Both the position numbers and the translations under genes were made by a program. From Leucobacter komagatae (GTDB lineage: Bacteria; Actinomycetota; Actinomycetes; Actinomycetales; Microbacteriaceae): a stretch of DNA of 64,000 nt. Below the pieces are notes generated by a model. That model did not search any database and was not told the DNA's origin. It worked only from the letters and a program-made list of their open reading frames with translations. Position 1 is the first letter of the stretch; each line of letters starts with the position of its first letter. The stretch is from contig NZ_VFON01000001.1 in the NCBI RefSeq assembly GCF_006716085.1, positions 1,116,001 through 1,180,000 of the forward strand, written 5' to 3'. Below, one piece after another: positions 1 through 64,000 of this stretch.

Positions 1-297
1 CCTCTCGCGATCGCCCTGCTGGTCATGGTGTTCTTCGCGTTCGGAGAGTCGCTCTTCGCACCATCTGCCCTGTCATTCACGGCCGAGCTCGCGCCGAAGG
101 CGGCCACCTCGCAGATGACCGCGCTGTACTTCCTCACCATGGCAGGCGGCTCGACGTTCGCGGGGTGGATCTCGCAGTCGTACCGCGAGGGCGCAGAGGC
201 GCAGTACTTCGGAACGGTGGCGGTCGTGTCGCTCGCGCTGATCATCGCCCTCGGCGTGGTGCACAAGCTCGTAGACCGCGCGATGCTGAGCCGCTAG
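1..297 (+). CDS. POT-family peptide/H+ symporter, C-terminal fragment
   Basis: This is the 3' end of a membrane transporter whose start lies left of the window; 98 residues plus a stop are visible. The stretch GESLFAPSALSF followed by SQMTALYFLTMAGG resembles the penultimate helices of POT (PTR2/DtpT) proton-dependent oligopeptide transporters, where a GE-(x)n-SP-GLSF helix precedes a helix rich in small residues. Two hydrophobic segments and a short basic tail (VDRAMLSR) are visible, so the C-terminus is cytoplasmic. A hairpin terminator follows about 40 bp downstream. The family call rests only on this tail; another MFS branch is possible. Confidence 0.6.
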   Translation, partial: PLAIALLVMVFFAFGESLFAPSALSFTAELAPKAATSQMTALYFLTMAGGSTFAGWISQSYREGAEAQYFGTVAVVSLALIIALGVVHKLVDRAMLSR

Positions 298-334
298 CGT
301 TCCGCTGGCTCTAGCCTCAAGCTTTGCTCCCGCA

Positions 335-365
335 GGGCCCGGGTCTTCCGACTCGGGCCCCTTTG
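335..365 (+). terminator. Intrinsic terminator after the transporter
   Basis: An 11-bp stem (335-345 with 350-360, one mismatch) has a TTCC loop and is followed by CTTTG. It lies about 40 bp after the transporter stop codon. The T-tract is weak. Confidence 0.6.
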
Positions 366-504
366 CTGTGCCCGTGAGGTCGCTCAGGCAGTCAATAACC
401 ATGTGATCTGCAGTTCGCATGTCGTTTCGAGGCCCGGCAGCCAGAGGCATCGTCGATCACATACGGTGGGGGCCTGGGTGGGCCTAATTCCATGACCGAA
501 GACA

Positions 505-536
505 CAAAAAGGGGTGCGGCCGTGGCCGCACCCCTT
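505..536 (-). terminator. Rho-independent terminator of the UPF0182 gene
   Basis: A perfect 12-bp stem (510-521 with 524-535) with a 2-nt loop is followed, on the minus strand, by a run of five T. It ends 14 bp beyond the UPF0182 stop codon. The rest of 362-549 shows no gene. Confidence 0.85.
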
Positions 537-549
537 CTGTGTTCTGGCG

Positions 550-3500
550 TTAGTTCCCCGCAGCCAGCGCCCGCTCAAACGCCTCTTCGAGTCGCTTGTC
601 AGCTTCGGCGAACTTCGTGAGATCGCCGTCCTTCATAGCGGCGGTTCGATCGTCGATCGCCTTCTTCATATCCTGCAGTGCCTGCTTCAGGGCGGGCGGC
701 GTGCTGGAGCCGTCGCCCGGCTGCTGCGGTTCGCCGCCGGTACCGGGATCTGGCTCGACAGCGCCATCACCATCACCATCGCCATCGCCCGCGTTCGCCC
801 CGGAGTTGCCCCCGAAGAGCTCGTCGAGCGCCTTGTCGAGGGTGTCCTCGAAGGCAATGTCGTCACCGAACGAGACGAGCACCTTCTGCAGCAGCGGGAA
901 CTTCGTGCCCGTCGACGCCTCGAGGTAGACCGGCTGCACGTACAGCAGGCCGCCACCAACGGGCAGGGTCAACAGGTTGCCGCTAATCACTCGCGTGCCG
1001 CCCTGGCGCAGCAGGTTCAGCTCCGTCGACACCTTCGGGTCGGTGTTGAAGCTGTTCTGCACCTGGCCCGGCGCGGGAATGGTGTTGCTCTTCGGCAGGG
1101 TGAGGAGCTTGAGCGTTCCATAGTCCTCAGACACCTTGCCAGCCTCGGAACCCGCGTTCGAGTTCGCCGCGAGATACCCGGTGAGGATATCGCGAGCGGT
1201 CTCACCGCGGGCGTCGGGGATGTACGTCGAGTAGATCGAGTACGTCGGGTCCGCGCCCTTGCCCGCCGACAGCGTCAGGTAGTACGGCGGCTGCGCCGGG
1301 TTGCGCTCGTTCTCGTTCGCGCTCGCTACCGGGTCGTCGGGCGTACGCCACGCGTCCTCAGCCGAGTAGAACGCCCCGGAGTCGGTCACGTGGTACTTGC
1401 TCAGCACCTCGCGCTGCACCTTGAACATGTCGGTTGGGTAGCGCACGTGGCTGAGCAGCTCGCCGCTCATGTCGTCGACGCTCTTGAGCGTGCCCGGGAA
1501 GATCTTGCTCCACGACTTCAGGAGCGGATCCTCGCTGTCCCAGGCGTAGAGGTCGACGCTGCCGTCGTAGGCGTCAACGGTTGCCTTCACCGAGTTGCGA
1601 ATGTAGTTCACCGGCTTCGCGAGCATGCTCGCGCGCTGGTTGTCAGCGTCAACCGTCAGCGCGTTCATGTCGGTGATCTCGGAGTACGGGTACTGCGCAG
1701 AGGTCGTGTAGCCGTCGATGATCCACTTCAGCTTGCCATCCACCACCGACGCATACGGTGCGGCGTCGATCGTGAGGTAGGGCGCGACCTTCTGCACGCG
1801 CTCAACCGGGTTGCGGTCAAACAAGATCTGGGAGCCGTCGACGACGGCGCCAGAAAGGAGAATCTCGACGTCCTGGAACTTCAGCGCGAACATGATCTTC
1901 GCGAAGATGTTGTTGAGCGTCGGCCCGCCCTCGCCCTTGAACGTGGTGAGGTTCGCACGGCCGCCAACGGCAGCCTCAACGTCGCCCTCAGCGGCGTTCG
2001 GGTCACCCTCGGTTGCTCCCTCCGCGGGGGCTTCGGTGGCCGAGTCGTCCGCGGCAGCGGCGTCGTCCGCGGGCTGCTCGGCATCGGCCGCCTGCTCGCC
2101 CTCGGCCGCCTTATTATCGCCTGTCGTCTCTGCGTCGGCGTTGTCCTCAGCTGGGCTCGCGTCCTCGGCGTCTGCAGCTGGGGCTTCCGGCGTGCTCTCG
2201 ATATCCGACGGGAAGTCGAGCTCAATCGACTTGTCGCGCTCGCCACCAACGATCGAGTACTCGGGCGAGTCCATACCGAAGTAGACGCGCGGCTCGAACT
2301 CGCCGAGGCGGCCGCTCGTGGGAATGCCGCTCTCGAGGAACACCGGCTCGCCTCCGGGCGAGCGCTGGTTGCCGTAGGCGGCGACGAGGCCGTAGCCGTG
2401 GGTGAAGACGAGGGTGCGGTTGTACCAGCTCTTCTGCCCCGAGATGTCGATGTCGCGGATGGCCGAGACGGTGTCTTCGACCTGGCCGTCAAGCTCGTAG
2501 CGGTCGACGTTCAGCGACTTCGGGAACTTGTAGTACTGCTTCGACTGCTCGAGCTGCGCGAAGGTTCGCGAAATAACCTCGGGGTCCATGATGCGGATGT
2601 TCGAGGTTGCGACGGCGTCGTTGCGTAGCGCGCCGGGCTCAGCGTCGGTGACCGCGTCGTAGCGCTCAACCTTGACCTCGTCGAGGCCGTAGGCCTTTCG
2701 CGTCGCATCGATGTTTCGCGAGATGTACTCAGACTCCATGCTCTGCTCGTCGGGCACGACGCGGAACTGCTGGATCGCCCATGGATATCCGACCCCGAGC
2801 ACGAGGCTCGAGACGATGAGCAGCGCGGTGCCGATCACGGGGATGCGCCACTTGCCTGTCACCGCGGTCACGATGAACAGCACGGCAACGATCGCCGCGA
2901 TGCCGGCGAGAATCTGCTTGCCCGGGATCGTCGCGTGCACGCTCGAGTACATGGCGCCCGTGGCGTAGCCCTCAGTGCTCGTCACGGTCGAGTACTGATC
3001 GAGCCAGAGGCTCACAGCCTGGATCGCGAGGTAGATCGTCGCGAGGATCGCGGTCTGGATGCGCGTCGACTTCGACACACGCACCTCGCGCTCGTTGAAC
3101 GAGATACCGCCGTAGAGGTAGCTCGTCGCGGCGCCGACTAGCAGCGCGATGAGTACGACCGCCGAGGCGAACGCCGTCACCGACTGCCAGAGGGGCAGGT
3201 CAAAAAGGAAGAAGGAGATGTCGAAGCCGAACTGCGCGTCTTTTTCGCCAGCGGGTTCGGAGTTCCACCACAGCAGCACGGTGCGCCAGCTCGACGCGGC
3301 AGCGATGCCAGCGAAGATGCCGAGCACGGCGGGGAGCAGCCACTTTACGAGGCGCCGCAGGGGCTCAACCACCTCCTGGTAGCGGTCAAGCTGCGCGGTC
3401 AACCGTGCGTAGACGGGCCGCTTGCGGTAGGCAATGTCGATGGCGAGGAACACCGGGATCGACATCGCAAGGAAGCCGACGATGAACATGGCGCCTGCCG

Positions 3501-3675
3501 CGATCCACTGCGTCGCAAACACGGGCAGGTACCCGAGCTGGTTGAACCACAGGACCTCAGTCATCACTGACGAGACCGCGAGGAACGCGATAATCAGCGC
3601 TACCACGAGAACAATCGTGATTGCGAGCGGGGAAAGACGGCGCGATCGGGGGGCAGAAGTAGTCTGTTCGGTCAC
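550..3675 (-). CDS. UPF0182 family membrane protein
   Basis: A 1041-residue membrane protein of the UPF0182 (COG1615) family, function unknown. The N-terminal third carries about seven hydrophobic segments, beginning with LAITIVLVVALIIAFLAV. A large extracytoplasmic domain follows, with family blocks such as WNQLGYLP-like FNQLGYLPVF and RNSVKATVDAYDG. Residues about 490-570 form an Ala/Glu/Asp-rich acidic insertion, and a Gly/Asp-rich stretch precedes the last 50 residues. I chose the GTG at 3675 because a TACGCT hexamer ends 6 nt before it, the leaderless layout seen elsewhere in the window; GGAGG abuts the GTG directly and is too close to act as a ribosome binding site. A perfect terminator follows. 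Family assignment is firm; role is not known. Confidence 0.9.
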   Translation of the reverse strand: MTEQTTSAPRSRRLSPLAITIVLVVALIIAFLAVSSVMTEVLWFNQLGYLPVFATQWIAAGAMFIVGFLAMSIPVFLAIDIAYRKRPVYARLTAQLDRYQEVVEPLRRLVKWLLPAVLGIFAGIAAASSWRTVLLWWNSEPAGEKDAQFGFDISFFLFDLPLWQSVTAFASAVVLIALLVGAATSYLYGGISFNEREVRVSKSTRIQTAILATIYLAIQAVSLWLDQYSTVTSTEGYATGAMYSSVHATIPGKQILAGIAAIVAVLFIVTAVTGKWRIPVIGTALLIVSSLVLGVGYPWAIQQFRVVPDEQSMESEYISRNIDATRKAYGLDEVKVERYDAVTDAEPGALRNDAVATSNIRIMDPEVISRTFAQLEQSKQYYKFPKSLNVDRYELDGQVEDTVSAIRDIDISGQKSWYNRTLVFTHGYGLVAAYGNQRSPGGEPVFLESGIPTSGRLGEFEPRVYFGMDSPEYSIVGGERDKSIELDFPSDIESTPEAPAADAEDASPAEDNADAETTGDNKAAEGEQAADAEQPADDAAAADDSATEAPAEGATEGDPNAAEGDVEAAVGGRANLTTFKGEGGPTLNNIFAKIMFALKFQDVEILLSGAVVDGSQILFDRNPVERVQKVAPYLTIDAAPYASVVDGKLKWIIDGYTTSAQYPYSEITDMNALTVDADNQRASMLAKPVNYIRNSVKATVDAYDGSVDLYAWDSEDPLLKSWSKIFPGTLKSVDDMSGELLSHVRYPTDMFKVQREVLSKYHVTDSGAFYSAEDAWRTPDDPVASANENERNPAQPPYYLTLSAGKGADPTYSIYSTYIPDARGETARDILTGYLAANSNAGSEAGKVSEDYGTLKLLTLPKSNTIPAPGQVQNSFNTDPKVSTELNLLRQGGTRVISGNLLTLPVGGGLLYVQPVYLEASTGTKFPLLQKVLVSFGDDIAFEDTLDKALDELFGGNSGANAGDGDGDGDGAVEPDPGTGGEPQQPGDGSSTPPALKQALQDMKKAIDDRTAAMKDGDLTKFAEADKRLEEAFERALAAGN

Positions 3676-3830
3676 CCTCCAAGCGTAGCGTTTAGCCGCT
3701 GAAATTCCTGTGCGAGCCGCAATCGGGCGACACCTGTTCGCAGTGGGCGCAATGAAATGCCGCATCTCTCGGTGCCGTCACACCTCGCGTGCCGTAGCGT
3801 TATTCGTGTACGAGGCATGAGGAGAACGCC

Positions 3831-5261
3831 GTGAGCAACGACGATATGCAGCCAGACGGCCCCAACGACTCGTCGGGGCCAAACTTTGAGGAACTGCAGC
3901 GGATGCTGCAGAACATGCTGAGCGGTCAACAGGACGGCGAGCTTGATCCGAGCGTGCTCGCCAATGCTGCCGGCATCTCGGCAGACCCCGCGGTGCTGAA
4001 CGCGCTGTTCTCGACGCTGCGCGGGGCGATGTCGAACCCGAGCGACAAGATTGACTGGTCGGTCGCGCGCCGCACCGCGCTCGATGCCGCTGGTGGCGAG
4101 ACATCTGCGGATCCCGGTCCGGCGAACCGCGCCTTCCCACTCGCGTCACTGTGGCTCGATGAGGCGACCGAGCTCGGCCCGGTGTCTGACTCGCCGCGCA
4201 CGGTCAACAGGATCGAGTGGGTTCAGCGGTCGATTGACACGTGGATCAGCCTGGCGGAGCCCGTCGCGGAGTCCGTTTCACAGGCGCTCATGAACTCGAT
4301 GAGCACGCAGCTCCCCGAGGAGATGGCCGCAGCGTTGCAGCAGGCGACCCCAATGCTTCGAAGCGTCGGCGGCGCACTGTTCGCCGTGCAGCTCGGCTCG
4401 ATCGTCGGGCAGCTCTCGGGCGAGGTCGTCTCGGCCGGCGACGTTGGGATCCCGCTCTTTGAGGGCCCGGGATTCGAGGGCGGGGCGCTCTTGCCGAGCG
4501 GCATTCAGAAGTTCGCGGAGGGCCTGGATCAGGATCTCGAGGCGGTCACCCTCTACCTCGCCGTGCGCGAGCTCGCGCACGCGCGGCTGTTCCGGCACAC
4601 CAAGTGGCTGCGGCTGCACCTCCTTACGGCGATCACGGATTACGCGCGCGGGATCCATATCGATACCGACCGGATCGAGGAGCTGTCGCGCGATTTGGAT
4701 CCGTCGCAACCGGAACAGATTCAGGAGATCCTCGCGAGCGGCGCGCTCATTCCGCCGAAGACCGCGTCGCAGGAGGCCGCTCACGAGCGCCTCGAGACGA
4801 TGCTCGCGCTCATCGAGGGCTGGGTTGACATCGTGACCGAAGACGCGACGAGCCGCCTTCCGGGCGCGGGTGCGATCGCGGAGATGGTGCGCCGACGCCG
4901 CGCGACGGGCGGGCCAGGCGAACGTGCCTTCGCCGCGCTCGCGGGCCTGGAACTGCGCCCGCGCAGGCTCCGTGAGGCCGCCGCGATGTGGCGGGCTGTC
5001 GCTGACCGCGGTGGCATCGCCGCCCGCGACGGGCTCTGGTCACACCCCGACATCATGCCGACAGCTGAGGAGCTCGACGCTCCCGATCTGCTGCTCAGCC
5101 GAATCGGCCTGCTCGGCGACGGTGCGCCCGAAGCTGACCCATTTGACGATGAGCTGCGTAAGCTGCTGAGCAGCGAGCTGCCCTCGAACGACGGCGACAC
5201 CGCGGCCGGCCACGGTGAGGCGCCTGAGGACGATTCCCCCGAGGACACGCCCAAGCAGTAG
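3831..5261 (+). CDS. Zinc-dependent metalloprotease-like protein (DUF2342 / zincin_2)
   Basis: A 476-residue protein of the actinobacterial DUF2342 family (also called coenzyme F420 biosynthesis-associated or zincin_2). The central segment has the family hallmarks LSGEVVSAGDVGIPL and AVRELAHARLFRHTKWL, where RELAHARLF occupies the zincin helix position. The N-terminal 60 residues are polar and include PNFEELQRMLQNML; the C-terminal 50 are acidic and probably disordered. Start GTG at 3831 is preceded by AGGAGA with 5-nt spacing. It sits between UPF0182 and the UvrD2/NudC genes, its usual actinobacterial neighbourhood. No protease substrate is known for the family. Confidence 0.85.
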   Translation: MSNDDMQPDGPNDSSGPNFEELQRMLQNMLSGQQDGELDPSVLANAAGISADPAVLNALFSTLRGAMSNPSDKIDWSVARRTALDAAGGETSADPGPANRAFPLASLWLDEATELGPVSDSPRTVNRIEWVQRSIDTWISLAEPVAESVSQALMNSMSTQLPEEMAAALQQATPMLRSVGGALFAVQLGSIVGQLSGEVVSAGDVGIPLFEGPGFEGGALLPSGIQKFAEGLDQDLEAVTLYLAVRELAHARLFRHTKWLRLHLLTAITDYARGIHIDTDRIEELSRDLDPSQPEQIQEILASGALIPPKTASQEAAHERLETMLALIEGWVDIVTEDATSRLPGAGAIAEMVRRRRATGGPGERAFAALAGLELRPRRLREAAAMWRAVADRGGIAARDGLWSHPDIMPTAEELDAPDLLLSRIGLLGDGAPEADPFDDELRKLLSSELPSNDGDTAAGHGEAPEDDSPEDTPKQ

Positions 5262-5397
5262 GTTCCCGGCCCGGGTGGCTGGAGCGCGGACCCCGCCGCC
5301 CGGGCCGCTTCGCGCACAGCCCTGACTGGCCCGGCCCTCCAGAGCCGGCACTGTGGAGAACGTCGCCCCGCGGTGCCCGCGGGGCGACACTGCTTGC

Positions 5398-6429
5398 ATG
5401 CCTTCCACACTCCCACTCACACAGATCGCCCCCGACCATCCCGTCGTCTGGGAAAACGAGACGACCATTCGCGTCGGGTTCGACCGGGCGCTCGCGCGCG
5501 TCGCCGCGTCATCTCCAGCGAGCCAGGTCGTCATAGCGAAGCTCATCCGGGGCGCTACGAAGGCCGAGCTCGCAGAGAGCGGCACACGCGTCGTTGATCG
5601 CGTGCTCGCAGACCTCTCCCCCGTGCTCCGCTATACCGCTGTTGCCCAGGGCGGGGCTCGGCAGCGGCTCGCCGAGGGGGTAGGCGCCCAACACTCGGGC
5701 TCAGCCGGGTTCACCCCGGCCGCAGAGCTCCGGGCGTCGCCCAAGCTCCCCGCGCCACCAGCGCTCCAGGGCGCAGCAGGCACGCGGGTGCGCACCGCGG
5801 GTGTGCCGACGCTCACCGCGCGACTCTCGGACGACGGGCGCGAAGTACCCGGGCTGCGGGCGGCGCTCGAGGGGCCGGGCGCCTGCGACCTCAGACGAAC
5901 GACGGCGCAGCCCGACCTCGTGATCGAGGTGCACCGGTTCCTCGAACCCCTCGGCCGCACCGCACGGTGGCTGCGCGCGGGCATACCGCACCTCATGCTC
6001 AGGTTTACCGACGACGCGGCTCGCATCGGCCCGCTCGTCGCGCCCGACGGGGCGCCGTGTCACGGCTGCGAGGGGCTGCACCTCACCGACGCTGACCCGG
6101 CACTTCCCGCGATCGCTTCGCAGCTGTACGGCACGGTTCCGAGTAGCGAGACACCCGAGGTCGCGCAGCTCACCGCCGCCGTCGCGGTGTACTTCCTCAG
6201 CGCCTGGCGGCGGCGCGAACGCTGGGTGCACGACCGGCAACTCGAGCTCCCGGTCGCTGGGGGCACGCTGTCAGCGTTCCCCAAGCTCACCCGAATTCGC
6301 ACGCACACCGAGTGTGGCTGCGCGATCAGTGCCCGACCCCGGCCTCCGCCACAAATCGAGACGGCACGCGAGACACCCGGGCCGCGCTCGCGAACCCCGA
6401 GAGGAGCAGCACGTCGCGCGCACGAGTGA
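5398..6429 (+). CDS. ThiF/TOMM-cyclodehydratase-like protein
   Basis: A 343-residue protein resembling the ThiF-like half of TOMM (thiazole/oxazole-modified microcin) cyclodehydratases. The N-terminus HPVVWENETTIRVGFDRAL matches the family opening, in which a short motif precedes LG(L/F)D. Two cysteine pairs, CHGCEGLHLTDADPA near residue 215 and HTECGCA near residue 300, match the structural zinc site. The ATP-binding loop typical of E1-like enzymes is not obvious, so it may be a non-catalytic leader-binding or scaffold protein. No precursor peptide, YcaO or dehydrogenase gene is nearby. The last ~34 residues, after HTECGCA, run antisense into the converging helicase gene. No good ribosome binding site precedes the ATG at 5398; an upstream start at 5353 would add 15 residues. 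Confidence 0.6.
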   Translation: MPSTLPLTQIAPDHPVVWENETTIRVGFDRALARVAASSPASQVVIAKLIRGATKAELAESGTRVVDRVLADLSPVLRYTAVAQGGARQRLAEGVGAQHSGSAGFTPAAELRASPKLPAPPALQGAAGTRVRTAGVPTLTARLSDDGREVPGLRAALEGPGACDLRRTTAQPDLVIEVHRFLEPLGRTARWLRAGIPHLMLRFTDDAARIGPLVAPDGAPCHGCEGLHLTDADPALPAIASQLYGTVPSSETPEVAQLTAAVAVYFLSAWRRRERWVHDRQLELPVAGGTLSAFPKLTRIRTHTECGCAISARPRPPPQIETARETPGPRSRTPRGAARRAHE

Positions 6430-8047
6430 AGGCGACGTAGGCGAGCCGCCGTTCCTCCTCGATCGCCTGCTCGGTCTGCGCGTGAGAGATCGGAAAGATC
6501 CCTTCGCTCAGCCCGACGACGTGCACGAGCGGCCACTCGAGGCCCTTCGCGGCGTGCACCGCGCTCAGCGTCACGGCCTCCACCTTGGGCTCGTGCTGCG
6601 AGCGCTGGCGCGCGAGGAGCTCCTCACTGAACTTCACGATCGTCGTGCCGGCCGGCATCTCGTCGGCGAGCGAGAGGATCGAGTTGAGCGCCTCCCAGCG
6701 CTCGCGCTCCGCGGAGCCCTCGGGTGGCTTGGCTGACCACCCCACCTCCCGCAGCATGTCGCTCACGATCTGGAACAGTGGCCTATCGTCGCCTGCCTTC
6801 GCCTGGCCGCGGATGAGGAGGATCGCCCGTCGAACGTCGGCTCGGTCGTAGAACCGCTGCGCACCGTGTACACGGATCGGGATGCCTTCGCTCGCGAGCG
6901 CTTCCTCGATCCTCGCTGACTGCGCGTTGGTGCGGTACAGCACCGCGATGTCTGAGGCCGGGGTGCCGCTCGCGCGGGCCATCCTGATCGCCTGGGCGAC
7001 GGCGCGCGCCTCGTCCTGCTCCGTTTGGAACCAGGAGAACTGCGGGGGCGTGGGTGTGACCCCCCGCGCTGACGCCGGAGCGCCGTCGCCTGTGCCCTCG
7101 ACACCGCGCATGGGGCTGAGCTGCAGCGCGCCAGGCTTGTCGCGCATGAGCTTGTTCGCCCCGAGCACGATCGGCGGAGTCGACCGGTAGTTGCGTTCAA
7201 GCCGGAACTCGCGCGCGTTCGGGTACTCGGCGCCGAACCGTAGCAGGAACGAGCTCGATGCCCCGGCAAACGAGTAGATGGTCTGGCTCGCGTCGCCGAC
7301 GACGCACAGGTCGTCGCGCGCGCCGAGCCAGAGCTTCAGCAGGTGGTGCTGGAGGGGCGAAACGTCTTGGAACTCGTCGACGGTGAAGAAGCGGTACTGT
7401 TCGCGAACCTGCAGCGCGGCGCGCGGCTCGACCTCGAGCATGCCGGAGAGCAGCACGAGCACATCCTCGAAGTCGATCTGCTTTCGCTCTTCGAGGAGCT
7501 TCGTGTATCCGTCGTGAATATCAATGAGCTTTTCGCTGTCTACCCCGGCGAGCGCTGGCCTGAGCGGGAGGTGCTGCGCGTACGCGTCGATACTCAGCAG
7601 CGACACCTTTCGCCACTCGATCTCGGCGGCAATGTCGCGAAGGGTCTCGGCGCCGAGCCGCAACCCCATCGATTCGACGGTCTGCGAGATCGCGGCAACC
7701 TTGCCGGGGAGCACCTGCGGCGCGTCTCCCCCGACGAACTGCGGCCAGAAATGGCTGAGCTGCGCGAGCGCCGCTCCGTGGAAGGTACGCGCTCGGACGC
7801 CGTCGGCGCCGAGCTCGCGCAGCCTCCCCTGCAGCTCGCCCGCGGCCTTCCGGGTGAAGGTCACCGCGAGCACGCGCTGCGGATCGTACGCGCCCGTTTT
7901 GACGCCGTAGGCGATGCGGTGGGTGATCGCGCGGGTCTTGCCCGTTCCCGCGCCCGCGAGCACGGAGACCGGCCCGCGAAGGGCCTCGGCGATCTGGCGC
8001 TGGTCGGGGTCGAGCGCGTCGAGGATGCCCCCGGCGTCGCCCGTCAC
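6326..8047 (-). CDS. uvrD2: ATP-dependent DNA helicase, UvrD2-like
   Basis: A 573-residue superfamily 1A helicase that would unwind DNA 3'-5' in repair. Visible motifs: Q-motif region LDPDQRQIAEAL, Walker A AGAGTGKT (residues ~33-40), motif Ia TFTRKAAGEL, Walker B VDEFQDVS, motif III GDASQTIYSFAGA, motif IV ERNYRSTPPIV, motif V VHAAKGLEWPLVHVVGL and motif VI RRLAYVAFTRARD. Mycobacterial UvrD2 is about 700 residues with a C-terminal HRDC domain; this protein stops soon after motif VI and so lacks HRDC and the zinc-type tail. Start is GTG at 8047, overlapping the nudC stop by 4 bp (GTGA), implying translational coupling. The last 104 bp overlap the converging gene at 5398-6429. Confidence 0.85.
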   Translation of the reverse strand: MTGDAGGILDALDPDQRQIAEALRGPVSVLAGAGTGKTRAITHRIAYGVKTGAYDPQRVLAVTFTRKAAGELQGRLRELGADGVRARTFHGAALAQLSHFWPQFVGGDAPQVLPGKVAAISQTVESMGLRLGAETLRDIAAEIEWRKVSLLSIDAYAQHLPLRPALAGVDSEKLIDIHDGYTKLLEERKQIDFEDVLVLLSGMLEVEPRAALQVREQYRFFTVDEFQDVSPLQHHLLKLWLGARDDLCVVGDASQTIYSFAGASSSFLLRFGAEYPNAREFRLERNYRSTPPIVLGANKLMRDKPGALQLSPMRGVEGTGDGAPASARGVTPTPPQFSWFQTEQDEARAVAQAIRMARASGTPASDIAVLYRTNAQSARIEEALASEGIPIRVHGAQRFYDRADVRRAILLIRGQAKAGDDRPLFQIVSDMLREVGWSAKPPEGSAERERWEALNSILSLADEMPAGTTIVKFSEELLARQRSQHEPKVEAVTLSAVHAAKGLEWPLVHVVGLSEGIFPISHAQTEQAIEEERRLAYVAFTRARDVLLLSGFASAARVSRVPSRFVAEAGVGH

Positions 8048-8979
8048 GAGACGTCGCCCCGCGCCCAGCTGTCGAGCATCCAGCCGGCGATCGACAGGGC
8101 GCCGGGAAGGCCGAGCCCCGCGTGCGGTGAGCGCACTTCATCGCGGGTGAACCAGCGAAGCTCGGAGATCTCGGTGGGGTCTGCGATGAGCGCCTCGGGG
8201 TCTTGCCCCTCGGCGAGCTCGGCCCGGAACCCGAGCATGAGGGAGCGCGGGAACGGCCATGGCTGCGAAGCAACGTAGGTCACCTCGCCCACGCGCACCC
8301 CGGCCTCCTCGAACACCTCGCGCCGCACCGCGTTCTCAAGGGTCTCGCCAGCCTCAACGAACCCCGCGAGCAGCGAGAACCGCCCGGATTCCCAGAGCAC
8401 GTTCGAGCCGAGCAGCACCCGGTCGCCGTGAGTAATCAGCACGATGACCGCGGGGTCCGTGCGCGGAAACAGCTCAGCACCGCCCGCGGTTCGCCGCGAC
8501 CACCCGCCGTCGGCGACCTCGGTGGGCTCACCGTCGCGGGGCGAGAACGTGGCAGACTCGTGCCACCGCAGCACGGCGAGCGCCATCGTGACGAGCTCGC
8601 GCTCTGCCGGTTCGAGGTGCAGCGCCGCTTGGAAGGTGTGCCGCCAGCTCACGCCCGGCTCGGCAGCGGGTCCTGCGGGCCCCTCGGCACCCGCATCCCC
8701 TGCACCCTCGCTCGCTTCCGCGTTCGCGGCCACGGCAAACACGGGTGTTCCGTCGCGCCGCCCAAGGTACACCCGTTCAGACGCGGGCGTGGGCACCGCG
8801 GAGGTCGGCAGCAGCGCAAGGCCGCGGCTGGCTTCCGTCACGGGGATGTTGGGGCCACTCACGCGCAGCACGAGCGCGCCGGGAGCCGCCCAGGCCGCTT
8901 CGAGGGCTTCGGCCGAGCCGCGCGTCGGCGCGTCTCGATCGATCAGTCCCCCAGCCAATGGCACGCGTTCCACACTCAT
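8044..8979 (-). CDS. nudC: NAD(H) diphosphatase, NudC-type Nudix hydrolase
   Basis: A 311-residue Nudix protein. The Nudix box GFVEAGETLENAVRREVFEEAGV is intact with all catalytic glutamates, and SQPWPFPRSLMLGF just after it is the NudC-specific signature. Known members hydrolyse NAD(H) to NMN(H) plus AMP and remove NAD caps from RNA. The segment before PRTDPAVI, where most NudC proteins have a four-cysteine zinc ribbon, contains no cysteine (it reads ATFSPRDGEPTEV and SRRTAGGAELF), so the zinc site is lost. It is the first gene of the pair with the UvrD2-like helicase. Confidence 0.85.
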   Translation of the reverse strand: MSVERVPLAGGLIDRDAPTRGSAEALEAAWAAPGALVLRVSGPNIPVTEASRGLALLPTSAVPTPASERVYLGRRDGTPVFAVAANAEASEGAGDAGAEGPAGPAAEPGVSWRHTFQAALHLEPAERELVTMALAVLRWHESATFSPRDGEPTEVADGGWSRRTAGGAELFPRTDPAVIVLITHGDRVLLGSNVLWESGRFSLLAGFVEAGETLENAVRREVFEEAGVRVGEVTYVASQPWPFPRSLMLGFRAELAEGQDPEALIADPTEISELRWFTRDEVRSPHAGLGLPGALSIAGWMLDSWARGDVS

Positions 8980-9092
8980 ACATCGATCTTCTCAGACTTC
9001 TCGCGCTGCCCAACGCAGCTTTTGCTCAGAGACTCCTGTTCGGTGCGCGTGGCGCAGCGCATGATCCTCGCCCAGTGCCTACGCTAATTGGC

Positions 9093-10295
9093 ATGGCGTC
9101 CCTCACCCTCACCCTCGCAGCGCTCGCAACATCGGCGGTGCCCGGCCTCGTCGCGGTCGCGGTGCGGCCGCACCACTCGGCGGGCGAGGAGTTCGCCGCC
9201 GCCGTGCTGACAACGCCAGACGACGAGGTCATCGTGAGCGTGCCGCGCACCCAGCAGGCCGAAACGCAGCAGTCGGCCGCGCTGCTCGGGCTCGCGGCCC
9301 TCACCGACGGCGCCCGCGCCGAGCTCCCGTTCGAGGTGCCGCGCTCGCTCGGCATGACGCGCGCCGGTGACACGCGCGCGGTCGCGACAACGTACCTTCC
9401 CGGCGCGCGATTTGATGTCTCGGATCTTGCGTCTGACGCGATCCTCATCGACTCGATTGCGGGGAGTCTCGCCGCGATCCATTCGCTCCCGCGGAGCGTC
9501 GCTCAGCAGGGCGGCCTCGTGGAGCGAACCGCTCGGGATCAGCGCCTGCTCGTGACCCGGCTCGTCGACCGGGCGCAGGCCACCCGCTATCTGCCCGAGA
9601 CAGTGAATGCGCGCTGGAATGAGGTGCTGGAGGCGGCCGAGCTGTGGGACTTCGAGCCGCGCATGGTGCACGGTGCGTTCACGGCCGATGCGCTGCTCGT
9701 CGACGACGACCGCGTGGTCGGGGTGCTCGACTGGTCAGGGCTGTCTGTCGGTGACCCGGCGAGCGACCTGGCGTGGCTGCTCGAAGCCGGCGACGGAGTC
9801 TTCGACGCCGTGGTCTCGCGGTACGCGAAGCGCTCCGGCGTCGGGGATTCGGCCGCCCTGCGCGGCAGAGCGGCGCTCTACCACGAGCTCGAGATTGCGA
9901 AGTGGCTCTTGCACGGCGTCGACGCGCACGACAGCGAAGTTATCGACGACGCCGTCGGCATGCTTGACCGCCTCGTTGACCGGCTCAGCATTCTCGAGGC
10001 TCCCGTTCCCGGCCGCAACCCCATCAACGAAGCAGCCGCGATCGAACTGCTCGAGCAGACACCCGACGTGCCAGACAGGCTCTCGGAGACGGCCGCGTTC
10101 GAGGCCCTCGATGAGGATCGCATGTTCGGCTTCGACACCGACTTCATCGAGCCGCTCCCCAGTGACTCCAATTCGAGTGATGCTGAGGGAGACGACGCGG
10201 GTGACGCGCAAGACGAGCAGCTCACCGAGCCCGTTGACGAACTGTTGACCGAGCCGATCAGCGACGACGATCTCCCTGCTCGCCCGCGCGACTAG
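9093..10295 (+). CDS. Phosphotransferase (APH-fold) family protein, probably catalytically degenerate
   Basis: A 400-residue protein with the aminoglycoside-phosphotransferase fold. The C-lobe reads MVHGAFTADALLVDDDRVVGVLDWSGLSVGDPASDLAWLL; the second half, with DW and GDPASDLAWLL, is typical, but the catalytic loop HGD-x4-N reads HGA-x4-A, so both the catalytic Asp and the metal-binding Asn are Ala. The C-terminal 90 residues are acidic and low-complexity (SDSNSSDAEGDDAGD). ATG at 9093 follows TACGCT by 7 nt with no Shine-Dalgarno sequence, consistent with a leaderless mRNA. It is divergent from nudC. It may be a pseudokinase-like binding protein; the name phosphotransferase describes only the fold. 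Confidence 0.7.
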   Translation: MASLTLTLAALATSAVPGLVAVAVRPHHSAGEEFAAAVLTTPDDEVIVSVPRTQQAETQQSAALLGLAALTDGARAELPFEVPRSLGMTRAGDTRAVATTYLPGARFDVSDLASDAILIDSIAGSLAAIHSLPRSVAQQGGLVERTARDQRLLVTRLVDRAQATRYLPETVNARWNEVLEAAELWDFEPRMVHGAFTADALLVDDDRVVGVLDWSGLSVGDPASDLAWLLEAGDGVFDAVVSRYAKRSGVGDSAALRGRAALYHELEIAKWLLHGVDAHDSEVIDDAVGMLDRLVDRLSILEAPVPGRNPINEAAAIELLEQTPDVPDRLSETAAFEALDEDRMFGFDTDFIEPLPSDSNSSDAEGDDAGDAQDEQLTEPVDELLTEPISDDDLPARPRD

Positions 10296-10309
10296 CTGCA
10301 TGAGGCCAA

Positions 10310-10763
10310 GACATTGTTGACCCGTGATGGTGCCGCAGAACGGTAGCAAGCGCCGTTCTCGGTGATCATCCGCTCGACGTGGGTGATGCGGTGCGCGGCG
10401 AATCACTCGCGGGCCCGGTTCAGGAACGCGACGGCGGTGGTGGCCAGTTCGTTTTCGAGCGATTCCGTGTATGCCACGCGGGTGTGCCCGTCGATCGCGA
10501 AATGGAGGTAGCCGTACCTGGCTCGTGCTCCTCGGGTTCTACCCCGGGCAGCGGCACGAGCCTCGGGGCTGCCGCTGCCGTGCGCCCGCCCACCGTCGAG
10601 GTTGGATATGCGTCCGAAGTCCTCGACGTCGAGATCCACCATCTGCCCGGCATGCCTTGCCATGATCGTCTGGGGTTGCCGGATCGCCTCGCCGGGTGTC
10701 GCGCGTAGCTCCCGGATTGGAGTAGACGAGCGGTCAAGCAGGGCGAGTTCGCGTGGGCCACTT
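10310..10763 (-). pseudogene. IS481-family transposase remnant
   Basis: On the minus strand a frame reads ELRATPGEAIRQPQTI then GQMVDLDVEDFGRISNLDGG, GYLHFAIDGHTRVAYTES and ATTAVAFLNRARE. These match the IS481 DDE core (HVDVKKLGRI...GYxYVHxAIDDHTRxAYxE). A TGA follows RARE where an aromatic residue is expected, and the frame continues after it as FAAHRITHVERMITENGACYRS, the third catalytic region. A VAHANSP segment near 10755, like the IS481 N-terminus, is in another frame. The gene is therefore broken by a nonsense mutation, a frameshift and loss of most of both ends. It abuts the 3' end of the exporter gene. No terminal inverted repeats were recognised. Confidence 0.75.
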
Positions 10764-10769
10764 GGACAC

Positions 10770-11939
10770 TTAGCTCTTGGCGGGTGCGATCAGCCGTAGA
10801 AGGGAAATGGTGAGCAGCAAGGCGGCTGCGGTCGTGATGACGGCCACCCATACGGGTCCGAGCGCGCCGGGTACCACGCCGAGCGCGGCAGCGGCCAGCA
10901 CGGGACCGACTGCTGCGCCCACGTTGAGTGCCGCGGTCGCGTACGAGCCCGCCATGGTGGGCGCACCCGCTGCCGAATACAGCACTCGCGTAATCAGCGT
11001 GCTCCCGACAGCGAACCCCAACACACCCTGCGCGAAAACGAGCCCGAGCAGGGCAACGGGGTTCGTCGCGAAGAACGTCAACGCGATCCACCCGAGCAAA
11101 AGACCGCTTCCCCCGGCCACGATCACGATTCGAGGTCGGGCATCCGAGAGCCGTCCTGCAACAGTGACACCCATGAAGGAACCGACGCCGAAGAGCACAA
11201 GCGCCACCGACACCGACCACTGGCTCATGCCGGCGGTATCTGTAACGATCGGCGCGAGGAAGGTCAGCGTCGCAAAGGTGCCGGCATTCACCAGGGAAGC
11301 CACCATCATCGTTAGAACGAGGCGCGGAGAGGCAAGCTGCGCCAACTCCACCCGCAGCGAGGTCGAGGACGAATCCTCCCTTGACGTGTCGTCAGCTTGA
11401 TTGGTGAAGCCCACGGCAATGCCGATCGCAGCGGGGGCACAGAGTAGAGCGATCGCCCAGAACGTCGATTGCCAGCCAAGTGCCGCACCAAGTAGAGCAC
11501 CCGCCGGGACGCCGGCGACGGTTGCGACGGTGGTACCCGCCAGCAGAACCGCCACGGCCCGACCTTTAGCGTCGGGTGCCACGAGCTTCGTCGCCGCACC
11601 CAGCGCGACCGCCAAGAAGCCCGCATTGACAATCGCGGCGATCACACGCGTGATGAACAGAACACTGAACTCAGCGGTCAGCGCCCCGACGACATGTGCC
11701 GCCGCGAATACAAACACGCAACCCAAGAGTGTCGATTTCACAGGGAGGCGACGAGTGAGCGCGGCCATCGTAGGTGCGCCGATCACCATGCCTGCGGCAA
11801 ACGCCGATGTCAGAAGACCAGCGGTTCCCACGGAGACATCGAAGTGTGAGGAGATGTCGGGCACGAGGCCGGCGAGCATGAACTCGGAAGTGCCCATGGC
11901 GAATACCACCAGGGCAAGAAGATAGAGAGCGAAAGGCAT
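10770..11939 (-). CDS. MFS efflux transporter, Cmx/CmrA chloramphenicol-exporter type
   Basis: A 389-residue, 12-helix major facilitator. The N-terminus MPFALYLLALVVFAMGTSEF, then MLAGLVPDI, SVGTAGLLTSAFAAGM, IGAP and later NAGFLAVALGAATKLV with GVPAGALLGAALGW, follow the actinobacterial Cmx/Cmr chloramphenicol exporters closely. The expected role is proton-driven drug export across the membrane. ATG at 11939 is preceded by GGAG at about 8 nt. The mRNA probably starts near 12120 and carries a leader peptide ORF (12055-12120). Base composition looks slightly less GC-rich than the neighbours, and an IS481 relic lies at the 3' end, so acquisition by transfer is plausible. Substrate is inferred from family only. 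Confidence 0.8.
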   Translation of the reverse strand: MPFALYLLALVVFAMGTSEFMLAGLVPDISSHFDVSVGTAGLLTSAFAAGMVIGAPTMAALTRRLPVKSTLLGCVFVFAAAHVVGALTAEFSVLFITRVIAAIVNAGFLAVALGAATKLVAPDAKGRAVAVLLAGTTVATVAGVPAGALLGAALGWQSTFWAIALLCAPAAIGIAVGFTNQADDTSREDSSSTSLRVELAQLASPRLVLTMMVASLVNAGTFATLTFLAPIVTDTAGMSQWSVSVALVLFGVGSFMGVTVAGRLSDARPRIVIVAGGSGLLLGWIALTFFATNPVALLGLVFAQGVLGFAVGSTLITRVLYSAAGAPTMAGSYATAALNVGAAVGPVLAAAALGVVPGALGPVWVAVITTAAALLLTISLLRLIAPAKS

Positions 11940-12133
11940 CGAGGTAGCTCCGAAGCGAGAGTACGAACAAGAGAACGTCTCGTCACAACGGTCAGCACCC
12001 AAAGGGCACCCGAATGTCGTGCTGCGCACACTCGGGCAGCAGAGAGCCGAGGGCTCAGCGAAGGTGAGGGGCTGACGGCGTGACCGAAAGCCCCTGAGTG
12101 TCTGATTCAGGGCTCGACATGTATCTCACTCTA
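11940..12133 (-). promoter_or_regulatory. Putative attenuator region of the exporter gene
   Basis: On the minus strand, AGCCCTGA inside the leader ORF can pair with TCAGGGGCT about 10 nt on; the AGGGGCT of that arm can instead pair with AGCCCCT further downstream, still in the leader ORF. After the leader stop there are GAGCC-CTC-GGCTC and a CAGCAC/GTGCTG pair. Such mutually exclusive stems fit a translation-attenuation switch. No calculation of folding energy was possible. Confidence 0.4.
12055..12120 (-). CDS. Leader peptide upstream of the exporter gene (21 codons)
   Basis: A short ORF starts ATG at 12120 with MSSPESDTQG and ends ...APHLR-stop at 12055. A TAGAGT hexamer (12128-12133) ends 7 nt before the ATG, the leaderless layout used by other genes in this window. 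The exporter start lies 115 bp after its stop. The ORF overlaps stem-loops that cannot all form together. Leader peptides controlling translation by ribosome stalling are established for cmlA-type and other drug-resistance genes; this one is inferred by position and layout. Confidence 0.5.
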   Translation of the reverse strand: MSSPESDTQGLSVTPSAPHLR

Positions 12134-12187
12134 CCCGTCGGTGCCGCTACCCCCAAGAGAAGTCAACAACCTCATGTCCAGCAACAG

Positions 12188-15100
12188 CTAGCTGGTTTCA
12201 CCCACGAGTTTCTCGGCTGCCCCGAGCCACGCCTCCTCAAGTTCAGCGAGCGTGCGCACTTCCGTGCCGCGAATCTCGACGTCCTCGGCAACGTAGAACA
12301 GCGATACGTCGATGCGCTCGGGCTCGATGCCCGCCCACTGGGCGTAGGCGTGGCGGTACAGGTCGAGCTGGAAGAACCTGCTCTCGCGCTCGGCATCGGT
12401 CGCCGGGGCCCGCCCAGACTTCCAGTCGACGACCTCGAAGCGAGATGCTGCTTCACCGTCGGCCGCGAGCTCGTAGACAGCATCGAGCTTGCACACGAGC
12501 GTGCGCCCCGCGAAGGGCAGCGCGACCTCAAGCTCGACCGCGATGGGCTGCTTGTCGGCCCAGCGCGACCGCTCGTAGACGTCGATGAGTGGCTGCAGCT
12601 CCTGCTCGTGATCGAACTCGCCGCGGCCCGGGTCCCACTCTTCCGGGTCAATGCCGAGGAGCGGGATCGCTGTCCCGCCCGCGGTCGTGGCTCGCCGCTC
12701 GACCCACTCGTGGAAGCGGTTTCCGATGCGGGTTCGCCGGTACGGGCGCTGCGGCACGGGCCTGATGCGGTGGCGCTCAGCCGTCACCGGGTCTTCCACA
12801 AACTCGTGGAAGGTAGAGGCCGTGATCCGCTCGGGCAGCGGCCCCGGGGCGCCGCTTTCGCCACCGCTCACGCGCTCGGCGGCTTCCCGCTCAGCGAGCA
12901 GCAGCCGAACGGTCTCATCAATGCTGCGCTCTCCGTCCGAGCCCGCCGTGATCGCTTCACTGACCTCTCGCGCGGCGCGGAAGACCTGCGGCGCTCGCGC
13001 CCCGAGCGGGTCGAGCGGCCAGCTCGCGGTGAGCTCCGCCCGCTCGCTCGGGTCGGCCTCGTGGGCGCTCACCTCAGGCAGCTCGGGGCAGAACTGCCCC
13101 TGCAGCTCTCGCAGGTATACCGATGGGGTGCGCGGCCGGGTCTGGCCACCCCAGAACGAGCCCGACAGCAAAAGCAGCCCCGCTGAGCGAGTGATGGCCA
13201 CGTAGGCGAGCCTGCGCTCTTCCTCGGCGTGACGCTCTTTGAGCTCCGCACGGTATTCGTCGAGCCGCTCGCACAGCTCCTTCTGCGTCGTCGCTATACG
13301 CCAGTTGAGCTGCGGCCTCGCGTTTCGGTCCCCGCGCAGCTCGTCGGGAAGTTCGCCGGTGCGCAGCCAACCCGATCCGCTGCGCGCGCTGCCGGGAAAC
13401 TCGTCGGTCGCGAGCCGTGGCACGGCCACGATGTCCCATTGCAGCCCCTTGGAACCGTGCGCCGTGATGAGCTGCACGGTGCCCGGCAGGGGCGCCGCGA
13501 CGTGTTCGGCGACGTCGTCATCTTCGATCGCTCGCTCGATCCACTCGAGCAGTGAGGCGAGCGTGCCACGCGTGTCGATCGCGAGGAACCCCTCCGCGAG
13601 CGACGTGAACGCCTCGATGTTCGCGAGCGCACCCGCGGCTGCACCGCGCCCCTCGTTCGCCTCAAGCTCGATGTCGAGGCGAAGCGCGTGCATGACCGAG
13701 CCGATGAGGTCTGCGGTGTTCCCGCCGACGCCCTGCCTGAGGTCGCGCAGCAGTTGCCCGGCCTCGCGCAGGCGCTCCCGGCCCTCCGAGGTGACCCCCT
13801 TCAGCGCGCGGTGGTCGAGGTCACGCATCGTCGAGATCGCGTCGAGCGCATCGATGAGGGTGAACTCCCGGTCGGGGTCTGGCAGCACGCTGTCGGCCTC
13901 GCGGTCTGCGTCGATGAGCGGCTGCTGCCCGATGTCGCGCTTCGCGAACCAGCGGGCGGCGTCGCGGAGCCCCGCAAGGTCTGCCACGCCAATGCGGAAC
14001 CGGGGGCCCGCGAGCAGTCTGATCAGGTCGCCGCCCGCGTCCGCGTACCAGAGGCAGCGCAGGCAACTCACGATGTCGGTCACCTCGGGCGTGCTGAGTA
14101 GCCCCCCGAGCCCGACGATCCGATTGGGCACGCCCGCCTCGGTGAGCGCGGCCGCAAACGCTGGCATCGCCGCGCGCTTGCGGAAGATCACCGCGGCGGT
14201 CGGAGGCTCACCGTTCTTCCCGGGCACGCGTTCCCGAGCGTCCGCGATCCAGGCGGCCACGGCCTCCCGCTCCTCGTGCACGGTCTCGGGGTACACGACC
14301 GCCACCTGGCCGTCGCCGGCCCCGGGCTTCGGCCGGAGCTCGGGGACGTCGACAACGGCGTTCGCGCGGAGCTCAGCCGATACCGTGTTCGCAGCTTCGA
14401 GCACGAGCTTCGGGTTGCGCCAGCTCACCGACAGCGTCAGCGTCGCGGCGGCTTCTCCGCCCCTGAAGTCCTGGTGGAACGACCGCAGCCCCTCGGCCGA
14501 GGCGCCTCGCCAGGCGTAGATCGACTGGTGTGGGTCGCCAACCGCCATGACCGGCATCCCGCCGAAGAGTGTTGAGAGCAGCCGCGTCTGTCCGACCGAG
14601 GTGTCTTGCACCTCGTCGAGCAAGACGGCCCGATAGCGTGAGCGCAGTGCGCCTCGCGCCTCAGGTACCGAGTCGAGCGTCTGGGTCGCGAGCGCGAGTT
14701 GGTCGGAGAAGTCGATAAGCCCTCTCCGCTGCTTCTCCTCGCCGTACGCGCGGGCGAGTCGCGTAATGAGCGGCGTCTCCTCGATCGCTTTCACAGCGTC
14801 CCGCACCTTCGCGTAGACCTTGCCGCTCGGCTTCTCGGGATCCTCTTTCTCGTTATACGGGAGCCGCGTCACGCCTCGGAACTCTGCTACGAGCTGATCG
14901 ACCCGGTCAAAGCTCGTGAGGTGGTCGGCAACGGCGCGATCCATACCGATCACGTGCCGTATGAGCGTCGGGGTGCGCAGCTCGCTCGTCACGAGCTCTG
15001 GGTCGTCGCTCGCGAGCAGCGTTTCGCGCGCGACGCGCCACGCGGTCGCCTCGTCGATGACGGTCGCGCCCGGAGCGAGCCCTGCAGCCGCACCGAACTC

Positions 15101-15538
15101 TTGCAGCACCCCGGCCGCGAACGAGTTGTAGGTGCTCACGTCGGGCAGTGAGAGCCCGTCGGCGAGCTGCTCCTGCAGCTCGCTCGCCCGCGCAAGCTCG
15201 CGCTCGCTGAGCTGCCCGAGCTCGGCCAGGTCTGTGAGGCGCGCGACGAAGGCGCCGAGGCTGCCAACGATGCGCTCGCGGAGTTCGCCCGCCGCCTTCC
15301 TGGTGAAGGTGAGGCCGAGCACCGCGTCGGGCTCTGCGAGACCGTTGGCGACGAGCCAGACAACACGGTTCGCCATCGTCTCGGTCTTGCCGCTGCCCGC
15401 CCCCGCGATCACGAGCGTGCTCCCGGAGAGCGGGTGCTCGATGACGGCGCGCTGCTCGTCGGTCGGCAGCAGCGGCTGCTCGCCCGGCTTCGTGAGAATC
15501 TCAGCGACCCGCGCCGCCGAAAAGACTGGAACTGTCAT
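12188..15538 (-). CDS. adnB: AdnB subunit of the AdnAB helicase-nuclease
   Basis: A 1116-residue superfamily 1 helicase with a C-terminal PD-(D/E)XK nuclease, the lead-motor subunit of the AdnAB DNA-end resection machine. Motifs: Walker A AGAGSGKT near residue 45, TFTRKAAGELRE, Walker B LLDEVQDTSVGQ, GDPHQSIYAWRGA, SVSWRNPKLVL, TAHGSKGLQWDIVAV, and EERRLAYVAITRSA. The nuclease core is FEVVDWKSGRAP followed by FFQLDLYRHAYAQ. Length matches mycobacterial AdnB (about 1100). Its ATG overlaps the adnA stop by 4 bp (ATGA), so the subunits are translationally coupled. Confidence 0.9.
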   Translation of the reverse strand: MTVPVFSAARVAEILTKPGEQPLLPTDEQRAVIEHPLSGSTLVIAGAGSGKTETMANRVVWLVANGLAEPDAVLGLTFTRKAAGELRERIVGSLGAFVARLTDLAELGQLSERELARASELQEQLADGLSLPDVSTYNSFAAGVLQEFGAAAGLAPGATVIDEATAWRVARETLLASDDPELVTSELRTPTLIRHVIGMDRAVADHLTSFDRVDQLVAEFRGVTRLPYNEKEDPEKPSGKVYAKVRDAVKAIEETPLITRLARAYGEEKQRRGLIDFSDQLALATQTLDSVPEARGALRSRYRAVLLDEVQDTSVGQTRLLSTLFGGMPVMAVGDPHQSIYAWRGASAEGLRSFHQDFRGGEAAATLTLSVSWRNPKLVLEAANTVSAELRANAVVDVPELRPKPGAGDGQVAVVYPETVHEEREAVAAWIADARERVPGKNGEPPTAAVIFRKRAAMPAFAAALTEAGVPNRIVGLGGLLSTPEVTDIVSCLRCLWYADAGGDLIRLLAGPRFRIGVADLAGLRDAARWFAKRDIGQQPLIDADREADSVLPDPDREFTLIDALDAISTMRDLDHRALKGVTSEGRERLREAGQLLRDLRQGVGGNTADLIGSVMHALRLDIELEANEGRGAAAGALANIEAFTSLAEGFLAIDTRGTLASLLEWIERAIEDDDVAEHVAAPLPGTVQLITAHGSKGLQWDIVAVPRLATDEFPGSARSGSGWLRTGELPDELRGDRNARPQLNWRIATTQKELCERLDEYRAELKERHAEEERRLAYVAITRSAGLLLLSGSFWGGQTRPRTPSVYLRELQGQFCPELPEVSAHEADPSERAELTASWPLDPLGARAPQVFRAAREVSEAITAGSDGERSIDETVRLLLAEREAAERVSGGESGAPGPLPERITASTFHEFVEDPVTAERHRIRPVPQRPYRRTRIGNRFHEWVERRATTAGGTAIPLLGIDPEEWDPGRGEFDHEQELQPLIDVYERSRWADKQPIAVELEVALPFAGRTLVCKLDAVYELAADGEAASRFEVVDWKSGRAPATDAERESRFFQLDLYRHAYAQWAGIEPERIDVSLFYVAEDVEIRGTEVRTLAELEEAWLGAAEKLVGETS

Positions 15539-18500
15539 GCGTGGCTCACCGCCTGGATGATGTGCAGCCGGCAGTTGCCCGGCTTGTGTGGGTCTGAGCA
15601 GTGGTGCTCGATGCGCGCAGTGAACTCGCCAGCGGCCATCGTCTCGGCCACCGCGGCGACGCGCGCTTCGAGCTGCTCGCGGGCCTCCGGGCTGAGACCC
15701 GACTGCTCACGCTCGACGTAGCCCTTGCCGCGCGCGGCATCCGGGTGCACGTAGAGAAGCTTCGCAGCGGTGTGCACGTCGCCCTGGGCGGAGCTCTCGG
15801 CCGCGACGTCGAACGCGCCGAGCAGCACCCCGAGCTGGTAGGCCTGCAGCTGCACGTGGTCTTCGGCCTCGGGTTTCGTCGCCGGAGTGCGCCCGGTCTT
15901 CAGGTCGACGACGGTGATCTCGGCACCCGCCGGCGTCTGCTTCGATTCGAGCCTGTCGGCGATCCCGCGCAGCTCGGCCCGGCCGACCGCGAGGCTAAAG
16001 CTCGACTCCTGCCCGAGGAGCTCTTTGCCCGACGCTTCAAACTCGCGCAGGTAGTCCGAGAGCCCGCCAGCCATATCCGCCGCGGTCCGGCGGGCGCGCT
16101 CTGACTCCCACTCGGCGTCGAACGGCAGCTTTCGCCACTCCGCGAGAATCGCCGCAAGCATCGCCTCGGCGTCGTGCCCCTCGACAGTCTCGAGCGCGTG
16201 GTGCACGAGCGTGCCGAGGCTCGCCTGCACGCTGCCGGTGCTGCCGCCCAGGGCCCCGATCGCCCAGTCGAGCGCGCAGGTCTCGGCCTTCTCGAGTTGG
16301 GACGGGCTCACGGGAATGGGCCGCGGCTCCTCGTCAGCCGCCTGCTCGAAGAGCGGTGCGCTGCTCGAGGGTTCGAGGACCCCGTACCACTGCGCGGGTT
16401 CCGCGCCCGGCACGCCGGCCTCGGCGAGCGCGGCGAGCGACGCGAGCGCGACTTCGTCGCCCGCCTGCTCGACGGCCCGGCGGCGCATGGCTGCGGTGAT
16501 GCCTCGCAGCGTGAGTCGCGAGCTCGGGAGCCCGTCGACGGCGAAGTCGGAGCCGAGCCCGAAGAACGGGCTCGGGTGGCTTTCTTCGTCTGCGACGGCG
16601 ACGACAAGCAACTCTTCGGTTGCGCGCGAGCAGGCCTGGAGAAACAGCCGCAGCTCGTCGTGGGTGGTGTCACGGCGCGACGGCATGAGCGCTTCGCCGC
16701 CGCGCAACCACCGTTCAAGGGCCGCGGTGCCGAGCAGCGAGCCGCGCGCCCGCAGGTTCGGCCACGACCCGTCCTGTACGCCGACGACCGCGACGAGCGC
16801 GAACTCGCGCCCGATCATGCCCTGCGGTGTCGTCACCGTGACCGTCTGCAGCTCGCTGCGCTGCGCCAGCGAATCCTCTGGCACGGTATTGCGGAGGATG
16901 TCTTCAAGCAGCTCAGCGATCGGCTGCTCACTGTCTTGCTCCTCGTGCCGCTGGAGCGCAAAGAACAGCCCGACGACAGCGTCGAGTGCCCGGTTTGCTT
17001 CGTCCGCGCGCAGGCCGCGGCCCGCGATCGCTTCCTGCTGCCAGCGGTCGGCGAGCTTTGCGCCGTCCCAGAGCGCCCAGAGCACCTCACGCGGCGTACC
17101 GCCGCCCTCCTGCACCCGAGCGCCCGCGGCGGCCATGAGCCCGAGCCTGCGGATGGCGCGCCCGCCGGCGCTGTCGACCACGGGGCTCGGCCCGGGGAAC
17201 GCGAACGCCTCGAACACCGCTTCATCGACTGTCGCCGGTTCTCTGCCCTCTTCGCGGGCAGCCCGCCGCTCGTCGAGAAGCAGCGCCCCGCGCAGCCTGC
17301 GCACCGCCACCGGATCAAGCCCGCCAACAACGCCGCCAGCGAGCCGCAATACCGCGGGGGCGTCAAGCGGCGCGATGCCGAGGGTGTGCTGGAGGAGCGC
17401 GACGAGCTCACGAACCACCTGGTGCTCGCGCAAGACGATGCCGCCGGCTGCGACGCCCGTCGGCACCTGGTGCCCCGCGAGCAGCCGCGCGACCCGCGTC
17501 ACCTCGGCGCGAGTGCGACACACGACCGCCATGTCGCCCCACTCAAGGCTCCTGTCGCCGTCGAGCCCCAGCTTCCGCGCCCGCATTCGGTGGGCAATCG
17601 AGCCGAGCTGCTCGGCGGGCGACGAGGCCCGCGAAAATTCGACGGCGTCGCGGGTGGCGGGTTCGGCGCTCACGGCGGCGCGGTGTGCGGCTGCCCCCGT
17701 GATCCCGATTCTCCCGCTGAGAGTGGTCACGAAACCGCGGATCACCCCGCCGTGCCGATACACCGTGTCGAGCGTGGCGACCTGCTCGACGGCGCCCGGC
17801 GGCGGCACCCACCCGCGCCGCACGAGCTCGGGAGTGAGACCAGCGAGCACGCGCGTGTGCTCGCCCTGGAACGCGCTCGTCGCGACATCGGGGTCGCCGA
17901 AGACCCACACGGCGCTACCAGCCGCCGCGCACGCGGCAACAAGCGCGAGCTGCCCCTCACCGAGCTCTTGCGCATCGTCGATGAGGATCAGGCGCGGCGC
18001 CGCACCGCGCCCGTCACGAATGGCCTGCGCGGCGAGCCTGAGCAGGGCGCTCGAACTCACCTCGTGCACGCGCTCGGCGGCGAGCCGGCGCTGCACGGCG
18101 TCGAGGAGAGCGAGCGCTTCACGCCAACGCCCGGCGAGCATCGGATCGGGACCCGCCGTGAACGCCCGCGACGAGCTCTGCGCCGCGGCTTCGGCAAGCT
18201 GGCCGGCGAGGCTGCGCGGGGCGAGCGCGAAGTCATCAAGGACGCGCCACAATTCGCGCAGTTCGGCGCGGAACGGGGCGCTGAGCAACACCTCGGGTGC
18301 GAGCCCGCCTTCCGCTCGCGGCTCCGTCTGCTCGATGTGCTGGAGCACGGCCTCCGCGATCGCTTCGTCTTGCACGGTGCCGGTGAGGAGCCGCGGCGGC
18401 GCCTCCCCAGCCTCGGCCGCGACGCGCCCCAGCACCGCGAACGCGAACGAAGACGCAGTGCGTACGGGCGCCCCGCCGAGTGCGTGCGCGAGCCGCTTGT

Positions 18501-18708
18501 GCACCAGCTCGCGCAGCCGGGCCGCAACCAGGCGGTTGGGCGCGAGCACGAGCGCGTCGCCCTCAGCCCACCCGTCGAGAGCCATCGCCCGCGCAAACGT
18601 TTCGACCACGAGCCCCGTCTTCCCGGTGCCGGGAGCGCCGAGCACCCGCGCGTGGGCTCGCGGGTCGAACCCAAGCACGCGCTCTTGCGACGAGTCGAAG
18701 TTGGTCAT
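15535..18708 (-). CDS. adnA: AdnA subunit of the AdnAB helicase-nuclease
   Basis: A 1057-residue partner of AdnB. Walker A is LGAPGTGKTGLVV near residue 25 and a DEAQ-like ILIDDAQELGEGQ box is present, but later helicase motifs are weak, as in known AdnA. The C-terminal nuclease core reads TVVDLKTGRTPAT then VQLQAYQLGVL. Three cysteines flank the nuclease (AETCALDW and HHC...GNC); known iron-sulfur nucleases of this group use four, so cluster binding here is uncertain. ATG at 18708 follows a TAGGCT hexamer by 6 nt with no Shine-Dalgarno sequence, so the operon is probably read as a leaderless mRNA. Divergent from the acylase gene. Confidence 0.9.
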   Translation of the reverse strand: MTNFDSSQERVLGFDPRAHARVLGAPGTGKTGLVVETFARAMALDGWAEGDALVLAPNRLVAARLRELVHKRLAHALGGAPVRTASSFAFAVLGRVAAEAGEAPPRLLTGTVQDEAIAEAVLQHIEQTEPRAEGGLAPEVLLSAPFRAELRELWRVLDDFALAPRSLAGQLAEAAAQSSSRAFTAGPDPMLAGRWREALALLDAVQRRLAAERVHEVSSSALLRLAAQAIRDGRGAAPRLILIDDAQELGEGQLALVAACAAAGSAVWVFGDPDVATSAFQGEHTRVLAGLTPELVRRGWVPPPGAVEQVATLDTVYRHGGVIRGFVTTLSGRIGITGAAAHRAAVSAEPATRDAVEFSRASSPAEQLGSIAHRMRARKLGLDGDRSLEWGDMAVVCRTRAEVTRVARLLAGHQVPTGVAAGGIVLREHQVVRELVALLQHTLGIAPLDAPAVLRLAGGVVGGLDPVAVRRLRGALLLDERRAAREEGREPATVDEAVFEAFAFPGPSPVVDSAGGRAIRRLGLMAAAGARVQEGGGTPREVLWALWDGAKLADRWQQEAIAGRGLRADEANRALDAVVGLFFALQRHEEQDSEQPIAELLEDILRNTVPEDSLAQRSELQTVTVTTPQGMIGREFALVAVVGVQDGSWPNLRARGSLLGTAALERWLRGGEALMPSRRDTTHDELRLFLQACSRATEELLVVAVADEESHPSPFFGLGSDFAVDGLPSSRLTLRGITAAMRRRAVEQAGDEVALASLAALAEAGVPGAEPAQWYGVLEPSSSAPLFEQAADEEPRPIPVSPSQLEKAETCALDWAIGALGGSTGSVQASLGTLVHHALETVEGHDAEAMLAAILAEWRKLPFDAEWESERARRTAADMAGGLSDYLREFEASGKELLGQESSFSLAVGRAELRGIADRLESKQTPAGAEITVVDLKTGRTPATKPEAEDHVQLQAYQLGVLLGAFDVAAESSAQGDVHTAAKLLYVHPDAARGKGYVEREQSGLSPEAREQLEARVAAVAETMAAGEFTARIEHHCSDPHKPGNCRLHIIQAVSHA

Positions 18709-18805
18709 GCATTTAGCCTAGTGAGCACCACCGACACCGGCGCGACCCTGTGCCATACTCAAAGCTGGCTCTGTACCTACAGACGGCCCTCAGAGTGGAG
18801 GAACG

Positions 18806-21445
18806 ATGACTCAAGCTGCTACCGATCTCCCGCAGGTCCCCGCGGGAAGCACCCCGAAGAAAAAACGCCGAGCTCTGCGCGTGATCGGCTGGATCGTCGC
18901 GAGCCTCGTCGTGATCGCCCTCGTCGCGGCCGGGCTTGGGGTGTGGACGGTGCAGCGATCCTTCCCGACGGTGTCGGGAACCGTCACGGCGGCCGGTCTC
19001 TCCGGCGACGTCACGGTGCAGCGCGACGAGCGCGGGATCGCGACGATCACCGCCGACACGAGCGAAGACCTGTTCTTCTCGCAGGGATACGTGCACGCGC
19101 AGGATCGGTTCTGGGAGATGGACTTCCGCAGGCACCTCACGAGCGCGCGGCTCTCCGAGCTCTTCGGCGAGTCGCAGGTCGGGACCGACTCGTTCCTGCG
19201 AACCCTCGGGTGGCAGCGCATCGCGGAGCAGGAGTATGCAGACCTCTCCCCCGAGGTCCGCGCCTACTACGACTCGTACGCGGCGGGCGTGAACGCCTAC
19301 CTCGCGGAGCGCAGCGGCAGCCAGCTCTCGCTCGAGTACGCGGTGCTCGGGCTGCAGAACTCGGGCTACGAGCCCGAGCCCTGGGAACCGGCCGAATCAA
19401 TCGCGTGGCTCAAAGCGATGGCGTGGGATCTGCGCACGAACATCGAGGACGAGACCGCGAGGGCGCTGCAGGCGCAGTATCTTGACGCTGACCAGCTCGC
19501 CGACCTGTACCCCGGGTATCCCTTTGAGGAGCACCCGGTGATTCTCGCCGACGACCCGGCGGGGCGCCGCGTCGTCGCCGTCGGAAAGCTCGAGCAGGGC
19601 GCGGCGTTCGTCGAGGGGCAGCTCGGGAAGCTCGTCGAGTCGCTGAACCTGCAGCCGCTCGAGGAGCTGCTCGGCAAGGTCGACTCGCTCATCACGCAAC
19701 AGGGCGAAGGAATCGGGTCGAACTCGTGGGTGGTCTCGGGCGAGCTCACGACGACGGGCAAGCCTCTCCTCGCCAACGACCCCCACCTCGGCGCGGCCCT
19801 GCCGTCGGTCTGGACACAGATGCAGTTGCGCTGCTCAACGGTCTCTGAAGCGTGCCCGTTCGACGTCGCGGGGTTCAGCTTCTCGGGGCTGCCGGGCATC
19901 GTCATTGGGCACAACGCAGACATCGCATGGGGCTTCACGAACCTCACGACCGACGTCGCCGACCTGTTTGTCGAGAGCGTTGACGGCGACAAGTACTGGT
20001 ACGACGACGAGTGGCACGACATGACCACGCGCGAAGAGACCATCAAGGTCGCGGGAGGTGACGACGTCACGCTCACCGTTCGCGAAACCGGCCACGGCCC
20101 GATCGTTTCCGGGCTCACGGGTGACTTCACCGCAATCGCTGAGAAGCCCCGCTCTGAGACTCCAGAGGGGAAGATTCTGCCCGTCGGCCCGGGTGACATT
20201 GGCGGCACGATGCCGTACACCGAGTCTGCGCTCGCCCTCAGGTGGACCGCGCTCGACGCCGGTTCGACGCCCGAGGCGATCTTCATGCTGAACCGGGCGG
20301 AGAACTTCACCGACTTCCGCGAGGCCGCAAGCAAGTTCGATGTTCCCGGCCAGAACCTCATCTACGCCGACCCAGACGGCAACATCGGCTACCAGGCACC
20401 CGGCAAGCTGCCGATTCGAGCCAAGGGCCAGGAGGGCTACCTCCCGACCCCGGGCTGGTCGAGCGACTACGACTGGCAGGGCTTCATTCCGTTCGAGGAA
20501 CAGCCCTGGTCGTACAACCCGAAGTCGGGCTACATCGTCACCGCGAACAACGCGATCGTGAACGACGACTACGCCTACTTCCTCAGCCGCGATTGGGATT
20601 ACGGCTACCGCGCCGCGCGGATCGTGGAGCTCCTTGAAGCGAAGATCGCCGAAGGCCCCGTGAGCGCCCTAGACCTCGCGGAGATTCACATGGATAACCA
20701 GATGCCCGCGGCGAAGGCCCTCAAGGACGCGTACGCAGGTGTTGCGGTCGACGACGCCGGCGTGCAGGGGGCGCTCGAGCTGCTCGCTGGCTGGGACGGC
20801 CAGAACGCGATGGACTCCGCTCCAGCGGCCTTCGCAAACGTGCTCTGGGAGCACCTCACCGAGCGCATGGTCTCGGGTCGAGACGGCGATATCCCACGCG
20901 ACGACCAGTCGCGCTTCGCCCGGATGCTGACGCTGCAGCTCGAAGACCCGAAGTCTGAGTGGTTGACAGCGAATGGCACCGAGGCGCGCGAGGAGTTCCT
21001 CGCGGGCGCCGCGAGCGACGCCTACGCGGAACTCACACAGCTGCAGAGCAAGAACTCGGAGAAGTGGAACTGGGGCAAGCTGCACGCCATCACCCTCACC
21101 CACGGCACCTTCGGCGAGAGCGGCATCGCGCCGATTGAGGCGCTGTTCAACCGGGGGCCGTACGACACGTCGGGCGGGTCAGGCGTGGTGAACGCGACGG
21201 GCTGGGCCCTCGGTGAGGGGTATGCAACGTCGACCGTGCCGTCGATGCGCATGGTCATCGATGTGTCTGACTGGGACGCGTCGACGTGGCAGAACCTGAC
21301 CGGCCAGAGCGGGCACGCGTTCCACAAGAACTACACCGACCAGGTCGAGGGCTGGGCGACCGGCGAGCAGTACGCCTGGGCCTTCACCCCGGAGGCCGTC
21401 GGGGCTGCTGCGAAGGACACGCTCACGCTCACCCCAGCAAAGTAG
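18806..21445 (+). CDS. Penicillin acylase family protein
   Basis: An 879-residue Ntn-hydrolase precursor of the penicillin G/acyl-homoserine lactone acylase family, which cleaves amide bonds in small acylated molecules. A basic N-terminus (KKKRRALRVIG) and one hydrophobic helix (residues ~28-52) suggest a membrane anchor or uncleaved signal. The A-chain motif QGYVHAQDRFWEMDF is intact. The predicted nucleophile is the Ser of GSNSWVVSG near residue 305, which becomes the B-chain N-terminus after self-cleavage. Other family blocks: LLANDPHLG, GFSFSGLPGIVIGHN and IAWGFTN. ATG at 18806 has GGAGG at 5 nt. Natural substrate unknown. Confidence 0.88.
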   Translation: MTQAATDLPQVPAGSTPKKKRRALRVIGWIVASLVVIALVAAGLGVWTVQRSFPTVSGTVTAAGLSGDVTVQRDERGIATITADTSEDLFFSQGYVHAQDRFWEMDFRRHLTSARLSELFGESQVGTDSFLRTLGWQRIAEQEYADLSPEVRAYYDSYAAGVNAYLAERSGSQLSLEYAVLGLQNSGYEPEPWEPAESIAWLKAMAWDLRTNIEDETARALQAQYLDADQLADLYPGYPFEEHPVILADDPAGRRVVAVGKLEQGAAFVEGQLGKLVESLNLQPLEELLGKVDSLITQQGEGIGSNSWVVSGELTTTGKPLLANDPHLGAALPSVWTQMQLRCSTVSEACPFDVAGFSFSGLPGIVIGHNADIAWGFTNLTTDVADLFVESVDGDKYWYDDEWHDMTTREETIKVAGGDDVTLTVRETGHGPIVSGLTGDFTAIAEKPRSETPEGKILPVGPGDIGGTMPYTESALALRWTALDAGSTPEAIFMLNRAENFTDFREAASKFDVPGQNLIYADPDGNIGYQAPGKLPIRAKGQEGYLPTPGWSSDYDWQGFIPFEEQPWSYNPKSGYIVTANNAIVNDDYAYFLSRDWDYGYRAARIVELLEAKIAEGPVSALDLAEIHMDNQMPAAKALKDAYAGVAVDDAGVQGALELLAGWDGQNAMDSAPAAFANVLWEHLTERMVSGRDGDIPRDDQSRFARMLTLQLEDPKSEWLTANGTEAREEFLAGAASDAYAELTQLQSKNSEKWNWGKLHAITLTHGTFGESGIAPIEALFNRGPYDTSGGSGVVNATGWALGEGYATSTVPSMRMVIDVSDWDASTWQNLTGQSGHAFHKNYTDQVEGWATGEQYAWAFTPEAVGAAAKDTLTLTPAK

Positions 21446-21496
21446 GGGCTGTCGGGCTATCGCACGGGCCTCAGGCCGAGGCCCTCCACCGGCAAA

Positions 21497-21544
21497 CGAC
21501 CCTCGGTATGCCCAATTCGACACTTTCGGGCATACCGAGGGTCG
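21497..21544. repeat. Long perfect palindrome after the acylase gene
   Basis: Two 17-bp perfectly complementary arms (CGACCCTCGGTATGCCC at 21497-21513 and its reverse complement at 21528-21544) flank a 14-nt AT-richer loop. It lies 51 bp after the acylase stop and has no T-tract. It may serve as a terminator or be a dispersed intergenic palindrome. The rest of 21446-21708 holds the DUF3107 leader and no other gene. Confidence 0.7.
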
Positions 21545-21644
21545 ATTGCATGGCATGTGCGCGACGAGGGCGGCAGGCACTCGAGCACGTGCCACTGGTG
21601 CGCTGACGGCGAACGAGACCCGTTCACCGAGCGTGGACGCATAC

Positions 21645-21708
21645 ACTCAAAGGAGAAAGAGTTGCGGCGCAGGCCGCAACCGCATCATGACTTGGCCAGG
21701 AGGCAGCT
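21645..21708 (+). promoter_or_regulatory. Promoter and 5' UTR hairpin of the DUF3107 gene
   Basis: A TACACT hexamer near 21646 could serve as -10. An 8-bp perfect hairpin (GTTGCGGC, GCAG loop) follows at about 21660-21680, then AGGAGG 6 nt before the GTG at 21709. Confidence 0.4.
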
Positions 21709-21924
21709 GTGGAAGTACGGATCGGCATCAACCAGTCGGCTCGCGAGCTCTCGTTTGAGACCGACGCGACGGCTGAAGAGCTCAGCACGCTCATCCAGGC
21801 CGAAGCGACGGGCCTCGTATCGCTTGCCGACAACAAGGGCCGCACGTTCCTCGTGAACCGCGAGTCGATCTCGTACGTCGAGCTCGGCAGCGACACCTCG
21901 CGCAAGGTGGGCTTCGTCAGCTAA
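21709..21924 (+). CDS. DUF3107 domain-containing protein
   Basis: A 71-residue protein that is essentially one DUF3107 domain, a small actinobacterial family of unknown function. It begins with MEVRIGINQSARELSFETD and has VSLADNKGRTFLV and YVELGSDTSRKVGFV at the end, all typical. Start is GTG with AGGAGG 6 nt upstream. It converges on aztA with a large hairpin between them. Confidence 0.9.
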   Translation: MEVRIGINQSARELSFETDATAEELSTLIQAEATGLVSLADNKGRTFLVNRESISYVELGSDTSRKVGFVS

Positions 21925-21951
21925 CGCGAGCTAGCTCAACGCATCACGCAC

Positions 21952-21998
21952 AGCGAGCGTGGCGGACCGATTCTCGGTCTTCGTCACGCTCGCTTTGC
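21952..21998 (+). terminator. Terminator between DUF3107 and aztA
   Basis: A 10-bp outer stem (21952-21961 with 21985-21994) encloses an inner GACCGA-TTC-TCGGTC stem and is followed by TTTGCTG on the plus strand. It lies between convergent genes. Confidence 0.65.
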
Positions 21999-22001
21999 TG
22001 T

Positions 22002-22652
22002 TCACGGCTTCACTGGGAACGACGCCTCGCGCGTCAGCGTTGCGACCCCGTCGCGGAGTGTCACAACTCGGTCAGCGGCCTCGATGTCGGCGGCGTCGTG
22101 CGTCACGCAGGCAACGGCCACGCCTCGGTCAGCCTCCTCGCGCAGGATCGCCCGGGCGCGCGCTCGGCTGCGCTCGTCGAGCCCGGCCGCCGGCTCATCG
22201 AGAATGAGCACGCCAGCCCCGACCGCAAGGCCCTGCGCGATCAGCACTCGCTGCCGCTGCCCTCCCGAGAGCCGAGCGAATGGAGCATCGGCGAGGCTCT
22301 CGGCCCCGACCCGCTCAAGCGCTTCGCGCACGCGCCGCCCCGACGTGCGTGACCGGGCGACAGGCGACGCAGCGCCCAGCGCGACGACCTCGCGCGCCGT
22401 GATTGGCAGCATGGCCGGGGCATCCGGACGCTGCACGACCAGAGCGACGGGCGCATCCAGCAGCACTTCGCCGGATTGCGGGCTCCGCACCCCGGCGAGC
22501 AGTTCAACGAGCGTCGTCTTCCCCGCCCCGTTCGCGCCGACGATGGCGGTGACACGCCCGGCGGGGAGGTCGATGTCGACCCCGGAAAGCACTTCTTTTC
22601 GGTCGTGAGCATAGAAAAGCGCGCGCGCCCGCGCGGGTGAGGATTCGGTCAT
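22002..22652 (-). CDS. aztA: Zinc ABC transporter ATP-binding protein (AztA-like)
   Basis: A 216-residue ABC ATPase expected to power zinc import. Motifs: Walker A GANGAGKTT near residue 38, Q-loop VVQRPDAP, signature LSGGQRQRVLIAQGL, Walker B VLILDEPAAGLD and switch His VTHD. Compact size without a C-terminal extension is usual for metal-type ATPases. ATG at 22652 lies 7 nt after a TAGATT hexamer (leaderless layout); an alternative ATG is at 22658. It is divergent from aztB-aztD1-aztC across a Zur-box-like site. Confidence 0.85.
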   Translation of the reverse strand: MTESSPARARALFYAHDRKEVLSGVDIDLPAGRVTAIVGANGAGKTTLVELLAGVRSPQSGEVLLDAPVALVVQRPDAPAMLPITAREVVALGAASPVARSRTSGRRVREALERVGAESLADAPFARLSGGQRQRVLIAQGLAVGAGVLILDEPAAGLDERSRARARAILREEADRGVAVACVTHDAADIEAADRVVTLRDGVATLTREASFPVKP

Positions 22653-22671
22653 GGGCATCAATCTAGCATGT

Positions 22672-22691
22672 TGAGAATGGTTTTCATTATC
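22672..22691. promoter_or_regulatory. Candidate Zur operator between aztA and aztB
   Basis: GAGAATG-gtttt-CATTATC is a 7-5-7 interrupted palindrome with one mismatch, close to the TGATAATGATTTTCATTATCA-type sites bound by Zur/Fur proteins in actinobacteria. It lies between the two divergent starts of the zinc locus, where it would block both promoters when zinc is plentiful. The regulator gene is not in this window. Confidence 0.75.
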
Positions 22692-22707
22692 GGTATCGTC
22701 GGTGTCC

Positions 22708-23568
22708 ATGTCCTGGATATTCGATGCCCTCGGTTCAGCGTTCTTCGCTCGTGCCCTAGTTGGCGGCGCGCTCGTCGCGGTCATCTGTGGCATTGTCGGC
22801 AGCTGGGTGGTCATCCGTGGCATGGCGTTTCTCGGTGAGGCGATCGGCCACGGCATGCTGCCAGGGGTCGCCCTCGCCACGATCGTCGGCGCGCCTCCCG
22901 TCGTAGGCGGGGCTATCTCGGCCGCTGCGATGAGCACCCTCATCGCACTCCTGCAGCGGCGAGGCCGGCTCTCCTACGACACGAGCATCGGGCTACTGTT
23001 CGTCGCGATGCTCGCTGCCGGCGTGATCATCGTCTCGCACTCGGGAAGCTTCGCAACCGACGTGACCGCCGTACTCTTCGGCGACATTCTTGCGATCTCA
23101 GCCGCCGACATCGCGCTGCTTGCCGCGGTCAGCGTCGGTGTTGTGGCCATCGCTGCCGCTCGCCACCGGGCGTTCGTCGCAGTCGCCTTCGATCGCAGGA
23201 TCGCTCAAGCCCTCGGCTACCGCCCCGCCCTCACCCAGGGCATGCTCGTCGGCCTCGTCACGCTCGCCGTCGTTGCTTCGGCGCAGGCTGTCGGAACGCT
23301 CCTCGTCATCGCGTTGCTCCTCGGCCCCGCGGTGGCGGCGCAACCCTGGAGCCGACGAATTCCGGGCCGCATGGCCCTCGCAACGGGCTTCGGAATAGCC
23401 GCGGTCGCGGTCGGCCTCGCGGTTTCCTGGGCGGCGGGATCCGCGGCGGGATCCACTATCGCGGTCAGCGCGGTGGCCGCCGCCGGGGCTTCCCACACCG
23501 CGCACGCCGCCGCGGCCTCCCTGAGACGCCGCAACTCCCACCCTTCAACGCTAGAAAGCCACGCATGA
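22708..23568 (+). CDS. aztB: Zinc ABC transporter permease (AztB-like, ABC-3 family)
   Basis: A 286-residue permease with about eight hydrophobic segments, of the ABC-3 (ZnuB/AztB) family. Recognisable blocks: FLGEAIGHGMLPGVALA after the second helix, SYDTSIGLLFVAML, FGDILAIS and LLVIALLLGPAVAA. It forms the membrane channel with AztA and receives zinc from AztC. An in-frame GTG at 22702 could add two residues. The stop overlaps the aztD1 ATG by 4 bp (ATGA). Confidence 0.87.
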   Translation: MSWIFDALGSAFFARALVGGALVAVICGIVGSWVVIRGMAFLGEAIGHGMLPGVALATIVGAPPVVGGAISAAAMSTLIALLQRRGRLSYDTSIGLLFVAMLAAGVIIVSHSGSFATDVTAVLFGDILAISAADIALLAAVSVGVVAIAAARHRAFVAVAFDRRIAQALGYRPALTQGMLVGLVTLAVVASAQAVGTLLVIALLLGPAVAAQPWSRRIPGRMALATGFGIAAVAVGLAVSWAAGSAAGSTIAVSAVAAAGASHTAHAAAASLRRRNSHPSTLESHA

Positions 23569-24812
23569 ATCGCACTCTCGCCATCGCTCTCGCCTGCGGA
23601 GCAGCCCTCCCGCTTGCCCTCGCGGCCTGCACGGCGGCCCCCGCACCACAGCCGGATCAGTCCGCGGCGGCATCGCCCGAGGCCGCATCCTCCGACCACG
23701 GCAGCGTCGCCGGCGCGACCGAGGTCGCCGAACCGCAGCTCCAGCTGCTGACGGTCACCGCCGCGGGCGACGTCGGCCTGCTCGACCTCCTTGACGGCGG
23801 CGAGCGCACGCTACCCACCGTTCCGGCCCCCGCACGCCTCGCGACCGATGGCCGCTATGTCTTCAGCGATTCCGGGTCTGGCGTCTCAATCACCGACAGT
23901 GGAGCCTGGACGTGGGACCACGGAGACCACTTCCACTACTACCGGGCAGACCCCGCGCATCTCGGCTCGGTCACCGGGGAGGGCCCGGCGGCGGTGACCG
24001 GCGATGTCCTGTCTACCGCGGGCTCGACGGGGGTGTTCTTCGCGGGCTCGGGCGACGCGGTGCTGCTCGATAACGCCGAGCTGAGCTCCGGTCGCGTTGT
24101 CGAACGGTTCCGCGTGCGGGAGGCGCCACACGTCGGCATCGCGGCGCCGCTTGGCGCTGGCGCGCTGGTGTCCCACCTCGATGAGGCATCGGGCGAGACG
24201 CAGCTGCGGGTGCTTGACGCCGGCGGCAAGCCGACGGGCGCTATGACCGCATGCGAGTCGCCCAGAAGTGCGACGAGCACTCGGGCGGGGCTCGTCGTGC
24301 TGTGCGAGGGTGGTGCTGTAGTCGCGGCTTCCGGTGACCTCGAGTTCGTGAGCTTGCCGGCGGATGCCGGGGGTTCGCCGGTCAGCCTCTCCGGCAGGAA
24401 GGGCCGACCCGTGCTCGCCGGGCCGGGCGCAGACGCTGCTGGCCAGCCAGGCACCTGGAGCTTTGACGCCAGGGCTCTCTCGTGGCAGTGGTCGCCGGCC
24501 TCCGCTCCGCTCCTCAGGGTGAGCGCCGTGGGCGATGACGAGGGTCACGTCGTCGCACTCGACACGGAGGGCCGCGTGCACGTCGGCCACGGGGGCAAGG
24601 AGACCGCCGTGACTCCCCCGCTGCTGGATCCCGCTGACCTCGAACCCGGCGCGGCTAGCGCGGTTACGCTCTCCGTCGACCAGCAACGGGCCTACCTCAA
24701 CGCTCCGACGGCCGGCATCGTCTACGAGATCGACTACGCCGACGGCGCGAGGGTTGCGCGTGAGCTCACCCCTGCTCTCCGGCCCGACTTCGTCGCGGAG
24801 GTTGGGCTGTGA
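23565..24812 (+). CDS. AztD-like beta-propeller lipoprotein, first copy
   Basis: A 415-residue secreted lipoprotein: signal peptide with lipobox LALAAC (Cys near residue 21), a low-complexity linker, then a repetitive beta-rich domain. The histidine cluster HGDHFHYYR near residue 122 is a likely zinc site, and the position between aztB and aztC supports an AztD-type metallochaperone that hands zinc to AztC. It is more divergent from described AztD proteins than the second copy at 25869. ATG and GTG overlaps of 4 bp on both sides show tight coupling with aztB and aztC. Confidence 0.65.
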   Translation: MNRTLAIALACGAALPLALAACTAAPAPQPDQSAAASPEAASSDHGSVAGATEVAEPQLQLLTVTAAGDVGLLDLLDGGERTLPTVPAPARLATDGRYVFSDSGSGVSITDSGAWTWDHGDHFHYYRADPAHLGSVTGEGPAAVTGDVLSTAGSTGVFFAGSGDAVLLDNAELSSGRVVERFRVREAPHVGIAAPLGAGALVSHLDEASGETQLRVLDAGGKPTGAMTACESPRSATSTRAGLVVLCEGGAVVAASGDLEFVSLPADAGGSPVSLSGRKGRPVLAGPGADAAGQPGTWSFDARALSWQWSPASAPLLRVSAVGDDEGHVVALDTEGRVHVGHGGKETAVTPPLLDPADLEPGAASAVTLSVDQQRAYLNAPTAGIVYEIDYADGARVARELTPALRPDFVAEVGL

Positions 24813-25828
24813 GCGGCGGGCATCGCCGAGCGCGCGCCGCGTTGAAATCCCGTCGCATTGCCCTCCTCGCGGTCGCCGCGCTTGTGCTCCCGCTCGCAGC
24901 CTGCTCTCAGGCCCACACCGCCGCGGACGATGCGGCGGCGGGCACTCGGCCCCAGGTCGTTGTCACCACCAACATCCTTGGCGATGTGGCGTCTGAGATC
25001 GCAGGCGACTCGATTGACGTGACAACGCTGATGAAGCCGAACGCCGACCCGCACTCGTTCGAGATCTCGGCGCAGCAAGCGGCCGCGCTCGACAGCGCCG
25101 ACCTCGTCGTATCGAACGGCCTCGGGCTCGAGGAGGGGCTACAACGACACCTCGACCGGGCGGCTGCCGCCGGGGTCGAACAGTTTGTCGCTGGCGCGGA
25201 GATTGACCCCCTGAGCTACGCCTCAGGGGCGGATCACGCAGCGCCCCAGGGGCCAAACGGTTCGGCGGTCGCGGATCCTCATTTCTGGACCGACCCGCGG
25301 CAGATGGTGACGGTCGCACGCGCCCTCACCGACGCCCTCGCCGCCCTCCCCTCGCTCAGCGACGATGCCCGCGCTGCCATCGCGGCGCGCGGATCCGCCT
25401 ACGCTCAGGGGCTCGAAGACCTCGACGCGGCGCTCGCCGAGCGATTCGCGGAGATCCCGAGGCAGCAGCGGGCACTCGTCACCAATCACCATGTCTTCGG
25501 CTACTTCGCACAGCGCTACGACTTCACGGTACTTGGAACCGCGATTCCCGGGGGCACCACGCTCGCCGCCCCGAGCGCCGCCGACCTCGACGCGCTGGTG
25601 ACGGCGATCACCGACGCAGGCGTACCGACAATCTTCGCGGAGTCGTCGTCACCGGATCGGCTCATGCGCGTACTCGCAGACGAGGCGGGCATCACCGTGA
25701 ACGTCGTGCCGCTCTTCACCGAGTCGCTGTCGGAACCGGGCGGTGGGGCGGAGAGCTATCTCGAAATGGTCAGTACGAATGCTGATCGCATCGTTTCGGG
25801 CCTCACGCCCCGCCAGCCGCGGCAGTAA
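24809..25828 (+). CDS. aztC: Zinc ABC transporter substrate-binding lipoprotein (AztC-like)
   Basis: A 339-residue cluster A-I metal-binding protein. Lipobox LPLAAC puts the mature N-terminal Cys near residue 32. Zinc-binding histidines are visible in DPHSFE (near residue 81), DPHFWTDP (~155) and NHHVFGYF (~226), with an acidic ligand expected near AESSSPDRL. There is only a short loop, GADHAAP, in place of the long His-rich loop of ZnuA, as in AztC proteins that rely on a chaperone. GTG at 24809 overlaps the previous stop (GTGA). Confidence 0.88.
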   Translation: MSGGHRRARAALKSRRIALLAVAALVLPLAACSQAHTAADDAAAGTRPQVVVTTNILGDVASEIAGDSIDVTTLMKPNADPHSFEISAQQAAALDSADLVVSNGLGLEEGLQRHLDRAAAAGVEQFVAGAEIDPLSYASGADHAAPQGPNGSAVADPHFWTDPRQMVTVARALTDALAALPSLSDDARAAIAARGSAYAQGLEDLDAALAERFAEIPRQQRALVTNHHVFGYFAQRYDFTVLGTAIPGGTTLAAPSAADLDALVTAITDAGVPTIFAESSSPDRLMRVLADEAGITVNVVPLFTESLSEPGGGAESYLEMVSTNADRIVSGLTPRQPRQ

Positions 25829-25868
25829 CGCTTTCTACCATCACTCACTCACAACACAAAGGAGAACT

Positions 25869-27134
25869 ATGCAGACCCACACAATCGCTCGCCCGCGGCG
25901 CGGAGCACGAATCGGCTGGCTGGCTGCGGCCTCGCTCAGCCTCGGGGTCGCCGCACTCAGCGGGTGCGCGCCCGCTGCCCCAGCCGGCCAGGATGCCCCA
26001 GCCAACGAGGACTCCGCCCACCAGCACGGGAGTGGCCGTGACTCGACCCACACAGCGCTCGCGGTAACAACGCCCGGCAGCGTCACCGTGCTCTCGAGCG
26101 CAGCTGGCGCGGGCGGAGGGATCGAGGCCGTCGGTTCGTTCGCGACCGAGGACTTCACGCGGCTCAACGCCTTCGGCGACGGCAAGCACCTCCTGCTCAC
26201 CACCTCGAAGGGCTTCGAAGTCGTCGATACCGAGGCCGCACGACTCACCGGGCTCGTGTTCCCGGCGACCGCGGCCGGCCACGCCGTCCGCCACGCGGGC
26301 ACGACCGCGCTCTTCGATGACGGCACAGGCAAGACAACGCTCGTGCCGACCGACGCGCTGCTCGAAAACAACACGACCGCCCCGAAGTCTCGCGCGTATA
26401 CGGCTGACGCCCCGCACCACGGGGTCTCGATCGAGCTCGCAGACGGGACGCTGCTCACCACCGTGGGCACGGCAGAGTCGCGCACGGGCGCAACGGCGCT
26501 CGAGCCGCACGACGACCACTGGCACGACCTCACCATGTCGGCCGAGTGCCCCGGCATCCATGGCGAGGGCACCGCGCGTGACGAGGTCGCGGTATTCGGC
26601 TGCGAAGACGGCGCGCTGCTGTACAAGGCTGGCAGCTTCACCAAGCTCACCGCGCCAGACGCGTTCGGCCGTATGGGGAACGCGTTCACCGCGCCCGATA
26701 GCCAGATCGTCGTCGGCGACTACAAGAGCGACCCGGATGCCGAAGGGTACCTGCTGAGCGCGGTGACGCTCATCGACACCGACAAAGAATCGTTCGAGGT
26801 CACCTCGCTGCCCGACAACGTTCGCTACACCTTCCGCGGAGTCACGCGTGGCCCCGACGGGGGCGCGTACATCCTGTCGACGGACGGCGCTGTGCACGTC
26901 CTCGACACCGCAAGCGGCAAGATCGTCAACTCCTTCCCCGTGATCAAACCTTGGGAAGGGCCCGCCAACTGGCAGGATGCGCACCCGGCCATCGTCGGCG
27001 ACGGGAACATTGCGTACATCACTGAGCCCTCGGCGAAGGCGGTGCACGCGCTCGACCTGAAGACGGGCAAGAAGATCTCTTCGATCACCCTCGATGCGGT
27101 GCCCAACGAGATCGCGGTCGCGGTCGGCGAGTAG
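25869..27134 (+). CDS. aztD: Zinc metallochaperone AztD
   Basis: A 421-residue lipoprotein with lipobox AALSGC (Cys near residue 36), a His-containing N-terminal linker (SAHQHGSGRDSTH), and a beta-propeller domain. EPHDDHWHDL and CPGIHGEGTARDEVAVFGCEDGALL match AztD, the periplasmic chaperone that transfers zinc to AztC. AAAGGAGA lies 5 nt before the ATG. It follows aztC by 40 bp and ends before a strong bidirectional terminator, so it is the last gene of the zinc operon. The window therefore has two AztD-like genes flanking aztC. Confidence 0.82.
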   Translation: MQTHTIARPRRGARIGWLAAASLSLGVAALSGCAPAAPAGQDAPANEDSAHQHGSGRDSTHTALAVTTPGSVTVLSSAAGAGGGIEAVGSFATEDFTRLNAFGDGKHLLLTTSKGFEVVDTEAARLTGLVFPATAAGHAVRHAGTTALFDDGTGKTTLVPTDALLENNTTAPKSRAYTADAPHHGVSIELADGTLLTTVGTAESRTGATALEPHDDHWHDLTMSAECPGIHGEGTARDEVAVFGCEDGALLYKAGSFTKLTAPDAFGRMGNAFTAPDSQIVVGDYKSDPDAEGYLLSAVTLIDTDKESFEVTSLPDNVRYTFRGVTRGPDGGAYILSTDGAVHVLDTASGKIVNSFPVIKPWEGPANWQDAHPAIVGDGNIAYITEPSAKAVHALDLKTGKKISSITLDAVPNEIAVAVGE

Positions 27135-27148
27135 TAGCCGCCTGCGCG

Positions 27149-27208
27149 GCAGCGCCCCGCGTGGGTAGCCCCGCCTCACGGTGAGGGGCAAGCCACGCGG
27201 GGCGCTGC
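27149..27208. terminator. Bidirectional terminator between aztD and coaBC
   Basis: A perfect 16-bp outer stem (27149-27164 with 27193-27208) encloses an inner CCTCA-CGG-TGAGG hairpin. It separates two convergent genes, with no T-tract needed for its strength. Confidence 0.85.
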
Positions 27209-27213
27209 TTCCG

Positions 27214-28635
27214 CTAACTGACGAGCGGGCTGTCGGCGAGGTCGAGCTCATCGCGAACGGCATCGAGCAGCGCGTCAGCGACTTCACGTTTTGACCCGGC
27301 GACGGCGGCGACAACATCGCCGTCGATATCGAGCACTCGCACATCGTTCTCGTGCGACTCGAACCCCTCGTTCCAGCCGACGGCGTTCACCGCGAGCAGA
27401 TCGACGCCCTTGCGTGCGAGCTTGCGCCGGCCACGCTCAAGTAGCTCGTCTTCGTCATCGACCGTCTCAGCGGCGAAGCCGACAATGACCTGGTTGTCCT
27501 GGCGCTCACGCACAAGACTCACCAGGATGTCGGGGTTTTCGACGAGCGTCAGCGTTGGGGCTTCTCCGGGAGCATCCTCTTTCCTGATCTTCCGGTCAGC
27601 GACCTCGGCCACCCGGTAATCAGCGACCGCTGCGGCCATGACCACCACCCGCGCGCCCTTCGCAGCCGCGTGCGCTGTCGAGTCGAGCTCCGCCGTCGTG
27701 CTGACGGGAACGATACGCACCGCGGGATCCTGCGCGACCTCGGCGAGCACCTCGCCGTCAACGTTGGCGGCCAGCAGCACGACCTCAGCGCCGCGATCTG
27801 CCGCGGCAACGGCGATCGCGATGCCCTGCCGCCCGCTCGATCGGTTCCCCAGGTACCTGACGGGGTCGATCGGCTCGCGGGTACCGCCGGCGGTGACGAG
27901 CACGCGGATCCCGGCGAGATCCCCCCGCTCGCGCGCCTCGGAGTCGACGCCGCGGACGTCGCCGTGTGCGCTCTCCGCGACGGGCGGCGAGAAGACTTCG
28001 GTCGGCGCGTCTGGCGCGTCGGGTCCGGCCCCTCCGGGCGCCTCGGCTACGTCGTCGGCTGCTAGGTCGTCACCAGCTTCGAGCGCGGTCGGCGATGCGC
28101 CGGACTCGACGCCGGCCAAGAGCTCCTCCACCCGCGCGAAAATATCGGCCGGTTCGCTCATGCGGCCCGGGCCACTGTCGTTACCGGTGAGCCGACCGCT
28201 CTCAGGCCCGACGAACGAGACGCCGCGCGCTCGCAGGATCGCGACGTTGTCTTGCGTCGCGGGGTGCTGCCACATCTCAGTGTGCATGGCCGGGGCGACG
28301 AGCACGGGCGCGCGCGTCGCGAGCAGCGTGGTGCCGAGCAGGTCATCGGCGAGACCCGCCGTCATCCGGGCCAGCGTGTTCGCGGTTGCCGGGGCGACGA
28401 CGACGAGGTCGGCGTTCTGACCGAGCGCGACGTGCCGCACCTCTGGCACGTCGTCGTGCACCGATGTGGTGACCGGGTGTCTGCTGATCGCTTCCCAGGT
28501 GGGCTGCCCCACGAACCGCAGCGCGTCTGCAGTCGGCACGACGTGCACCTCATGCCCGGCCTCGACGAGCAGGCGGGCGAGGGCAACGGCCTTATACGCG
28601 GCGATTCCGCCACTCACTCCAAGCACAATGTTCAC
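27214..28635 (-). CDS. coaBC: Bifunctional phosphopantothenoylcysteine decarboxylase / phosphopantothenate-cysteine ligase
   Basis: A 473-residue coenzyme A biosynthesis enzyme (Dfp). The N-terminal flavoprotein CoaC domain has GVSGGIAAYKA, SVHDDVPEVRHVALG and PAMHTEMW, the latter with the His form usual in actinobacteria. The CoaB domain starts with VTAGGTREPIDPVRYLGNRSSG near residue 250 and includes VENPDIL and FAAET. The linker between the domains (about residues 180-245) is long and Ala/Asp/Pro-rich. Start is GTG at 28635; no clear Shine-Dalgarno sequence is seen. Confidence 0.93.
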   Translation of the reverse strand: MNIVLGVSGGIAAYKAVALARLLVEAGHEVHVVPTADALRFVGQPTWEAISRHPVTTSVHDDVPEVRHVALGQNADLVVVAPATANTLARMTAGLADDLLGTTLLATRAPVLVAPAMHTEMWQHPATQDNVAILRARGVSFVGPESGRLTGNDSGPGRMSEPADIFARVEELLAGVESGASPTALEAGDDLAADDVAEAPGGAGPDAPDAPTEVFSPPVAESAHGDVRGVDSEARERGDLAGIRVLVTAGGTREPIDPVRYLGNRSSGRQGIAIAVAAADRGAEVVLLAANVDGEVLAEVAQDPAVRIVPVSTTAELDSTAHAAAKGARVVVMAAAVADYRVAEVADRKIRKEDAPGEAPTLTLVENPDILVSLVRERQDNQVIVGFAAETVDDEDELLERGRRKLARKGVDLLAVNAVGWNEGFESHENDVRVLDIDGDVVAAVAGSKREVADALLDAVRDELDLADSPLVS

Positions 28636-28708
28636 GCCTCAATACTCGCACTGATTCCTACGATTCGGCAGTGACCAGGGGCCCGGCCGCGCCGGTACAC
28701 TCGGGTGC

Positions 28709-29539
28709 ATGTGTACGGTCGTGATCGAAGTTCCCGCTGACCAGGCCGCTCCGACGAGGGTGCTCGCGGTCCGAGACGAGGATCCCGCTCGCCCGTGGGA
28801 CCCGCCCTCTGAGTGGTGGCCCGACTCGTACCCCGGGACGGTTGGGGTACGAGATCGGCGCGCGAACGGCGCCTGGCTCGCCGCGCGGCAGGGCGCCGCT
28901 CTACAGGGGGCCGGACGGCTGTCGGTCGTTGTCAACCGAACGGGCGAACTCATTGAGCCTCCGGGCGGGTTCACCTCTCGCGGCGGTCTCGTACTGGCCT
29001 CGGTCAACGGCGACGAGCTCACCAACCCGCCGACGGCCGCGCCGTTCTCGCTCGTCGAGGTCGTGGGCTCGTCGGCGTTCGTATCGGCCTGGGACGGGGT
29101 CGAACTGCGCCGCGATGCTCTCGCCCCCGGCGTGCACATGCTCGCGCACCACGACGTTGATGACCCGCGTTCGGCCCGCATCGCCCGGTGGCTGCCAGAG
29201 TTCCAGGCTCTCGCCGGAGCCCCCGATTCCGAGTGGCGGGACCTGTGGGTGGATCTTCTCGGGCGCACGGCTGAGCTCGCACCCACCGATGACGATGCGA
29301 TCGTGCGCGACAACCGCCCGCTCGGCTACCCCACGCTCTCACTCTTGATGTGTGTTGCCGAGGTTCGACTGGCCCTCGACGCAGCGGCTGGTGGCGCTGG
29401 TGGTGCTGGTGGTGCTGGTGGTGCTGGTTCTGGTTCTGGTTCTGGTGCCGGTGCCGGGGGTGCTGGTGGGGTCGACCTGCGCTGGGCCCCGTTCCCCGAC
29501 CCAGGGGTCTGGGGCACCCCCGAGTTCACGCGGGTGTAG
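28709..29539 (+). CDS. NRDE family protein (TANGO2-like)
   Basis: A 276-residue protein of the NRDE/TANGO2 family, thought to be Ntn-type in fold but of unknown biochemical role. It begins MCTVVIEV with Cys2 and has AVRDEDPARPWDPP, the family RDE motif with Val in place of Asn. NGAWLAARQGA and VVNRTGE follow the family pattern. Residues about 228-252 are a run of Gly/Ala/Ser encoded by a GGTGCTGGT-type microsatellite. ATG at 28709 follows TACACT by 7 nt (leaderless layout). The last residues, after the glycine run, are probably disordered. Confidence 0.8.
   Translation: MCTVVIEVPADQAAPTRVLAVRDEDPARPWDPPSEWWPDSYPGTVGVRDRRANGAWLAARQGAALQGAGRLSVVVNRTGELIEPPGGFTSRGGLVLASVNGDELTNPPTAAPFSLVEVVGSSAFVSAWDGVELRRDALAPGVHMLAHHDVDDPRSARIARWLPEFQALAGAPDSEWRDLWVDLLGRTAELAPTDDDAIVRDNRPLGYPTLSLLMCVAEVRLALDAAAGGAGGAGGAGGAGSGSGSGAGAGGAGGVDLRWAPFPDPGVWGTPEFTRV
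29389..29469 (+). repeat. In-frame GGTGCT/GGTTCT microsatellite in the NRDE gene
   Basis: Trinucleotide-multiple repeats encode a Gly-Ala then Gly-Ser then Gly-Ala run. Copy changes of three or nine bases would keep frame. Confidence 0.8.
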
Positions 29540-29624
29540 CCACCCGCCCACCGCTGCCGCCCCAACCGCCGCCAACCGCTACCGCCCGCCTGCCGCAGCT
29601 GTCGCAGCCGCCCGCCGTTTCACC

Positions 29625-29684
29625 CGCATTGCACCGATGCACCCACAAAAAACGCGCAAAAACCGGGTGAATCGGTGCAAAGCG
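29625..29684. repeat. Imperfect inverted repeat downstream of the NRDE gene
   Basis: Arms of 20 bp (29625-29644 and 29665-29684) differ at two positions and flank an A-rich 20-nt loop. It lies between the convergent NRDE and rlmC genes and may serve as a terminator. The gap 29540-29869 otherwise holds only this and the 37-bp tandem repeat. Confidence 0.65.
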
Positions 29685-29751
29685 GGCACATCGGCCGTTG
29701 GGGTCTTGGGCGGGCAAGCGAGCTGAGACGGGCTGGCGGGCTGGCTGGGCC

Positions 29752-29825
29752 GAGCGCGGGAGCGCCCCGGCCGTGCTCGCCAGACCGTGAGCGCGGGAGC
29801 GCCCCGGCCGTGCTCGCCAGGCCGT
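29752..29825. repeat. 37-bp tandem duplication
   Basis: Two adjacent 37-bp copies (29752-29788, 29789-29825) differ at one position near the end; the repeat begins GAGCGCGGGAGCGCCCCGG. No gene was recognised in it. Confidence 0.8.
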
Positions 29826-29869
29826 GCGCGCGGGGCCAGCCCCGGCAATGCTCACCAGGGTGTAGAGCG

Positions 29870-31051
29870 TCAGCGACGCTCGAGCAGCACCGCGACCTCA
29901 AGGTGCCCCGTGTGCGGGAACATGTCGAAGAGCCGGGCCTGCCGCACCGAGTACGACGGCATCCGTTCGAGGTCACGCGCGAGGCTTTCGGGGTTGCAAC
30001 TCGAGTAGATGACGTGCGGAATCTGAGACCCCTCAAGCCACTCAGACAGGGTCTCACCGATGCCGCGGCGCGGCGGGTTCACAATGACGAGCTCGGGCAA
30101 GTCTGCCGGGGCTGCGGCGAGCGCGAACTCGGTCGCGTCACCCGAGAGGAACCGTGCGGGGATGCCCGCCTCGGCAGCGCTGCGCTCGGCGGAGCGGATG
30201 GCCTGCTCGCTCAGCTCGACCCCGAGCACGTCGCGTTGCGCGCCCGCGGCGGAGCGCGCGGTGAACAGGGCAAAGCCGCCGACGCCGCAGTACAGGTCCC
30301 AGAGCGATGCTGGCCCGACGCCGTCGACCCACGTGGCGGCCTGCTCGTAGAGCGCGAGGGCCACGCGCGTATTGGTCTGGAAGAAGCTCTGCGGCCGCAG
30401 GTACAGCGTCACGGGCGAGAGCCCTTCGCCGAGTTCCATGGCGAGGGCCGACCCGGTGAGCGGTTCCTCTCGCTCCCCCTCAAGCACCGCCTTGTGCTCG
30501 GGCAACAGGTTGACGGAGATCACAGCCGCCTGCGGCAGCAGCTCGCGCAGTGTGTCGACCCGCGCGCGAATCATCCCGAGTCCGTGCTCGCTACGCACGA
30601 CGAAGCGCACCATCAGCTCACCAGCCGGGCTCACGGTAACGTGCACGTACTTGAGCTCGCCACGCCGTCGCGGCACCGAGTACGGCGCGATGCCCGACGC
30701 GTTCACGAAGTCGGCAAGGAGAGGGATCACGGCCTGGATCTCCGGCTCGTGGATGAGGCACTCGGTGAGGTCGACGCCGGCGCCGCCCCGGTCGAGGATC
30801 CCGAGCGTCACCGCCCCGGCGGCCCCTCCGACGGCGAGCTTGGCGCGGTTGCGGAAGCCCGCGACCCCACCGGCGACGGGTGCGAGCCAGGCCGCGGCGG
30901 GAACACTGGGCAGCAGCGCAGCGCAGCGCTCCTGCTTCACGCGCAGCTGGGCATCGATCGGCGTCTCAATGAAGGTGCACGAACGGCACACCCCTGCCTC
31001 GAAGTAGCGGCAGTGGGGCGGCGCGGCGAGGTCTTGCACGGGCAGCACCAT
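29870..31051 (-). CDS. rlmC: 23S rRNA (uracil-C5)-methyltransferase, RlmC-like
   Basis: A 393-residue SAM-dependent rRNA methyltransferase of the RlmC/RlmD/TrmA group. N-terminal cysteines CRYFEAGVCRSC plus ERC fit the [4Fe-4S] site. The SAM fold shows DLYCGVGGFALFTA, VIVNPPRRGIG and the catalytic YSSCNPESLARDL, where Cys attacks the uracil C6. Absence of a TRAM domain and a length near 390 favour RlmC (U747) over RlmD. It follows the ferritin-like gene by 3 bp. Confidence 0.87.
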   Translation of the reverse strand: MVLPVQDLAAPPHCRYFEAGVCRSCTFIETPIDAQLRVKQERCAALLPSVPAAAWLAPVAGGVAGFRNRAKLAVGGAAGAVTLGILDRGGAGVDLTECLIHEPEIQAVIPLLADFVNASGIAPYSVPRRRGELKYVHVTVSPAGELMVRFVVRSEHGLGMIRARVDTLRELLPQAAVISVNLLPEHKAVLEGEREEPLTGSALAMELGEGLSPVTLYLRPQSFFQTNTRVALALYEQAATWVDGVGPASLWDLYCGVGGFALFTARSAAGAQRDVLGVELSEQAIRSAERSAAEAGIPARFLSGDATEFALAAAPADLPELVIVNPPRRGIGETLSEWLEGSQIPHVIYSSCNPESLARDLERMPSYSVRQARLFDMFPHTGHLEVAVLLERR

Positions 31052-31054
31052 CGG

Positions 31055-31774
31055 TTAGGCGGTGAGGCCGAGCCCGTCCATGCGGCGGATGTGGTCGGCG
31101 ATGAGCTCGGTGAACACGGGCTCCACCTCGCTCTCGACGAACTCGCGCTTCTCGCTGAGGTTCAGCACGGCGCGCGACACGAGCAGCGTGTCGCCGACGA
31201 GGCGGCGCCCCCAGAGCGCGAGCCAACTCGAGAGCTTCGGGTCGTCTTCAAGCGCCTGCTCGAGGAGGCCCTTCAGCGCCTGGCGCCCTTCGCCACCCGT
31301 CAGCACAGCGATGGCTTCCGTGCGGTAGGAGTCTTTCAGGCCGGTTGCGAGGCTCGCGAAGAAGTCGTCGAACAGGCCGCCGACGAGGTACAGCGACAGC
31401 ACGTGCTGGTGCCAGTCATCGGTGTCGATGCGCTCGACGTAGTCGTCGATGACCTTCGTGAACGGGCGCATGACAACGTGCGGCTCAGAGCCGCGGCGAC
31501 GAATCTCGTCGGCGAGTCGCTGCTGCTTCGAGAGCGTCTCCCCGGCCACCCGGGCGAGCGTCTCTTTCGCTTCGAGCGTCGCGGCGCCCGAGACGCCCCG
31601 CGTCGCAGCCTCGTAGAGCTCGAGCTGCAGGTACGCAGTCAGGCCCAAGAACGGCATGATTCCGGGCGCGAATTCGGCGAGGTCAACGCGCTCAGCCGCA
31701 GACTCGCTTGCGTGCGAGAGCGACGTCTTTGAGGGCGCCTGCTTCTTGCGCAATCTCCGGATCCAGTCAAACAC
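31055..31774 (-). CDS. Ferritin-like fold protein
   Basis: A 239-residue all-helical protein matching the actinobacterial ferritin-like group related to the MiaE hydroxylase superfamily. Glu/His residues that could bind a di-iron centre occur in LQLELYEAATRG, TLEAKETLARVAGETLSKQQ and DDWHQHVLSLYLVGGLFDDFF. Its substrate is unknown. GTG at 31774 follows TAAGCT by 7 nt (leaderless layout). First gene of a pair with rlmC and divergent from the DEAD-box helicase, as in several actinobacteria. Confidence 0.75.
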   Translation of the reverse strand: MFDWIRRLRKKQAPSKTSLSHASESAAERVDLAEFAPGIMPFLGLTAYLQLELYEAATRGVSGAATLEAKETLARVAGETLSKQQRLADEIRRRGSEPHVVMRPFTKVIDDYVERIDTDDWHQHVLSLYLVGGLFDDFFASLATGLKDSYRTEAIAVLTGGEGRQALKGLLEQALEDDPKLSSWLALWGRRLVGDTLLVSRAVLNLSEKREFVESEVEPVFTELIADHIRRMDGLGLTA

Positions 31775-31971
31775 GGTGCCTAGCTTACCTCCGCGGCGGA
31801 GCACCGCGGGAATACCTTGCATAGAAATACCACAGTCGGAATCACGCAGATGTCGCATTTCCCCATAGACTGATGGGACACGTATTTTTCTCCGTCGCCG
31901 CTGGAGTGTCGGAGGCTGCGCCCTGTCTCACGCGCAGCAATGCACAATCGAACACAGAACAGGACACAGGC

Positions 31972-33564
31972 GTGACCACATTTGTAGAACTCGGCATCGA
32001 CGAAGACATCGTCGAAGCACTCACCGAAAAGGGCATCTCCGAGGCCTTCCCCATCCAGGAGCAGACGATCCCCCTCGCCATCACCGGCCAGGACATCATC
32101 GGCCAGGCGAAGACCGGCACCGGCAAGACCTTCGGCTTCGGCCTCCCGCTGCTGCAGCGCCTCGGTGCGAACCCCGAGCCCGGCGTGCAGGCGCTCGTCG
32201 TCGTTCCCACCCGCGAGCTCGCGATGCAGGTGTACGAGGATCTCGAACTCGCCACGAAGAACCGCGCGACCACCGTCGTGCCGATCTACGGCGGCAAGGC
32301 GTACGAGGGCCAGATTGAGCAGCTGAAGGCGGGCGCCCAGGTCGTCGTTGGCACCCCGGGCCGCCTCCTCGACCTCGCGAGCCAGCGCGTGCTCGACCTC
32401 GGAAACGTCCGCGAGATGGTGCTCGACGAGGCCGACAAGATGCTCGACCTCGGCTTCCTCGCCGACATTGAGAAGCTGTTCTCGAAGACCCCGGCGAACC
32501 GCCACACCATGCTGTTCTCGGCGACGATGCCCGGCATCATCGTGTCGCTCGCGCGCCGGTTCATGTCGAACCCGATCCACATCCGCGCGACCGACCCCGA
32601 CGAGGGCGCGGCGCAGGCAAACATCCAGCACGTCATCTACCGCGCGCACTCGCTCGACAAGGATGAGGTCATCGGCCGCATCCTGCAGGCCGAGGAGCGC
32701 GGCAAGACCGTGATCTTCATGCGCACGAAGCGCGCTGCGGCCCGCCTGCAGGAGGAGCTCACCGACCGCGGCTTCAGCGCCGCCGCCGTGCACGGCGACC
32801 TCAATCAGGATCAGCGCGAGCGCGCCATGGCCGCGTTCAAGTCGGGCAAGAAGGACGTGCTCATCGCGACCGAGGTCGCGGCCCGCGGCATCGACGTTGA
32901 CGACGTGACGCACGTCATCAACCACACGGTTCCCGACGACGAGAAGGCGTACCTGCACCGCGTCGGCCGCACGGGCCGCGCCGGCCGCACGGGCATCGCC
33001 GTGACGTTCGTTGACTGGGACGACTTGCACAAGTGGGCGCTCATCAACAAGGCGCTCGAGTTCGGCATTGCCGAGCCCGTCGAGACCTACTCGTCCTCGC
33101 CGCACCTGTTCACCGACCTGAATATCCCCGAGGGGTCGAAGGGCCGCCTGAAGGCGACGCCGGTGAAGGAGACCGCGCCCCGGGGCGAGCGCACTCGCTC
33201 ACGCACCTCGGGCGGGCGCTCCGCGGGATCAGGATCGGGATCAGGATCGCGCTCCGAGTCGAGCGGCGAGGGCGGTTCGAGCCGCACGCGCCGTCGCACG
33301 CGCAGCGCGAACCCGCACGGCCCTGGCCGGCACGAGTCACACGGGCACGAGCAGCACGGTCACGATACCGACGGCGGCAGTGAGCCCGGCGCTCCCGCGC
33401 CCGAGGGCGCCGGCTCCGACGGAGAGGGTGCACCGCGCCGCCGCCGTCGTCGCGGCGGCCGTGGCCGCGGAAACGGGGCTGCTGCCTCGGCGGAGAACAC
33501 GCAGGCCGAGGGCGGGCAGGCTGACAGCGGCGCACCGGCGACCTCGGAGGCGCCCGCCGCGTAG
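31972..33564 (+). CDS. DEAD-box RNA helicase
   Basis: A 530-residue ATP-dependent RNA helicase of the RhlE/DeaD type. All core motifs are present: Q motif AFPIQEQTIPLAI, Walker A AKTGTGKTFG, PTRELA, TPGRLLD, DEAD box VLDEADKMLDLGF, SAT in LFSATMPG, and HRVGRTGRAGRTG. The last 120 residues are disordered: a Gly-Ser repeat (GSGSGSGSRS), an Arg-rich patch, a His-rich stretch (HESHGHEQHGHDTDGG) and an RRRRRGGRGRGN tail that likely binds RNA. Start GTG at 31972 has only a weak AGGACA-like site. A TAGACT hexamer at about 31865 could be a -10, giving a leader near 100 nt. Confidence 0.92.
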   Translation: MTTFVELGIDEDIVEALTEKGISEAFPIQEQTIPLAITGQDIIGQAKTGTGKTFGFGLPLLQRLGANPEPGVQALVVVPTRELAMQVYEDLELATKNRATTVVPIYGGKAYEGQIEQLKAGAQVVVGTPGRLLDLASQRVLDLGNVREMVLDEADKMLDLGFLADIEKLFSKTPANRHTMLFSATMPGIIVSLARRFMSNPIHIRATDPDEGAAQANIQHVIYRAHSLDKDEVIGRILQAEERGKTVIFMRTKRAAARLQEELTDRGFSAAAVHGDLNQDQRERAMAAFKSGKKDVLIATEVAARGIDVDDVTHVINHTVPDDEKAYLHRVGRTGRAGRTGIAVTFVDWDDLHKWALINKALEFGIAEPVETYSSSPHLFTDLNIPEGSKGRLKATPVKETAPRGERTRSRTSGGRSAGSGSGSGSRSESSGEGGSSRTRRRTRSANPHGPGRHESHGHEQHGHDTDGGSEPGAPAPEGAGSDGEGAPRRRRRRGGRGRGNGAAASAENTQAEGGQADSGAPATSEAPAA

Positions 33565-33639
33565 CTCGCCTGACGTCTCAGGCGTCACGGTTCGCAACAT
33601 CTCTTCGTGCTCATGCCCGCAGCGTTTACGCTTGCGGGC

Positions 33640-34500
33640 ATGAGCATTGATTTTCCCGCCCTGCCGGATTCCGTTTCAGTCGACCGCGTCGAGGTAGCCC
33701 CCGAGGTCGAGCTGCGCGTGCTCCGAGCCGGCGCTGGCGCACCCGTCGTGTTCGTTCCCGGGTGGAACTTCTCGGCTGAGGTCTTCGTGCACCAGCTCGC
33801 GGGCCTCGCTGACGCTCACGAGGTCATCGCCGTTGACCCGCGCGGCCACGGCGAATCGAGCAAGCCACTCACGGGCAACAATTTCCCGCAGCGCGGCCGC
33901 GACCTGGCTGCGCTGCTCGCTGCTCTCGACCTCCGCGACGTCACCCTCGCCGGCTGGTCGTTCGGCGTGCTCGACGTGCTCTCGGCGCTTGAGGTCGACG
34001 GAGCGGGCGACCGCGTCGCCAAGCTCATCCTGATCGACGAGCCGCCGCGCGTGCCGTTCGACCCGACAAACAAGGCGGAGTGGGGCGAGGCCGCGCTCAG
34101 TCACGACGGGCTGCCGGCCTACGTGAAGTTCCTCTCCACTGACCGCCAGGGCTTCCTCGAGTACATCGCGGCAGACGCGCTCGGCGTCGCAGCAGCAGAG
34201 GCCGATACCGAGCCCGCCGTCGCGAAGCTCGTCGCCGACGGTGCCCGCACGCCCGAGCACATCGCGATCATCACCGGCGTCGAGGGCCTCGCAACCGACC
34301 TGTCGGCGCCCGCGGTCGCGTTCGACGGTTCGGGCAAGCCGCTGCTCTTCATCGCGCAAGCGGGCTGGGCTGACGACGCACGCCGCTGGGTGACGGCGAA
34401 TCTCCCGCACGCGGAGTTCGCGACGATCCCGGTGCACGCAGGGTTCCTCACCGAACCGGAGGCCTTCAACGCGCGGGTTCGCGAGTTCCTCGCGGGCTGA
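33640..34500 (+). CDS. Alpha/beta hydrolase
   Basis: A 286-residue alpha/beta-fold hydrolase. Nucleophile elbow is LAGWSFGVLDVL (Ser near residue 108), oxyanion region VVFVPGWNFS, and VDPRGHGES follows strand 5. The catalytic His is in IPVHAGFLTEPEAF near the end. Substrate unknown; esterase or C-C hydrolase are both possible. ATG at 33640 follows TACGCT by 7 nt with no Shine-Dalgarno sequence (leaderless layout). Converges on the PHP gene. Confidence 0.82.
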   Translation: MSIDFPALPDSVSVDRVEVAPEVELRVLRAGAGAPVVFVPGWNFSAEVFVHQLAGLADAHEVIAVDPRGHGESSKPLTGNNFPQRGRDLAALLAALDLRDVTLAGWSFGVLDVLSALEVDGAGDRVAKLILIDEPPRVPFDPTNKAEWGEAALSHDGLPAYVKFLSTDRQGFLEYIAADALGVAAAEADTEPAVAKLVADGARTPEHIAIITGVEGLATDLSAPAVAFDGSGKPLLFIAQAGWADDARRWVTANLPHAEFATIPVHAGFLTEPEAFNARVREFLAG

Positions 34501-34530
34501 CCGACTCCGCAGGGGCCCGATCCCGCTCGA

Positions 34531-35373
34531 CTAGCGTGGCGTCGCGACGCCCGCGCGAATACGCTCGACGGTCTCCGCTGGCGTCGTCCGCTCCCCCAGC
34601 CGGTTCGGCTTGCCGGCGCCGTGGTAGTCGCTCGCGCCGGTGACCGTGAGCCCGAGTTCGTCGGCGGCCTCGCGCAGGGGCGGCAGCCAGTCTTCGCGGT
34701 TCTCGGGGTGGTTGAGTTCGATTCCGCCGAGCCCGGCCCGGGCGAACGCCCGCACCGCGTCGACGGGGGTCGGCGTGCGCTGCCGCTCTGCGACGGGGTG
34801 CGCGAGCACTGGGAAACCGCCGGCTGCGCGGACGAGCCCGATCGCGTCGACGGTGTCGAGGGCGTACGTCGGCACGTAGTACTTCGACCGCGGGTGCAGC
34901 ACGTCGGCGAACGCGGCGCTCCGGTCGACGAAGTACCCCGCCGTCACGAGCGCGTCGGCGATGTGCGGGCGGCCCACGGTCGTCGCCTCAAACTCGCCGA
35001 CAACGTCGTCCCAGGTGAGCCGGTAGTCATGCGCGAGCAGCTCGACCATCTCGCGGGCGCGACCGAGGCGTGCCTCGCGCACCCGGGCGAGCGCGGCAAA
35101 CAGTTCACCGGCAGCCGGGTCGATCCCGTAGCCAAGCAGGTGCCGCGACTTCCAGTTGTACTTCGTCGTGATCTCGATGCCCGGCACGAAGTCGAGCCCG
35201 CCCTCGGCCGCCGCGGCCCGACCCTCATCCCACCCGTCGATCGTGTCGTGGTCGGTGAGCGAGAATCCGGCGAGCCCGAGCGCGGCAGCTTCGGCTGCGA
35301 TCTCCGCGGGCCTCGTCGTACCGTCGGAGATCAGGGAGTGCGTGTGCAGGTCGTAGCCCGCGCTACCAGTCAT
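34531..35373 (-). CDS. PHP-domain phosphoesterase
   Basis: A 280-residue PHP-domain protein. Metal ligands are seen in DLHTHSLISDG, LTDHDTIDGW, VPGIEITT and, near the end, TGASDYHGAGK. Members with this length include RNase AM / 3',5'-nucleoside bisphosphate phosphatase, which matures rRNA and degrades pAp. ATG at 35373 follows TAGACT by 6 nt (leaderless layout). Confidence 0.82.
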   Translation of the reverse strand: MTGSAGYDLHTHSLISDGTTRPAEIAAEAAALGLAGFSLTDHDTIDGWDEGRAAAAEGGLDFVPGIEITTKYNWKSRHLLGYGIDPAAGELFAALARVREARLGRAREMVELLAHDYRLTWDDVVGEFEATTVGRPHIADALVTAGYFVDRSAAFADVLHPRSKYYVPTYALDTVDAIGLVRAAGGFPVLAHPVAERQRTPTPVDAVRAFARAGLGGIELNHPENREDWLPPLREAADELGLTVTGASDYHGAGKPNRLGERTTPAETVERIRAGVATPR

Positions 35374-35417
35374 TCCCCCAGTCTACGAGGCATCGGGCAC
35401 GCGAACTGCCGCTGCGA

Positions 35418-36170
35418 CTACGGCGCCGTGTACCCGCCGTCGACGAGGTGGTAGCTGCCAGTGACGAACGAGGCGGCATCGCTCGCGAGAAACGCGACCA
35501 TGTGCGCGATCTCCTCGGCGCGACCCAGCCTCCCCATCGGGTGCTTCGCAATGAGCGCGGCCCGTGCCGCCTCGTCAGCGTTCTTCAGGAGCGGGGTGTC
35601 GACGTAGCCAGGGCCGACCGAGTTCACGCGGACGCCGAGCGCCGCGTTCTCAAGCGCCGCGGTCTTCGTGAGCCCGACGACTGCGTGCTTGCTCGCGACA
35701 TACGCCGGCGAACCCGCGCTGCCGACACTGCCGAGGATCGATGCGATGTTCACGATCGCCCCACCGCCGTGCTGTGCCATGTGCGCGACCTGGGCGCGCG
35801 TGCCGCGGAACACGGCCGAGAGGTTGATGTCGATAACGCGCTGCCAGTCGGCGTCGGAGTACGTGGCGGTCGCGCCGACCGCGCCGCCGATACCCGCGTT
35901 GTTCACTCCGATCTTCAGTGGCGCAAGCGCCTTGGCGGCACGCACCGTCTCGTCGATGACCTCGACCGCGCCCGCGTCGCCGATGACCGCGACGGCTTCG
36001 CCGCCCGCGCCCGTAATCTCGGCGACGACGGCTTCGGCCGCCGCCGCGTCAAGATCCTGCACGACGACCTTTGCCCCGTTCTCGGCGAGCAGCAGCGCGA
36101 CCGCCCGCCCGATCCCTGATCCTGCGCCCGTCACAATTGCCGAGCGATCTGCGACTTCGTACTGTGCCAT
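35418..36170 (-). CDS. Short-chain dehydrogenase/reductase
   Basis: A 250-residue classical SDR. NAD(P) site TGAGSGIGRAVA at residues 14-25, acidic VVQDLDA after strand 2 (favours NAD), NNAGIGG, active site YVASKHAV with Ser before it (NIASILGSVG), and PGYVDTPLL. Similar enzymes act on 3-hydroxyacyl or secondary alcohol substrates. ATG at 36170 has GGAGAGGA about 10 nt upstream. Confidence 0.82.
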   Translation of the reverse strand: MAQYEVADRSAIVTGAGSGIGRAVALLLAENGAKVVVQDLDAAAAEAVVAEITGAGGEAVAVIGDAGAVEVIDETVRAAKALAPLKIGVNNAGIGGAVGATATYSDADWQRVIDINLSAVFRGTRAQVAHMAQHGGGAIVNIASILGSVGSAGSPAYVASKHAVVGLTKTAALENAALGVRVNSVGPGYVDTPLLKNADEAARAALIAKHPMGRLGRAEEIAHMVAFLASDAASFVTGSYHLVDGGYTAP

Positions 36171-36283
36171 GAGCCAGTGTCCTCTCCAACGGAAATCGGC
36201 CCGGCCGGACGCGCGGGCCCGACCCCAACGCTACGCCCGTATCCGATGCGCGCGCACCCAGGCGAAAGTGGGAGGATGGAGGA

Positions 36284-37657
36284 ATGACCGAGAACACGAC
36301 CGCCACCCACGAGGCGGAGATCGACAATAGCAACCGGAGCACGACACCACAGTCGGACGCGTTCCTCACCTACATTTCCTCGAGCTGGGCCGACCGGGTC
36401 GACGAGCTCCCCGCCGAGCTGCCCGTCGCGAAGTTCGCTGCCGAGCGCCGGGCGAAGCTCGCCGCAGAGTTCCCCGGCAAGCGACTCGTCGTGGCGGCCG
36501 GTGCGCTCAAGCAGCGCTCGAACGACACGTTCTACCCGTACCGCCCGCACAGCGCGTTCGCGCACCTCACAGGGTGGGGCTCGGAGTCTGAGCCGGGCGC
36601 GATCCTCGTGATCGACGCGTCTGGCGAGACGACCCTCTACTTCCAGGAGCGCGCGGGCCGCGACTCCGACGAGTTCTTCGCGAACCCCGAGATCGGTGAG
36701 TTCTGGATCGGGCCGCGCCCGTCGCTCGCCCAGGTCGCATCGCTCCTCGGCGTGCAGACCGCGCACCTCGCGGAGTTCCAGGCGGCGGAGGGCGACCTCA
36801 CGCTCGACGACGCCGACTTCGGTCGCGCCACGAGCGAGCTGCGCCTCGTCAAGGACGCGTATGAGCTCACCGAGATGCAGGCCGCCGTTGACTCGACGCA
36901 GCGCGGCTTCAACGAGGTACTGGCGGCGCTCGGCGACGCGAGCGCTCACCCCCGCGGCGAGCGCGTCATCGAGGGCGTCTTCAACCACCGCGCCCGCCTC
37001 GACGGCAACGAGGTCGGCTACGAGACGATCGCCGCGGCGGGCGAGCACGCCTGCACGCTGCACTGGATCCGCAACGACGGCGCCGTGCGCGAGGGCGACC
37101 TGCTGCTCCTCGACGCAGGTGTCGAGCTCGACAGCCTCTACACCGCAGACATCACGCGCACCGTGCCGATCTCGGGCACGTTCACCGAGCCGCAGCGCAA
37201 GGTTTACGAAGCCGTGCTCGAAGCCGCTGACGCCGCCCGCGCGATCGTGAAGCCCGGCATCCGCTTCGGCGACGTGCACGACGCCGCGATGGCCGTCATC
37301 GAGCGCCACACCCGCGAGTGGGGCCTCCTCCCCGAGGCTGACGGCACCCCCTACCACCGCCGCTACATGGTGCACGGCACGAGCCACCACCTCGGCCTCG
37401 ACGTGCACGACTGCGCGCAGGCGCGCCGCGACATGTACCTTGACGGCATCCTTGAGCCGGGCATGGTCTTCACGATCGAGCCGGGCCTCTACTTCCAGCC
37501 CGACGACCTCACCGCACCCCCGGAGTTCCGTGGGATTGGCGTGCGCATCGAAGACGACATCGTCGTCACCGAGGACGGCTGCGTGAACCTCTCGGCGAAC
37601 ATCCCCCGCACGGCAGACGACGTTGAGGCGTGGGTGCAGGGCGCCCGCAAGGCGTAG
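36284..37657 (+). CDS. pepP: Xaa-Pro aminopeptidase (aminopeptidase P family)
   Basis: A 457-residue M24B metallopeptidase that removes the residue before proline. An N-terminal creatinase-like domain (residues ~45-210, including YRPHSAFAHLTGWGSESEP) precedes the pita-bread domain. The di-metal ligands are visible: LLLDAGVELDSLYTADITR, MVHGTSHHLGLDVHD, FTIEPGLYF and GVRIEDDIVV. ATG at 36284 has GGAGGATGGAGGA directly upstream. Convergent with the stress protein; a strong hairpin lies between. Confidence 0.9.
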   Translation: MTENTTATHEAEIDNSNRSTTPQSDAFLTYISSSWADRVDELPAELPVAKFAAERRAKLAAEFPGKRLVVAAGALKQRSNDTFYPYRPHSAFAHLTGWGSESEPGAILVIDASGETTLYFQERAGRDSDEFFANPEIGEFWIGPRPSLAQVASLLGVQTAHLAEFQAAEGDLTLDDADFGRATSELRLVKDAYELTEMQAAVDSTQRGFNEVLAALGDASAHPRGERVIEGVFNHRARLDGNEVGYETIAAAGEHACTLHWIRNDGAVREGDLLLLDAGVELDSLYTADITRTVPISGTFTEPQRKVYEAVLEAADAARAIVKPGIRFGDVHDAAMAVIERHTREWGLLPEADGTPYHRRYMVHGTSHHLGLDVHDCAQARRDMYLDGILEPGMVFTIEPGLYFQPDDLTAPPEFRGIGVRIEDDIVVTEDGCVNLSANIPRTADDVEAWVQGARKA

Positions 37658-37683
37658 CTTCTTCCCAGCGGCTTCCCCGCGCA

Positions 37684-37726
37684 CGAACGGGCCCCTCGAT
37701 CCTGGCGGATTCGAGGGGCCCGTTCG
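37684..37726. terminator. Bidirectional terminator after pepP
   Basis: A perfect 16-bp stem (37684-37699 with 37711-37726) with an 11-nt loop lies between convergent genes. Confidence 0.85.
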
Positions 37727-37765
37727 CGTTGCCAGCCGGCGGCCGGCGCGGCGGTTGCTGTGCTG

Positions 37766-38254
37766 CTACTCGCCGCCGAGCACCCGGCGCGCCTCGTGGA
37801 GCAACTCCGGCTCGGTGACGAGGTCGTACCGGGTCGCAACCATCTGCATGATCGACGAGAAGTCGCGCCGGTTGCGGTTCATCGCATACGAGAGCAGCCC
37901 AAACAGCATGCCGAAGCCCGCGCCGATGACGACGGCGGAGAGGAACACGCCGCCGATGCCCGCGTTGTCGGGCTGGAAGATGAAGAGCAGCAGGCCAAGA
38001 AAGAGACCGAGGTACGCGCCCGAGAGCGCGCCCATCCAGGCGACCTTGCCGTAGCTCAAGCGGCCCGTGACCCGCTCGACGCTGCGCAGGTCGTTGCCGA
38101 GGATCGAGACGCGCTGCACAGGGAACCCGCTCCGGGCGAGCACGTCAACGGCGTGCTTCGCGTCTTCGTAGCGGTCGTAGGTCGAGACGATCTCGCCCTT
38201 CGGGATCTCGGGCTGGATCGGCGCGCGCGAATTGGGGAAACCGGGGGTGCTCAT
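37766..38254 (-). CDS. General stress protein 17M-like membrane protein
   Basis: A 162-residue protein. The N-terminal part (IVSTYDRYEDAKHAVDVLARSGFPVQRVSILGNDL) is the GSP17M-type fold seen in heat/salt-stress proteins. Two hydrophobic helices follow (MGALSGAYLGLFLGLLLFIF and GVFLSAVVIGAGFGMLFGLL), so it is membrane-bound. Function unknown. It faces the mgtE-like gene divergently, as in mycobacteria. Confidence 0.8.
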   Translation of the reverse strand: MSTPGFPNSRAPIQPEIPKGEIVSTYDRYEDAKHAVDVLARSGFPVQRVSILGNDLRSVERVTGRLSYGKVAWMGALSGAYLGLFLGLLLFIFQPDNAGIGGVFLSAVVIGAGFGMLFGLLSYAMNRNRRDFSSIMQMVATRYDLVTEPELLHEARRVLGGE

Positions 38255-38408
38255 GGCTAGATTCTGGCACAGGCGCCGCAAAGATGCGCGGTGAACTTCG
38301 CGATGGGCCCCTGGGCGGCCGGGCGGGTGGGCGTCGGCGCAACCGCCCCGCGGGCGTGTCACGCGGCTTCTCCAGCCGATTCGCCCGCGCTGGCGGTACC
38401 TTAGAGTC

Positions 38409-39668
38409 GTGAGTAGTTCGCGGGTGTTTGTCGGCCGCCTTGCCGGTCGGGGCGTGTTCGATCCTGTTGGAGACCAGATCGGTAAGGTTCGCGATGTCCT
38501 CATCGTGTACCGCGCCACTGCGGCGCCCAGGGTCGTCGGCCTCATCGTCGAGATCCCTGGCAAGCGCCGGGTCTTTGTGCCCATCAGCCGTGTCACCTCG
38601 ATCGCTTCGGGTCAGGTCATCACGACGGGCCTCATCAACATTCGCCGGTTCGAGCAGCGGCGCGGTGAGACCCGCATGATCGCCGAGATGATCGGGATGC
38701 GCGTCGACGTCGCGTCAGACTCAGGGGCAGCGCCCGTGCGGGCGACCGTCGAGGACGCCGCGATCGAGCGCACCCGCGCGGGTGAGTGGGTCGTGTCAGA
38801 GCTCTTCGTGCGCAGCCCCAAGGCGGGCGGGGGCTTCGGTCGCGGGCCGGCGCGCACCGTCCGCTGGTCGCAGGTCGAGCGCCCGAGCGAGGACGCGGGG
38901 CCGCAGTCGGCCGAGCTCCTCGTGCAAACGCTCGTCGATTTAAAGCCCGCCGACCTCGCGACGACGCTCCTTGAGCTGCCGCAGGCGCGCATGGCGCCAG
39001 TGCTCGAAGAGCTCGCCGATGACAGGGTCGCAGACGCGCTGGAGGAGATGAGCGAGACCGACCAGATCGCGATCCTCGCCCTGATCCCTTCTGGCCGAAC
39101 CGCCGATGTGCTCGATCGCATGGAGCCCGACGACGCAGCCGACCTCATCTCGGCGCTGCCCGCCGCGCAGGGCGCCGAACTGCTCGACCTCATGGAGCCC
39201 GAGGAGGCGGAAGACGTTCGCCGCCTGCTGGAGTACGAGTTCGATACGGCCGGCGGCCTCATGAGCCCCACGCCGATCGTGCTCGCCGCCGAGTCGAGCG
39301 TTGCGGAGGGGCTGGCGATGATCCGCCGCGCCGAGATCCCTCCCGCGATGGCCTCCGCCGTCTACGTGACGCACCCGCCATACGAGACGCCAAGCGGCGA
39401 GTACCTCGGGATGGTCCACTTCCAGCGCATGCTGCGCTTCCCGCCGCACGAGCGCCTGAGCGCACTGCTCGACGCCGAGATCGAAGCCGTCCCCGTCACG
39501 GCGAGCGCCGCAGAGGTGTCGCGCAGGCTCGCGAGCTACGATCTCGTCGCGCTTCCCGTCGTCGATGACCAAGATCGGCTCGTTGGCGTTGTCACGGTCG
39601 ACGACGTACTCGACCACCTGCTGCCTGACGACTGGCGGCACGCTGACGACGAGGAGGGGCGCACATGA
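38409..39668 (+). CDS. MgtE-like cytosolic-domain protein with PRC-barrel
   Basis: A 419-residue protein with the regulatory parts of MgtE but no transmembrane channel. Residues ~1-85 form a PRC-barrel (VFVGRLAGRGVFDPVGDQIG), ~155-265 are the MgtE N-domain helical repeats (LLELPQARMAPVLEELADD, LIPSGRTADVLDRMEPDDAADLIS), and ~285-405 are two CBS domains ending LVGVVTVDDVLDHLLP. It probably senses or binds Mg2+ or a nucleotide rather than transporting. GTG at 38409 follows TACCTT by 6 nt (leaderless layout). The stop overlaps the DUF1003 start (ATGA). Confidence 0.85.
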   Translation: MSSSRVFVGRLAGRGVFDPVGDQIGKVRDVLIVYRATAAPRVVGLIVEIPGKRRVFVPISRVTSIASGQVITTGLINIRRFEQRRGETRMIAEMIGMRVDVASDSGAAPVRATVEDAAIERTRAGEWVVSELFVRSPKAGGGFGRGPARTVRWSQVERPSEDAGPQSAELLVQTLVDLKPADLATTLLELPQARMAPVLEELADDRVADALEEMSETDQIAILALIPSGRTADVLDRMEPDDAADLISALPAAQGAELLDLMEPEEAEDVRRLLEYEFDTAGGLMSPTPIVLAAESSVAEGLAMIRRAEIPPAMASAVYVTHPPYETPSGEYLGMVHFQRMLRFPPHERLSALLDAEIEAVPVTASAAEVSRRLASYDLVALPVVDDQDRLVGVVTVDDVLDHLLPDDWRHADDEEGRT

Positions 39669-40231
39669 GCCCCGGCAGGCGCCGCCCCGACCTCGCAGCG
39701 CCCAGGGCCGGCAGGGCCGCGCGTGGACCCGCGGGCACTCGAATTGACGGCAACGAGCGCTTCGGCCGGTGGACCGAGGGCATCGCCCGCGGCATGGGCA
39801 CCCCGTGGTTCTTGCTCGCCCTCACGCTGTTCTGCGTGCTCTGGCTCGCGTGGAACACGCTCGCGCCGAAAGAGCTCCGCTTCGACTCGCCGTCGCTCGG
39901 CTTCACTGCACTCACGCTGATCCTGTCGCTCCAGGCGTCGTACGCGGCCCCGATGATCCTGCTCGCGCAGAATCGACAGGACGACCGCGATCGGGTGCAG
40001 ATCGAGCAGGATCGAAAGCAGGCGGAACGCAACCTCGCCGACACCGAGTTCCTCGCCCGTGAGGTTGTCGCGCTGCGACTCTCGATCAAGGATCTGCCCG
40101 ACCGTGAGTTCCTGCGACAGGAGTTGCGGGCGCTCCTCGCAGAGCTTGAGCAGCAGGACGCTAACGAGCCGGAGGCCAGCGAGCCGGACGCCAACACGCC
40201 AGACGAAGGGAATGTGGTACGCAGTGAGTAG
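39665..40231 (+). CDS. DUF1003 membrane protein
   Basis: A 188-residue DUF1003 protein. It has a basic N-terminus, then GMGTPWFLLALTLFCVLWLAWN and SLGFTALTLILSLQASYAAPMILLAQNRQDDRDR, the family signature of two helices followed by NRQ-D-R, and a C-terminal coiled coil rich in Glu/Arg. Role unknown; its partnership with the MgtE-like gene and mrp is conserved in actinobacteria. Its end overlaps the mrp start by 8 bp. Confidence 0.88.
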   Translation: MSPGRRRPDLAAPRAGRAARGPAGTRIDGNERFGRWTEGIARGMGTPWFLLALTLFCVLWLAWNTLAPKELRFDSPSLGFTALTLILSLQASYAAPMILLAQNRQDDRDRVQIEQDRKQAERNLADTEFLAREVVALRLSIKDLPDREFLRQELRALLAELEQQDANEPEASEPDANTPDEGNVVRSE

Positions 40232-41393
40232 CGAGCAGCGCAGCGAGGTTGAACAGCGGCTCTGGGACGCGCTCGCGCGGGTCAACGACCCCGAGATCCA
40301 CAGGCCGATCACCGAGCTCGGCATGGTCGGCACGCTCGCGGTCGACGCGGCAGGGGCGGCTGACGTGCCGCTCAAGCTCACGATCGCAGGTTGCCCGGCC
40401 GCGCAGCGGATCGAACGGGAGGTACGAGAGGCAACCCTCGGCACCCCGGGCGTCACCGACGCGCGCGTCGACGTCAGCGTCATGAACCCGGCCGAGCGCC
40501 AGGCGTTTGTTGAGACCGTCCGCGGCCCCGCGCGGCCCGTGCAGTTCGGCCCCGACTCGCTCACCCGCGTCATCGCCGTCACGAGCGGCAAGGGTGGCGT
40601 TGGCAAGTCGTCGCTGACCGCATCGCTCGCCGTCGCCCTCGCCCAGCAGGGCCTCTCCGTCGGGCTTGTCGACGCTGACGTGTTCGGCTTCTCAATCCCC
40701 GGCATCCTCGGGCTCAGCCGAGACGGTGTCACAGAGCAGCCGACGCGGGTCGGCGAAATGATCCTGCCCCCGGAGACCCACGGGGTGAAGGTCATCTCGA
40801 TCGGCATGTTCCTTGGCGACGCAGACCCGCGGTCGACCGCGGTGTCGTGGCGCGGCCCCATGCTGCACCGCACCATCGAGCAGTTTCTGCGCGACGTGTG
40901 GTTTGGCGACCTCGACGTGCTGCTCCTCGATCTGCCACCGGGGACGGGCGACGTCGCGATCAGCGTCGGTCAGCTGCTCCCCCAGGCCGAGGTGCTCGTC
41001 GTGACGACCCCGCAGGAGGCCGCGGCCGACGTCGCAGTGCGCAGCGCGCTCGTCGCCCGGCAGACCGGCCAGCGCGTCATCGGCGTCATCGAGAACATGG
41101 CGGGGCTCGCGCAGCCCGACGGCACCGTCCTCGAGCTGTTCGGCACGGGCGGCGGGGCGGCGGTCGTCGACCGCCTGAACTCGTCGGAGAGCGCGGAAGG
41201 TCAGCAGCCGGTGCGGCTGCTCGGAAGCGTGCCGCTCAGCCCGGACTTCCGGGAGGGTGGCGACACGGGATCCCCCGCGGTGCTCGCGCGCCCCGACGAC
41301 CCGGCGGCCGCGGCGGTCATCCGCATCGCTCAACAGCTCGCTGCCCAGGGCCGCGGCCTCGCCGGTCGCTCGCTCGGCGTCACGCCGCGCTAG
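40224..41393 (+). CDS. mrp: Mrp/NBP35-type iron-sulfur cluster carrier ATPase
   Basis: A 389-residue protein with an N-terminal MIP18/DUF59 domain (ALARVNDPEIHRPITELGMV, then IAGCPAAQRIEREV) and a deviant Walker A P-loop SGKGGVGKSSL near residue 118. Other family marks: VDADVFGFSIPGILG, WRGPMLH, LDLPPGTGDVA and IGVIENMAG. It likely binds and transfers Fe-S clusters; the C-terminal CxxC seen in some homologues is absent here. GTG at 40224 was chosen to match homologue starts; ATG at 40212 would add four residues. Confidence 0.88.
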   Translation: MSSEQRSEVEQRLWDALARVNDPEIHRPITELGMVGTLAVDAAGAADVPLKLTIAGCPAAQRIEREVREATLGTPGVTDARVDVSVMNPAERQAFVETVRGPARPVQFGPDSLTRVIAVTSGKGGVGKSSLTASLAVALAQQGLSVGLVDADVFGFSIPGILGLSRDGVTEQPTRVGEMILPPETHGVKVISIGMFLGDADPRSTAVSWRGPMLHRTIEQFLRDVWFGDLDVLLLDLPPGTGDVAISVGQLLPQAEVLVVTTPQEAAADVAVRSALVARQTGQRVIGVIENMAGLAQPDGTVLELFGTGGGAAVVDRLNSSESAEGQQPVRLLGSVPLSPDFREGGDTGSPAVLARPDDPAAAAVIRIAQQLAAQGRGLAGRSLGVTPR

Positions 41394-41452
41394 GGGCGCT
41401 GGTGGTCTCGGTCTAGATTGCTGGCTGGGTGGCTGGTGGGACCGGCTTCTCG

Positions 41453-41830
41453 CTAGGTTGCCTCGTCGTCAAACCTGACGGTGACCGCCCCATCCGCTGA
41501 AACGCCCTGCCGGGCTCTGCGCGCGGCGGCCAGCTCCTCGAGGCGTTCGCGTCGCTCGCTCTGACGCGCCTCACGCTCGTCCTCGACGAGCGCGTCACGG
41601 ATGATGCGCCGCGGGTCATACTGCCTCGGGTCGAGCTGCTTCCAGTCGACGTCCTCGAATTCGGGGCCCATCTCGTCCTTCAGGCGATCTTTCGCGCCGT
41701 CGGCCGCGCGCTTCACGGAGCGCACGAAGTCGCTCAGCTTCTTCGCGTATTCGGGCAGGCGGGTCGGGCCGATGACGAACATCGCGATCACCAGGATGAT
41801 GAGGATCTTCTCAAAGCTCAGGCCGCCCAT
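41453..41830 (-). CDS. tatB: Sec-independent translocase protein TatB
   Basis: A 125-residue single-helix protein. MGGLSFEKILIILVIAMFVIGPTRLPEYAKKL is the TatB membrane helix, GP hinge and amphipathic helix, followed by the charged tail with EFEDVDWKQLDPRQYDPRRIIRDAL typical of actinobacterial TatB. It works with TatA and TatC to export folded twin-arginine proteins. ATG at 41830 follows TACGAT by 6 nt (leaderless layout). The mrp-tatB-methyltransferase order is also found in mycobacteria. Confidence 0.9.
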   Translation of the reverse strand: MGGLSFEKILIILVIAMFVIGPTRLPEYAKKLSDFVRSVKRAADGAKDRLKDEMGPEFEDVDWKQLDPRQYDPRRIIRDALVEDEREARQSERRERLEELAAARRARQGVSADGAVTVRFDDEAT

Positions 41831-42000
41831 TCCATCATCGTACCGAGTAGGTCTGGGGTATTTCGACTTGCGGGGGCTGGGACGCGCCCTCACAGGCTCA
41901 GACCCGGCCCTTAAGCGGGGCGATCACGGCGAGCCAGCACCCGATTTTGGGCCGCCAGCCCTATCATGAACAGGCATAACGACGGAGGACAGAGGAACAC

Positions 42001-42633
42001 GTGAGCAAGCTCGAGCGCAACTGGCAGTACACGGAGCAGTATCCGAGTGAGACTGACACGCTCGTGCGTGCCCGGCGGGTGTCGCTCGAACTCGGCATCG
42101 AGCCCGTTTCCCGTGCCGTCTCGGCAGAACTTTCGGCGCTGGCCGTGCTCTCGGGTGCCCGCGCGATCTGCGAGATCGGCACCGGGGTTGGCGTGAGTGG
42201 CCTGTCGCTGCTGCGCCACCGACCCGACGCGATTCTCACGTCGATCGAGATTGAACCTGAGCACCTCCGCGAGGCTCGGTCATTGTTCTCAGAGGCCGGG
42301 ATCCCTGCCTCGCGCGCCCGCCTCGTCGAGGGAGACGCGCGGCACGTCATGCCCCGCCTGAACCTCGCCGCCTACGACATCGTGTTGCTCGACGCTGAGC
42401 AGTCGCAGCTTCTGGAGTACTTCGAGCACGCGCTCGGAATTGTGCGCCCCGGCGGTGCGATCGTCGTGCCGAGCGCGCTGGCGCACGGCCGTGTTGCAGA
42501 CCCGGCAGCCCGCGACGAGTCAACCCAGGCGCTCCGCGACCTGCTGGCTGTCGTGGCTGAGTCTGACGCGATCGCCGCCTCACTCACTCCGACCGGTGAT
42601 GGGCTGCTGACCGTAGTGAAGCTCGACGGCTGA
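42001..42633 (+). CDS. O-methyltransferase, class I SAM-dependent
   Basis: A 210-residue member of the bacterial O-methyltransferase family (COG4122). SAM-binding motif ICEIGTGVGVSGLSLL near residue 57, acidic ILTSIEIEPEHL after strand 2, EGDARHVMPRL and YDIVLLDAEQSQLLEYFE for the metal site. Small phenolic or catechol-like substrates are typical but not known here. Start GTG at 42001 is preceded by GGAGGACAGAGGA. Confidence 0.85.
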   Translation: MSKLERNWQYTEQYPSETDTLVRARRVSLELGIEPVSRAVSAELSALAVLSGARAICEIGTGVGVSGLSLLRHRPDAILTSIEIEPEHLREARSLFSEAGIPASRARLVEGDARHVMPRLNLAAYDIVLLDAEQSQLLEYFEHALGIVRPGGAIVVPSALAHGRVADPAARDESTQALRDLLAVVAESDAIAASLTPTGDGLLTVVKLDG

Positions 42634-42667
42634 GCTGGCTGGGTACTTCTTGCTGCCGGCACCCCGG

Positions 42668-42740
42668 CCCAGCACCCAGCACCCAGCACCCAGCACCCAG
42701 CACCCAGCACCCAGCACCCAGCACCCAGCACCCAGCACAG
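42668..42740. repeat. 7-bp tandem repeat (AGCACCC)
   Basis: Nine full copies of the heptamer plus partial ends, uninterrupted. Because seven is not a multiple of three, any reading through it yields a repetitive artefact in all frames; no gene is inferred. Confidence 0.95.
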
Positions 42741-42743
42741 GAT

Positions 42744-42942
42744 ATGTGTTCTGCATTCCCTCTGCCCTGTCGACGCCGTCACGCAATAGGATCTGCAGAT
42801 CCCAGGGCTTGCGGTCGAAGCGTGGTGCTGCTGGGGCATCGCGACCCGAGCCTTGCCTCCGGCCCCGCAGCGCAAGGCATGTGTTCTGCACTTCCAATGC
42901 TCTGCCGCCGGTGTTAGGGCAATAGGATCTGCAGATCCCAGG
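42744..42942. repeat. Two diverged copies of a ~64-bp element, 135 bp apart
   Basis: Each copy begins ATGTGTTCTGCA (42744, 42879) and ends with GCAATAGGATCTGCAGATCC and AGG (42783-42806, 42919-42942), while the middle differs. The end contains the perfect 14-bp palindrome GGATCTGCAGATCC. The conserved ends with variable middle suggest selection on the ends. Confidence 0.8.
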
Positions 42943-43021
42943 TCTAACGGTCAACGAGCGCACAGCGCGGGTGAGGTGCGGGCACACCACACCCCAAGGC
43001 CCAGCCCGACCCAGTACCATC

Positions 43022-43056
43022 CCCAGCCCAGCCCAGCCCAGCCCAGCCCAGCCCAG
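43022..43056. repeat. 5-bp tandem repeat (CCCAG)
   Basis: Seven perfect copies. With the heptamer repeat and the duplicated element it fills most of the 487-bp gap 42634-43120, where no gene was recognised. Confidence 0.95.
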
Positions 43057-43069
43057 CACCAGTCCAGGC

Positions 43070-43101
43070 ACAAAAAATGAGGGCCCCGAGGGGCCCTCAT
43101 T
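43070..43101 (-). terminator. Rho-independent terminator of the DUF3117 gene
   Basis: A perfect 12-bp stem (43076-43087 with 43090-43101) is followed on the minus strand by TTTTTTG. It ends 20 bp past the DUF3117 stop. Confidence 0.9.
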
Positions 43102-43120
43102 CTGCGCGTGTGCGTGGCTG

Positions 43121-43291
43121 CTAGTCGCCGAGCACGCCCGCAAGCACATCGCGAAGCTCGGCGGCCTCTTCGTCATTGACTGACACCACCAGACGGCCAC
43201 CGCCCTCAAGGGGAACACGCACCACGATAACGCGGCTCTCGCGAACCGCTTCCATTGGCCCGTCTCCGGTCCTTGGTTTCATTGCCGCCAT
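43121..43291 (-). CDS. DUF3117 domain-containing protein
   Basis: A 56-residue protein, nearly identical in pattern to the actinobacterial DUF3117 family: MAAMKPRTGDGPMEAV, VPLEGGGRLVVSVNDEEA and a helical tail. Function unknown. ATG at 43291 has AGGAGG 4 nt upstream. Confidence 0.9.
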   Translation of the reverse strand: MAAMKPRTGDGPMEAVRESRVIVVRVPLEGGGRLVVSVNDEEAAELRDVLAGVLGD

Positions 43292-43396
43292 GACGCCTCC
43301 TCGCATGATTGGTCTATCTCCTCTATTATCTCCTGCGAGGCGGAGTCGCGGAAATCATTTGAGGTTTTTATGCAAAGCGGCGTCATATTGTGATTG

Positions 43397-43410
43397 TTGT
43401 ATGCCTACAA
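43397..43410. promoter_or_regulatory. Possible GntR-type palindrome
   Basis: TTGTA-TGCC-TACAA is an interrupted perfect palindrome of the kind bound by FCD-type GntR proteins. It lies in the AT-rich gap between the DUF3117 gene and the end of the argJ paralogue; no promoter is evident for it. Confidence 0.25.
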
Positions 43411-43477
43411 TGGTCGATTCGCCGCTGTTTTGTTCACTCGGACGCGCAACACGCCGCAGGGCATCGCCCCACGCCCG

Positions 43478-44638
43478 TTAACTCGCGTACGCGCTGTTCT
43501 CTCGGACGTAGTCGACCGTAAGGTCGTTCGTACGGATGCGCGCAGTCGCGTCGCCGGCGTGGAGCTCAATGAGCACCTCGGTGCGCTTTGGCGACAGGTC
43601 GCACTCAGAGACAGGCCGGTCAGGGCCCCCTGCGGTGCAGAGCCGCACCCCGTTAAAGCTCACGTCCACGAAGTAGGGGTCGAACGAGGCGTCAGTCACG
43701 CCGATCGCCGCGAGCACACGCCCCCAGTTTGGGTCTTCACCCGCGATCGCGGCCTTGAACAGGTTGTTGCGGGCGAGCGCGCGCCCAACTTCCTCCGCGT
43801 CTGCTTCTGTTGCGGCGCCCTCCACCATGATGTGGATGTTATGGCCGGCACCCTCGGCGTCAACCTGGAGCTGCTCGGCGAGGTCGTCGCACACGGCGAG
43901 GAGCCCCGCAGTGAATTCGACCTCGGTCGGTGTGACACCGCTCTGCCCCGAGGCAAACGCTGTGACCTGGTCGTTCGTCGACATGCAGCCGTCGGAGTCG
44001 AGCCTGTTGAAGGTCGAGGCGACGGCAGCGCGCAGCGCACGGTCGAGCACCGCGGTTGGGACGACCGCGTCAGTGGTGACCACGACGAGCATCGTCGCGA
44101 GCCCGGGCGCGAGCATGCCCGCGCCCTTCCCCATCGCCCCGATGCGCCAGCCCTCGCCCTCGTGTGTCGCTGTCTTGGTGACCGAGTCGGTGGTGAGGAT
44201 CGCGGCCGGAGCCGTCGTGTCGTCGGCAGCGAGCGCGGCGCTCACGAGCGGCACCCCTCCAAGCACACTCGCCCGGAACTCTTCGCCGCCCGAGCCGATG
44301 AGACCCGTCGAGCAGACGAGAACGTCGGTTGCCCGAATGCCGCGCACCTCGGCGGCGACCGCAGCAGCCGCGAGCTCCACGGTCTCGTAGCCGTAGTCGC
44401 CCGTGAAACAGTTCGCTCCCCCGGAGTTCAGCAGCACCGCGCGGGGCGTGCCTCCCGCGGCCATCACGCTCCTGCTCCATCGGATCGGATGGGCCTGCGC
44501 CCGGTTCTGGGTGAACACGACGGCGCAACTCGGCTCTGGCCCATCGTTCACGACGAGAGCGAGGTCGGGCTTCCCCGAAGACTTGATGCCTGCTGCGACG
44601 CCCGCAGCGCGGAACCCGAGCGGGTATGTGACCGACAT
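43478..44638 (-). CDS. argJ: Glutamate N-acetyltransferase (ArgJ), second copy in catabolic operon
   Basis: A 386-residue ArgJ-family enzyme that moves the acetyl group from N-acetylornithine to glutamate. It self-cleaves between Ala and Thr in [13 protein letters not shown] (near residue 183), and the oxyanion residues in CSTGLIG and the KGAGMLAPG stretch are present. The C-terminus ENSAYAS is canonical. It is clearly paralogous to the ArgJ at 58018-59211 but sits last in an operon with an aldehyde dehydrogenase and an amino-acid ABC transporter instead of argB/argC. All visible catalytic features are intact, so it should be active. GAAAGGGG precedes the ATG at 44638. Confidence 0.88.
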   Translation of the reverse strand: MSVTYPLGFRAAGVAAGIKSSGKPDLALVVNDGPEPSCAVVFTQNRAQAHPIRWSRSVMAAGGTPRAVLLNSGGANCFTGDYGYETVELAAAAVAAEVRGIRATDVLVCSTGLIGSGGEEFRASVLGGVPLVSAALAADDTTAPAAILTTDSVTKTATHEGEGWRIGAMGKGAGMLAPGLATMLVVVTTDAVVPTAVLDRALRAAVASTFNRLDSDGCMSTNDQVTAFASGQSGVTPTEVEFTAGLLAVCDDLAEQLQVDAEGAGHNIHIMVEGAATEADAEEVGRALARNNLFKAAIAGEDPNWGRVLAAIGVTDASFDPYFVDVSFNGVRLCTAGGPDRPVSECDLSPKRTEVLIELHAGDATARIRTNDLTVDYVRENSAYAS

Positions 44639-44682
44639 ACGCGGCCCCTTTCGTGGTGGTGCTGGGCGGTGTAGTGAACTGC

Positions 44683-46167
44683 TTAGCCGAGCAGGGTGGC
44701 TGCGGGAGAGTCGAGGTTGAACTGCTTGAGCGTCTGGAAGTCCTGCATCCCCTCGATGCCGCCCTCCTTGCCGTAGCCGGAGTAGCCGATCCCACCGAAC
44801 GGGCTCGACGCGTCGGCGACGAGCCCCTTATTGATGCCGAGCACGCCGACGTCAAGCGCATGGGCGACGCCAAACGCCCGATCGATATCCTGCGAGAAGA
44901 CATAGCCGGCGAGCCCGAACGGGGTGTTGTTCGCTTTCGCGACCGCCTCAGCGTCCGTCGAGAACGTGCCGACAACGGCGATCGGTGCAAAGATCTCCGC
45001 CGACGCGATCGTCGCCGATTCTGGCACGTTCGTAAGCACGGCTGGGTTCATGAAGAAGCCGTCCCCGCCCGGCTGCGGAGCCGCGCACGCATCTTCCGCC
45101 CCGAGCTCGAGCGCTCCGTCAACGAGCCCGCGCACCTGCTTGCGCGCCTGCCCGCTGATGAGCGGGCCAAGGTCGACCCCGTCGGCGAATCCCGAGCCGA
45201 CGGTCAAAGCGTTCAGCCGCTTCGACAGCTCGGCGGTGAACTCGGCCGCGATCCCGTCCTGCACGAGGAAGCGGTTTGCGGCCACGCAGGCCTGCCCGCC
45301 GTTGCGGATCTTCGAGATCACCGCGCTGTTCACCGCGCGATCAAGGTCGGCGTCGTTGAAGACGAGGAAGGGCGCGTCGCCGCCAAGCTCAAGCGACAGC
45401 TTCTGCACGTGCTGCGCCGACTGTTCGATGAGCATCGAGCCAACCCGGGTGGAACCGGTGAACGACACCTTCTTCAGGCGAGCGTCGCCCATGAGCGTAC
45501 GCGACCAGCCCGATGAATCCGACGTGGTGACGACCTGAAATGCCTCCGGCGGCACCCCCGCTTCGAGAAGCACGTCGCCGAGCAACAGCGAGCTCAGCGG
45601 CGTCGCTTCGGCTGGCTTCAGGATCACCGAGCACCCAGCGGCGAGCGCAGCGGCGGCCTTGCGGGCGCCCATCGCGAGCGGGAAGTTCCAGGGCGTGATG
45701 AGCAGCGCGATCCCGACCGGCTGGCGGGTGACGATGAGCCGCGCTCCCCCGGCGGGCGCCTCCCGGTAGCCGCCGTACGACCGGACGGCTTCCTCTGAGT
45801 ACCACCGCAGGTAGTCTGCGGAGAAGCGCACCTCCGCGCGCGACTCGTCGAGGGGCTTCCCCATCTCCCGCGTCATCGTTGCCGCGATGACCTCGATGCG
45901 CTCAATGAGCAGCTCGGCGGCCCGAAGCAAAACGTTCGAGCGCGCGCGGGCGCTCTGGCCACTCCACGCACGCAACCCTCGCCCAGCGACCTCGAGGCAG
46001 TGGTCGGCGAGCTCGATCGGGGCGTTCGAGACCTGGGTGAAGGCCGCACCCGTCGCGGGGTCAACCACGTCGAAGCGGTCGAGGCTCGTGCTGTCGATCC
46101 CCGGGATACGCGCACCGCCGTCGAAGGAGCTGAGGAACGCGTCGTGGGTCTGAAGGCTGGTCTGCAT
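44683..46167 (-). CDS. Aldehyde dehydrogenase (succinate/glutarate-semialdehyde type)
   Basis: A 494-residue NAD(P)-dependent aldehyde dehydrogenase of the GabD-like group. Motifs: LLITPWNFPLAMGARK, LKPAEATPLSSL, FTGSTRVGS, catalytic Glu in LSLELGGDAPFLVF and catalytic Cys in NGGQACVAANRFLV; the C-terminus has PFGGIGYSGYGKEGG. Likely substrates are omega-semialdehydes of 4-5 carbons (succinate, glutamate or glutarate semialdehyde). It lies 73 bp after the ABC ATPase and 44 bp before argJ on the same strand, suggesting one operon. Start ATG at 46167 has a weak Shine-Dalgarno sequence. Confidence 0.85.
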   Translation of the reverse strand: MQTSLQTHDAFLSSFDGGARIPGIDSTSLDRFDVVDPATGAAFTQVSNAPIELADHCLEVAGRGLRAWSGQSARARSNVLLRAAELLIERIEVIAATMTREMGKPLDESRAEVRFSADYLRWYSEEAVRSYGGYREAPAGGARLIVTRQPVGIALLITPWNFPLAMGARKAAAALAAGCSVILKPAEATPLSSLLLGDVLLEAGVPPEAFQVVTTSDSSGWSRTLMGDARLKKVSFTGSTRVGSMLIEQSAQHVQKLSLELGGDAPFLVFNDADLDRAVNSAVISKIRNGGQACVAANRFLVQDGIAAEFTAELSKRLNALTVGSGFADGVDLGPLISGQARKQVRGLVDGALELGAEDACAAPQPGGDGFFMNPAVLTNVPESATIASAEIFAPIAVVGTFSTDAEAVAKANNTPFGLAGYVFSQDIDRAFGVAHALDVGVLGINKGLVADASSPFGGIGYSGYGKEGGIEGMQDFQTLKQFNLDSPAATLLG

Positions 46168-46240
46168 GGGGGTCTCGGTTCTCTTGACTCTTGGAAAAGT
46201 GGTTGGTGGGTGCGGTTGGCACACCCGGTGCACTTGCGTA

Positions 46241-47026
46241 CTAGGCGTCGGCAGCCTCTTCGCGAACGGAGCGGAGGAAGGCCCTGGTGCGCTCGTGCTG
46301 CGGGTTACCGAACACGGCCTCGGGGGTGCCCGTCTCGACGATGTACCCGTCAGCCATAAAGACAACTCGGTCGGCGACCTCGCGCGCGAACGTCATCTCG
46401 TGGGTCACGACGACCATCGTCATTCCCTCGGCGGCGAGTTGCTTCATCACGTCGAGCACTTCGCCGACGAGCTCGGGGTCGAGGGCGCTCGTTGGCTCGT
46501 CAAACAGCATGATGCTCGGCCGCATCGCGAGCGCGCGGGCGATCGCGACGCGCTGCTGCTGCCCGCCCGACAGTTGCGAGGGATAGGCGTCAGCCTTCTC
46601 GGGGAGCCCGACGCGGGCGAGCAACTCACGTGCGTGCGTCTCGCTCGCCGCGCGCTCGGCGCGCTTCACCTTGAGCGGCGCGAGCATGATGTTCTCGAGC
46701 ACGGTCTTATGCGGGAAGAGGTTGAAGCGCTGGAACACCATGCCAACCTGCTCACGGTGCTTCGCAATCTGCTTTTCGCTGAGCTCGTAGAGCGTATTCC
46801 CGTCGCGCCGGTAGCCCGAGAGCTCGCCGTTCACGGTGAGTAGGCCGTCATCGATGCGCTCAAGGTTGTTGATGCAGCGCAAGAACGTCGACTTGCCCGA
46901 CCCGGAGGGCCCGAGCAGCACGACGACCTCGCCCTTGCCGACCGACATGTTGATGTGCTTGAGCACGTGGTTGTCGCCGAAACGCTTGCTGACGCCCTCG
47001 GCCTGGATCACGGTTTCGACGCTCAT
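46241..47026 (-). CDS. Polar amino-acid ABC transporter ATP-binding protein
   Basis: A 261-residue GlnQ/HisP-type ATPase. Walker [14 protein letters not shown] near residue 35, Q-loop [19 protein letters not shown], signature [17 protein letters not shown], Walker [21 protein letters not shown] and the switch [16 protein letters not shown] are all present and typical of polar amino-acid uptake. Its ATG overlaps the permease stop by 4 bp. Confidence 0.92.
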
Positions 47027-47934
47027 CGTGTTACTCCAAAGGTGTTCTTCAGCCAGCGCTTCTTCATGCTGGGGGCCGCCTGCGCGGCGTAGCCGCGGTT
47101 CATGCGACGCTCAAGCCAGCTCTGCAGGAACGTCAGCACAGTGGTCATAAACAGGTACCAGATCGAGGCGGTGAACAGCAGCTCGATGACCTTGTAGTTC
47201 AGGGTGTAGATGCGGAAGGCCCCGTTGAGCAGCTCAGACACGGAGATCGTGTAGGCGAGCGCGGACGTCTTGAGCATCGCGATCAGCTGGTTGCCGGCGG
47301 GCGGCAGGATGACCCTGAGCGCCTGCGGCAGCACGACCGACGTCATCACCCGACGCTTGCGCATGCCGAGCGCCAGCGCGGCCTCGGCTTGTCCCTTATC
47401 CACGGCGAGGAGGCCCGCGCGGACGATCTCGGACATGTACGAGCCCTCGTTGATTCCGAGCGCGAGGATCGCGGCGAGGAAGGGCGTCATGATCGTGTTC
47501 GTGCTCACTGGCCAGAGGCCGAAGAAGGACACCGTCGGGATTACGAGCGCGATGTTAAACCAGATGAGCAGCTGCACAAGCACGGGCGTGCCGCGGAACA
47601 GCCAGGTGTAGAAGCCCGCCGCGCCAGAGAGCACGCGGTTCTTCGATTCGCGCAGGAGCGCGGTGACCACTCCGAGCACAAGCCCGACGAGCATCGAGAT
47701 CACCGTGAGCTCGAGCGTCGTCACGACTCCGCTCAGAATCTGCGGGTCAAAGAGATACTTCGCGGTGACCTTGTAGTCGATATCGGCAAAGATGAACGCG
47801 GCGACAATGCCCGCGGCGACGAGCAGCACGAGAACTGCCGCGATCGCCGAGCCGACGCTCTTGTGCCTGACGAGCTTGAAGAGCTGCTCCCCCTCTCCGG
47901 GGAGCGAGATCGTCATAGTGTTCGGAGTGGCCAT
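47023..47934 (-). CDS. Polar amino-acid ABC transporter permease
   Basis: A 303-residue HisMQ/GlnP-type permease. After an N-terminal extension and first helix ([21 protein letters not shown]), a second helix contains [19 protein letters not shown]. The permease signature is [14 protein letters not shown] and the EAA loop is [35 protein letters not shown] at 47934; the gene starts 8 bp after the binding-protein stop. One permease gene implies a homodimer. Confidence 0.88.
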
Positions 47935-47942
47935 GCTGACGC

Positions 47943-48845
47943 CTATCGTCCGTTGTTGATGAGTGACTCGTCGAGCGCGAGGTCGCTGACGCCCCACTCG
48001 TCGAGGATCTTGCCGTAGCTGCCGTCGGCGATGATCGCGTTCATCGCTTCGAGGAGCACGTCGCGGAGCTCTGCGTCTGCCTTGTTCAGCATGATGCCGT
48101 ACACGCTGTCGCCGACGGTGAGACCCGGGATCAGCTCGACGGCACCCTCGGACTGCGAGACCGCGTAGCTGCCGACTGCGCCGAGGATGACGCTCGCGTC
48201 GACGCCGCCCTGACGAATCTGCAGGATGCCCGCCTGGTCGCTGTCGAGCATCTGGATGTCGATAGCCTGCTTGCCCTTCGCAACGCAGTCGGCGCTCAGC
48301 TCCTCGACCTGGGTGACCTGGATCGTGCCGCGCGTGCCGGCGATCTTCTTCCCGCACAGGTCGTCGAGCGAAGTGAACTCGCCCACGCGATCTGGTGAGG
48401 TGATGAAGCCGGAAGCCGCCTTGAGGTAGGTGACGTAGTCGTAGACCTCAGCGCGCTCATCCGTGTAGGTCATCGATGCGAGTAGCGCGTCGTAGCGCTT
48501 CGACTGAATGCCGCTGAGGGCTGCCTCGGTCTTCACGTCCTGCCAGTCAAACGGCACGCCGATCTGCTCGCTGAGCGCGCTCGCGATGTCGACGTCGATG
48601 CCCTTCACGGTCTTGCCGTCTTCCTGCAGCCACTCGAACGGCGCGTAGGTGAGGTCACCCGCGTTGACGATCTTGCCCGCCTCCTTGATGCGGTCGGGCA
48701 GCTTCGCGTACAGGGGTGCTTCGGTGTTCACCGTTGCCGCGTCTGAGCTGCCGCCTTCGGCGTCGCTCCCCTGCGCGCAACCGGTAAGCATCAGGACCGC
48801 ACTTCCCACGAGGCAAGCGGCGAGCGCTCCACGCTTGAGGTTCAT
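47943..48845 (-). CDS. Amino-acid ABC transporter substrate-binding lipoprotein
   Basis: A 300-residue family 3 solute-binding protein. Signal peptide with lipobox LMLTGC (Cys near residue 23), then GDLTYAPFEWLQEDGKTVKGIDVDIASALSEQIGV, YDALLASMTYTDERAEVYDY and GTRGTIQV, the ligand-binding blocks for polar amino acids. Acid residues and Trp in the first lobe fit a cationic or polar amino acid, but the ligand cannot be read from sequence. First gene of the operon: GGAGGG 4 nt before ATG. Confidence 0.88.
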   Translation of the reverse strand: MNLKRGALAACLVGSAVLMLTGCAQGSDAEGGSSDAATVNTEAPLYAKLPDRIKEAGKIVNAGDLTYAPFEWLQEDGKTVKGIDVDIASALSEQIGVPFDWQDVKTEAALSGIQSKRYDALLASMTYTDERAEVYDYVTYLKAASGFITSPDRVGEFTSLDDLCGKKIAGTRGTIQVTQVEELSADCVAKGKQAIDIQMLDSDQAGILQIRQGGVDASVILGAVGSYAVSQSEGAVELIPGLTVGDSVYGIMLNKADAELRDVLLEAMNAIIADGSYGKILDEWGVSDLALDESLINNGR

Positions 48846-48932
48846 ATAACCCTCCTTTGGGTATTGGAAAAACTGTGGTGCGAGCGAGCTGGGGTCGGCG
48901 TATGGCCGGGCCTCCGCAGCCGCTCGGGAATC

Positions 48933-48961
48933 AGAATACACAGGTTGCACGTTGCATGCAA
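48933..48961 (-). promoter_or_regulatory. Promoter of the transporter-aldH-argJ operon
   Basis: On the minus strand TTGCAT (48961-48956) and TATTCT (48938-48933) are separated by exactly 17 bp. The expected start is about 48926, giving a leader near 80 nt with GGAGGG before the ATG. Confidence 0.5.
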
Positions 48962-48962
48962 C
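48951..48962. promoter_or_regulatory. Candidate GntR/FCD operator
   Basis: GTTGCATGCAAC is a perfect 12-bp palindrome overlapping the -35 element; a further half-site GTTGCA lies at 48944-48949 inside the spacer. FCD-type GntR regulators bind short palindromes of this shape, and an FCD regulator is the next gene. Repression by promoter occlusion is inferred. Confidence 0.5.
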
Positions 48963-49182
48963 TTACTTTAAGCTTCGATTGCTCGCCCCTTTGAGCACCC
49001 CCTGGATCATCACATTTGCCGTCAGGAGACAGCATGAACACGCATCAGCGAAGCCACCGCCTCGCGCGTTTCACGCGCCCCGGGCGGCCCCCCGCCTACG
49101 GTCTAGGCAGCCCGGACGCACAGAGCGGACCGACTGCCCAGGCCACCCCGCCGGCCCCGGCCGTGCCGAGTGGCCCGCGAAC

Positions 49183-49881
49183 CTACAGCCAGGCCAGCTG
49201 CTCCGCGACCCACTCGGGGCCGTGCTCGGGGTCTCCCCCGGCCTCCTGGGCGATGAGCAGCTGCGCCGTGTTCTTGATGTGGCGCCGCATCTCCGCCGAC
49301 GCCGCCTCGGCGTCACGCCGCTCGATCGCGTCGACGAGCCCCGCGTGGTCGTCCACGAGCTCGCGCCCCGTTCGCGCGGTCGACGTCGTGCCAACGCCGC
49401 GGGTCAGCACAAGGTTTCGCAGGTCGAGCAGCAGCCCCTGCAGCCGCCCGTTCCCCGACGCCTCGGCAATCGAGATGTGGAGGTCTCGGTCGAGCACGAG
49501 CAGCTGCTCGGCGTCTTCCGTCGCCTCACCCATCGCTTCGAAGCAGTCGAGGATCCCGCGCAGCTGCTCATCGGTTCGGGCGCGGGCTGCCTGCCCGGCG
49601 GCCGGCACCTCCAGCATCAGGCGCAGTTGGAACACCTCAAGGAGATCCTCAAGCGTCGTCGCAAGGATCGTCGCGCCGCGATTCTTCTCGATCCTGACCA
49701 TGCCCGCCTGCTCCAGCTGCAGCAGCGCGTCGCGAATCGGCGTCCGCGAGACGCCGATGCGCTCGGCGAGCTGTACGGCGGACACCATCGTCCCCGGTTC
49801 CAGTCGGCCGCTGGTGATCTCAGAGCGAATCTGTTCCATCGCCCGGCGAGCCAAACTGTCTTGTTTCGAGAGCTTTTCCAC
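49183..49881 (-). CDS. GntR-family regulator, FCD type
   Basis: A 232-residue regulator. N-terminal winged helix-turn-helix: AMEQIRSEITSGRLEPGTMVSAVQLAERIGVSRTPIRDALLQLEQAGMV (residues 14-62), the GntR signature. The C-terminal FCD domain (about 80-215) carries metal-ligand-type residues Asp (DRDLHISI), His (same segment), and later His (DDHAGLVDAI and MRRHIKN). FCD proteins often bind acid metabolites such as lactate, glutarate or similar; the effector may be 2-hydroxyglutarate or an amino acid. GTG at 49881 follows a CATAGT hexamer by 6 nt. It lies between the transporter operon and the divergent lhgO-rocD pair. Confidence 0.87.
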   Translation of the reverse strand: MEKLSKQDSLARRAMEQIRSEITSGRLEPGTMVSAVQLAERIGVSRTPIRDALLQLEQAGMVRIEKNRGATILATTLEDLLEVFQLRLMLEVPAAGQAARARTDEQLRGILDCFEAMGEATEDAEQLLVLDRDLHISIAEASGNGRLQGLLLDLRNLVLTRGVGTTSTARTGRELVDDHAGLVDAIERRDAEAASAEMRRHIKNTAQLLIAQEAGGDPEHGPEWVAEQLAWL

Positions 49882-49914
49882 ACCCCCACTATGGCACTTC
49901 TGAAAGAGGAACGT

Positions 49915-51138
49915 ATGCACACACGACGCATTGCCGTCATCGGAGGCGGCATCATCGGCGCCTCCGTCGCAGCCCAGTTGACGACACGCAATGACGCAAA
50001 CTCCGTTGTCCTGTATGAAAAGGAATCCGCCCCGGGCACACACCAGACCGGGCACAACAGCGGCGTCGTACACGCGGGCCTCTACTACCAGCCGGGCAGC
50101 CTGAAGGCCCGACTCACTCGGCGCGGCGTCGAGCTGCTCCACGCGTACAGCGAGTCGCGCGGGATCCGCTATGACGAGTGCGGCAAACTCGTCGTCGCGC
50201 ACACCGAGAAGCAGCTCGGCCAGCTCGACGCGATCCTCGACAAGGCGCGCGCGAACGGGGTGCCGGGCGTCGCGATCATCGGCGAAGACGCGATGCGGGA
50301 GATCGAGCCGCACTGCGTCGGGCGGGCCGCGATCCACTCCCCCCACACCGCGATCGTCGACTACCCGGGAGTCACCCGCGCGCTGCTCGACGATGTGCGC
50401 GCAGCCGGCGGCGAGGTGCGCCTCGGCACCTCGGTGTCGCGCATCACGCGCCAGGGTGCGGAGCAGATCGTGCACTCGTCAGCCGGCAGCCAGGCGTTCG
50501 ACTACGTGATCGCGTGCAACGGCCTCCAATCAGACAGGCTGGCGAAGCGGTCTGGCGCGGGCAAGTATCCCGCGATCGTGCCGTTCTCGGGCGACTACTA
50601 CAAGCTCACACCCGAGACCGCGAAGCTCGTGAACGGGCTGCTCTACCCCGTGCCAGACCCCGACTACCCGTTCCTCGGCGTGCACCTCACACGCACCGTC
50701 GACGGCGACGTCACCGTCGGCCCGAACGCCTTCCTCTCGTTCGCGCGCGAGCAGTATCACCGCCTCGGTTTCAACGTCCGCGATGCCCTCGAGATCGCGT
50801 CCTCGGGCGCGTTCTGGCGCTTCGCTGGCGGCAACTTCGGCGAGGCAATCGATCAGCTCCGCACCGCGAACAAGCGGTCGTTCCTCGCCGGCGCCCAGGA
50901 GTTCATCCCCGAGCTCGCCTCCGAGGATCTCAGCCCCGGCCTCCGCGGCGTGCGAGCGCAGGCCATGAACCAAGACGGCACGCTTGAGGACGACTTCGTG
51001 ATCCAGCGCGTCGACAATGCGGTGTTCGTGCGCAACGCGCCCTCCCCCGCCGCGACCTCGGCGATGGCGATCGCCGAGCACATCATCGAAGAAATTCTCG
51101 CTGAAGATCGCCTGGTCGAGCCCCAGCGCGGCGCCTAG
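49915..51138 (+). CDS. lhgO: L-2-hydroxyglutarate oxidase/dehydrogenase
   Basis: A 407-residue FAD enzyme of the LhgO/L2HGDH family, oxidising L-2-hydroxyglutarate to 2-oxoglutarate. Rossmann motif AVIGGGIIGASVAAQL at residues 7-22; the family-specific HQTGHNSGVVHAGLYYQPGS near residue 46; VTVGPNAFLSFAREQY, and the terminal RGVRAQAMNQDG with DFVIQR. ATG at 49915 has AGAGGA 4 nt upstream. It is divergent from the regulator and 52 bp before the rocD-like gene. In other bacteria it works with the glutarate hydroxylase CsiD/GlaH, which is absent here. Confidence 0.87.
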   Translation: MHTRRIAVIGGGIIGASVAAQLTTRNDANSVVLYEKESAPGTHQTGHNSGVVHAGLYYQPGSLKARLTRRGVELLHAYSESRGIRYDECGKLVVAHTEKQLGQLDAILDKARANGVPGVAIIGEDAMREIEPHCVGRAAIHSPHTAIVDYPGVTRALLDDVRAAGGEVRLGTSVSRITRQGAEQIVHSSAGSQAFDYVIACNGLQSDRLAKRSGAGKYPAIVPFSGDYYKLTPETAKLVNGLLYPVPDPDYPFLGVHLTRTVDGDVTVGPNAFLSFAREQYHRLGFNVRDALEIASSGAFWRFAGGNFGEAIDQLRTANKRSFLAGAQEFIPELASEDLSPGLRGVRAQAMNQDGTLEDDFVIQRVDNAVFVRNAPSPAATSAMAIAEHIIEEILAEDRLVEPQRGA

Positions 51139-51190
51139 CCGTCGCTGCCACCACCACTTCCCCAACCACCACACTCGAAGGAGTACCCGC

Positions 51191-52423
51191 ATGACCGAAA
51201 CCACCACCCAGACCGCAACCGAGATCGCGATCGCCCAGACCGAGCGCGCCGCCGCCTCGAACTACGCCCCCGTCCCGCTCGTGCTCACCGAGGGCAACGG
51301 CGCAACGGTCACCGACATTGAGGGCAAGACCTACCTCGACTTCCTCGGCGGCTTCTCCACGATGCTCTTCGGGCACCGCCCGCCCCGCATCACCGCGGCG
51401 GCGCACGCCCAGCTCGACAGGCTCACGCTCACTGCGCGCGCGTTCTACAACGATGAGCTCGCGGCCTGCGTGACCGAGCTCACGGAACTCGCGGGCTTCG
51501 AGCGCGTGCTGCTCATGAACACCGGCGCCGAGGCCATCGAGACCGCGATCAAGGGTGCCCGCAAGTGGGCGCACGAGAACCGTGACCTCGCCGCAGACGA
51601 GGGCGTCATCATCACGTTCTCGCGCAACTTCCACGGCCGCACGACGACGATCATTTCGGGCTCCGACGACCCGGTCGCTCGCGAGGGGTACGGCCCGTAC
51701 ACCCCCGGCTTCGTCACCGTCCCGTTCGGCGACATGGATGCGGTTCGCTCGGTCGCGGCCGCGTCGCCGGTTGTCGCGGTGCTCATCGAACCGGTGCAGG
51801 GCGAGGCAGGAGTGATCCTTCCCCCCGAGGGGTTCCTGCAAGAGCTTCGTGCGTTCACCGCCGAGAACAACATCGTGTTCATCGCTGACGAGGTGCAGTC
51901 GGGCATGGGCCGCACCGGCAAGCTGTTCGCGACCGAGCACTTCGGCGTTCGCCCCGACCTCATTGCGGTCGGCAAGGTGCTGAGCGGCGGCATTCTGCCG
52001 GTCTCGGCGGTGCTGGGCGACAGCAAGTTCCTCGGGGTGTTCACGCCGGGGAGCCACGGGTCGACCTTCGGCGGCAGCCCGTTCGCGTGCGCCGTCACGC
52101 GCAGTGTTGTCGCGGAGCTTCGCGATCCTGCTTTCCTCCCGGGCGTTGTCGCGCTCGGCGGCGTGCTCTCGGACGCCCTCGCTGAGCTCGCTGAGCTGCC
52201 TGAGGTGACCGCGGTGCGCTCGATTGGCCTGTGGGCAGGCGTCGACATTGACCCGGAGTTCGCGCCGGCGAAGGCCGTCGCCGAGGCGCTCCGTGCCCGC
52301 GGTGTGCTGGTGAAGGACACGCAGGGCAAGACCCTCCGCATGGCGCCGCCCGCGGTCGCGACGGAAGGGGAGGTCCGTGAGGCGATCCGCCTGCTCGGGG
52401 AGTCGATCACTTCCCTCCGCTAA
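51191..52423 (+). CDS. rocD: Ornithine aminotransferase-like class III aminotransferase
   Basis: A 410-residue PLP enzyme. The match to ornithine delta-aminotransferase is strong: ASNYAPVPLVLTEGNGATV, ITAAAHAQLDRLTLTARAFYND, LLMNTGAEAIETAIKGARKWAHE, NFHGRTTTIISGS, ADEVQSGMGRTGK, catalytic Lys in VGKVLSGGILPVSAVL, and GSHGSTFGGSPFACAV. Expected reaction: ornithine + 2-oxoglutarate to glutamate 5-semialdehyde + glutamate. 5-Aminovalerate or another omega-amino acid cannot be ruled out. GAAGGAG lies about 8 nt before the ATG. Cotranscribed with lhgO; a stem-loop follows. Confidence 0.82.
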   Translation: MTETTTQTATEIAIAQTERAAASNYAPVPLVLTEGNGATVTDIEGKTYLDFLGGFSTMLFGHRPPRITAAAHAQLDRLTLTARAFYNDELAACVTELTELAGFERVLLMNTGAEAIETAIKGARKWAHENRDLAADEGVIITFSRNFHGRTTTIISGSDDPVAREGYGPYTPGFVTVPFGDMDAVRSVAAASPVVAVLIEPVQGEAGVILPPEGFLQELRAFTAENNIVFIADEVQSGMGRTGKLFATEHFGVRPDLIAVGKVLSGGILPVSAVLGDSKFLGVFTPGSHGSTFGGSPFACAVTRSVVAELRDPAFLPGVVALGGVLSDALAELAELPEVTAVRSIGLWAGVDIDPEFAPAKAVAEALRARGVLVKDTQGKTLRMAPPAVATEGEVREAIRLLGESITSLR

Positions 52424-52431
52424 CCCAATTC

Positions 52432-52476
52432 TTCCGTTGGGTGCCAATTTCCTGCGAAAATTGGCACCCAAAGGAA
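52432..52476 (+). terminator. AT-rich stem-loop after rocD
   Basis: A perfect 14-bp stem (TTGGGTGCCAATTT at 52437-52450 with 52458-52471), 7-nt loop, extended by TTCC/GGAA across one mismatch, followed by TATTTG. It probably ends the lhgO-rocD transcript. The rest of 52424-52620 holds triple CCCCACTGCA-like repeats and smaller AT-rich palindromes, and no gene. Confidence 0.65.
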
Positions 52477-52620
52477 TATTTGAGGCGTTTGGGCGGCGGG
52501 GTTGGGACGGGGCCGGGCGCACCGCCCCCACCCCACTGCACCCCACTGCACCCCAAATAATCGATTGCGCTCCAAATTCCCGCCGAATTTGAGGGGTAAG
52601 CGAAAATTTGCGGGGGTATG

Positions 52621-52673
52621 GGCGAGTACGAAGGCCCCGGAGCGTCACACGCTCCGGGGCCTTCGCACTCGCC
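52621..52673 (-). terminator. Long hairpin terminator of gltA
   Basis: Arms 52621-52645 and 52649-52673 match over 25 bp with one mismatch; the inner 16 bp are perfect with a CAC loop. It begins 4 bp after the gltA stop codon. No T-tract on either strand. Confidence 0.85.
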
Positions 52674-52676
52674 GAA

Positions 52677-53969
52677 CTAGCGGTCGAGGTGGCGTTCTGC
52701 CGAGCCCAAGTACAGCTGCTGCGGGCGGCCGATCTTCGTCTGCGGGTCGAGGCGAGCCTCGCGCCACTGCGCGATCCAGCCGGGCAGGCGCCCGATCGCG
52801 AACAGCACGGTGAACATGCGCGTCGGGAAGCCCATCGCCTTGTAGATCACGCCGGTGTAGAAGTCGACGTTCGGGTAGAGCCTGCGCTCCTTGAAGTAGT
52901 CATCCTCGAGCGCAATCTGCTCGAGCTCCTGGGCCAGTGCGAGCAGCGGATCGTTCACACCGAGCTCCTCGAGCACCTTGGCAGCCGAGTCCTTGACGAT
53001 GCGCGCACGCGGGTCATAGTTCTTGTAGACGCGGTGCCCGAAGCCCATGAGCTTCACCCCGTCTTCCTTGTTCTTCACCTTCTCGACGAAGGTCTTCACG
53101 CTCTGCCCCGAGTCGCGGATCTGCGCGAGCATGTCGAGCACGGCCTCGTTTGCGCCGCCATGCAGCGGGCCCGAGAGCGCGTTGATGCCAGCCGACACCG
53201 ACGAGAACATGTTCGCGCCCGTCGACCCGACGAGGCGCACGGTCGAGGTTGACGCGTTCTGCTCGTGGTCTGCGTGAAGGATGAGCAGCTTGTCGAGCGC
53301 GTCGACGAGCACCGGGTTCATCTCGTACGATTCGGCCTTATTGCCGAAGTTGAGGCGCAGGAAGTTCTCAACAAAGCTCAGGTTGTTCTTCGGGTAGAGG
53401 AACGCCTGGCCGATCGACTTCTTGTGCGAGTAGGCGGCGAGCACGGGCAGCTTCGCGAGCAGCCTGATCGTGTTCACCTCGACGAACTCGGGCACTGCGG
53501 TGTCGAGCGAGTCTTCGTAGTAGGTCGACATCGTCTGCAGCCCGCCCGAGAGCATCGCCATCGGGTGCGCGGTGTGCGGCACGGCCTCGAAGTAGTACCG
53601 CATGTCTTCGTGCAGCAGGGTGTGCCGGCGAATCTCGTTGTCAAAGCTCGCAAGCTCATCCGCAGTCGGCAGAACGCCGTAGATGAGGAGGTACGCGACC
53701 TCAAGGAAGGTCGACGCCTGGGCAAGCTCATCGATCGGGTAGCCGCGGTAACGCAGGATTCCAGCATCGCCGTCGATGTAGGTGATCTCTGACTTGGTCG
53801 AGGCCGTGTTTACGAAGCCGTAGTCGAGCGCCGTGTAGCCGCTCTGCTTCGTCAGCGTGCTGACGTCAATGGCGTCGGGCCCGTCAACGGACTTGATGAT
53901 CGGGAGCTCGGCGGTTCCCCCAGGAAAGCTCAGCTTGGCGGTGGCCTGAGCCGCAGGTGTTTCAGTCAC
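52677..53969 (-). CDS. gltA: Citrate synthase
   Basis: A 430-residue type II citrate synthase joining oxaloacetate and acetyl-CoA at the entry of the TCA cycle. Catalytic residues are in SGPLHGGANEAVLDML (His), MGFGHRVYKNYDPRAR (His) and NVDFYTGVIYKAMG (Asp). ILRYRGYPIDELA and LHADHEQNASTSTVRL are typical. GTG at 53969 was chosen because AGGAGA lies about 5 nt upstream. It has its own promoter; TAAGGT near 54031-54036 on the minus strand is a possible -10. Confidence 0.95.
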   Translation of the reverse strand: MTETPAAQATAKLSFPGGTAELPIIKSVDGPDAIDVSTLTKQSGYTALDYGFVNTASTKSEITYIDGDAGILRYRGYPIDELAQASTFLEVAYLLIYGVLPTADELASFDNEIRRHTLLHEDMRYYFEAVPHTAHPMAMLSGGLQTMSTYYEDSLDTAVPEFVEVNTIRLLAKLPVLAAYSHKKSIGQAFLYPKNNLSFVENFLRLNFGNKAESYEMNPVLVDALDKLLILHADHEQNASTSTVRLVGSTGANMFSSVSAGINALSGPLHGGANEAVLDMLAQIRDSGQSVKTFVEKVKNKEDGVKLMGFGHRVYKNYDPRARIVKDSAAKVLEELGVNDPLLALAQELEQIALEDDYFKERRLYPNVDFYTGVIYKAMGFPTRMFTVLFAIGRLPGWIAQWREARLDPQTKIGRPQQLYLGSAERHLDR

Positions 53970-54129
53970 GTCATCTCCTCGTGAGGTCCGTATGAGCACG
54001 CCCCAGGGTCTGGGCAGCGATCATTTTCACCTTACCCGCAAACTGGGCGTTCACGAACCAAATGGCTATTTCATGCCGGTTTCTGACAGAAAGTACTTTG
54101 ACATCAAACAAAATACAGACCGTTCCGCC

Positions 54130-54171
54130 CCACGCGGGCGGCGTGTCTCCGCTCCACGCAGGCGGCGTGTC
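54130..54171. repeat. 24-bp-period tandem duplication upstream of fdxA's end
   Basis: CCACGCGGGCGGCGTGTC (54130-54147) recurs with one change at 54154-54171. It lies in the 240-bp gap between gltA's start and fdxA's stop. Confidence 0.75.
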
Positions 54172-54209
54172 ACCGCCACTGCGGGCGACCGCCGCCGGCG
54201 CACCTGGCG

Positions 54210-54530
54210 CTACTGCTCCTGCGGGGGAAGCGCGGCGATGATCGGATGGTCGAACGCGTACACGCCAACCTTCGCGGCCCCACCGGGCGACCCGATTTCG
54301 TCAAAGAACTCGACGTTTGCTTTGTAGTACTCAGACCACTCGCCGGGCAGATCATCTTCGTAGTAGATGGCCTCAACCGGGCACACCGGCTCGCACGCAC
54401 CGCAGTCGACGCACTCGTCGGGGTGGATGTAGAGCATCCGTTCGCCCTCGTAGATGCAATCGACCGGGCACTCATCCACACAGGCGCGGTCCTTCAGGTC
54501 CACGCACGGAAGCGCAATCACGTAGGTCAC
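54210..54530 (-). CDS. fdxA: Seven-iron ferredoxin
   Basis: A 106-residue FdxA-type ferredoxin carrying one [3Fe-4S] and one [4Fe-4S] cluster. The first motif is CVDECPVDCIYEG with the preceding ACVD Cys pattern C-x3-CP lacking a full fourth ligand; the second is CVDCGACEPVCP. A 45-residue C-terminal tail (EDDLPGEWSEYYKAN onwards) is usual for the actinobacterial type. Low-potential electron carrier; partner unknown. GTG start with AAAGGCGGG upstream. Confidence 0.93.
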   Translation of the reverse strand: MTYVIALPCVDLKDRACVDECPVDCIYEGERMLYIHPDECVDCGACEPVCPVEAIYYEDDLPGEWSEYYKANVEFFDEIGSPGGAAKVGVYAFDHPIIAALPPQEQ

Positions 54531-54752
54531 TGTGCCCGCCTTTCACTCGGTCATCGGAATACTCCTATCCTACCGCCGCGAGACACCCCGCCCCTGGCAT
54601 CACAACGGTTTCCGTCACGCCGAATGCTTGCTACTCACCGCATCCTGACCTAGAGTTCGTTAACGACCAGGCGATCGACAGTTGCGCAACAGCAGACGCG
54701 CGAGTGGCGTTCACGCGATCACCATAACAATCCGACGACGATGGAGTCTCTG

Positions 54753-56441
54753 ATGAACACCCATGATGCACGCCCCTCCCCCAGTCCTTCCGGCTCCCCC
54801 AAACCTTCCGGTTCCCCTAACGTCCCTCGCCCGACAACTCTCACAGCCGCGTGGCGAACCCGAGTTGAGTCGACCCCCGACGCTCCGTGCATCACCTATT
54901 TCGACACGACGCTCTCAGTAACCGCTACCGACCGCTTGAGCAAGTCGCTCGCCGCCGGGCTGCTCGACCGCGGGGTGGGCCCGGGCGGCCGCGTCGCGGT
55001 GTGGCTGCAAAACATCCCCCACTTCGCCATTTCGATGCTCGCGATCTGGCACGTGGGTGGCATCGTTGTGCCCCTGAACCCCATGTACCGCGAGCGCGAG
55101 CTGCACACTGTGCTCAAGTCGTCTGGTGCAGTCGGGCTCATCTGCACGCCTGAGCTTGTCGAAGTCGCCGGCGCCGCGGCAACGGGCACCGCGCTCTCGT
55201 GGGCACTCGCCGCCGACGACACCGAGTTCCAAAGCGAGAACGACCCGCGAGTCTTTCCGCCGCGGCAGGGTGGCGAAGCCGACCTCGCCACGGCCGACCT
55301 TCCATTCGCGCTCGCAGAGCTCAGCGAAGTGTTTGCAGCAAACACAGGGCGGTTTCCGGATCCCACCGAGCGAAGACCAGACGACATCGCGATGCTGAGC
55401 TACACCTCCGGCACGACCGGGCCACCGAAAGGAGCGCAGGCAACCCATTCGTCGCTGCTGTTCGTCGCGCTGAACTTCATTGAGTGGGCAGAGCTCGACG
55501 CGCGCGACAGGATGCTCGCGCTCGCGCCGCTCTTCCACATCACTGGCTCCGTGATCATCGGCCTCGGCACACTGCTCTCGCAGGCTTGCCTCGTCTTCCT
55601 GAACCGCCCGCGGCCTGACGTCGCGCTCGAAGCGTTCTCCAGGCACAAGATCACGGTCACCGTCGCCCCGATCACGATGTACACCGCGCTGTACGAGCTG
55701 CCGAACGCGCGGGCCGCAGACTTCGCGACGGTGCGCGAGCTCTTCACCGGCGGCGCCCCCGTGCCGCCCGCGAAGGTTGCGGCGTTCGAACAGCGCTTCG
55801 GGAAGTACATTCTCAACGCGTACGGCCTCACCGAGTCGAACGCCGGCATCATTGGCGTGCCGCGCGGCGAGCGCGCCCCCGTCCACGAACCGACGGGCAC
55901 GCTGTCAATCGGGCGGGCGATGCCGGGTGTATCACTCAGGGTGCTCGACGAGGCGGGGAATGAGGTGCCCGCCGGCGCCGCGGGCGAACTCGAGCTCTCA
56001 GGTGACTTCCTCGCGAGCGGCTACTGGCGCGACCCGGCCGCGACCGAGACCGCGTTCCCCGCTGGGCGGCTGCTCACCGGCGATGTCGCGATCATAGACG
56101 ACGAGGGCTGGGTGTTTCTCGTTGATCGCATCAAGGATCAGATCAACACCTCCGGGTACAAAGTCTGGCCTCGCGAGGTCGAAGACGTCATCTACGAGCA
56201 CCCCGCCGTTCGCGAGGTCGCCGTCGTCGGCGAACCAGACGACTACCGCGGCGAGGCCGTGCTCGCCTACGTCTCACTCAGGGAAGGGCAGCGCGTCTCA
56301 TCGCAGGAGCTCGTGAGTTTCGCACGCGAGCGCCTCGCGGCGTATAAGACACAGCGCAGGATCGTGTTCATCGACGAGCTTCCGAAGACCCTGACGGGGA
56401 AGATCAAGCGCCGCGACCTGCGTCGCAAGGTTCGCGGCTAG
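54753..56441 (+). CDS. Long-chain acyl-CoA ligase (AMP-forming)
   Basis: A 562-residue ANL-superfamily ligase activating a carboxylic acid to its CoA ester. P-loop LSYTSGTTGPPKGAQ near residue 215, A5 region LNAYGLTESNAG, A7 motif LTGDVAIIDDEGWVFLVDRIKDQINTSG and the catalytic Lys in LPKTLTGKIKRRDLRRK. The chain length of the substrate is not evident. The first ~30 residues are Ser/Pro-rich (SPSPSGSPKPSGSPN). ATG at 54753 has GGAG 7 nt upstream; a start at 54741 would add four residues. Its stop overlaps the stop of the converging A24 gene. Confidence 0.87.
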   Translation: MNTHDARPSPSPSGSPKPSGSPNVPRPTTLTAAWRTRVESTPDAPCITYFDTTLSVTATDRLSKSLAAGLLDRGVGPGGRVAVWLQNIPHFAISMLAIWHVGGIVVPLNPMYRERELHTVLKSSGAVGLICTPELVEVAGAAATGTALSWALAADDTEFQSENDPRVFPPRQGGEADLATADLPFALAELSEVFAANTGRFPDPTERRPDDIAMLSYTSGTTGPPKGAQATHSSLLFVALNFIEWAELDARDRMLALAPLFHITGSVIIGLGTLLSQACLVFLNRPRPDVALEAFSRHKITVTVAPITMYTALYELPNARAADFATVRELFTGGAPVPPAKVAAFEQRFGKYILNAYGLTESNAGIIGVPRGERAPVHEPTGTLSIGRAMPGVSLRVLDEAGNEVPAGAAGELELSGDFLASGYWRDPAATETAFPAGRLLTGDVAIIDDEGWVFLVDRIKDQINTSGYKVWPREVEDVIYEHPAVREVAVVGEPDDYRGEAVLAYVSLREGQRVSSQELVSFARERLAAYKTQRRIVFIDELPKTLTGKIKRRDLRRKVRG

Positions 56442-57079
56442 CAGCCGAGGATCCCGGCGGCCGCCGCAGTGGCGGTCGCCGCAGGCACCGCCGTCGCAGC
56501 GGTCGCCGCCAGCGCAAGCCAGGACGCGCCGAGGATGGCTGGGCCGGCGGCGATCTCTCGCCGCCCGGTGGCGAAGGCGACAACACCTGCGACCGCGAAC
56601 GCCACGGCGAGGGCGGCGAGCAACCAGGCAGCGGCCTCGGCCACGCCATCGCTCGCGAACGGCCACACCGCGGCGAAGGCCGCGACGGGGAGCAGCTTCA
56701 CGTCGCCCCCGCCAATGCCCGGTCGCGCTACAGGGCGGGCCGCGGGGCGGCGTGCCGCGATCCAGAGCGAGAAGGCGGCCGCGAAGGCAAGCGCGGCGAT
56801 GAGGATCGGCCAGAGCGCCGCCCGCCACTCACCTGCGAGGGCGCGAACGAGCGTGAGCCAGCCCACCGTCCACAGGGTGATCCCGGCGAGCAGCCGATTC
56901 GGCAGGATCCGGTCGCGGAGGTCTGCGCGGATGAGGAGCGCGCCCCAGCCGCCGTAGCCCGCGTAGCCAACGACGGCGAGGCGCTCGACGCCCGCGGCGG
57001 GAACGAGGAGCGCGAAGGCGGCTCCACCCGCCACGGCGCCGAGCGCACCGAGCGCGGCCTCGGATGCGCGCGACGCCAC
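56438..57079 (-). CDS. A24-family prepilin peptidase-like protein
   Basis: A ~213-residue membrane protein, rich in Ala/Val, with about six hydrophobic segments. The two catalytic aspartates of type IV prepilin peptidases are visible: RADLRDRILPNRL near residue 55 and the GxGD motif PGIGGGDVKLLPVAAFA near residue 120. No N-terminal methylase domain is present, as in TadV/FlaK-type enzymes that process type IVb/Tad pilins. The start is uncertain: GTG at 57079 and TTG at 57091 are both in frame and neither has a good ribosome binding site. It follows argB by about 25 bp. No pilin gene is in the window. Confidence 0.7.
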   Translation of the reverse strand: MASRASEAALGALGAVAGGAAFALLVPAAGVERLAVVGYAGYGGWGALLIRADLRDRILPNRLLAGITLWTVGWLTLVRALAGEWRAALWPILIAALAFAAAFSLWIAARRPAARPVARPGIGGGDVKLLPVAAFAAVWPFASDGVAEAAAWLLAALAVAFAVAGVVAFATGRREIAAGPAILGASWLALAATAATAVPAATATAAAAGILGC

Positions 57080-57104
57080 CGCCGCGCGCAAGCCCGTGCG
57101 GCAG

Positions 57105-58010
57105 CTACCCCGCGGTGACTTCCGTGCCAATCCCCTGCTCCGTGAAGATCTCGAGCAGCACGGAGTGAGGCTCACGGCCGTCGATGATCGCGGCCTTCGG
57201 CACGCCGCCGTTCACGGCGTCGAGGCAGGCGCGCATCTTCGGGATCATGCCCGACTCGAGCGAGGGCAGGAGCGCCTCGAGTTCACCGGCGGTGATCGAC
57301 GAGACGAGCGAGTCGCGGTCGGGCCAATCGGAGTAGAGCCCCGCCACGTCGGTGAGGATCACGAGCTTCTCAGCCCCGAGCGCGGATGCGAGGGCAGAGG
57401 CCGCCGCGTCAGCGTTCACGTTGAGGGACTCGCCCGGGTGATCGACGTCGGGCGCGATCGAGGAGACGACGGGAATGAGCCCCGCGTCGAGCGCCGCAAG
57501 CACCGACTCGGGGCGAACCCCGACAATGTCGCCAACGCGCCCCAGGTCGACCAGCTCACCGTCAACCTCGAACGGCGGGCGCCTACGGCCGATGAACAGG
57601 CCTGCGTCCTCCCCCGTCGTGCCCGACGCGAGGGGGCCGTGCGCGTTGATCTCGTCGACGAGCTCGGGGTTGACCTTGCCCGTGAGCACCATCCGCACGA
57701 CGTCCATCGTCTCGGGAGTCGTCACCCGGTACCCGCCCTTGAACGTGCTCTCGATGCCGAGACGGTCGAGCATCCGGTTGATCTGGGGGCCGCCGCCGTG
57801 CACGATGACCGGGCGGATGCCGGTGTGCCTGAGGTACACCACGTCTTCCGCGAAGGCCGTCATCAGCGCATCGTCAATCATCGCGTTGCCGCCGAACTTG
57901 ATGACCATGATGCGGTCACGGAACTTCTTCAACCACGGCAGCGACTCGATGAGTACCGCGGCCTTCTCGGCAGCGCGCTCGTGGTCTAGCGGGGTCGTGA
58001 CGTTTGTCAT
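57105..58010 (-). CDS. argB: Acetylglutamate kinase
   Basis: A 301-residue amino-acid kinase phosphorylating N-acetylglutamate, the second step of arginine synthesis. Motifs: [12 protein letters not shown] near residue 38, [14 protein letters not shown] near residue 68, [36 protein letters not shown] and [11 protein letters not shown]. The N-terminal helix (~25 residues before the kinase core) resembles arginine-inhibited, hexameric ArgB. The start follows argJ by 7 bp. Confidence 0.93.
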
Positions 58011-58017
58011 CTCGCTC

Positions 58018-59211
58018 CTAGCTCGAGTACGCGGAATTCTCGTGCACGTAGTCGTGCGTGAGGTCGTTCGTGCGAACCGTCGCGGCGAAGGTGCCCGCGA
58101 AGAGCTCGATCTCGACGTGCGTCTTCCGCGGCGTCAGGTCGCACTCCTCGACGGGCCGGTCGGGCGCGCCAGCGTGGCACAGTCGCACCCCGTTGAAGCT
58201 CACGTCGACGGCGTACGGGTCGAACGCCGCGTCGGTGGTGCCGATCGCGGCGAGCACGCGACCCCAGTTGGGGTCGTTGCCGAAGATCGCGGCCTTGAAC
58301 AGGTTGTTGCGCGCGACTGAGCGGGCGACCTCGACCGCGTCGTCAACGCTCGCGGCGCCGCGCACCTCGATGTCGATGTCGTGGCTCGCGCCCTCAGCGT
58401 CTGCCTGAAGCTGCGCTGCGAGCGAGTCGCACACGCCCGCGAGCGCGGCGGCGAACTCGTTCTCGTCTGGGGTGACCCCCGACGCGCCGCTCGCGAGCAG
58501 CGTCACCTGGTCGTTCGTCGACATGCAGCCGTCGGAGTCGAGCCTGTCGAAGCTCACCCCGGTCGCGCGGCGCAGCGCAGCGTCAAGCGCCGCACTATCG
58601 AGCTTCGCGTCGGTCGTGATGACGACGAGCATCGTCGCGAGCCCTGGCGCGAGCATGCCCGCGCCCTTCGCCATAGCGCCGATCGTCCAGCCATCACCCT
58701 CGTGCACCGCTGTCTTCTCGACGGAGTCGGTGGTGAGGATCGCGCCGGGCGCCGTCGTATCGTCTGCGGCGAGCGCGGCGACGAGGCCGGGAACGCCGTT
58801 CACGATCTTGTCGCGGAAGCTCTGGTCGCCGGTGCCGATGAGCCCGGTCGAGCAGACGAGCACGCGCTCGGCTCGGTCGTCACGCACGTCAGCGGGCACC
58901 GGCCCCTGCGGCTCGCTAGCGAGCTCGCGCGCGACGGCCTCAGCGGTGAGCCTCGTCGTCTCGTAACCGAAGTCGCCCGTGAAGCAGTTCGCGCCGCCAG
59001 AGTTCAAGATCACGGCGCGCGCTGCACCGTTCTGCGCGACCTTGCGGCTCCACAGGATCGGGTTCGCCTGGGCGCGGTTCGACGTGAACACGACGGCGCT
59101 CGCGGGGGCGGGGCCGTCGTTCACGACGAGCGCGAGGTCGGGCTTGCCCGAGGTCTTGAGCCCGACGGTGATACCCGCCGAGCGGAATCCTGCTGGGGTT
59201 GTTACGGTCAC
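58018..59211 (-). CDS. argJ: Glutamate N-acetyltransferase/amino-acid acetyltransferase
   Basis: A 397-residue ArgJ that recycles acetyl groups from N-acetylornithine to glutamate. Self-cleavage site [13 protein letters not shown] near residue 188; oxyanion hole in [10 protein letters not shown]-terminus [12 protein letters not shown] at 59211 overlaps the argC stop by 4 bp, so it is the biosynthetic copy; a paralogue is at 43478-44638. Confidence 0.93.
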
Positions 59212-60284
59212 GGGGCGACTCCATTCACGCTCAGGCCGGTGGCTTCGGGAATGCCAAGGGCGATGTTTGCCGATTGGATCGCGGCGCCAGCCGTGCCCTT
59301 GGCAAGATTGTCGACGGCGGCGACGATAACGACGCGGCCTGCGGCCTCGTCGATCGCGACGCCCATGAGGCAGGTGTTCGCGCCGACGGTGTCTGCGGTG
59401 CGCGGGAAGACGCCCTCGGGCAGCACGTGCACGAACGTCTCGTCAGCGTACGCGTTTTCCCAGGCCGCGCGGACGTCGGCGGCGCTCGTTCCAGGAACGA
59501 TGCGCGCGGTCGAGGTCGCGAGGATGCCGCGGCTCATTGGAACAAGCACGGGGGTGAAGCTCAGCGTCGGCGTCTCGGGGGCGCCTGCCCCGCGGAGCGC
59601 CTGCTGGATTTCGGGGATGTGGCGATGGGTTCCGCCCACGGCGTACGGGTTCGCGGTACCCATGAGCTCTGCGCCGAGGAGGTGGGTGTGCGCCGCCTTG
59701 CCCGCGCCTGACGGGCCTACGGCGAGCACCGTCACGATGTCGGCGGGCTCGATCACGCCGGCGGCGATGCCCGGGGCGAGCGAGAGGGCGACGGTCGAGG
59801 CGTTGCAGCCGGGGGCCGCGATGCGCGTCGCGCCGGCGAGGGCCTCGCGCTGGCGCGCTGGGCTCTGCCCGCCGCCCACGCCCGGCTCACCGGCCACGAT
59901 GAGCTCGGGCACCCCGTACGTCCACGCCTCGTTGTAGTCGCCGCCGTAGAACGCTGCCCAGTCGGCCTCGCTCGTGAGGCGGTGGTCGGCGCCGCAGTCA
60001 ACCGCGAGGCGCACGTTGGTGAGCTGCGCGGTGAGGGCGCCAGAGGCGCCGTGCGGCAGCGCGAAGAACACGACGTCGTGGCCGTCGAGCACCTCGGGGG
60101 TCGTCTCTTGGAGCGTGAGGTGCGCGAGGGAGCGCAGGTGCGGCTGGGACGCGATGAGCGGCTTCCCTGCGTTCGAGTGCCCAGTCACCGTTCGAATCTC
60201 AAACTCCGGATGATCCGCGAGCAGACGAAGCAGCTCGCCCCCCGCATACCCACTCGCTCCGGCGACCGCCACACTGTACTTCAT
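59208..60284 (-). CDS. argC: N-acetyl-gamma-glutamyl-phosphate reductase
   Basis: A 358-residue NADPH-dependent reductase, third step of arginine synthesis. [14 protein letters not shown] at residues 9-22 binds the cofactor; catalytic Cys in [12 protein letters not shown] near residue 155; the substrate His is in [13 protein letters not shown] at 60284 has AAGGG 6 nt upstream. First gene of argCJB; argD, argF and the rest of the pathway are not in the window. Confidence 0.93.
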
Positions 60285-60310
60285 TTGCACCCTTTCTCGC
60301 GCACCTCTAT

Positions 60311-60338
60311 TCTGGCACCTCGCGGCCGAGGTGCCAGA
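60311..60338 (-). terminator. Terminator of the enoyl-CoA hydratase gene
   Basis: A perfect 12-bp stem (60311-60322 with 60327-60338) with a CGGC loop lies 11 bp after the echA stop on the minus strand and upstream of argC. No T-tract. Confidence 0.75.
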
Positions 60339-60349
60339 CCGAGCGAGTA

Positions 60350-61135
60350 TTAGCGGTGCTTGAAGTTCGCCTCGCGCTTCTCGGCGAAGGCGCGCATGCC
60401 CTCCGTCTGGTCCTCCGTGGCGAACAGCGCGGCGAACGCGGTGCGCTCGAGCCGGAGGCCCTCGGCGAGCGACGTCTCTTCCGCGGCTTGGAGTGTGCTC
60501 AGCGCGGCCTGCACCGACGGGCGCGACTTCGAGGCGATAACCTCGGCCACCTGCTGCGCGGCTTCGCGCAGCTCGGCCGCGGGCACGACGCGCGAGACGA
60601 GGCCTGAGCGCTCTGCCTCCTCGGCCCCCATCATGCGCCCGGTGAGGATCATGTCGGCGGCCTTGTACTTGCCGATCGCGCGGGGCAGGCGCTGGGTGCC
60701 GCCGAAGCCGGGGATCACGCCGAGGTTGATCTCTGGCTGGCCGAACTTCGCGGAGTCGGCCGCGATGATGATGTCGCACATCATGGCGAGCTCGCAGCCG
60801 CCGCCGAGCGCGAAGCCCGACACCGCGGCGATCGTCGGGGTGAGCATCTGTTCGAAGCCGTTCCAGGTCGAGGTGAGGCCGCCCGCGAGGATGTCTGAGT
60901 ATTCGAGCTCAAGCATCGCCTTGATGTCGGCGCCGGCCGCGAACGCGCGCTCAGACCCCGTGATGACGATTGCGCCGATGTTCGGGTCAGCGTCGAACGC
61001 CGTCGCCGCTTCGACGAGCTCAGCGATGAGGGTGTTGCTCAGGGCGTTGAGCGCCTCGGGCCGGTTCAGCGTGATCGTCGCGACGCGCCCCTGCGTCTCA
61101 GTAATGATTGCGGTGTACTGCGTCTGCTCTGACAT
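60350..61135 (-). CDS. Enoyl-CoA hydratase (crotonase family)
   Basis: A 261-residue crotonase, hydrating trans-2-enoyl-CoA in beta-oxidation. [28 protein letters not shown] (oxyanion hole), [16 protein letters not shown] with the first catalytic Glu region and [15 protein letters not shown] with the second are all intact. ATG at 61135 has GGAG 5 nt upstream. Confidence 0.9.
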
Positions 61136-61187
61136 GTTGACTCCATCCGTGCGGGTAGCTTGTCCCTCCACGCTATCGGGTTAGCAG

Positions 61188-62117
61188 TCAGAAATCCGCG
61201 ATGACAATCTTCTTCATCTCGAGCATGCGCGCGTAGGCGCCCGGCCTGTCCATGAGCTCCCCCATGTTCGCGGGGACGATCTGCCAGCTCACCCCGAACT
61301 CGTCGACGAGCCAGCCGCACTGCTCGGCCTCGGGCACTGCCGACAGCCCCGCCCACAGCGCATCGATCTCGGCCTGGTCGGCGCAGTTCACCTGCAGCGA
61401 GACTCCGTTCGTGAAGCCGTGGTCGGTACCCGAGCCGTTGTCTGAGCCCATGAACCACTGGTCGCCGAGCCTGAACTCGCCGAACGCGAGCGCCTCGGCA
61501 CTGGCCGCGCCCGTCGGCGCACCGTACGGGAACTGGGTGCCGACCGCGCTGCCACCAGGGGCGCCGTCGAACAGCGAAACGTAGCGCGCCGCCGCCTCAG
61601 CCGCCCGGTTCTGCGACGGCCCGTCGAACATCAACGCTGGGATGATGAGCGGCCGCGGCTCCCCCTCTGGCCTGGTGAGCATGAGCTGCCAGCTCACCCC
61701 GTAGCGGTCTTGCACCCAGCCGTAGTGGGCGGCGAACGGGTACTCGCCGAGCGGCATCATCACGAAGCCACCCTCGCTGAGCTTCGCCCACAGGGCGTCG
61801 AGCCCGTGTCGCGCAGCGTCTACGTCGTCGCCGAAGAACAGCGGGTCGAAGTTCACCATGAACGAGATTGACGGGTTGGGGGCGAACTCGGGGCCGGCAT
61901 TCACGAGCGCGAGCTGCACGCCCTCGATCTCAATCTCAACGACGAGCGCCTCGCCCGCGAGCTCGCGCTGAAAGTCGAGCAGCCCCTCGCTCGGGTAGCG
62001 CGCCGTGACAGCAGAGCGGGCGTCGAACCCCGCAGCGCCGAACGCATCGGCGTAGCAGGCACCGGCAGCCTCCGCGGTGCGATTACACCAGATATTCGGA
62101 ACGATCTTCTGAGTCAT
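61188..62117 (-). CDS. VOC-family protein with two glyoxalase-like domains
   Basis: A 309-residue protein made of two tandem VOC modules of the PhnB/3-demethylubiquinone-like type. Each half ends with a similar block: HYGWVQDRYGVSWQLML and QCGWLVDEFGVSWQIVP. Metal-binding residues and substrate are not known; members include metallothiol transferases and demethylases. No clear Shine-Dalgarno sequence. The 244-bp gap to its right carries the RHS promoter. Confidence 0.8.
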   Translation of the reverse strand: MTQKIVPNIWCNRTAEAAGACYADAFGAAGFDARSAVTARYPSEGLLDFQRELAGEALVVEIEIEGVQLALVNAGPEFAPNPSISFMVNFDPLFFGDDVDAARHGLDALWAKLSEGGFVMMPLGEYPFAAHYGWVQDRYGVSWQLMLTRPEGEPRPLIIPALMFDGPSQNRAAEAAARYVSLFDGAPGGSAVGTQFPYGAPTGAASAEALAFGEFRLGDQWFMGSDNGSGTDHGFTNGVSLQVNCADQAEIDALWAGLSAVPEAEQCGWLVDEFGVSWQIVPANMGELMDRPGAYARMLEMKKIVIADF

Positions 62118-62226
62118 GCGGCCACCGAGCTTCCCAGGGGTGAGTGCGGGCTAGTGCGAAGACTCTACTCCGTGCGCGGCGCACACGCCAGACCCAACTG
62201 GCGTGCATTCGACGCACTGTCATGGG

Positions 62227-62232
62227 TATACT
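62227..62232 (+). promoter_or_regulatory. Possible -10 element of the RHS gene
   Basis: TATACT is a near-perfect -10 hexamer. TGCATT, 17 bp upstream (62204-62209), could be a weak -35. The leader would be about 125 nt and unusually AT-rich around 62240-62275. Confidence 0.4.
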
Positions 62233-62361
62233 CGCACCTGAGTTCAAACATTCGTTTTGTTGAATTCGTCGTGCACACACCATGTGCTTCCCTGCAACAG
62301 TCAGGCCCACGGGTCGGCACTCTTGACAGGGCAAACGCCCGATACGGCAACAGGAGGACAC

Positions 62362-64000
62362 GTGAGTGAGATGTCGATACTGGATTTCGGCCCGGCTCGG
62401 CTGAAGTTCAACTTTGCGACCGCGGAAGCCTTCGCGACGAAGCTCGGTACCGCGATGACAGAGATCGAATCCGCGCGCTCCTCATTCGCGTCGCAGGCGG
62501 CCCAAGCGCAGGTCGATTTCGCTGGCGTGTTCGCCCAGATCTTCCGCGACCACGTCGGGTGGGCGAACGTCGACGCTGAAAACATCGTCACCTGCTTGAA
62601 GCACGTGCAGCAGCAGGTCAACAAGCTCATTGAGTCAGCGCGGCAGGAGAACGCTGACCGCGACGCGACCCGCACCGCTCGCGGAGAAAAGTACGCCGAG
62701 CTCCTGGTGCAGTATGCCAACGAGCACGAGGCGCTCAGCACTGCATTTGCGCGGAAACCAACGATCGCCGAGGTGCGGGCGCTCGTGCCGTTTACGGCGG
62801 GCACCGCCCCCACCTCGTCGGCCAACGACGTCTCCCTCAGGCAGCGCGACGGGCGCAGCGCCGGCTCACACCGCGCCGGAGGCACGACCTCGGCACGGCC
62901 CGAAAACCTCCGGAAGTTCTCGAGCGCGCAGAACCCGCAGTCGCCCGGGCCGCAGCTGCAGACCTCCGAGATACTCTTCTCAGCCGGCACAGCTGGGTGG
63001 GGAAACGTTTCGACTGGCAATCTCTTCTCAAGCATCAAGCGCTGGTACGACTCGAACGCAGACGACAGGCAGTGGCTCGGTCAGCTCGCGACGGAGTTCG
63101 AGAAGGCCGGCGGCTCGGGCGGCCTGCACAAGCTCGCCGACAGCGCGATCGCGGCGGCCCTGTCTGGCGCGGGCATGTTCCCCACCCGGTCGGGCCTCGA
63201 CCTGCAGCTGCCGCAGACGCTCGGGTCGATGCCGGGCACCGGGTACGCCGCAGACCCGGTGAACACGGCGACCGGAAACTTCATCGAACCCGAGACCGAC
63301 TGCGCGGGCACTGGCCCCGCCGAGCGCCTCACTTTCACGCGCATGTACAACTCGCAGGACGCGGTGGGCGGCGCGTTCGGCCTCGGCTGGTCGTCGACGC
63401 TCGACGTCAGGCTCGAGTTCACCGACGAGCGTGCCGAGTTCGTGATGCACGACGGGCGCCGACTGTTCTTCCCGCGCGACGGCGCCGCGTGGGGGCGCGC
63501 GCTCCACGCCAACGTGTGGCTTGCGGAGGAGCACTGGGATCCTGATAGCGACACTGCGGCCCGCGGTGCCCAGCATGGCGAGCCCGCCGCGCCCCGACTC
63601 GTCGTGCGCGACAACACCGGCGCCTGGTGGGCGTTCACCCGCGCGGGCGCGTGGCTCGCTACCGGGTCGGGGCCCGGCACGACGGTGCGGGTCGAGCGCG
63701 ACGGAGCCGGCCGCGTATCGGCGCTCGCGCACGAGTTCGGGCGCAGGATCACGGTGGCCTATGACGCTTCCGGGGGCCGCCCGGCACGGGTCACGGGCCC
63801 CGACGGGCAGCACACCACGTTCAGCTACGACGACGCCGGCAGGCTCGTCGAGGCTGCCTCCCCCGCTGGCGCTCGGGCGTACCGGTGGAACGACGATGGC
63901 CTCGTCGACCGGGTCACCGGGGCGAACGGCGTCATCGAGTGCGAGAACACCTACGACTCGAAGCAGCGCGTTGTGACCCAGCACACGCCGCACGGGCGCG
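62362..64000 (+). CDS. RHS-repeat polymorphic toxin, N-terminal part (open at window edge)
   Basis: An open frame starts at GTG 62362 (AGGAGG 4 nt upstream) and runs off the window; 546 codons are visible. Residues 1-150 are a helical, WXG100/LXG-like N-terminus (MSEMSILDFGPARLKFNFAT, two long helices with few prolines), which usually directs type VII secretion. A Ser/Gly-rich linker leads to a pre-toxin segment; DPVNTATGNFIEPETD near residue 298, then LTFTRMYNSQDAVGG and FGLGWSSTLDV, is DUF6531, the usual start of an RHS cage. YD-type repeats follow (VAYDASGGRPARVTGPDG, FSYDDAGRLVEAASPAG). The C-terminal toxin and its immunity gene lie beyond the edge. Confidence 0.8.
   Translation, partial: MSEMSILDFGPARLKFNFATAEAFATKLGTAMTEIESARSSFASQAAQAQVDFAGVFAQIFRDHVGWANVDAENIVTCLKHVQQQVNKLIESARQENADRDATRTARGEKYAELLVQYANEHEALSTAFARKPTIAEVRALVPFTAGTAPTSSANDVSLRQRDGRSAGSHRAGGTTSARPENLRKFSSAQNPQSPGPQLQTSEILFSAGTAGWGNVSTGNLFSSIKRWYDSNADDRQWLGQLATEFEKAGGSGGLHKLADSAIAAALSGAGMFPTRSGLDLQLPQTLGSMPGTGYAADPVNTATGNFIEPETDCAGTGPAERLTFTRMYNSQDAVGGAFGLGWSSTLDVRLEFTDERAEFVMHDGRRLFFPRDGAAWGRALHANVWLAEEHWDPDSDTAARGAQHGEPAAPRLVVRDNTGAWWAFTRAGAWLATGSGPGTTVRVERDGAGRVSALAHEFGRRITVAYDASGGRPARVTGPDGQHTTFSYDDAGRLVEAASPAGARAYRWNDDGLVDRVTGANGVIECENTYDSKQRVVTQHTPHGR

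Follow-up and report, generated by a model that had tools for sequence, protein, structure and literature searches.

An eight-gene island of Leucobacter komagatae as a possible unit for the uptake and breakdown of an ornithine with a masked alpha-amine

What compound would a bacterium take up and degrade with an amino acid importer, an ArgJ, an aldehyde dehydrogenase, an ornithine-type aminotransferase and an L-2-hydroxyglutarate (L-2-HG) oxidase encoded side by side? This combination is found in Leucobacter komagatae (assembly GCF_006716085.1, contig NZ_VFON01000001.1), within a stretch of 64,000 nucleotides (positions 1,116,001 to 1,180,000) that we call the window and to which all coordinates below refer. 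A sequence-only reading had proposed a nine-gene unit importing ornithine or N-acetylornithine for conversion to glutamate, with breakdown of 5-aminovalerate as a rival. Using open reading frame and family profile searches, we could confirm its gene families, orientations and short gaps within the operon, but eight open genes were counted, not nine. A minus-strand operon runs in the order binding lipoprotein, permease, ATPase, aldehyde dehydrogenase (ALDH) and ArgJ2, the GntR/FCD regulator gene is co-oriented with it, and lhgO and rocD are divergent:

43478..44638, minus strand: argJ2, a second ArgJ, final gene of the import operon (NF003802 and TIGR00120 scores; tree)
44683..46167, minus strand: aldehyde dehydrogenase, nearest to SSADH/GabD (PF00171; TIGR01780; ATG start)
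46241..47026, minus strand: polar amino acid ABC transporter ATPase of the EhuA/GlnQ/TcyN type (family profiles)
47023..47934, minus strand: ABC transporter permease (PF00528 and TIGR01726, above cut-off)
47943..48845, minus strand: solute-binding lipoprotein without the alpha-ammonium Asp (PF00497)
48945..48961, minus strand: operator-like palindromic site TTGCATGCAACGTGCAA, overlapping a -35-like TTGCAT
49183..49881, minus strand: GntR/FCD regulator, divergent to lhgO (PF00392, PF07729; GTG start inferred)
49915..51138, plus strand: lhgO, L-2-hydroxyglutarate oxidase (NF008726; six substrate residues)
51191..52423, plus strand: rocD-like gene for an aminotransferase of the ornithine type, with Phe for Tyr at the specificity position (TIGR01885)
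58018..59211, minus strand: canonical argJ1 in argC-argJ-argB, outside the island (open reading frame context and profiles)

The permease and ATPase genes overlap by 4 nt, the gaps from the ATPase gene to the ALDH start and from the ALDH gene to argJ2 are 73 and 44 nt, and 33 nt separate gntR from lhgO. In the profile searches the frames for the permease, ALDH, gntR and lhgO began as many as 12 codons away from the probable start, which was partly corrected. An Rfam search of 42600-52700 gave no match. Between the neighbouring O-methyltransferase gene and the island (42660-43070), two tandem repeats, of CAGCACC and of AGCCC, and a block of about 60 bases occurring twice can be seen by eye, and directly downstream of argJ2, at about 43122-43300 on the minus strand, lies a small conserved-looking open reading frame that we take to resemble DUF3117.

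The complete island is present in three of 54 Leucobacter genomes (G000, the genome of the window, G123 and G148), with identical gene order, the same position between a tatB/O-methyltransferase pair and gltA, and protein identities of 75-97% for G123 and G148; a fourth genome, G156, has a 3,320-base contig on which ArgJ2 and a portion of the ALDH occur next to this same flank. The island is more than a chance assembly, since both order and place persist in G123 and G148 and purifying selection acts on ArgJ2 (dN/dS about 0.07 and about 0.10, the latter for G000 and G148; the dN of the G148 ALDH, a frame artefact, was set aside). In metagenomes, the genes for ArgJ2, RocD and the binding protein probably lie together in the sets P0007/P0123/P0245 (longest contig 9,413) and P0018/P0124/P0246 (18,383), as probably do those for RocD and the binding protein in P0125/P0247 (6,046). 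A scan of genome contigs for RocD, which may omit records near the window's own genome, gave 111 relatives, and one of the 80 loci kept, from Leucobacter sp. G161 (L045, 84% identity), is island-type, the next being 53% identical.

A search of 396 order genomes detected LhgO in 116 (E up to 1e-60) and RocD in 102 (E up to 1e-70). Besides G000 both occur in 43 genomes, on different contigs in 24 and on the same contig in 19, where the closest spacing is 38.9 kb. None of the 396 genomes other than G000 has LhgO adjoining RocD, an adjacency that is, as far as we looked, peculiar to the island. Two whole ArgJ genes were found only in G000 among 120 genomes of the family, two others having two fragments each. 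In these sets, conservation of the neighbourhood was seen in a few Leucobacter genomes only. Around lhgO in seven non-Leucobacter genomes (L025-L031), the other seven island genes found no match except for an ATPase of 29-30% identity in two of them. In G120, an lhgO lies 6 kb from a cluster (L020 12673-16251) made up of a GntR gene, a gene for a class III aminotransferase with 32% identity to RocD and an SSADH-like one with 47% identity to the ALDH of the island.

The binding protein gives a first indication of the ligand. At D221, the equivalent of Asp161 in LAO, the nine island binding proteins have L (six) or N (three), while 56 of 60 homologues have D; R131, the carboxylate Arg, and D64 are kept in all nine. 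With the alpha-ammonium Asp absent in 9/9, these proteins do not qualify as LAO-type binders of free basic amino acids, which argues against the import of free ornithine proposed earlier and leaves N-acetylornithine supported as a possible ligand. The same Asp is replaced by Ser and Asn in Agrobacterium NocT and OccJ, which bind N2-substituted arginine or ornithine, and no binding of free Arg or Orn is seen for NocT (PMC5740067, PMC4192606). Two observations stand against reading the change as a masked alpha-amine: OccJ, with Asn at this position, still binds free Arg, Lys and Orn with micromolar affinity, with no change on restoring Asp (PMC5740067), and Thr126, by eye the match of LAO Ser72, which also holds the alpha-amine, is kept in 9/9.

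Both NocT and OccJ are among the structural neighbours of our model of the binding protein, and an opine-like ligand, N2-(1,3-dicarboxypropyl)ornithine, might be considered, which the LhgO homologue of the island would cleave oxidatively to ornithine and 2-oxoglutarate. The replacement of the same Asp as in NocT and OccJ (PMC5740067), the DAO fold family to which profile searches assign LhgO, and products that are both substrates of RocD would suit such a compound. We nevertheless regard it as very unlikely, as LhgO has the full residue set for L-2-HG, the Trp of the opine pocket (Trp71/77) is Thr106 in 9/9 island proteins (other pocket positions being compared by eye) and ArgJ2 would be left without explanation. 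The island shares with noc/occ a PF00497 binding protein lacking the alpha-ammonium Asp, but differs in this Thr and in having no opine oxidase pair among its eight genes.

The aminotransferase belongs to the ornithine type, in agreement with the earlier proposal of an import-plus-catabolism unit with an ornithine-type omega-aminotransferase: it scores 401 bits with TIGR01885 (cut-off 378.4), although the narrower NF003145 is not reached (393.4 against 656), and the nearest RocDs outside the island clade, among the matches listed, are at most 57% identical. The residue numbers of human OAT (Tyr55, Tyr85, Arg180, Glu235, Lys292, Arg413) were placed on the island RocD on what we take to be equivalent positions. 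On this alignment, all 113 comparison RocDs (the top matches listed out of 8,000 scored) have Tyr at island position 55, the equivalent of Tyr85, where 8/8 island RocDs have Phe; Thr and Leu stand in place of Ala and Asn at positions 57 and 59. The equivalents of Tyr55, Arg180, Glu235, Lys292 and Arg413 are kept in 8/8. In human OAT, Tyr85 governs the choice between ornithine and GABA, and the alpha-amine and alpha-carboxylate of the substrate are held by Tyr55 and Arg180 (PMC13327489, PMC11277095). Tyr to Phe is a mild change, and it points the same way as the change in the binding protein. As AstC prefers acylornithines yet touches the acyl group directly at few points (PMC3590144), the residues of RocD do not name its substrate.

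A score above the cut-off for ornithine transaminases, with the other active-site residues kept, tells against a masked alpha-amine and for the route proposed earlier, in which free ornithine or N-acetylornithine would be converted to glutamate and LhgO would merely top up 2-oxoglutarate; the next aminotransferases listed for G000 are 32-35% identical to the island RocD. This route we consider unlikely. The Asp of the binding protein and the specificity Tyr of RocD are lost, and a need for the ALDH as glutamate-semialdehyde dehydrogenase is not supported. Elsewhere in the genome, an open frame of 1,265 residues contains a proline dehydrogenase domain, and its readable part runs, by eye, into an aldehyde dehydrogenase domain; this PutA fusion already supplies P5C dehydrogenase, so that a second glutamate-semialdehyde enzyme is not needed. 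The island ALDH scores highest with succinate-semialdehyde dehydrogenases, without reaching their cut-offs (TIGR01780, 486.3 bits against 646; NF008415, 424 against 828), compared with 258 bits for the glutamate-semialdehyde dehydrogenase model NF002852, and its best PDB match is E. coli GabD.

The island ArgJ is a second copy, as the canonical argJ1 lies 13 kb away in the same window. At 56438-60320, argC-argJ-argB is not directly followed by argD or argF, and an open reading frame named by eye as prepilin-peptidase-like overlaps the 3' end of argB. ArgJ2, present in all three complete islands, scores 385.8 bits with NF003802 (cut-off 351) and 284.3 with TIGR00120, below the cut-off of 298; its Thr182 falls on residue one of the 3it4 beta chain in the alignment, and the nucleophile Thr of the cleavage site and its surroundings are kept. 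We generated a tree from seven ArgJ2 proteins, 16 of the 115 canonical Leucobacter rows and 14 further loci (13 from other genera and G014 from the same genus), with P0005 excluded. The ArgJ2 proteins form one clade (100/99) that joins the ArgJs of Leucobacter (100/99; 26 rows, two of them loci of other genera) and stands apart from the remaining 11 loci of the family, in a midpoint-rooted tree that does not fix the place of ArgJ2 among the Leucobacter ArgJs. Duplication of the local biosynthetic argJ is the natural, if unproven, reading of this topology. Between G000 and G148, ArgJ2 is 75% and ArgJ1 92% identical; judged from these sequences, ArgJ2 changes faster than ArgJ1, yet is constrained. 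It varies at N301, H379 and E380, constant in 127-129 of 129 other ArgJs (this comparison excluded P0005 as well as P0002 and P0004, which nearly duplicate G123 and G148), and this variation counts against the N2-acylornithine reading favoured below. We also considered a reverse ArgJ cycle, resembling an acetyl-protected AST pathway, in which ornithine is acetylated from N-acetylglutamate, transaminated and oxidised back; it was rejected since it needs free ornithine, against the binding protein.

LhgO scores 493.5 bits with the equivalog NF008726 (cut-off 299) and keeps the six substrate residues of dmL2HGDH (S88, H92, Y289, L299, H302, R393), with the motifs HNSGVVHAG, YPVPDPDYPFLGVH and GVRAQA present; in Drosophila L2HGDH these six bind 2-oxoglutarate (PMC10726252). 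From the equivalog match and the six residues, L-2-HG is likely to be its substrate. All three motifs are found in 12 of 15 loci, being split over frames in L023 and unmatched by the motif pattern in L022 and L024. The LhgO of G140 (L023 5308-6428) is itself split into two frames, probably by a frameshift or an assembly error.

In E. coli, L-2-HG comes from glutarate by CsiD (PMC6265302), and CsiD (PF08943) was found in none of the 54 Leucobacter genomes, the E. coli control being positive. This weakens the other proposal of the sequence-only reading, breakdown of 5-aminovalerate (from lysine) through glutarate, which is now the least probable of the readings weighed here, even though the gene kinds fit csiD-lhgO-gabDTP (lhgO, class III aminotransferase, SSADH-like ALDH, transporter and GntR; PMC8206213) and the ligand has no alpha-amine; ArgJ2 and an ornithine-type transaminase would also not be accounted for. 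In Pseudomonas putida W619, which lacks csiD, the GntR protein LhgR, encoded next to lhgO, responds to L-2-HG and, in the EMSA, not to six other compounds tested (PMC8206213).

An lhgO adjoining a GntR gene in a csiD-less strain, the arrangement given for LhgR (PMC8206213), would fit a different substrate, 5-amino-2-hydroxyvalerate, with a hydroxyl for the alpha-amine, or a precursor of it. RocD would give 2-hydroxyglutarate semialdehyde, the ALDH L-2-HG and LhgO 2-oxoglutarate, with the GntR protein sensing L-2-HG as LhgR does. These three enzymes would become consecutive steps without need of CsiD, LhgO has all six L-2-HG residues, and the changes in the binding protein and RocD are compatible with such a ligand. 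G125 and G140 have a related pair of GntR and LhgO (GntR 45%, LhgO 54-56% identity), which also speaks for it: in G125 the pair adjoins genes for a YdiJ-like D-2-HG dehydrogenase and for a protein resembling dihydroxy-acid/L-arabinonate dehydratases (their scores, 424 and 636 bits, stay under the cut-offs of those equivalogs), a neighbourhood of 2-hydroxyglutarate chemistry if the names hold. Possibly these loci encode a pathway via both 2-hydroxyglutarate enantiomers; a carboxymuconolactone-decarboxylase-like gene, named by eye, is also seen in them (L021 2376-9566, L023 1909-9116). Still, 5-amino-2-hydroxyvalerate appears rather unlikely, as ArgJ2, although in all three complete islands, would have no role, and none of six names for these compounds was found in the literature searched. 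We know of no abundant natural source of it.

Upstream of the import operon, a promoter block containing the palindrome is identical in the three genomes, the palindrome covering the -35-like TTGCAT, which is followed by a 17 nt spacer and TATTCT (promoter elements by eye). Searched with up to 3 mismatches, the 17-mer has a single match in its own genome, an exact one, and the reversed-pattern control also has one. The palindrome is absent from the gntR-lhgO gap.

Taken together, we tentatively favour, at somewhat less than even chances, a regulated unit for the uptake and breakdown of an omega-amino C5 acid with the ornithine skeleton, the alpha-amine of which would be masked or replaced, and in the first place an N2-acyl-L-ornithine. 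The alpha-amine is taken to be masked because the binding protein, the transaminase and ArgJ2 all point there, and L-2-HG to be an intermediate because LhgO and its GntR partner do. N2-acetylornithine would be the simplest N2-acylornithine candidate, with 5-amino-2-hydroxyvalerate ranked second. The ABC system, from its family and residues, would import the masked compound; ArgJ2, a recruited biosynthetic copy, would pass the N2-acyl group on to glutamate (or water); the delta-amine would go to 2-oxoglutarate through the RocD variant, either before or after removal of the acyl group; the ALDH would oxidise the omega-semialdehyde to a C5 dicarboxylate; LhgO would convert L-2-HG to 2-oxoglutarate, the amino acceptor; and the GntR protein would repress until an intermediate, plausibly L-2-HG, binds. 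An N2-acylornithine would account for the binding protein, RocD and ArgJ2, but would leave LhgO without a clear role, and transfer by ArgJ would yield N-acetylglutamate, for which the eight genes include no deacetylase. To our knowledge, no single substrate accounts for ArgJ and LhgO together.

A wider claim, that of a new catabolic pathway leading alpha-masked or alpha-hydroxy ornithines into L-2-HG without CsiD, with a duplicated ArgJ as the catabolic acyl-remover, must be called doubtful. In its boldest form the N2-acyl group would be 2-hydroxyglutaryl-like and ArgJ2 would free ornithine and L-2-HG, giving the acceptor for RocD one-for-one, which would explain everything; we know of no natural ornithine with such an N2-acyl group. 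Literature searches on N-acetylornithine catabolism (PMC5372011, PMC3590144) or uptake gave nothing that matches the island gene set. Those on ornithine acetyltransferase structure gave no paper on this set, those on a hydroxyglutarate oxidase, ornithine aminotransferase and argJ cluster in Leucobacter only unrelated papers, and no paper on Toxoplasma OAT with N-acetylornithine was found.

All gene kinds of the island are known, and its plan resembles csiD-lhgO-gabDTP with CsiR of E. coli and Pseudomonas, with lhgO, a class III aminotransferase, an SSADH-type ALDH, a transporter and a GntR protein in common. By contrast, the island has no CsiD, a RocD-type enzyme for GabT, an ABC importer for GabP, and ArgJ in addition. 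As in P. putida W619, a GntR gene adjoins lhgO in a genome without detected csiD, the likeness to LhgR-type regulation being one of gene arrangement; lhgO was studied alone in that strain, whereas in the island an uptake and transamination unit accompanies it. For an acylated substrate, the delta-transamination and the oxidation of an acylglutamate semialdehyde would recall the AST pathway, but no Ast protein is among the eight genes by the families found, and ArgJ stands in the place of the desuccinylase. The argJ of the arginine operon, the likely parent of ArgJ2, shares with it the fold and the cleavage-site Thr, while ArgJ2 lies in an import operon and evolves faster. If the reading holds, the island would add a bacterial route with L-2-hydroxyglutarate as a planned intermediate; a biosynthetic transacetylase would have turned catabolic, and the island would point to an unrecognised nutrient.
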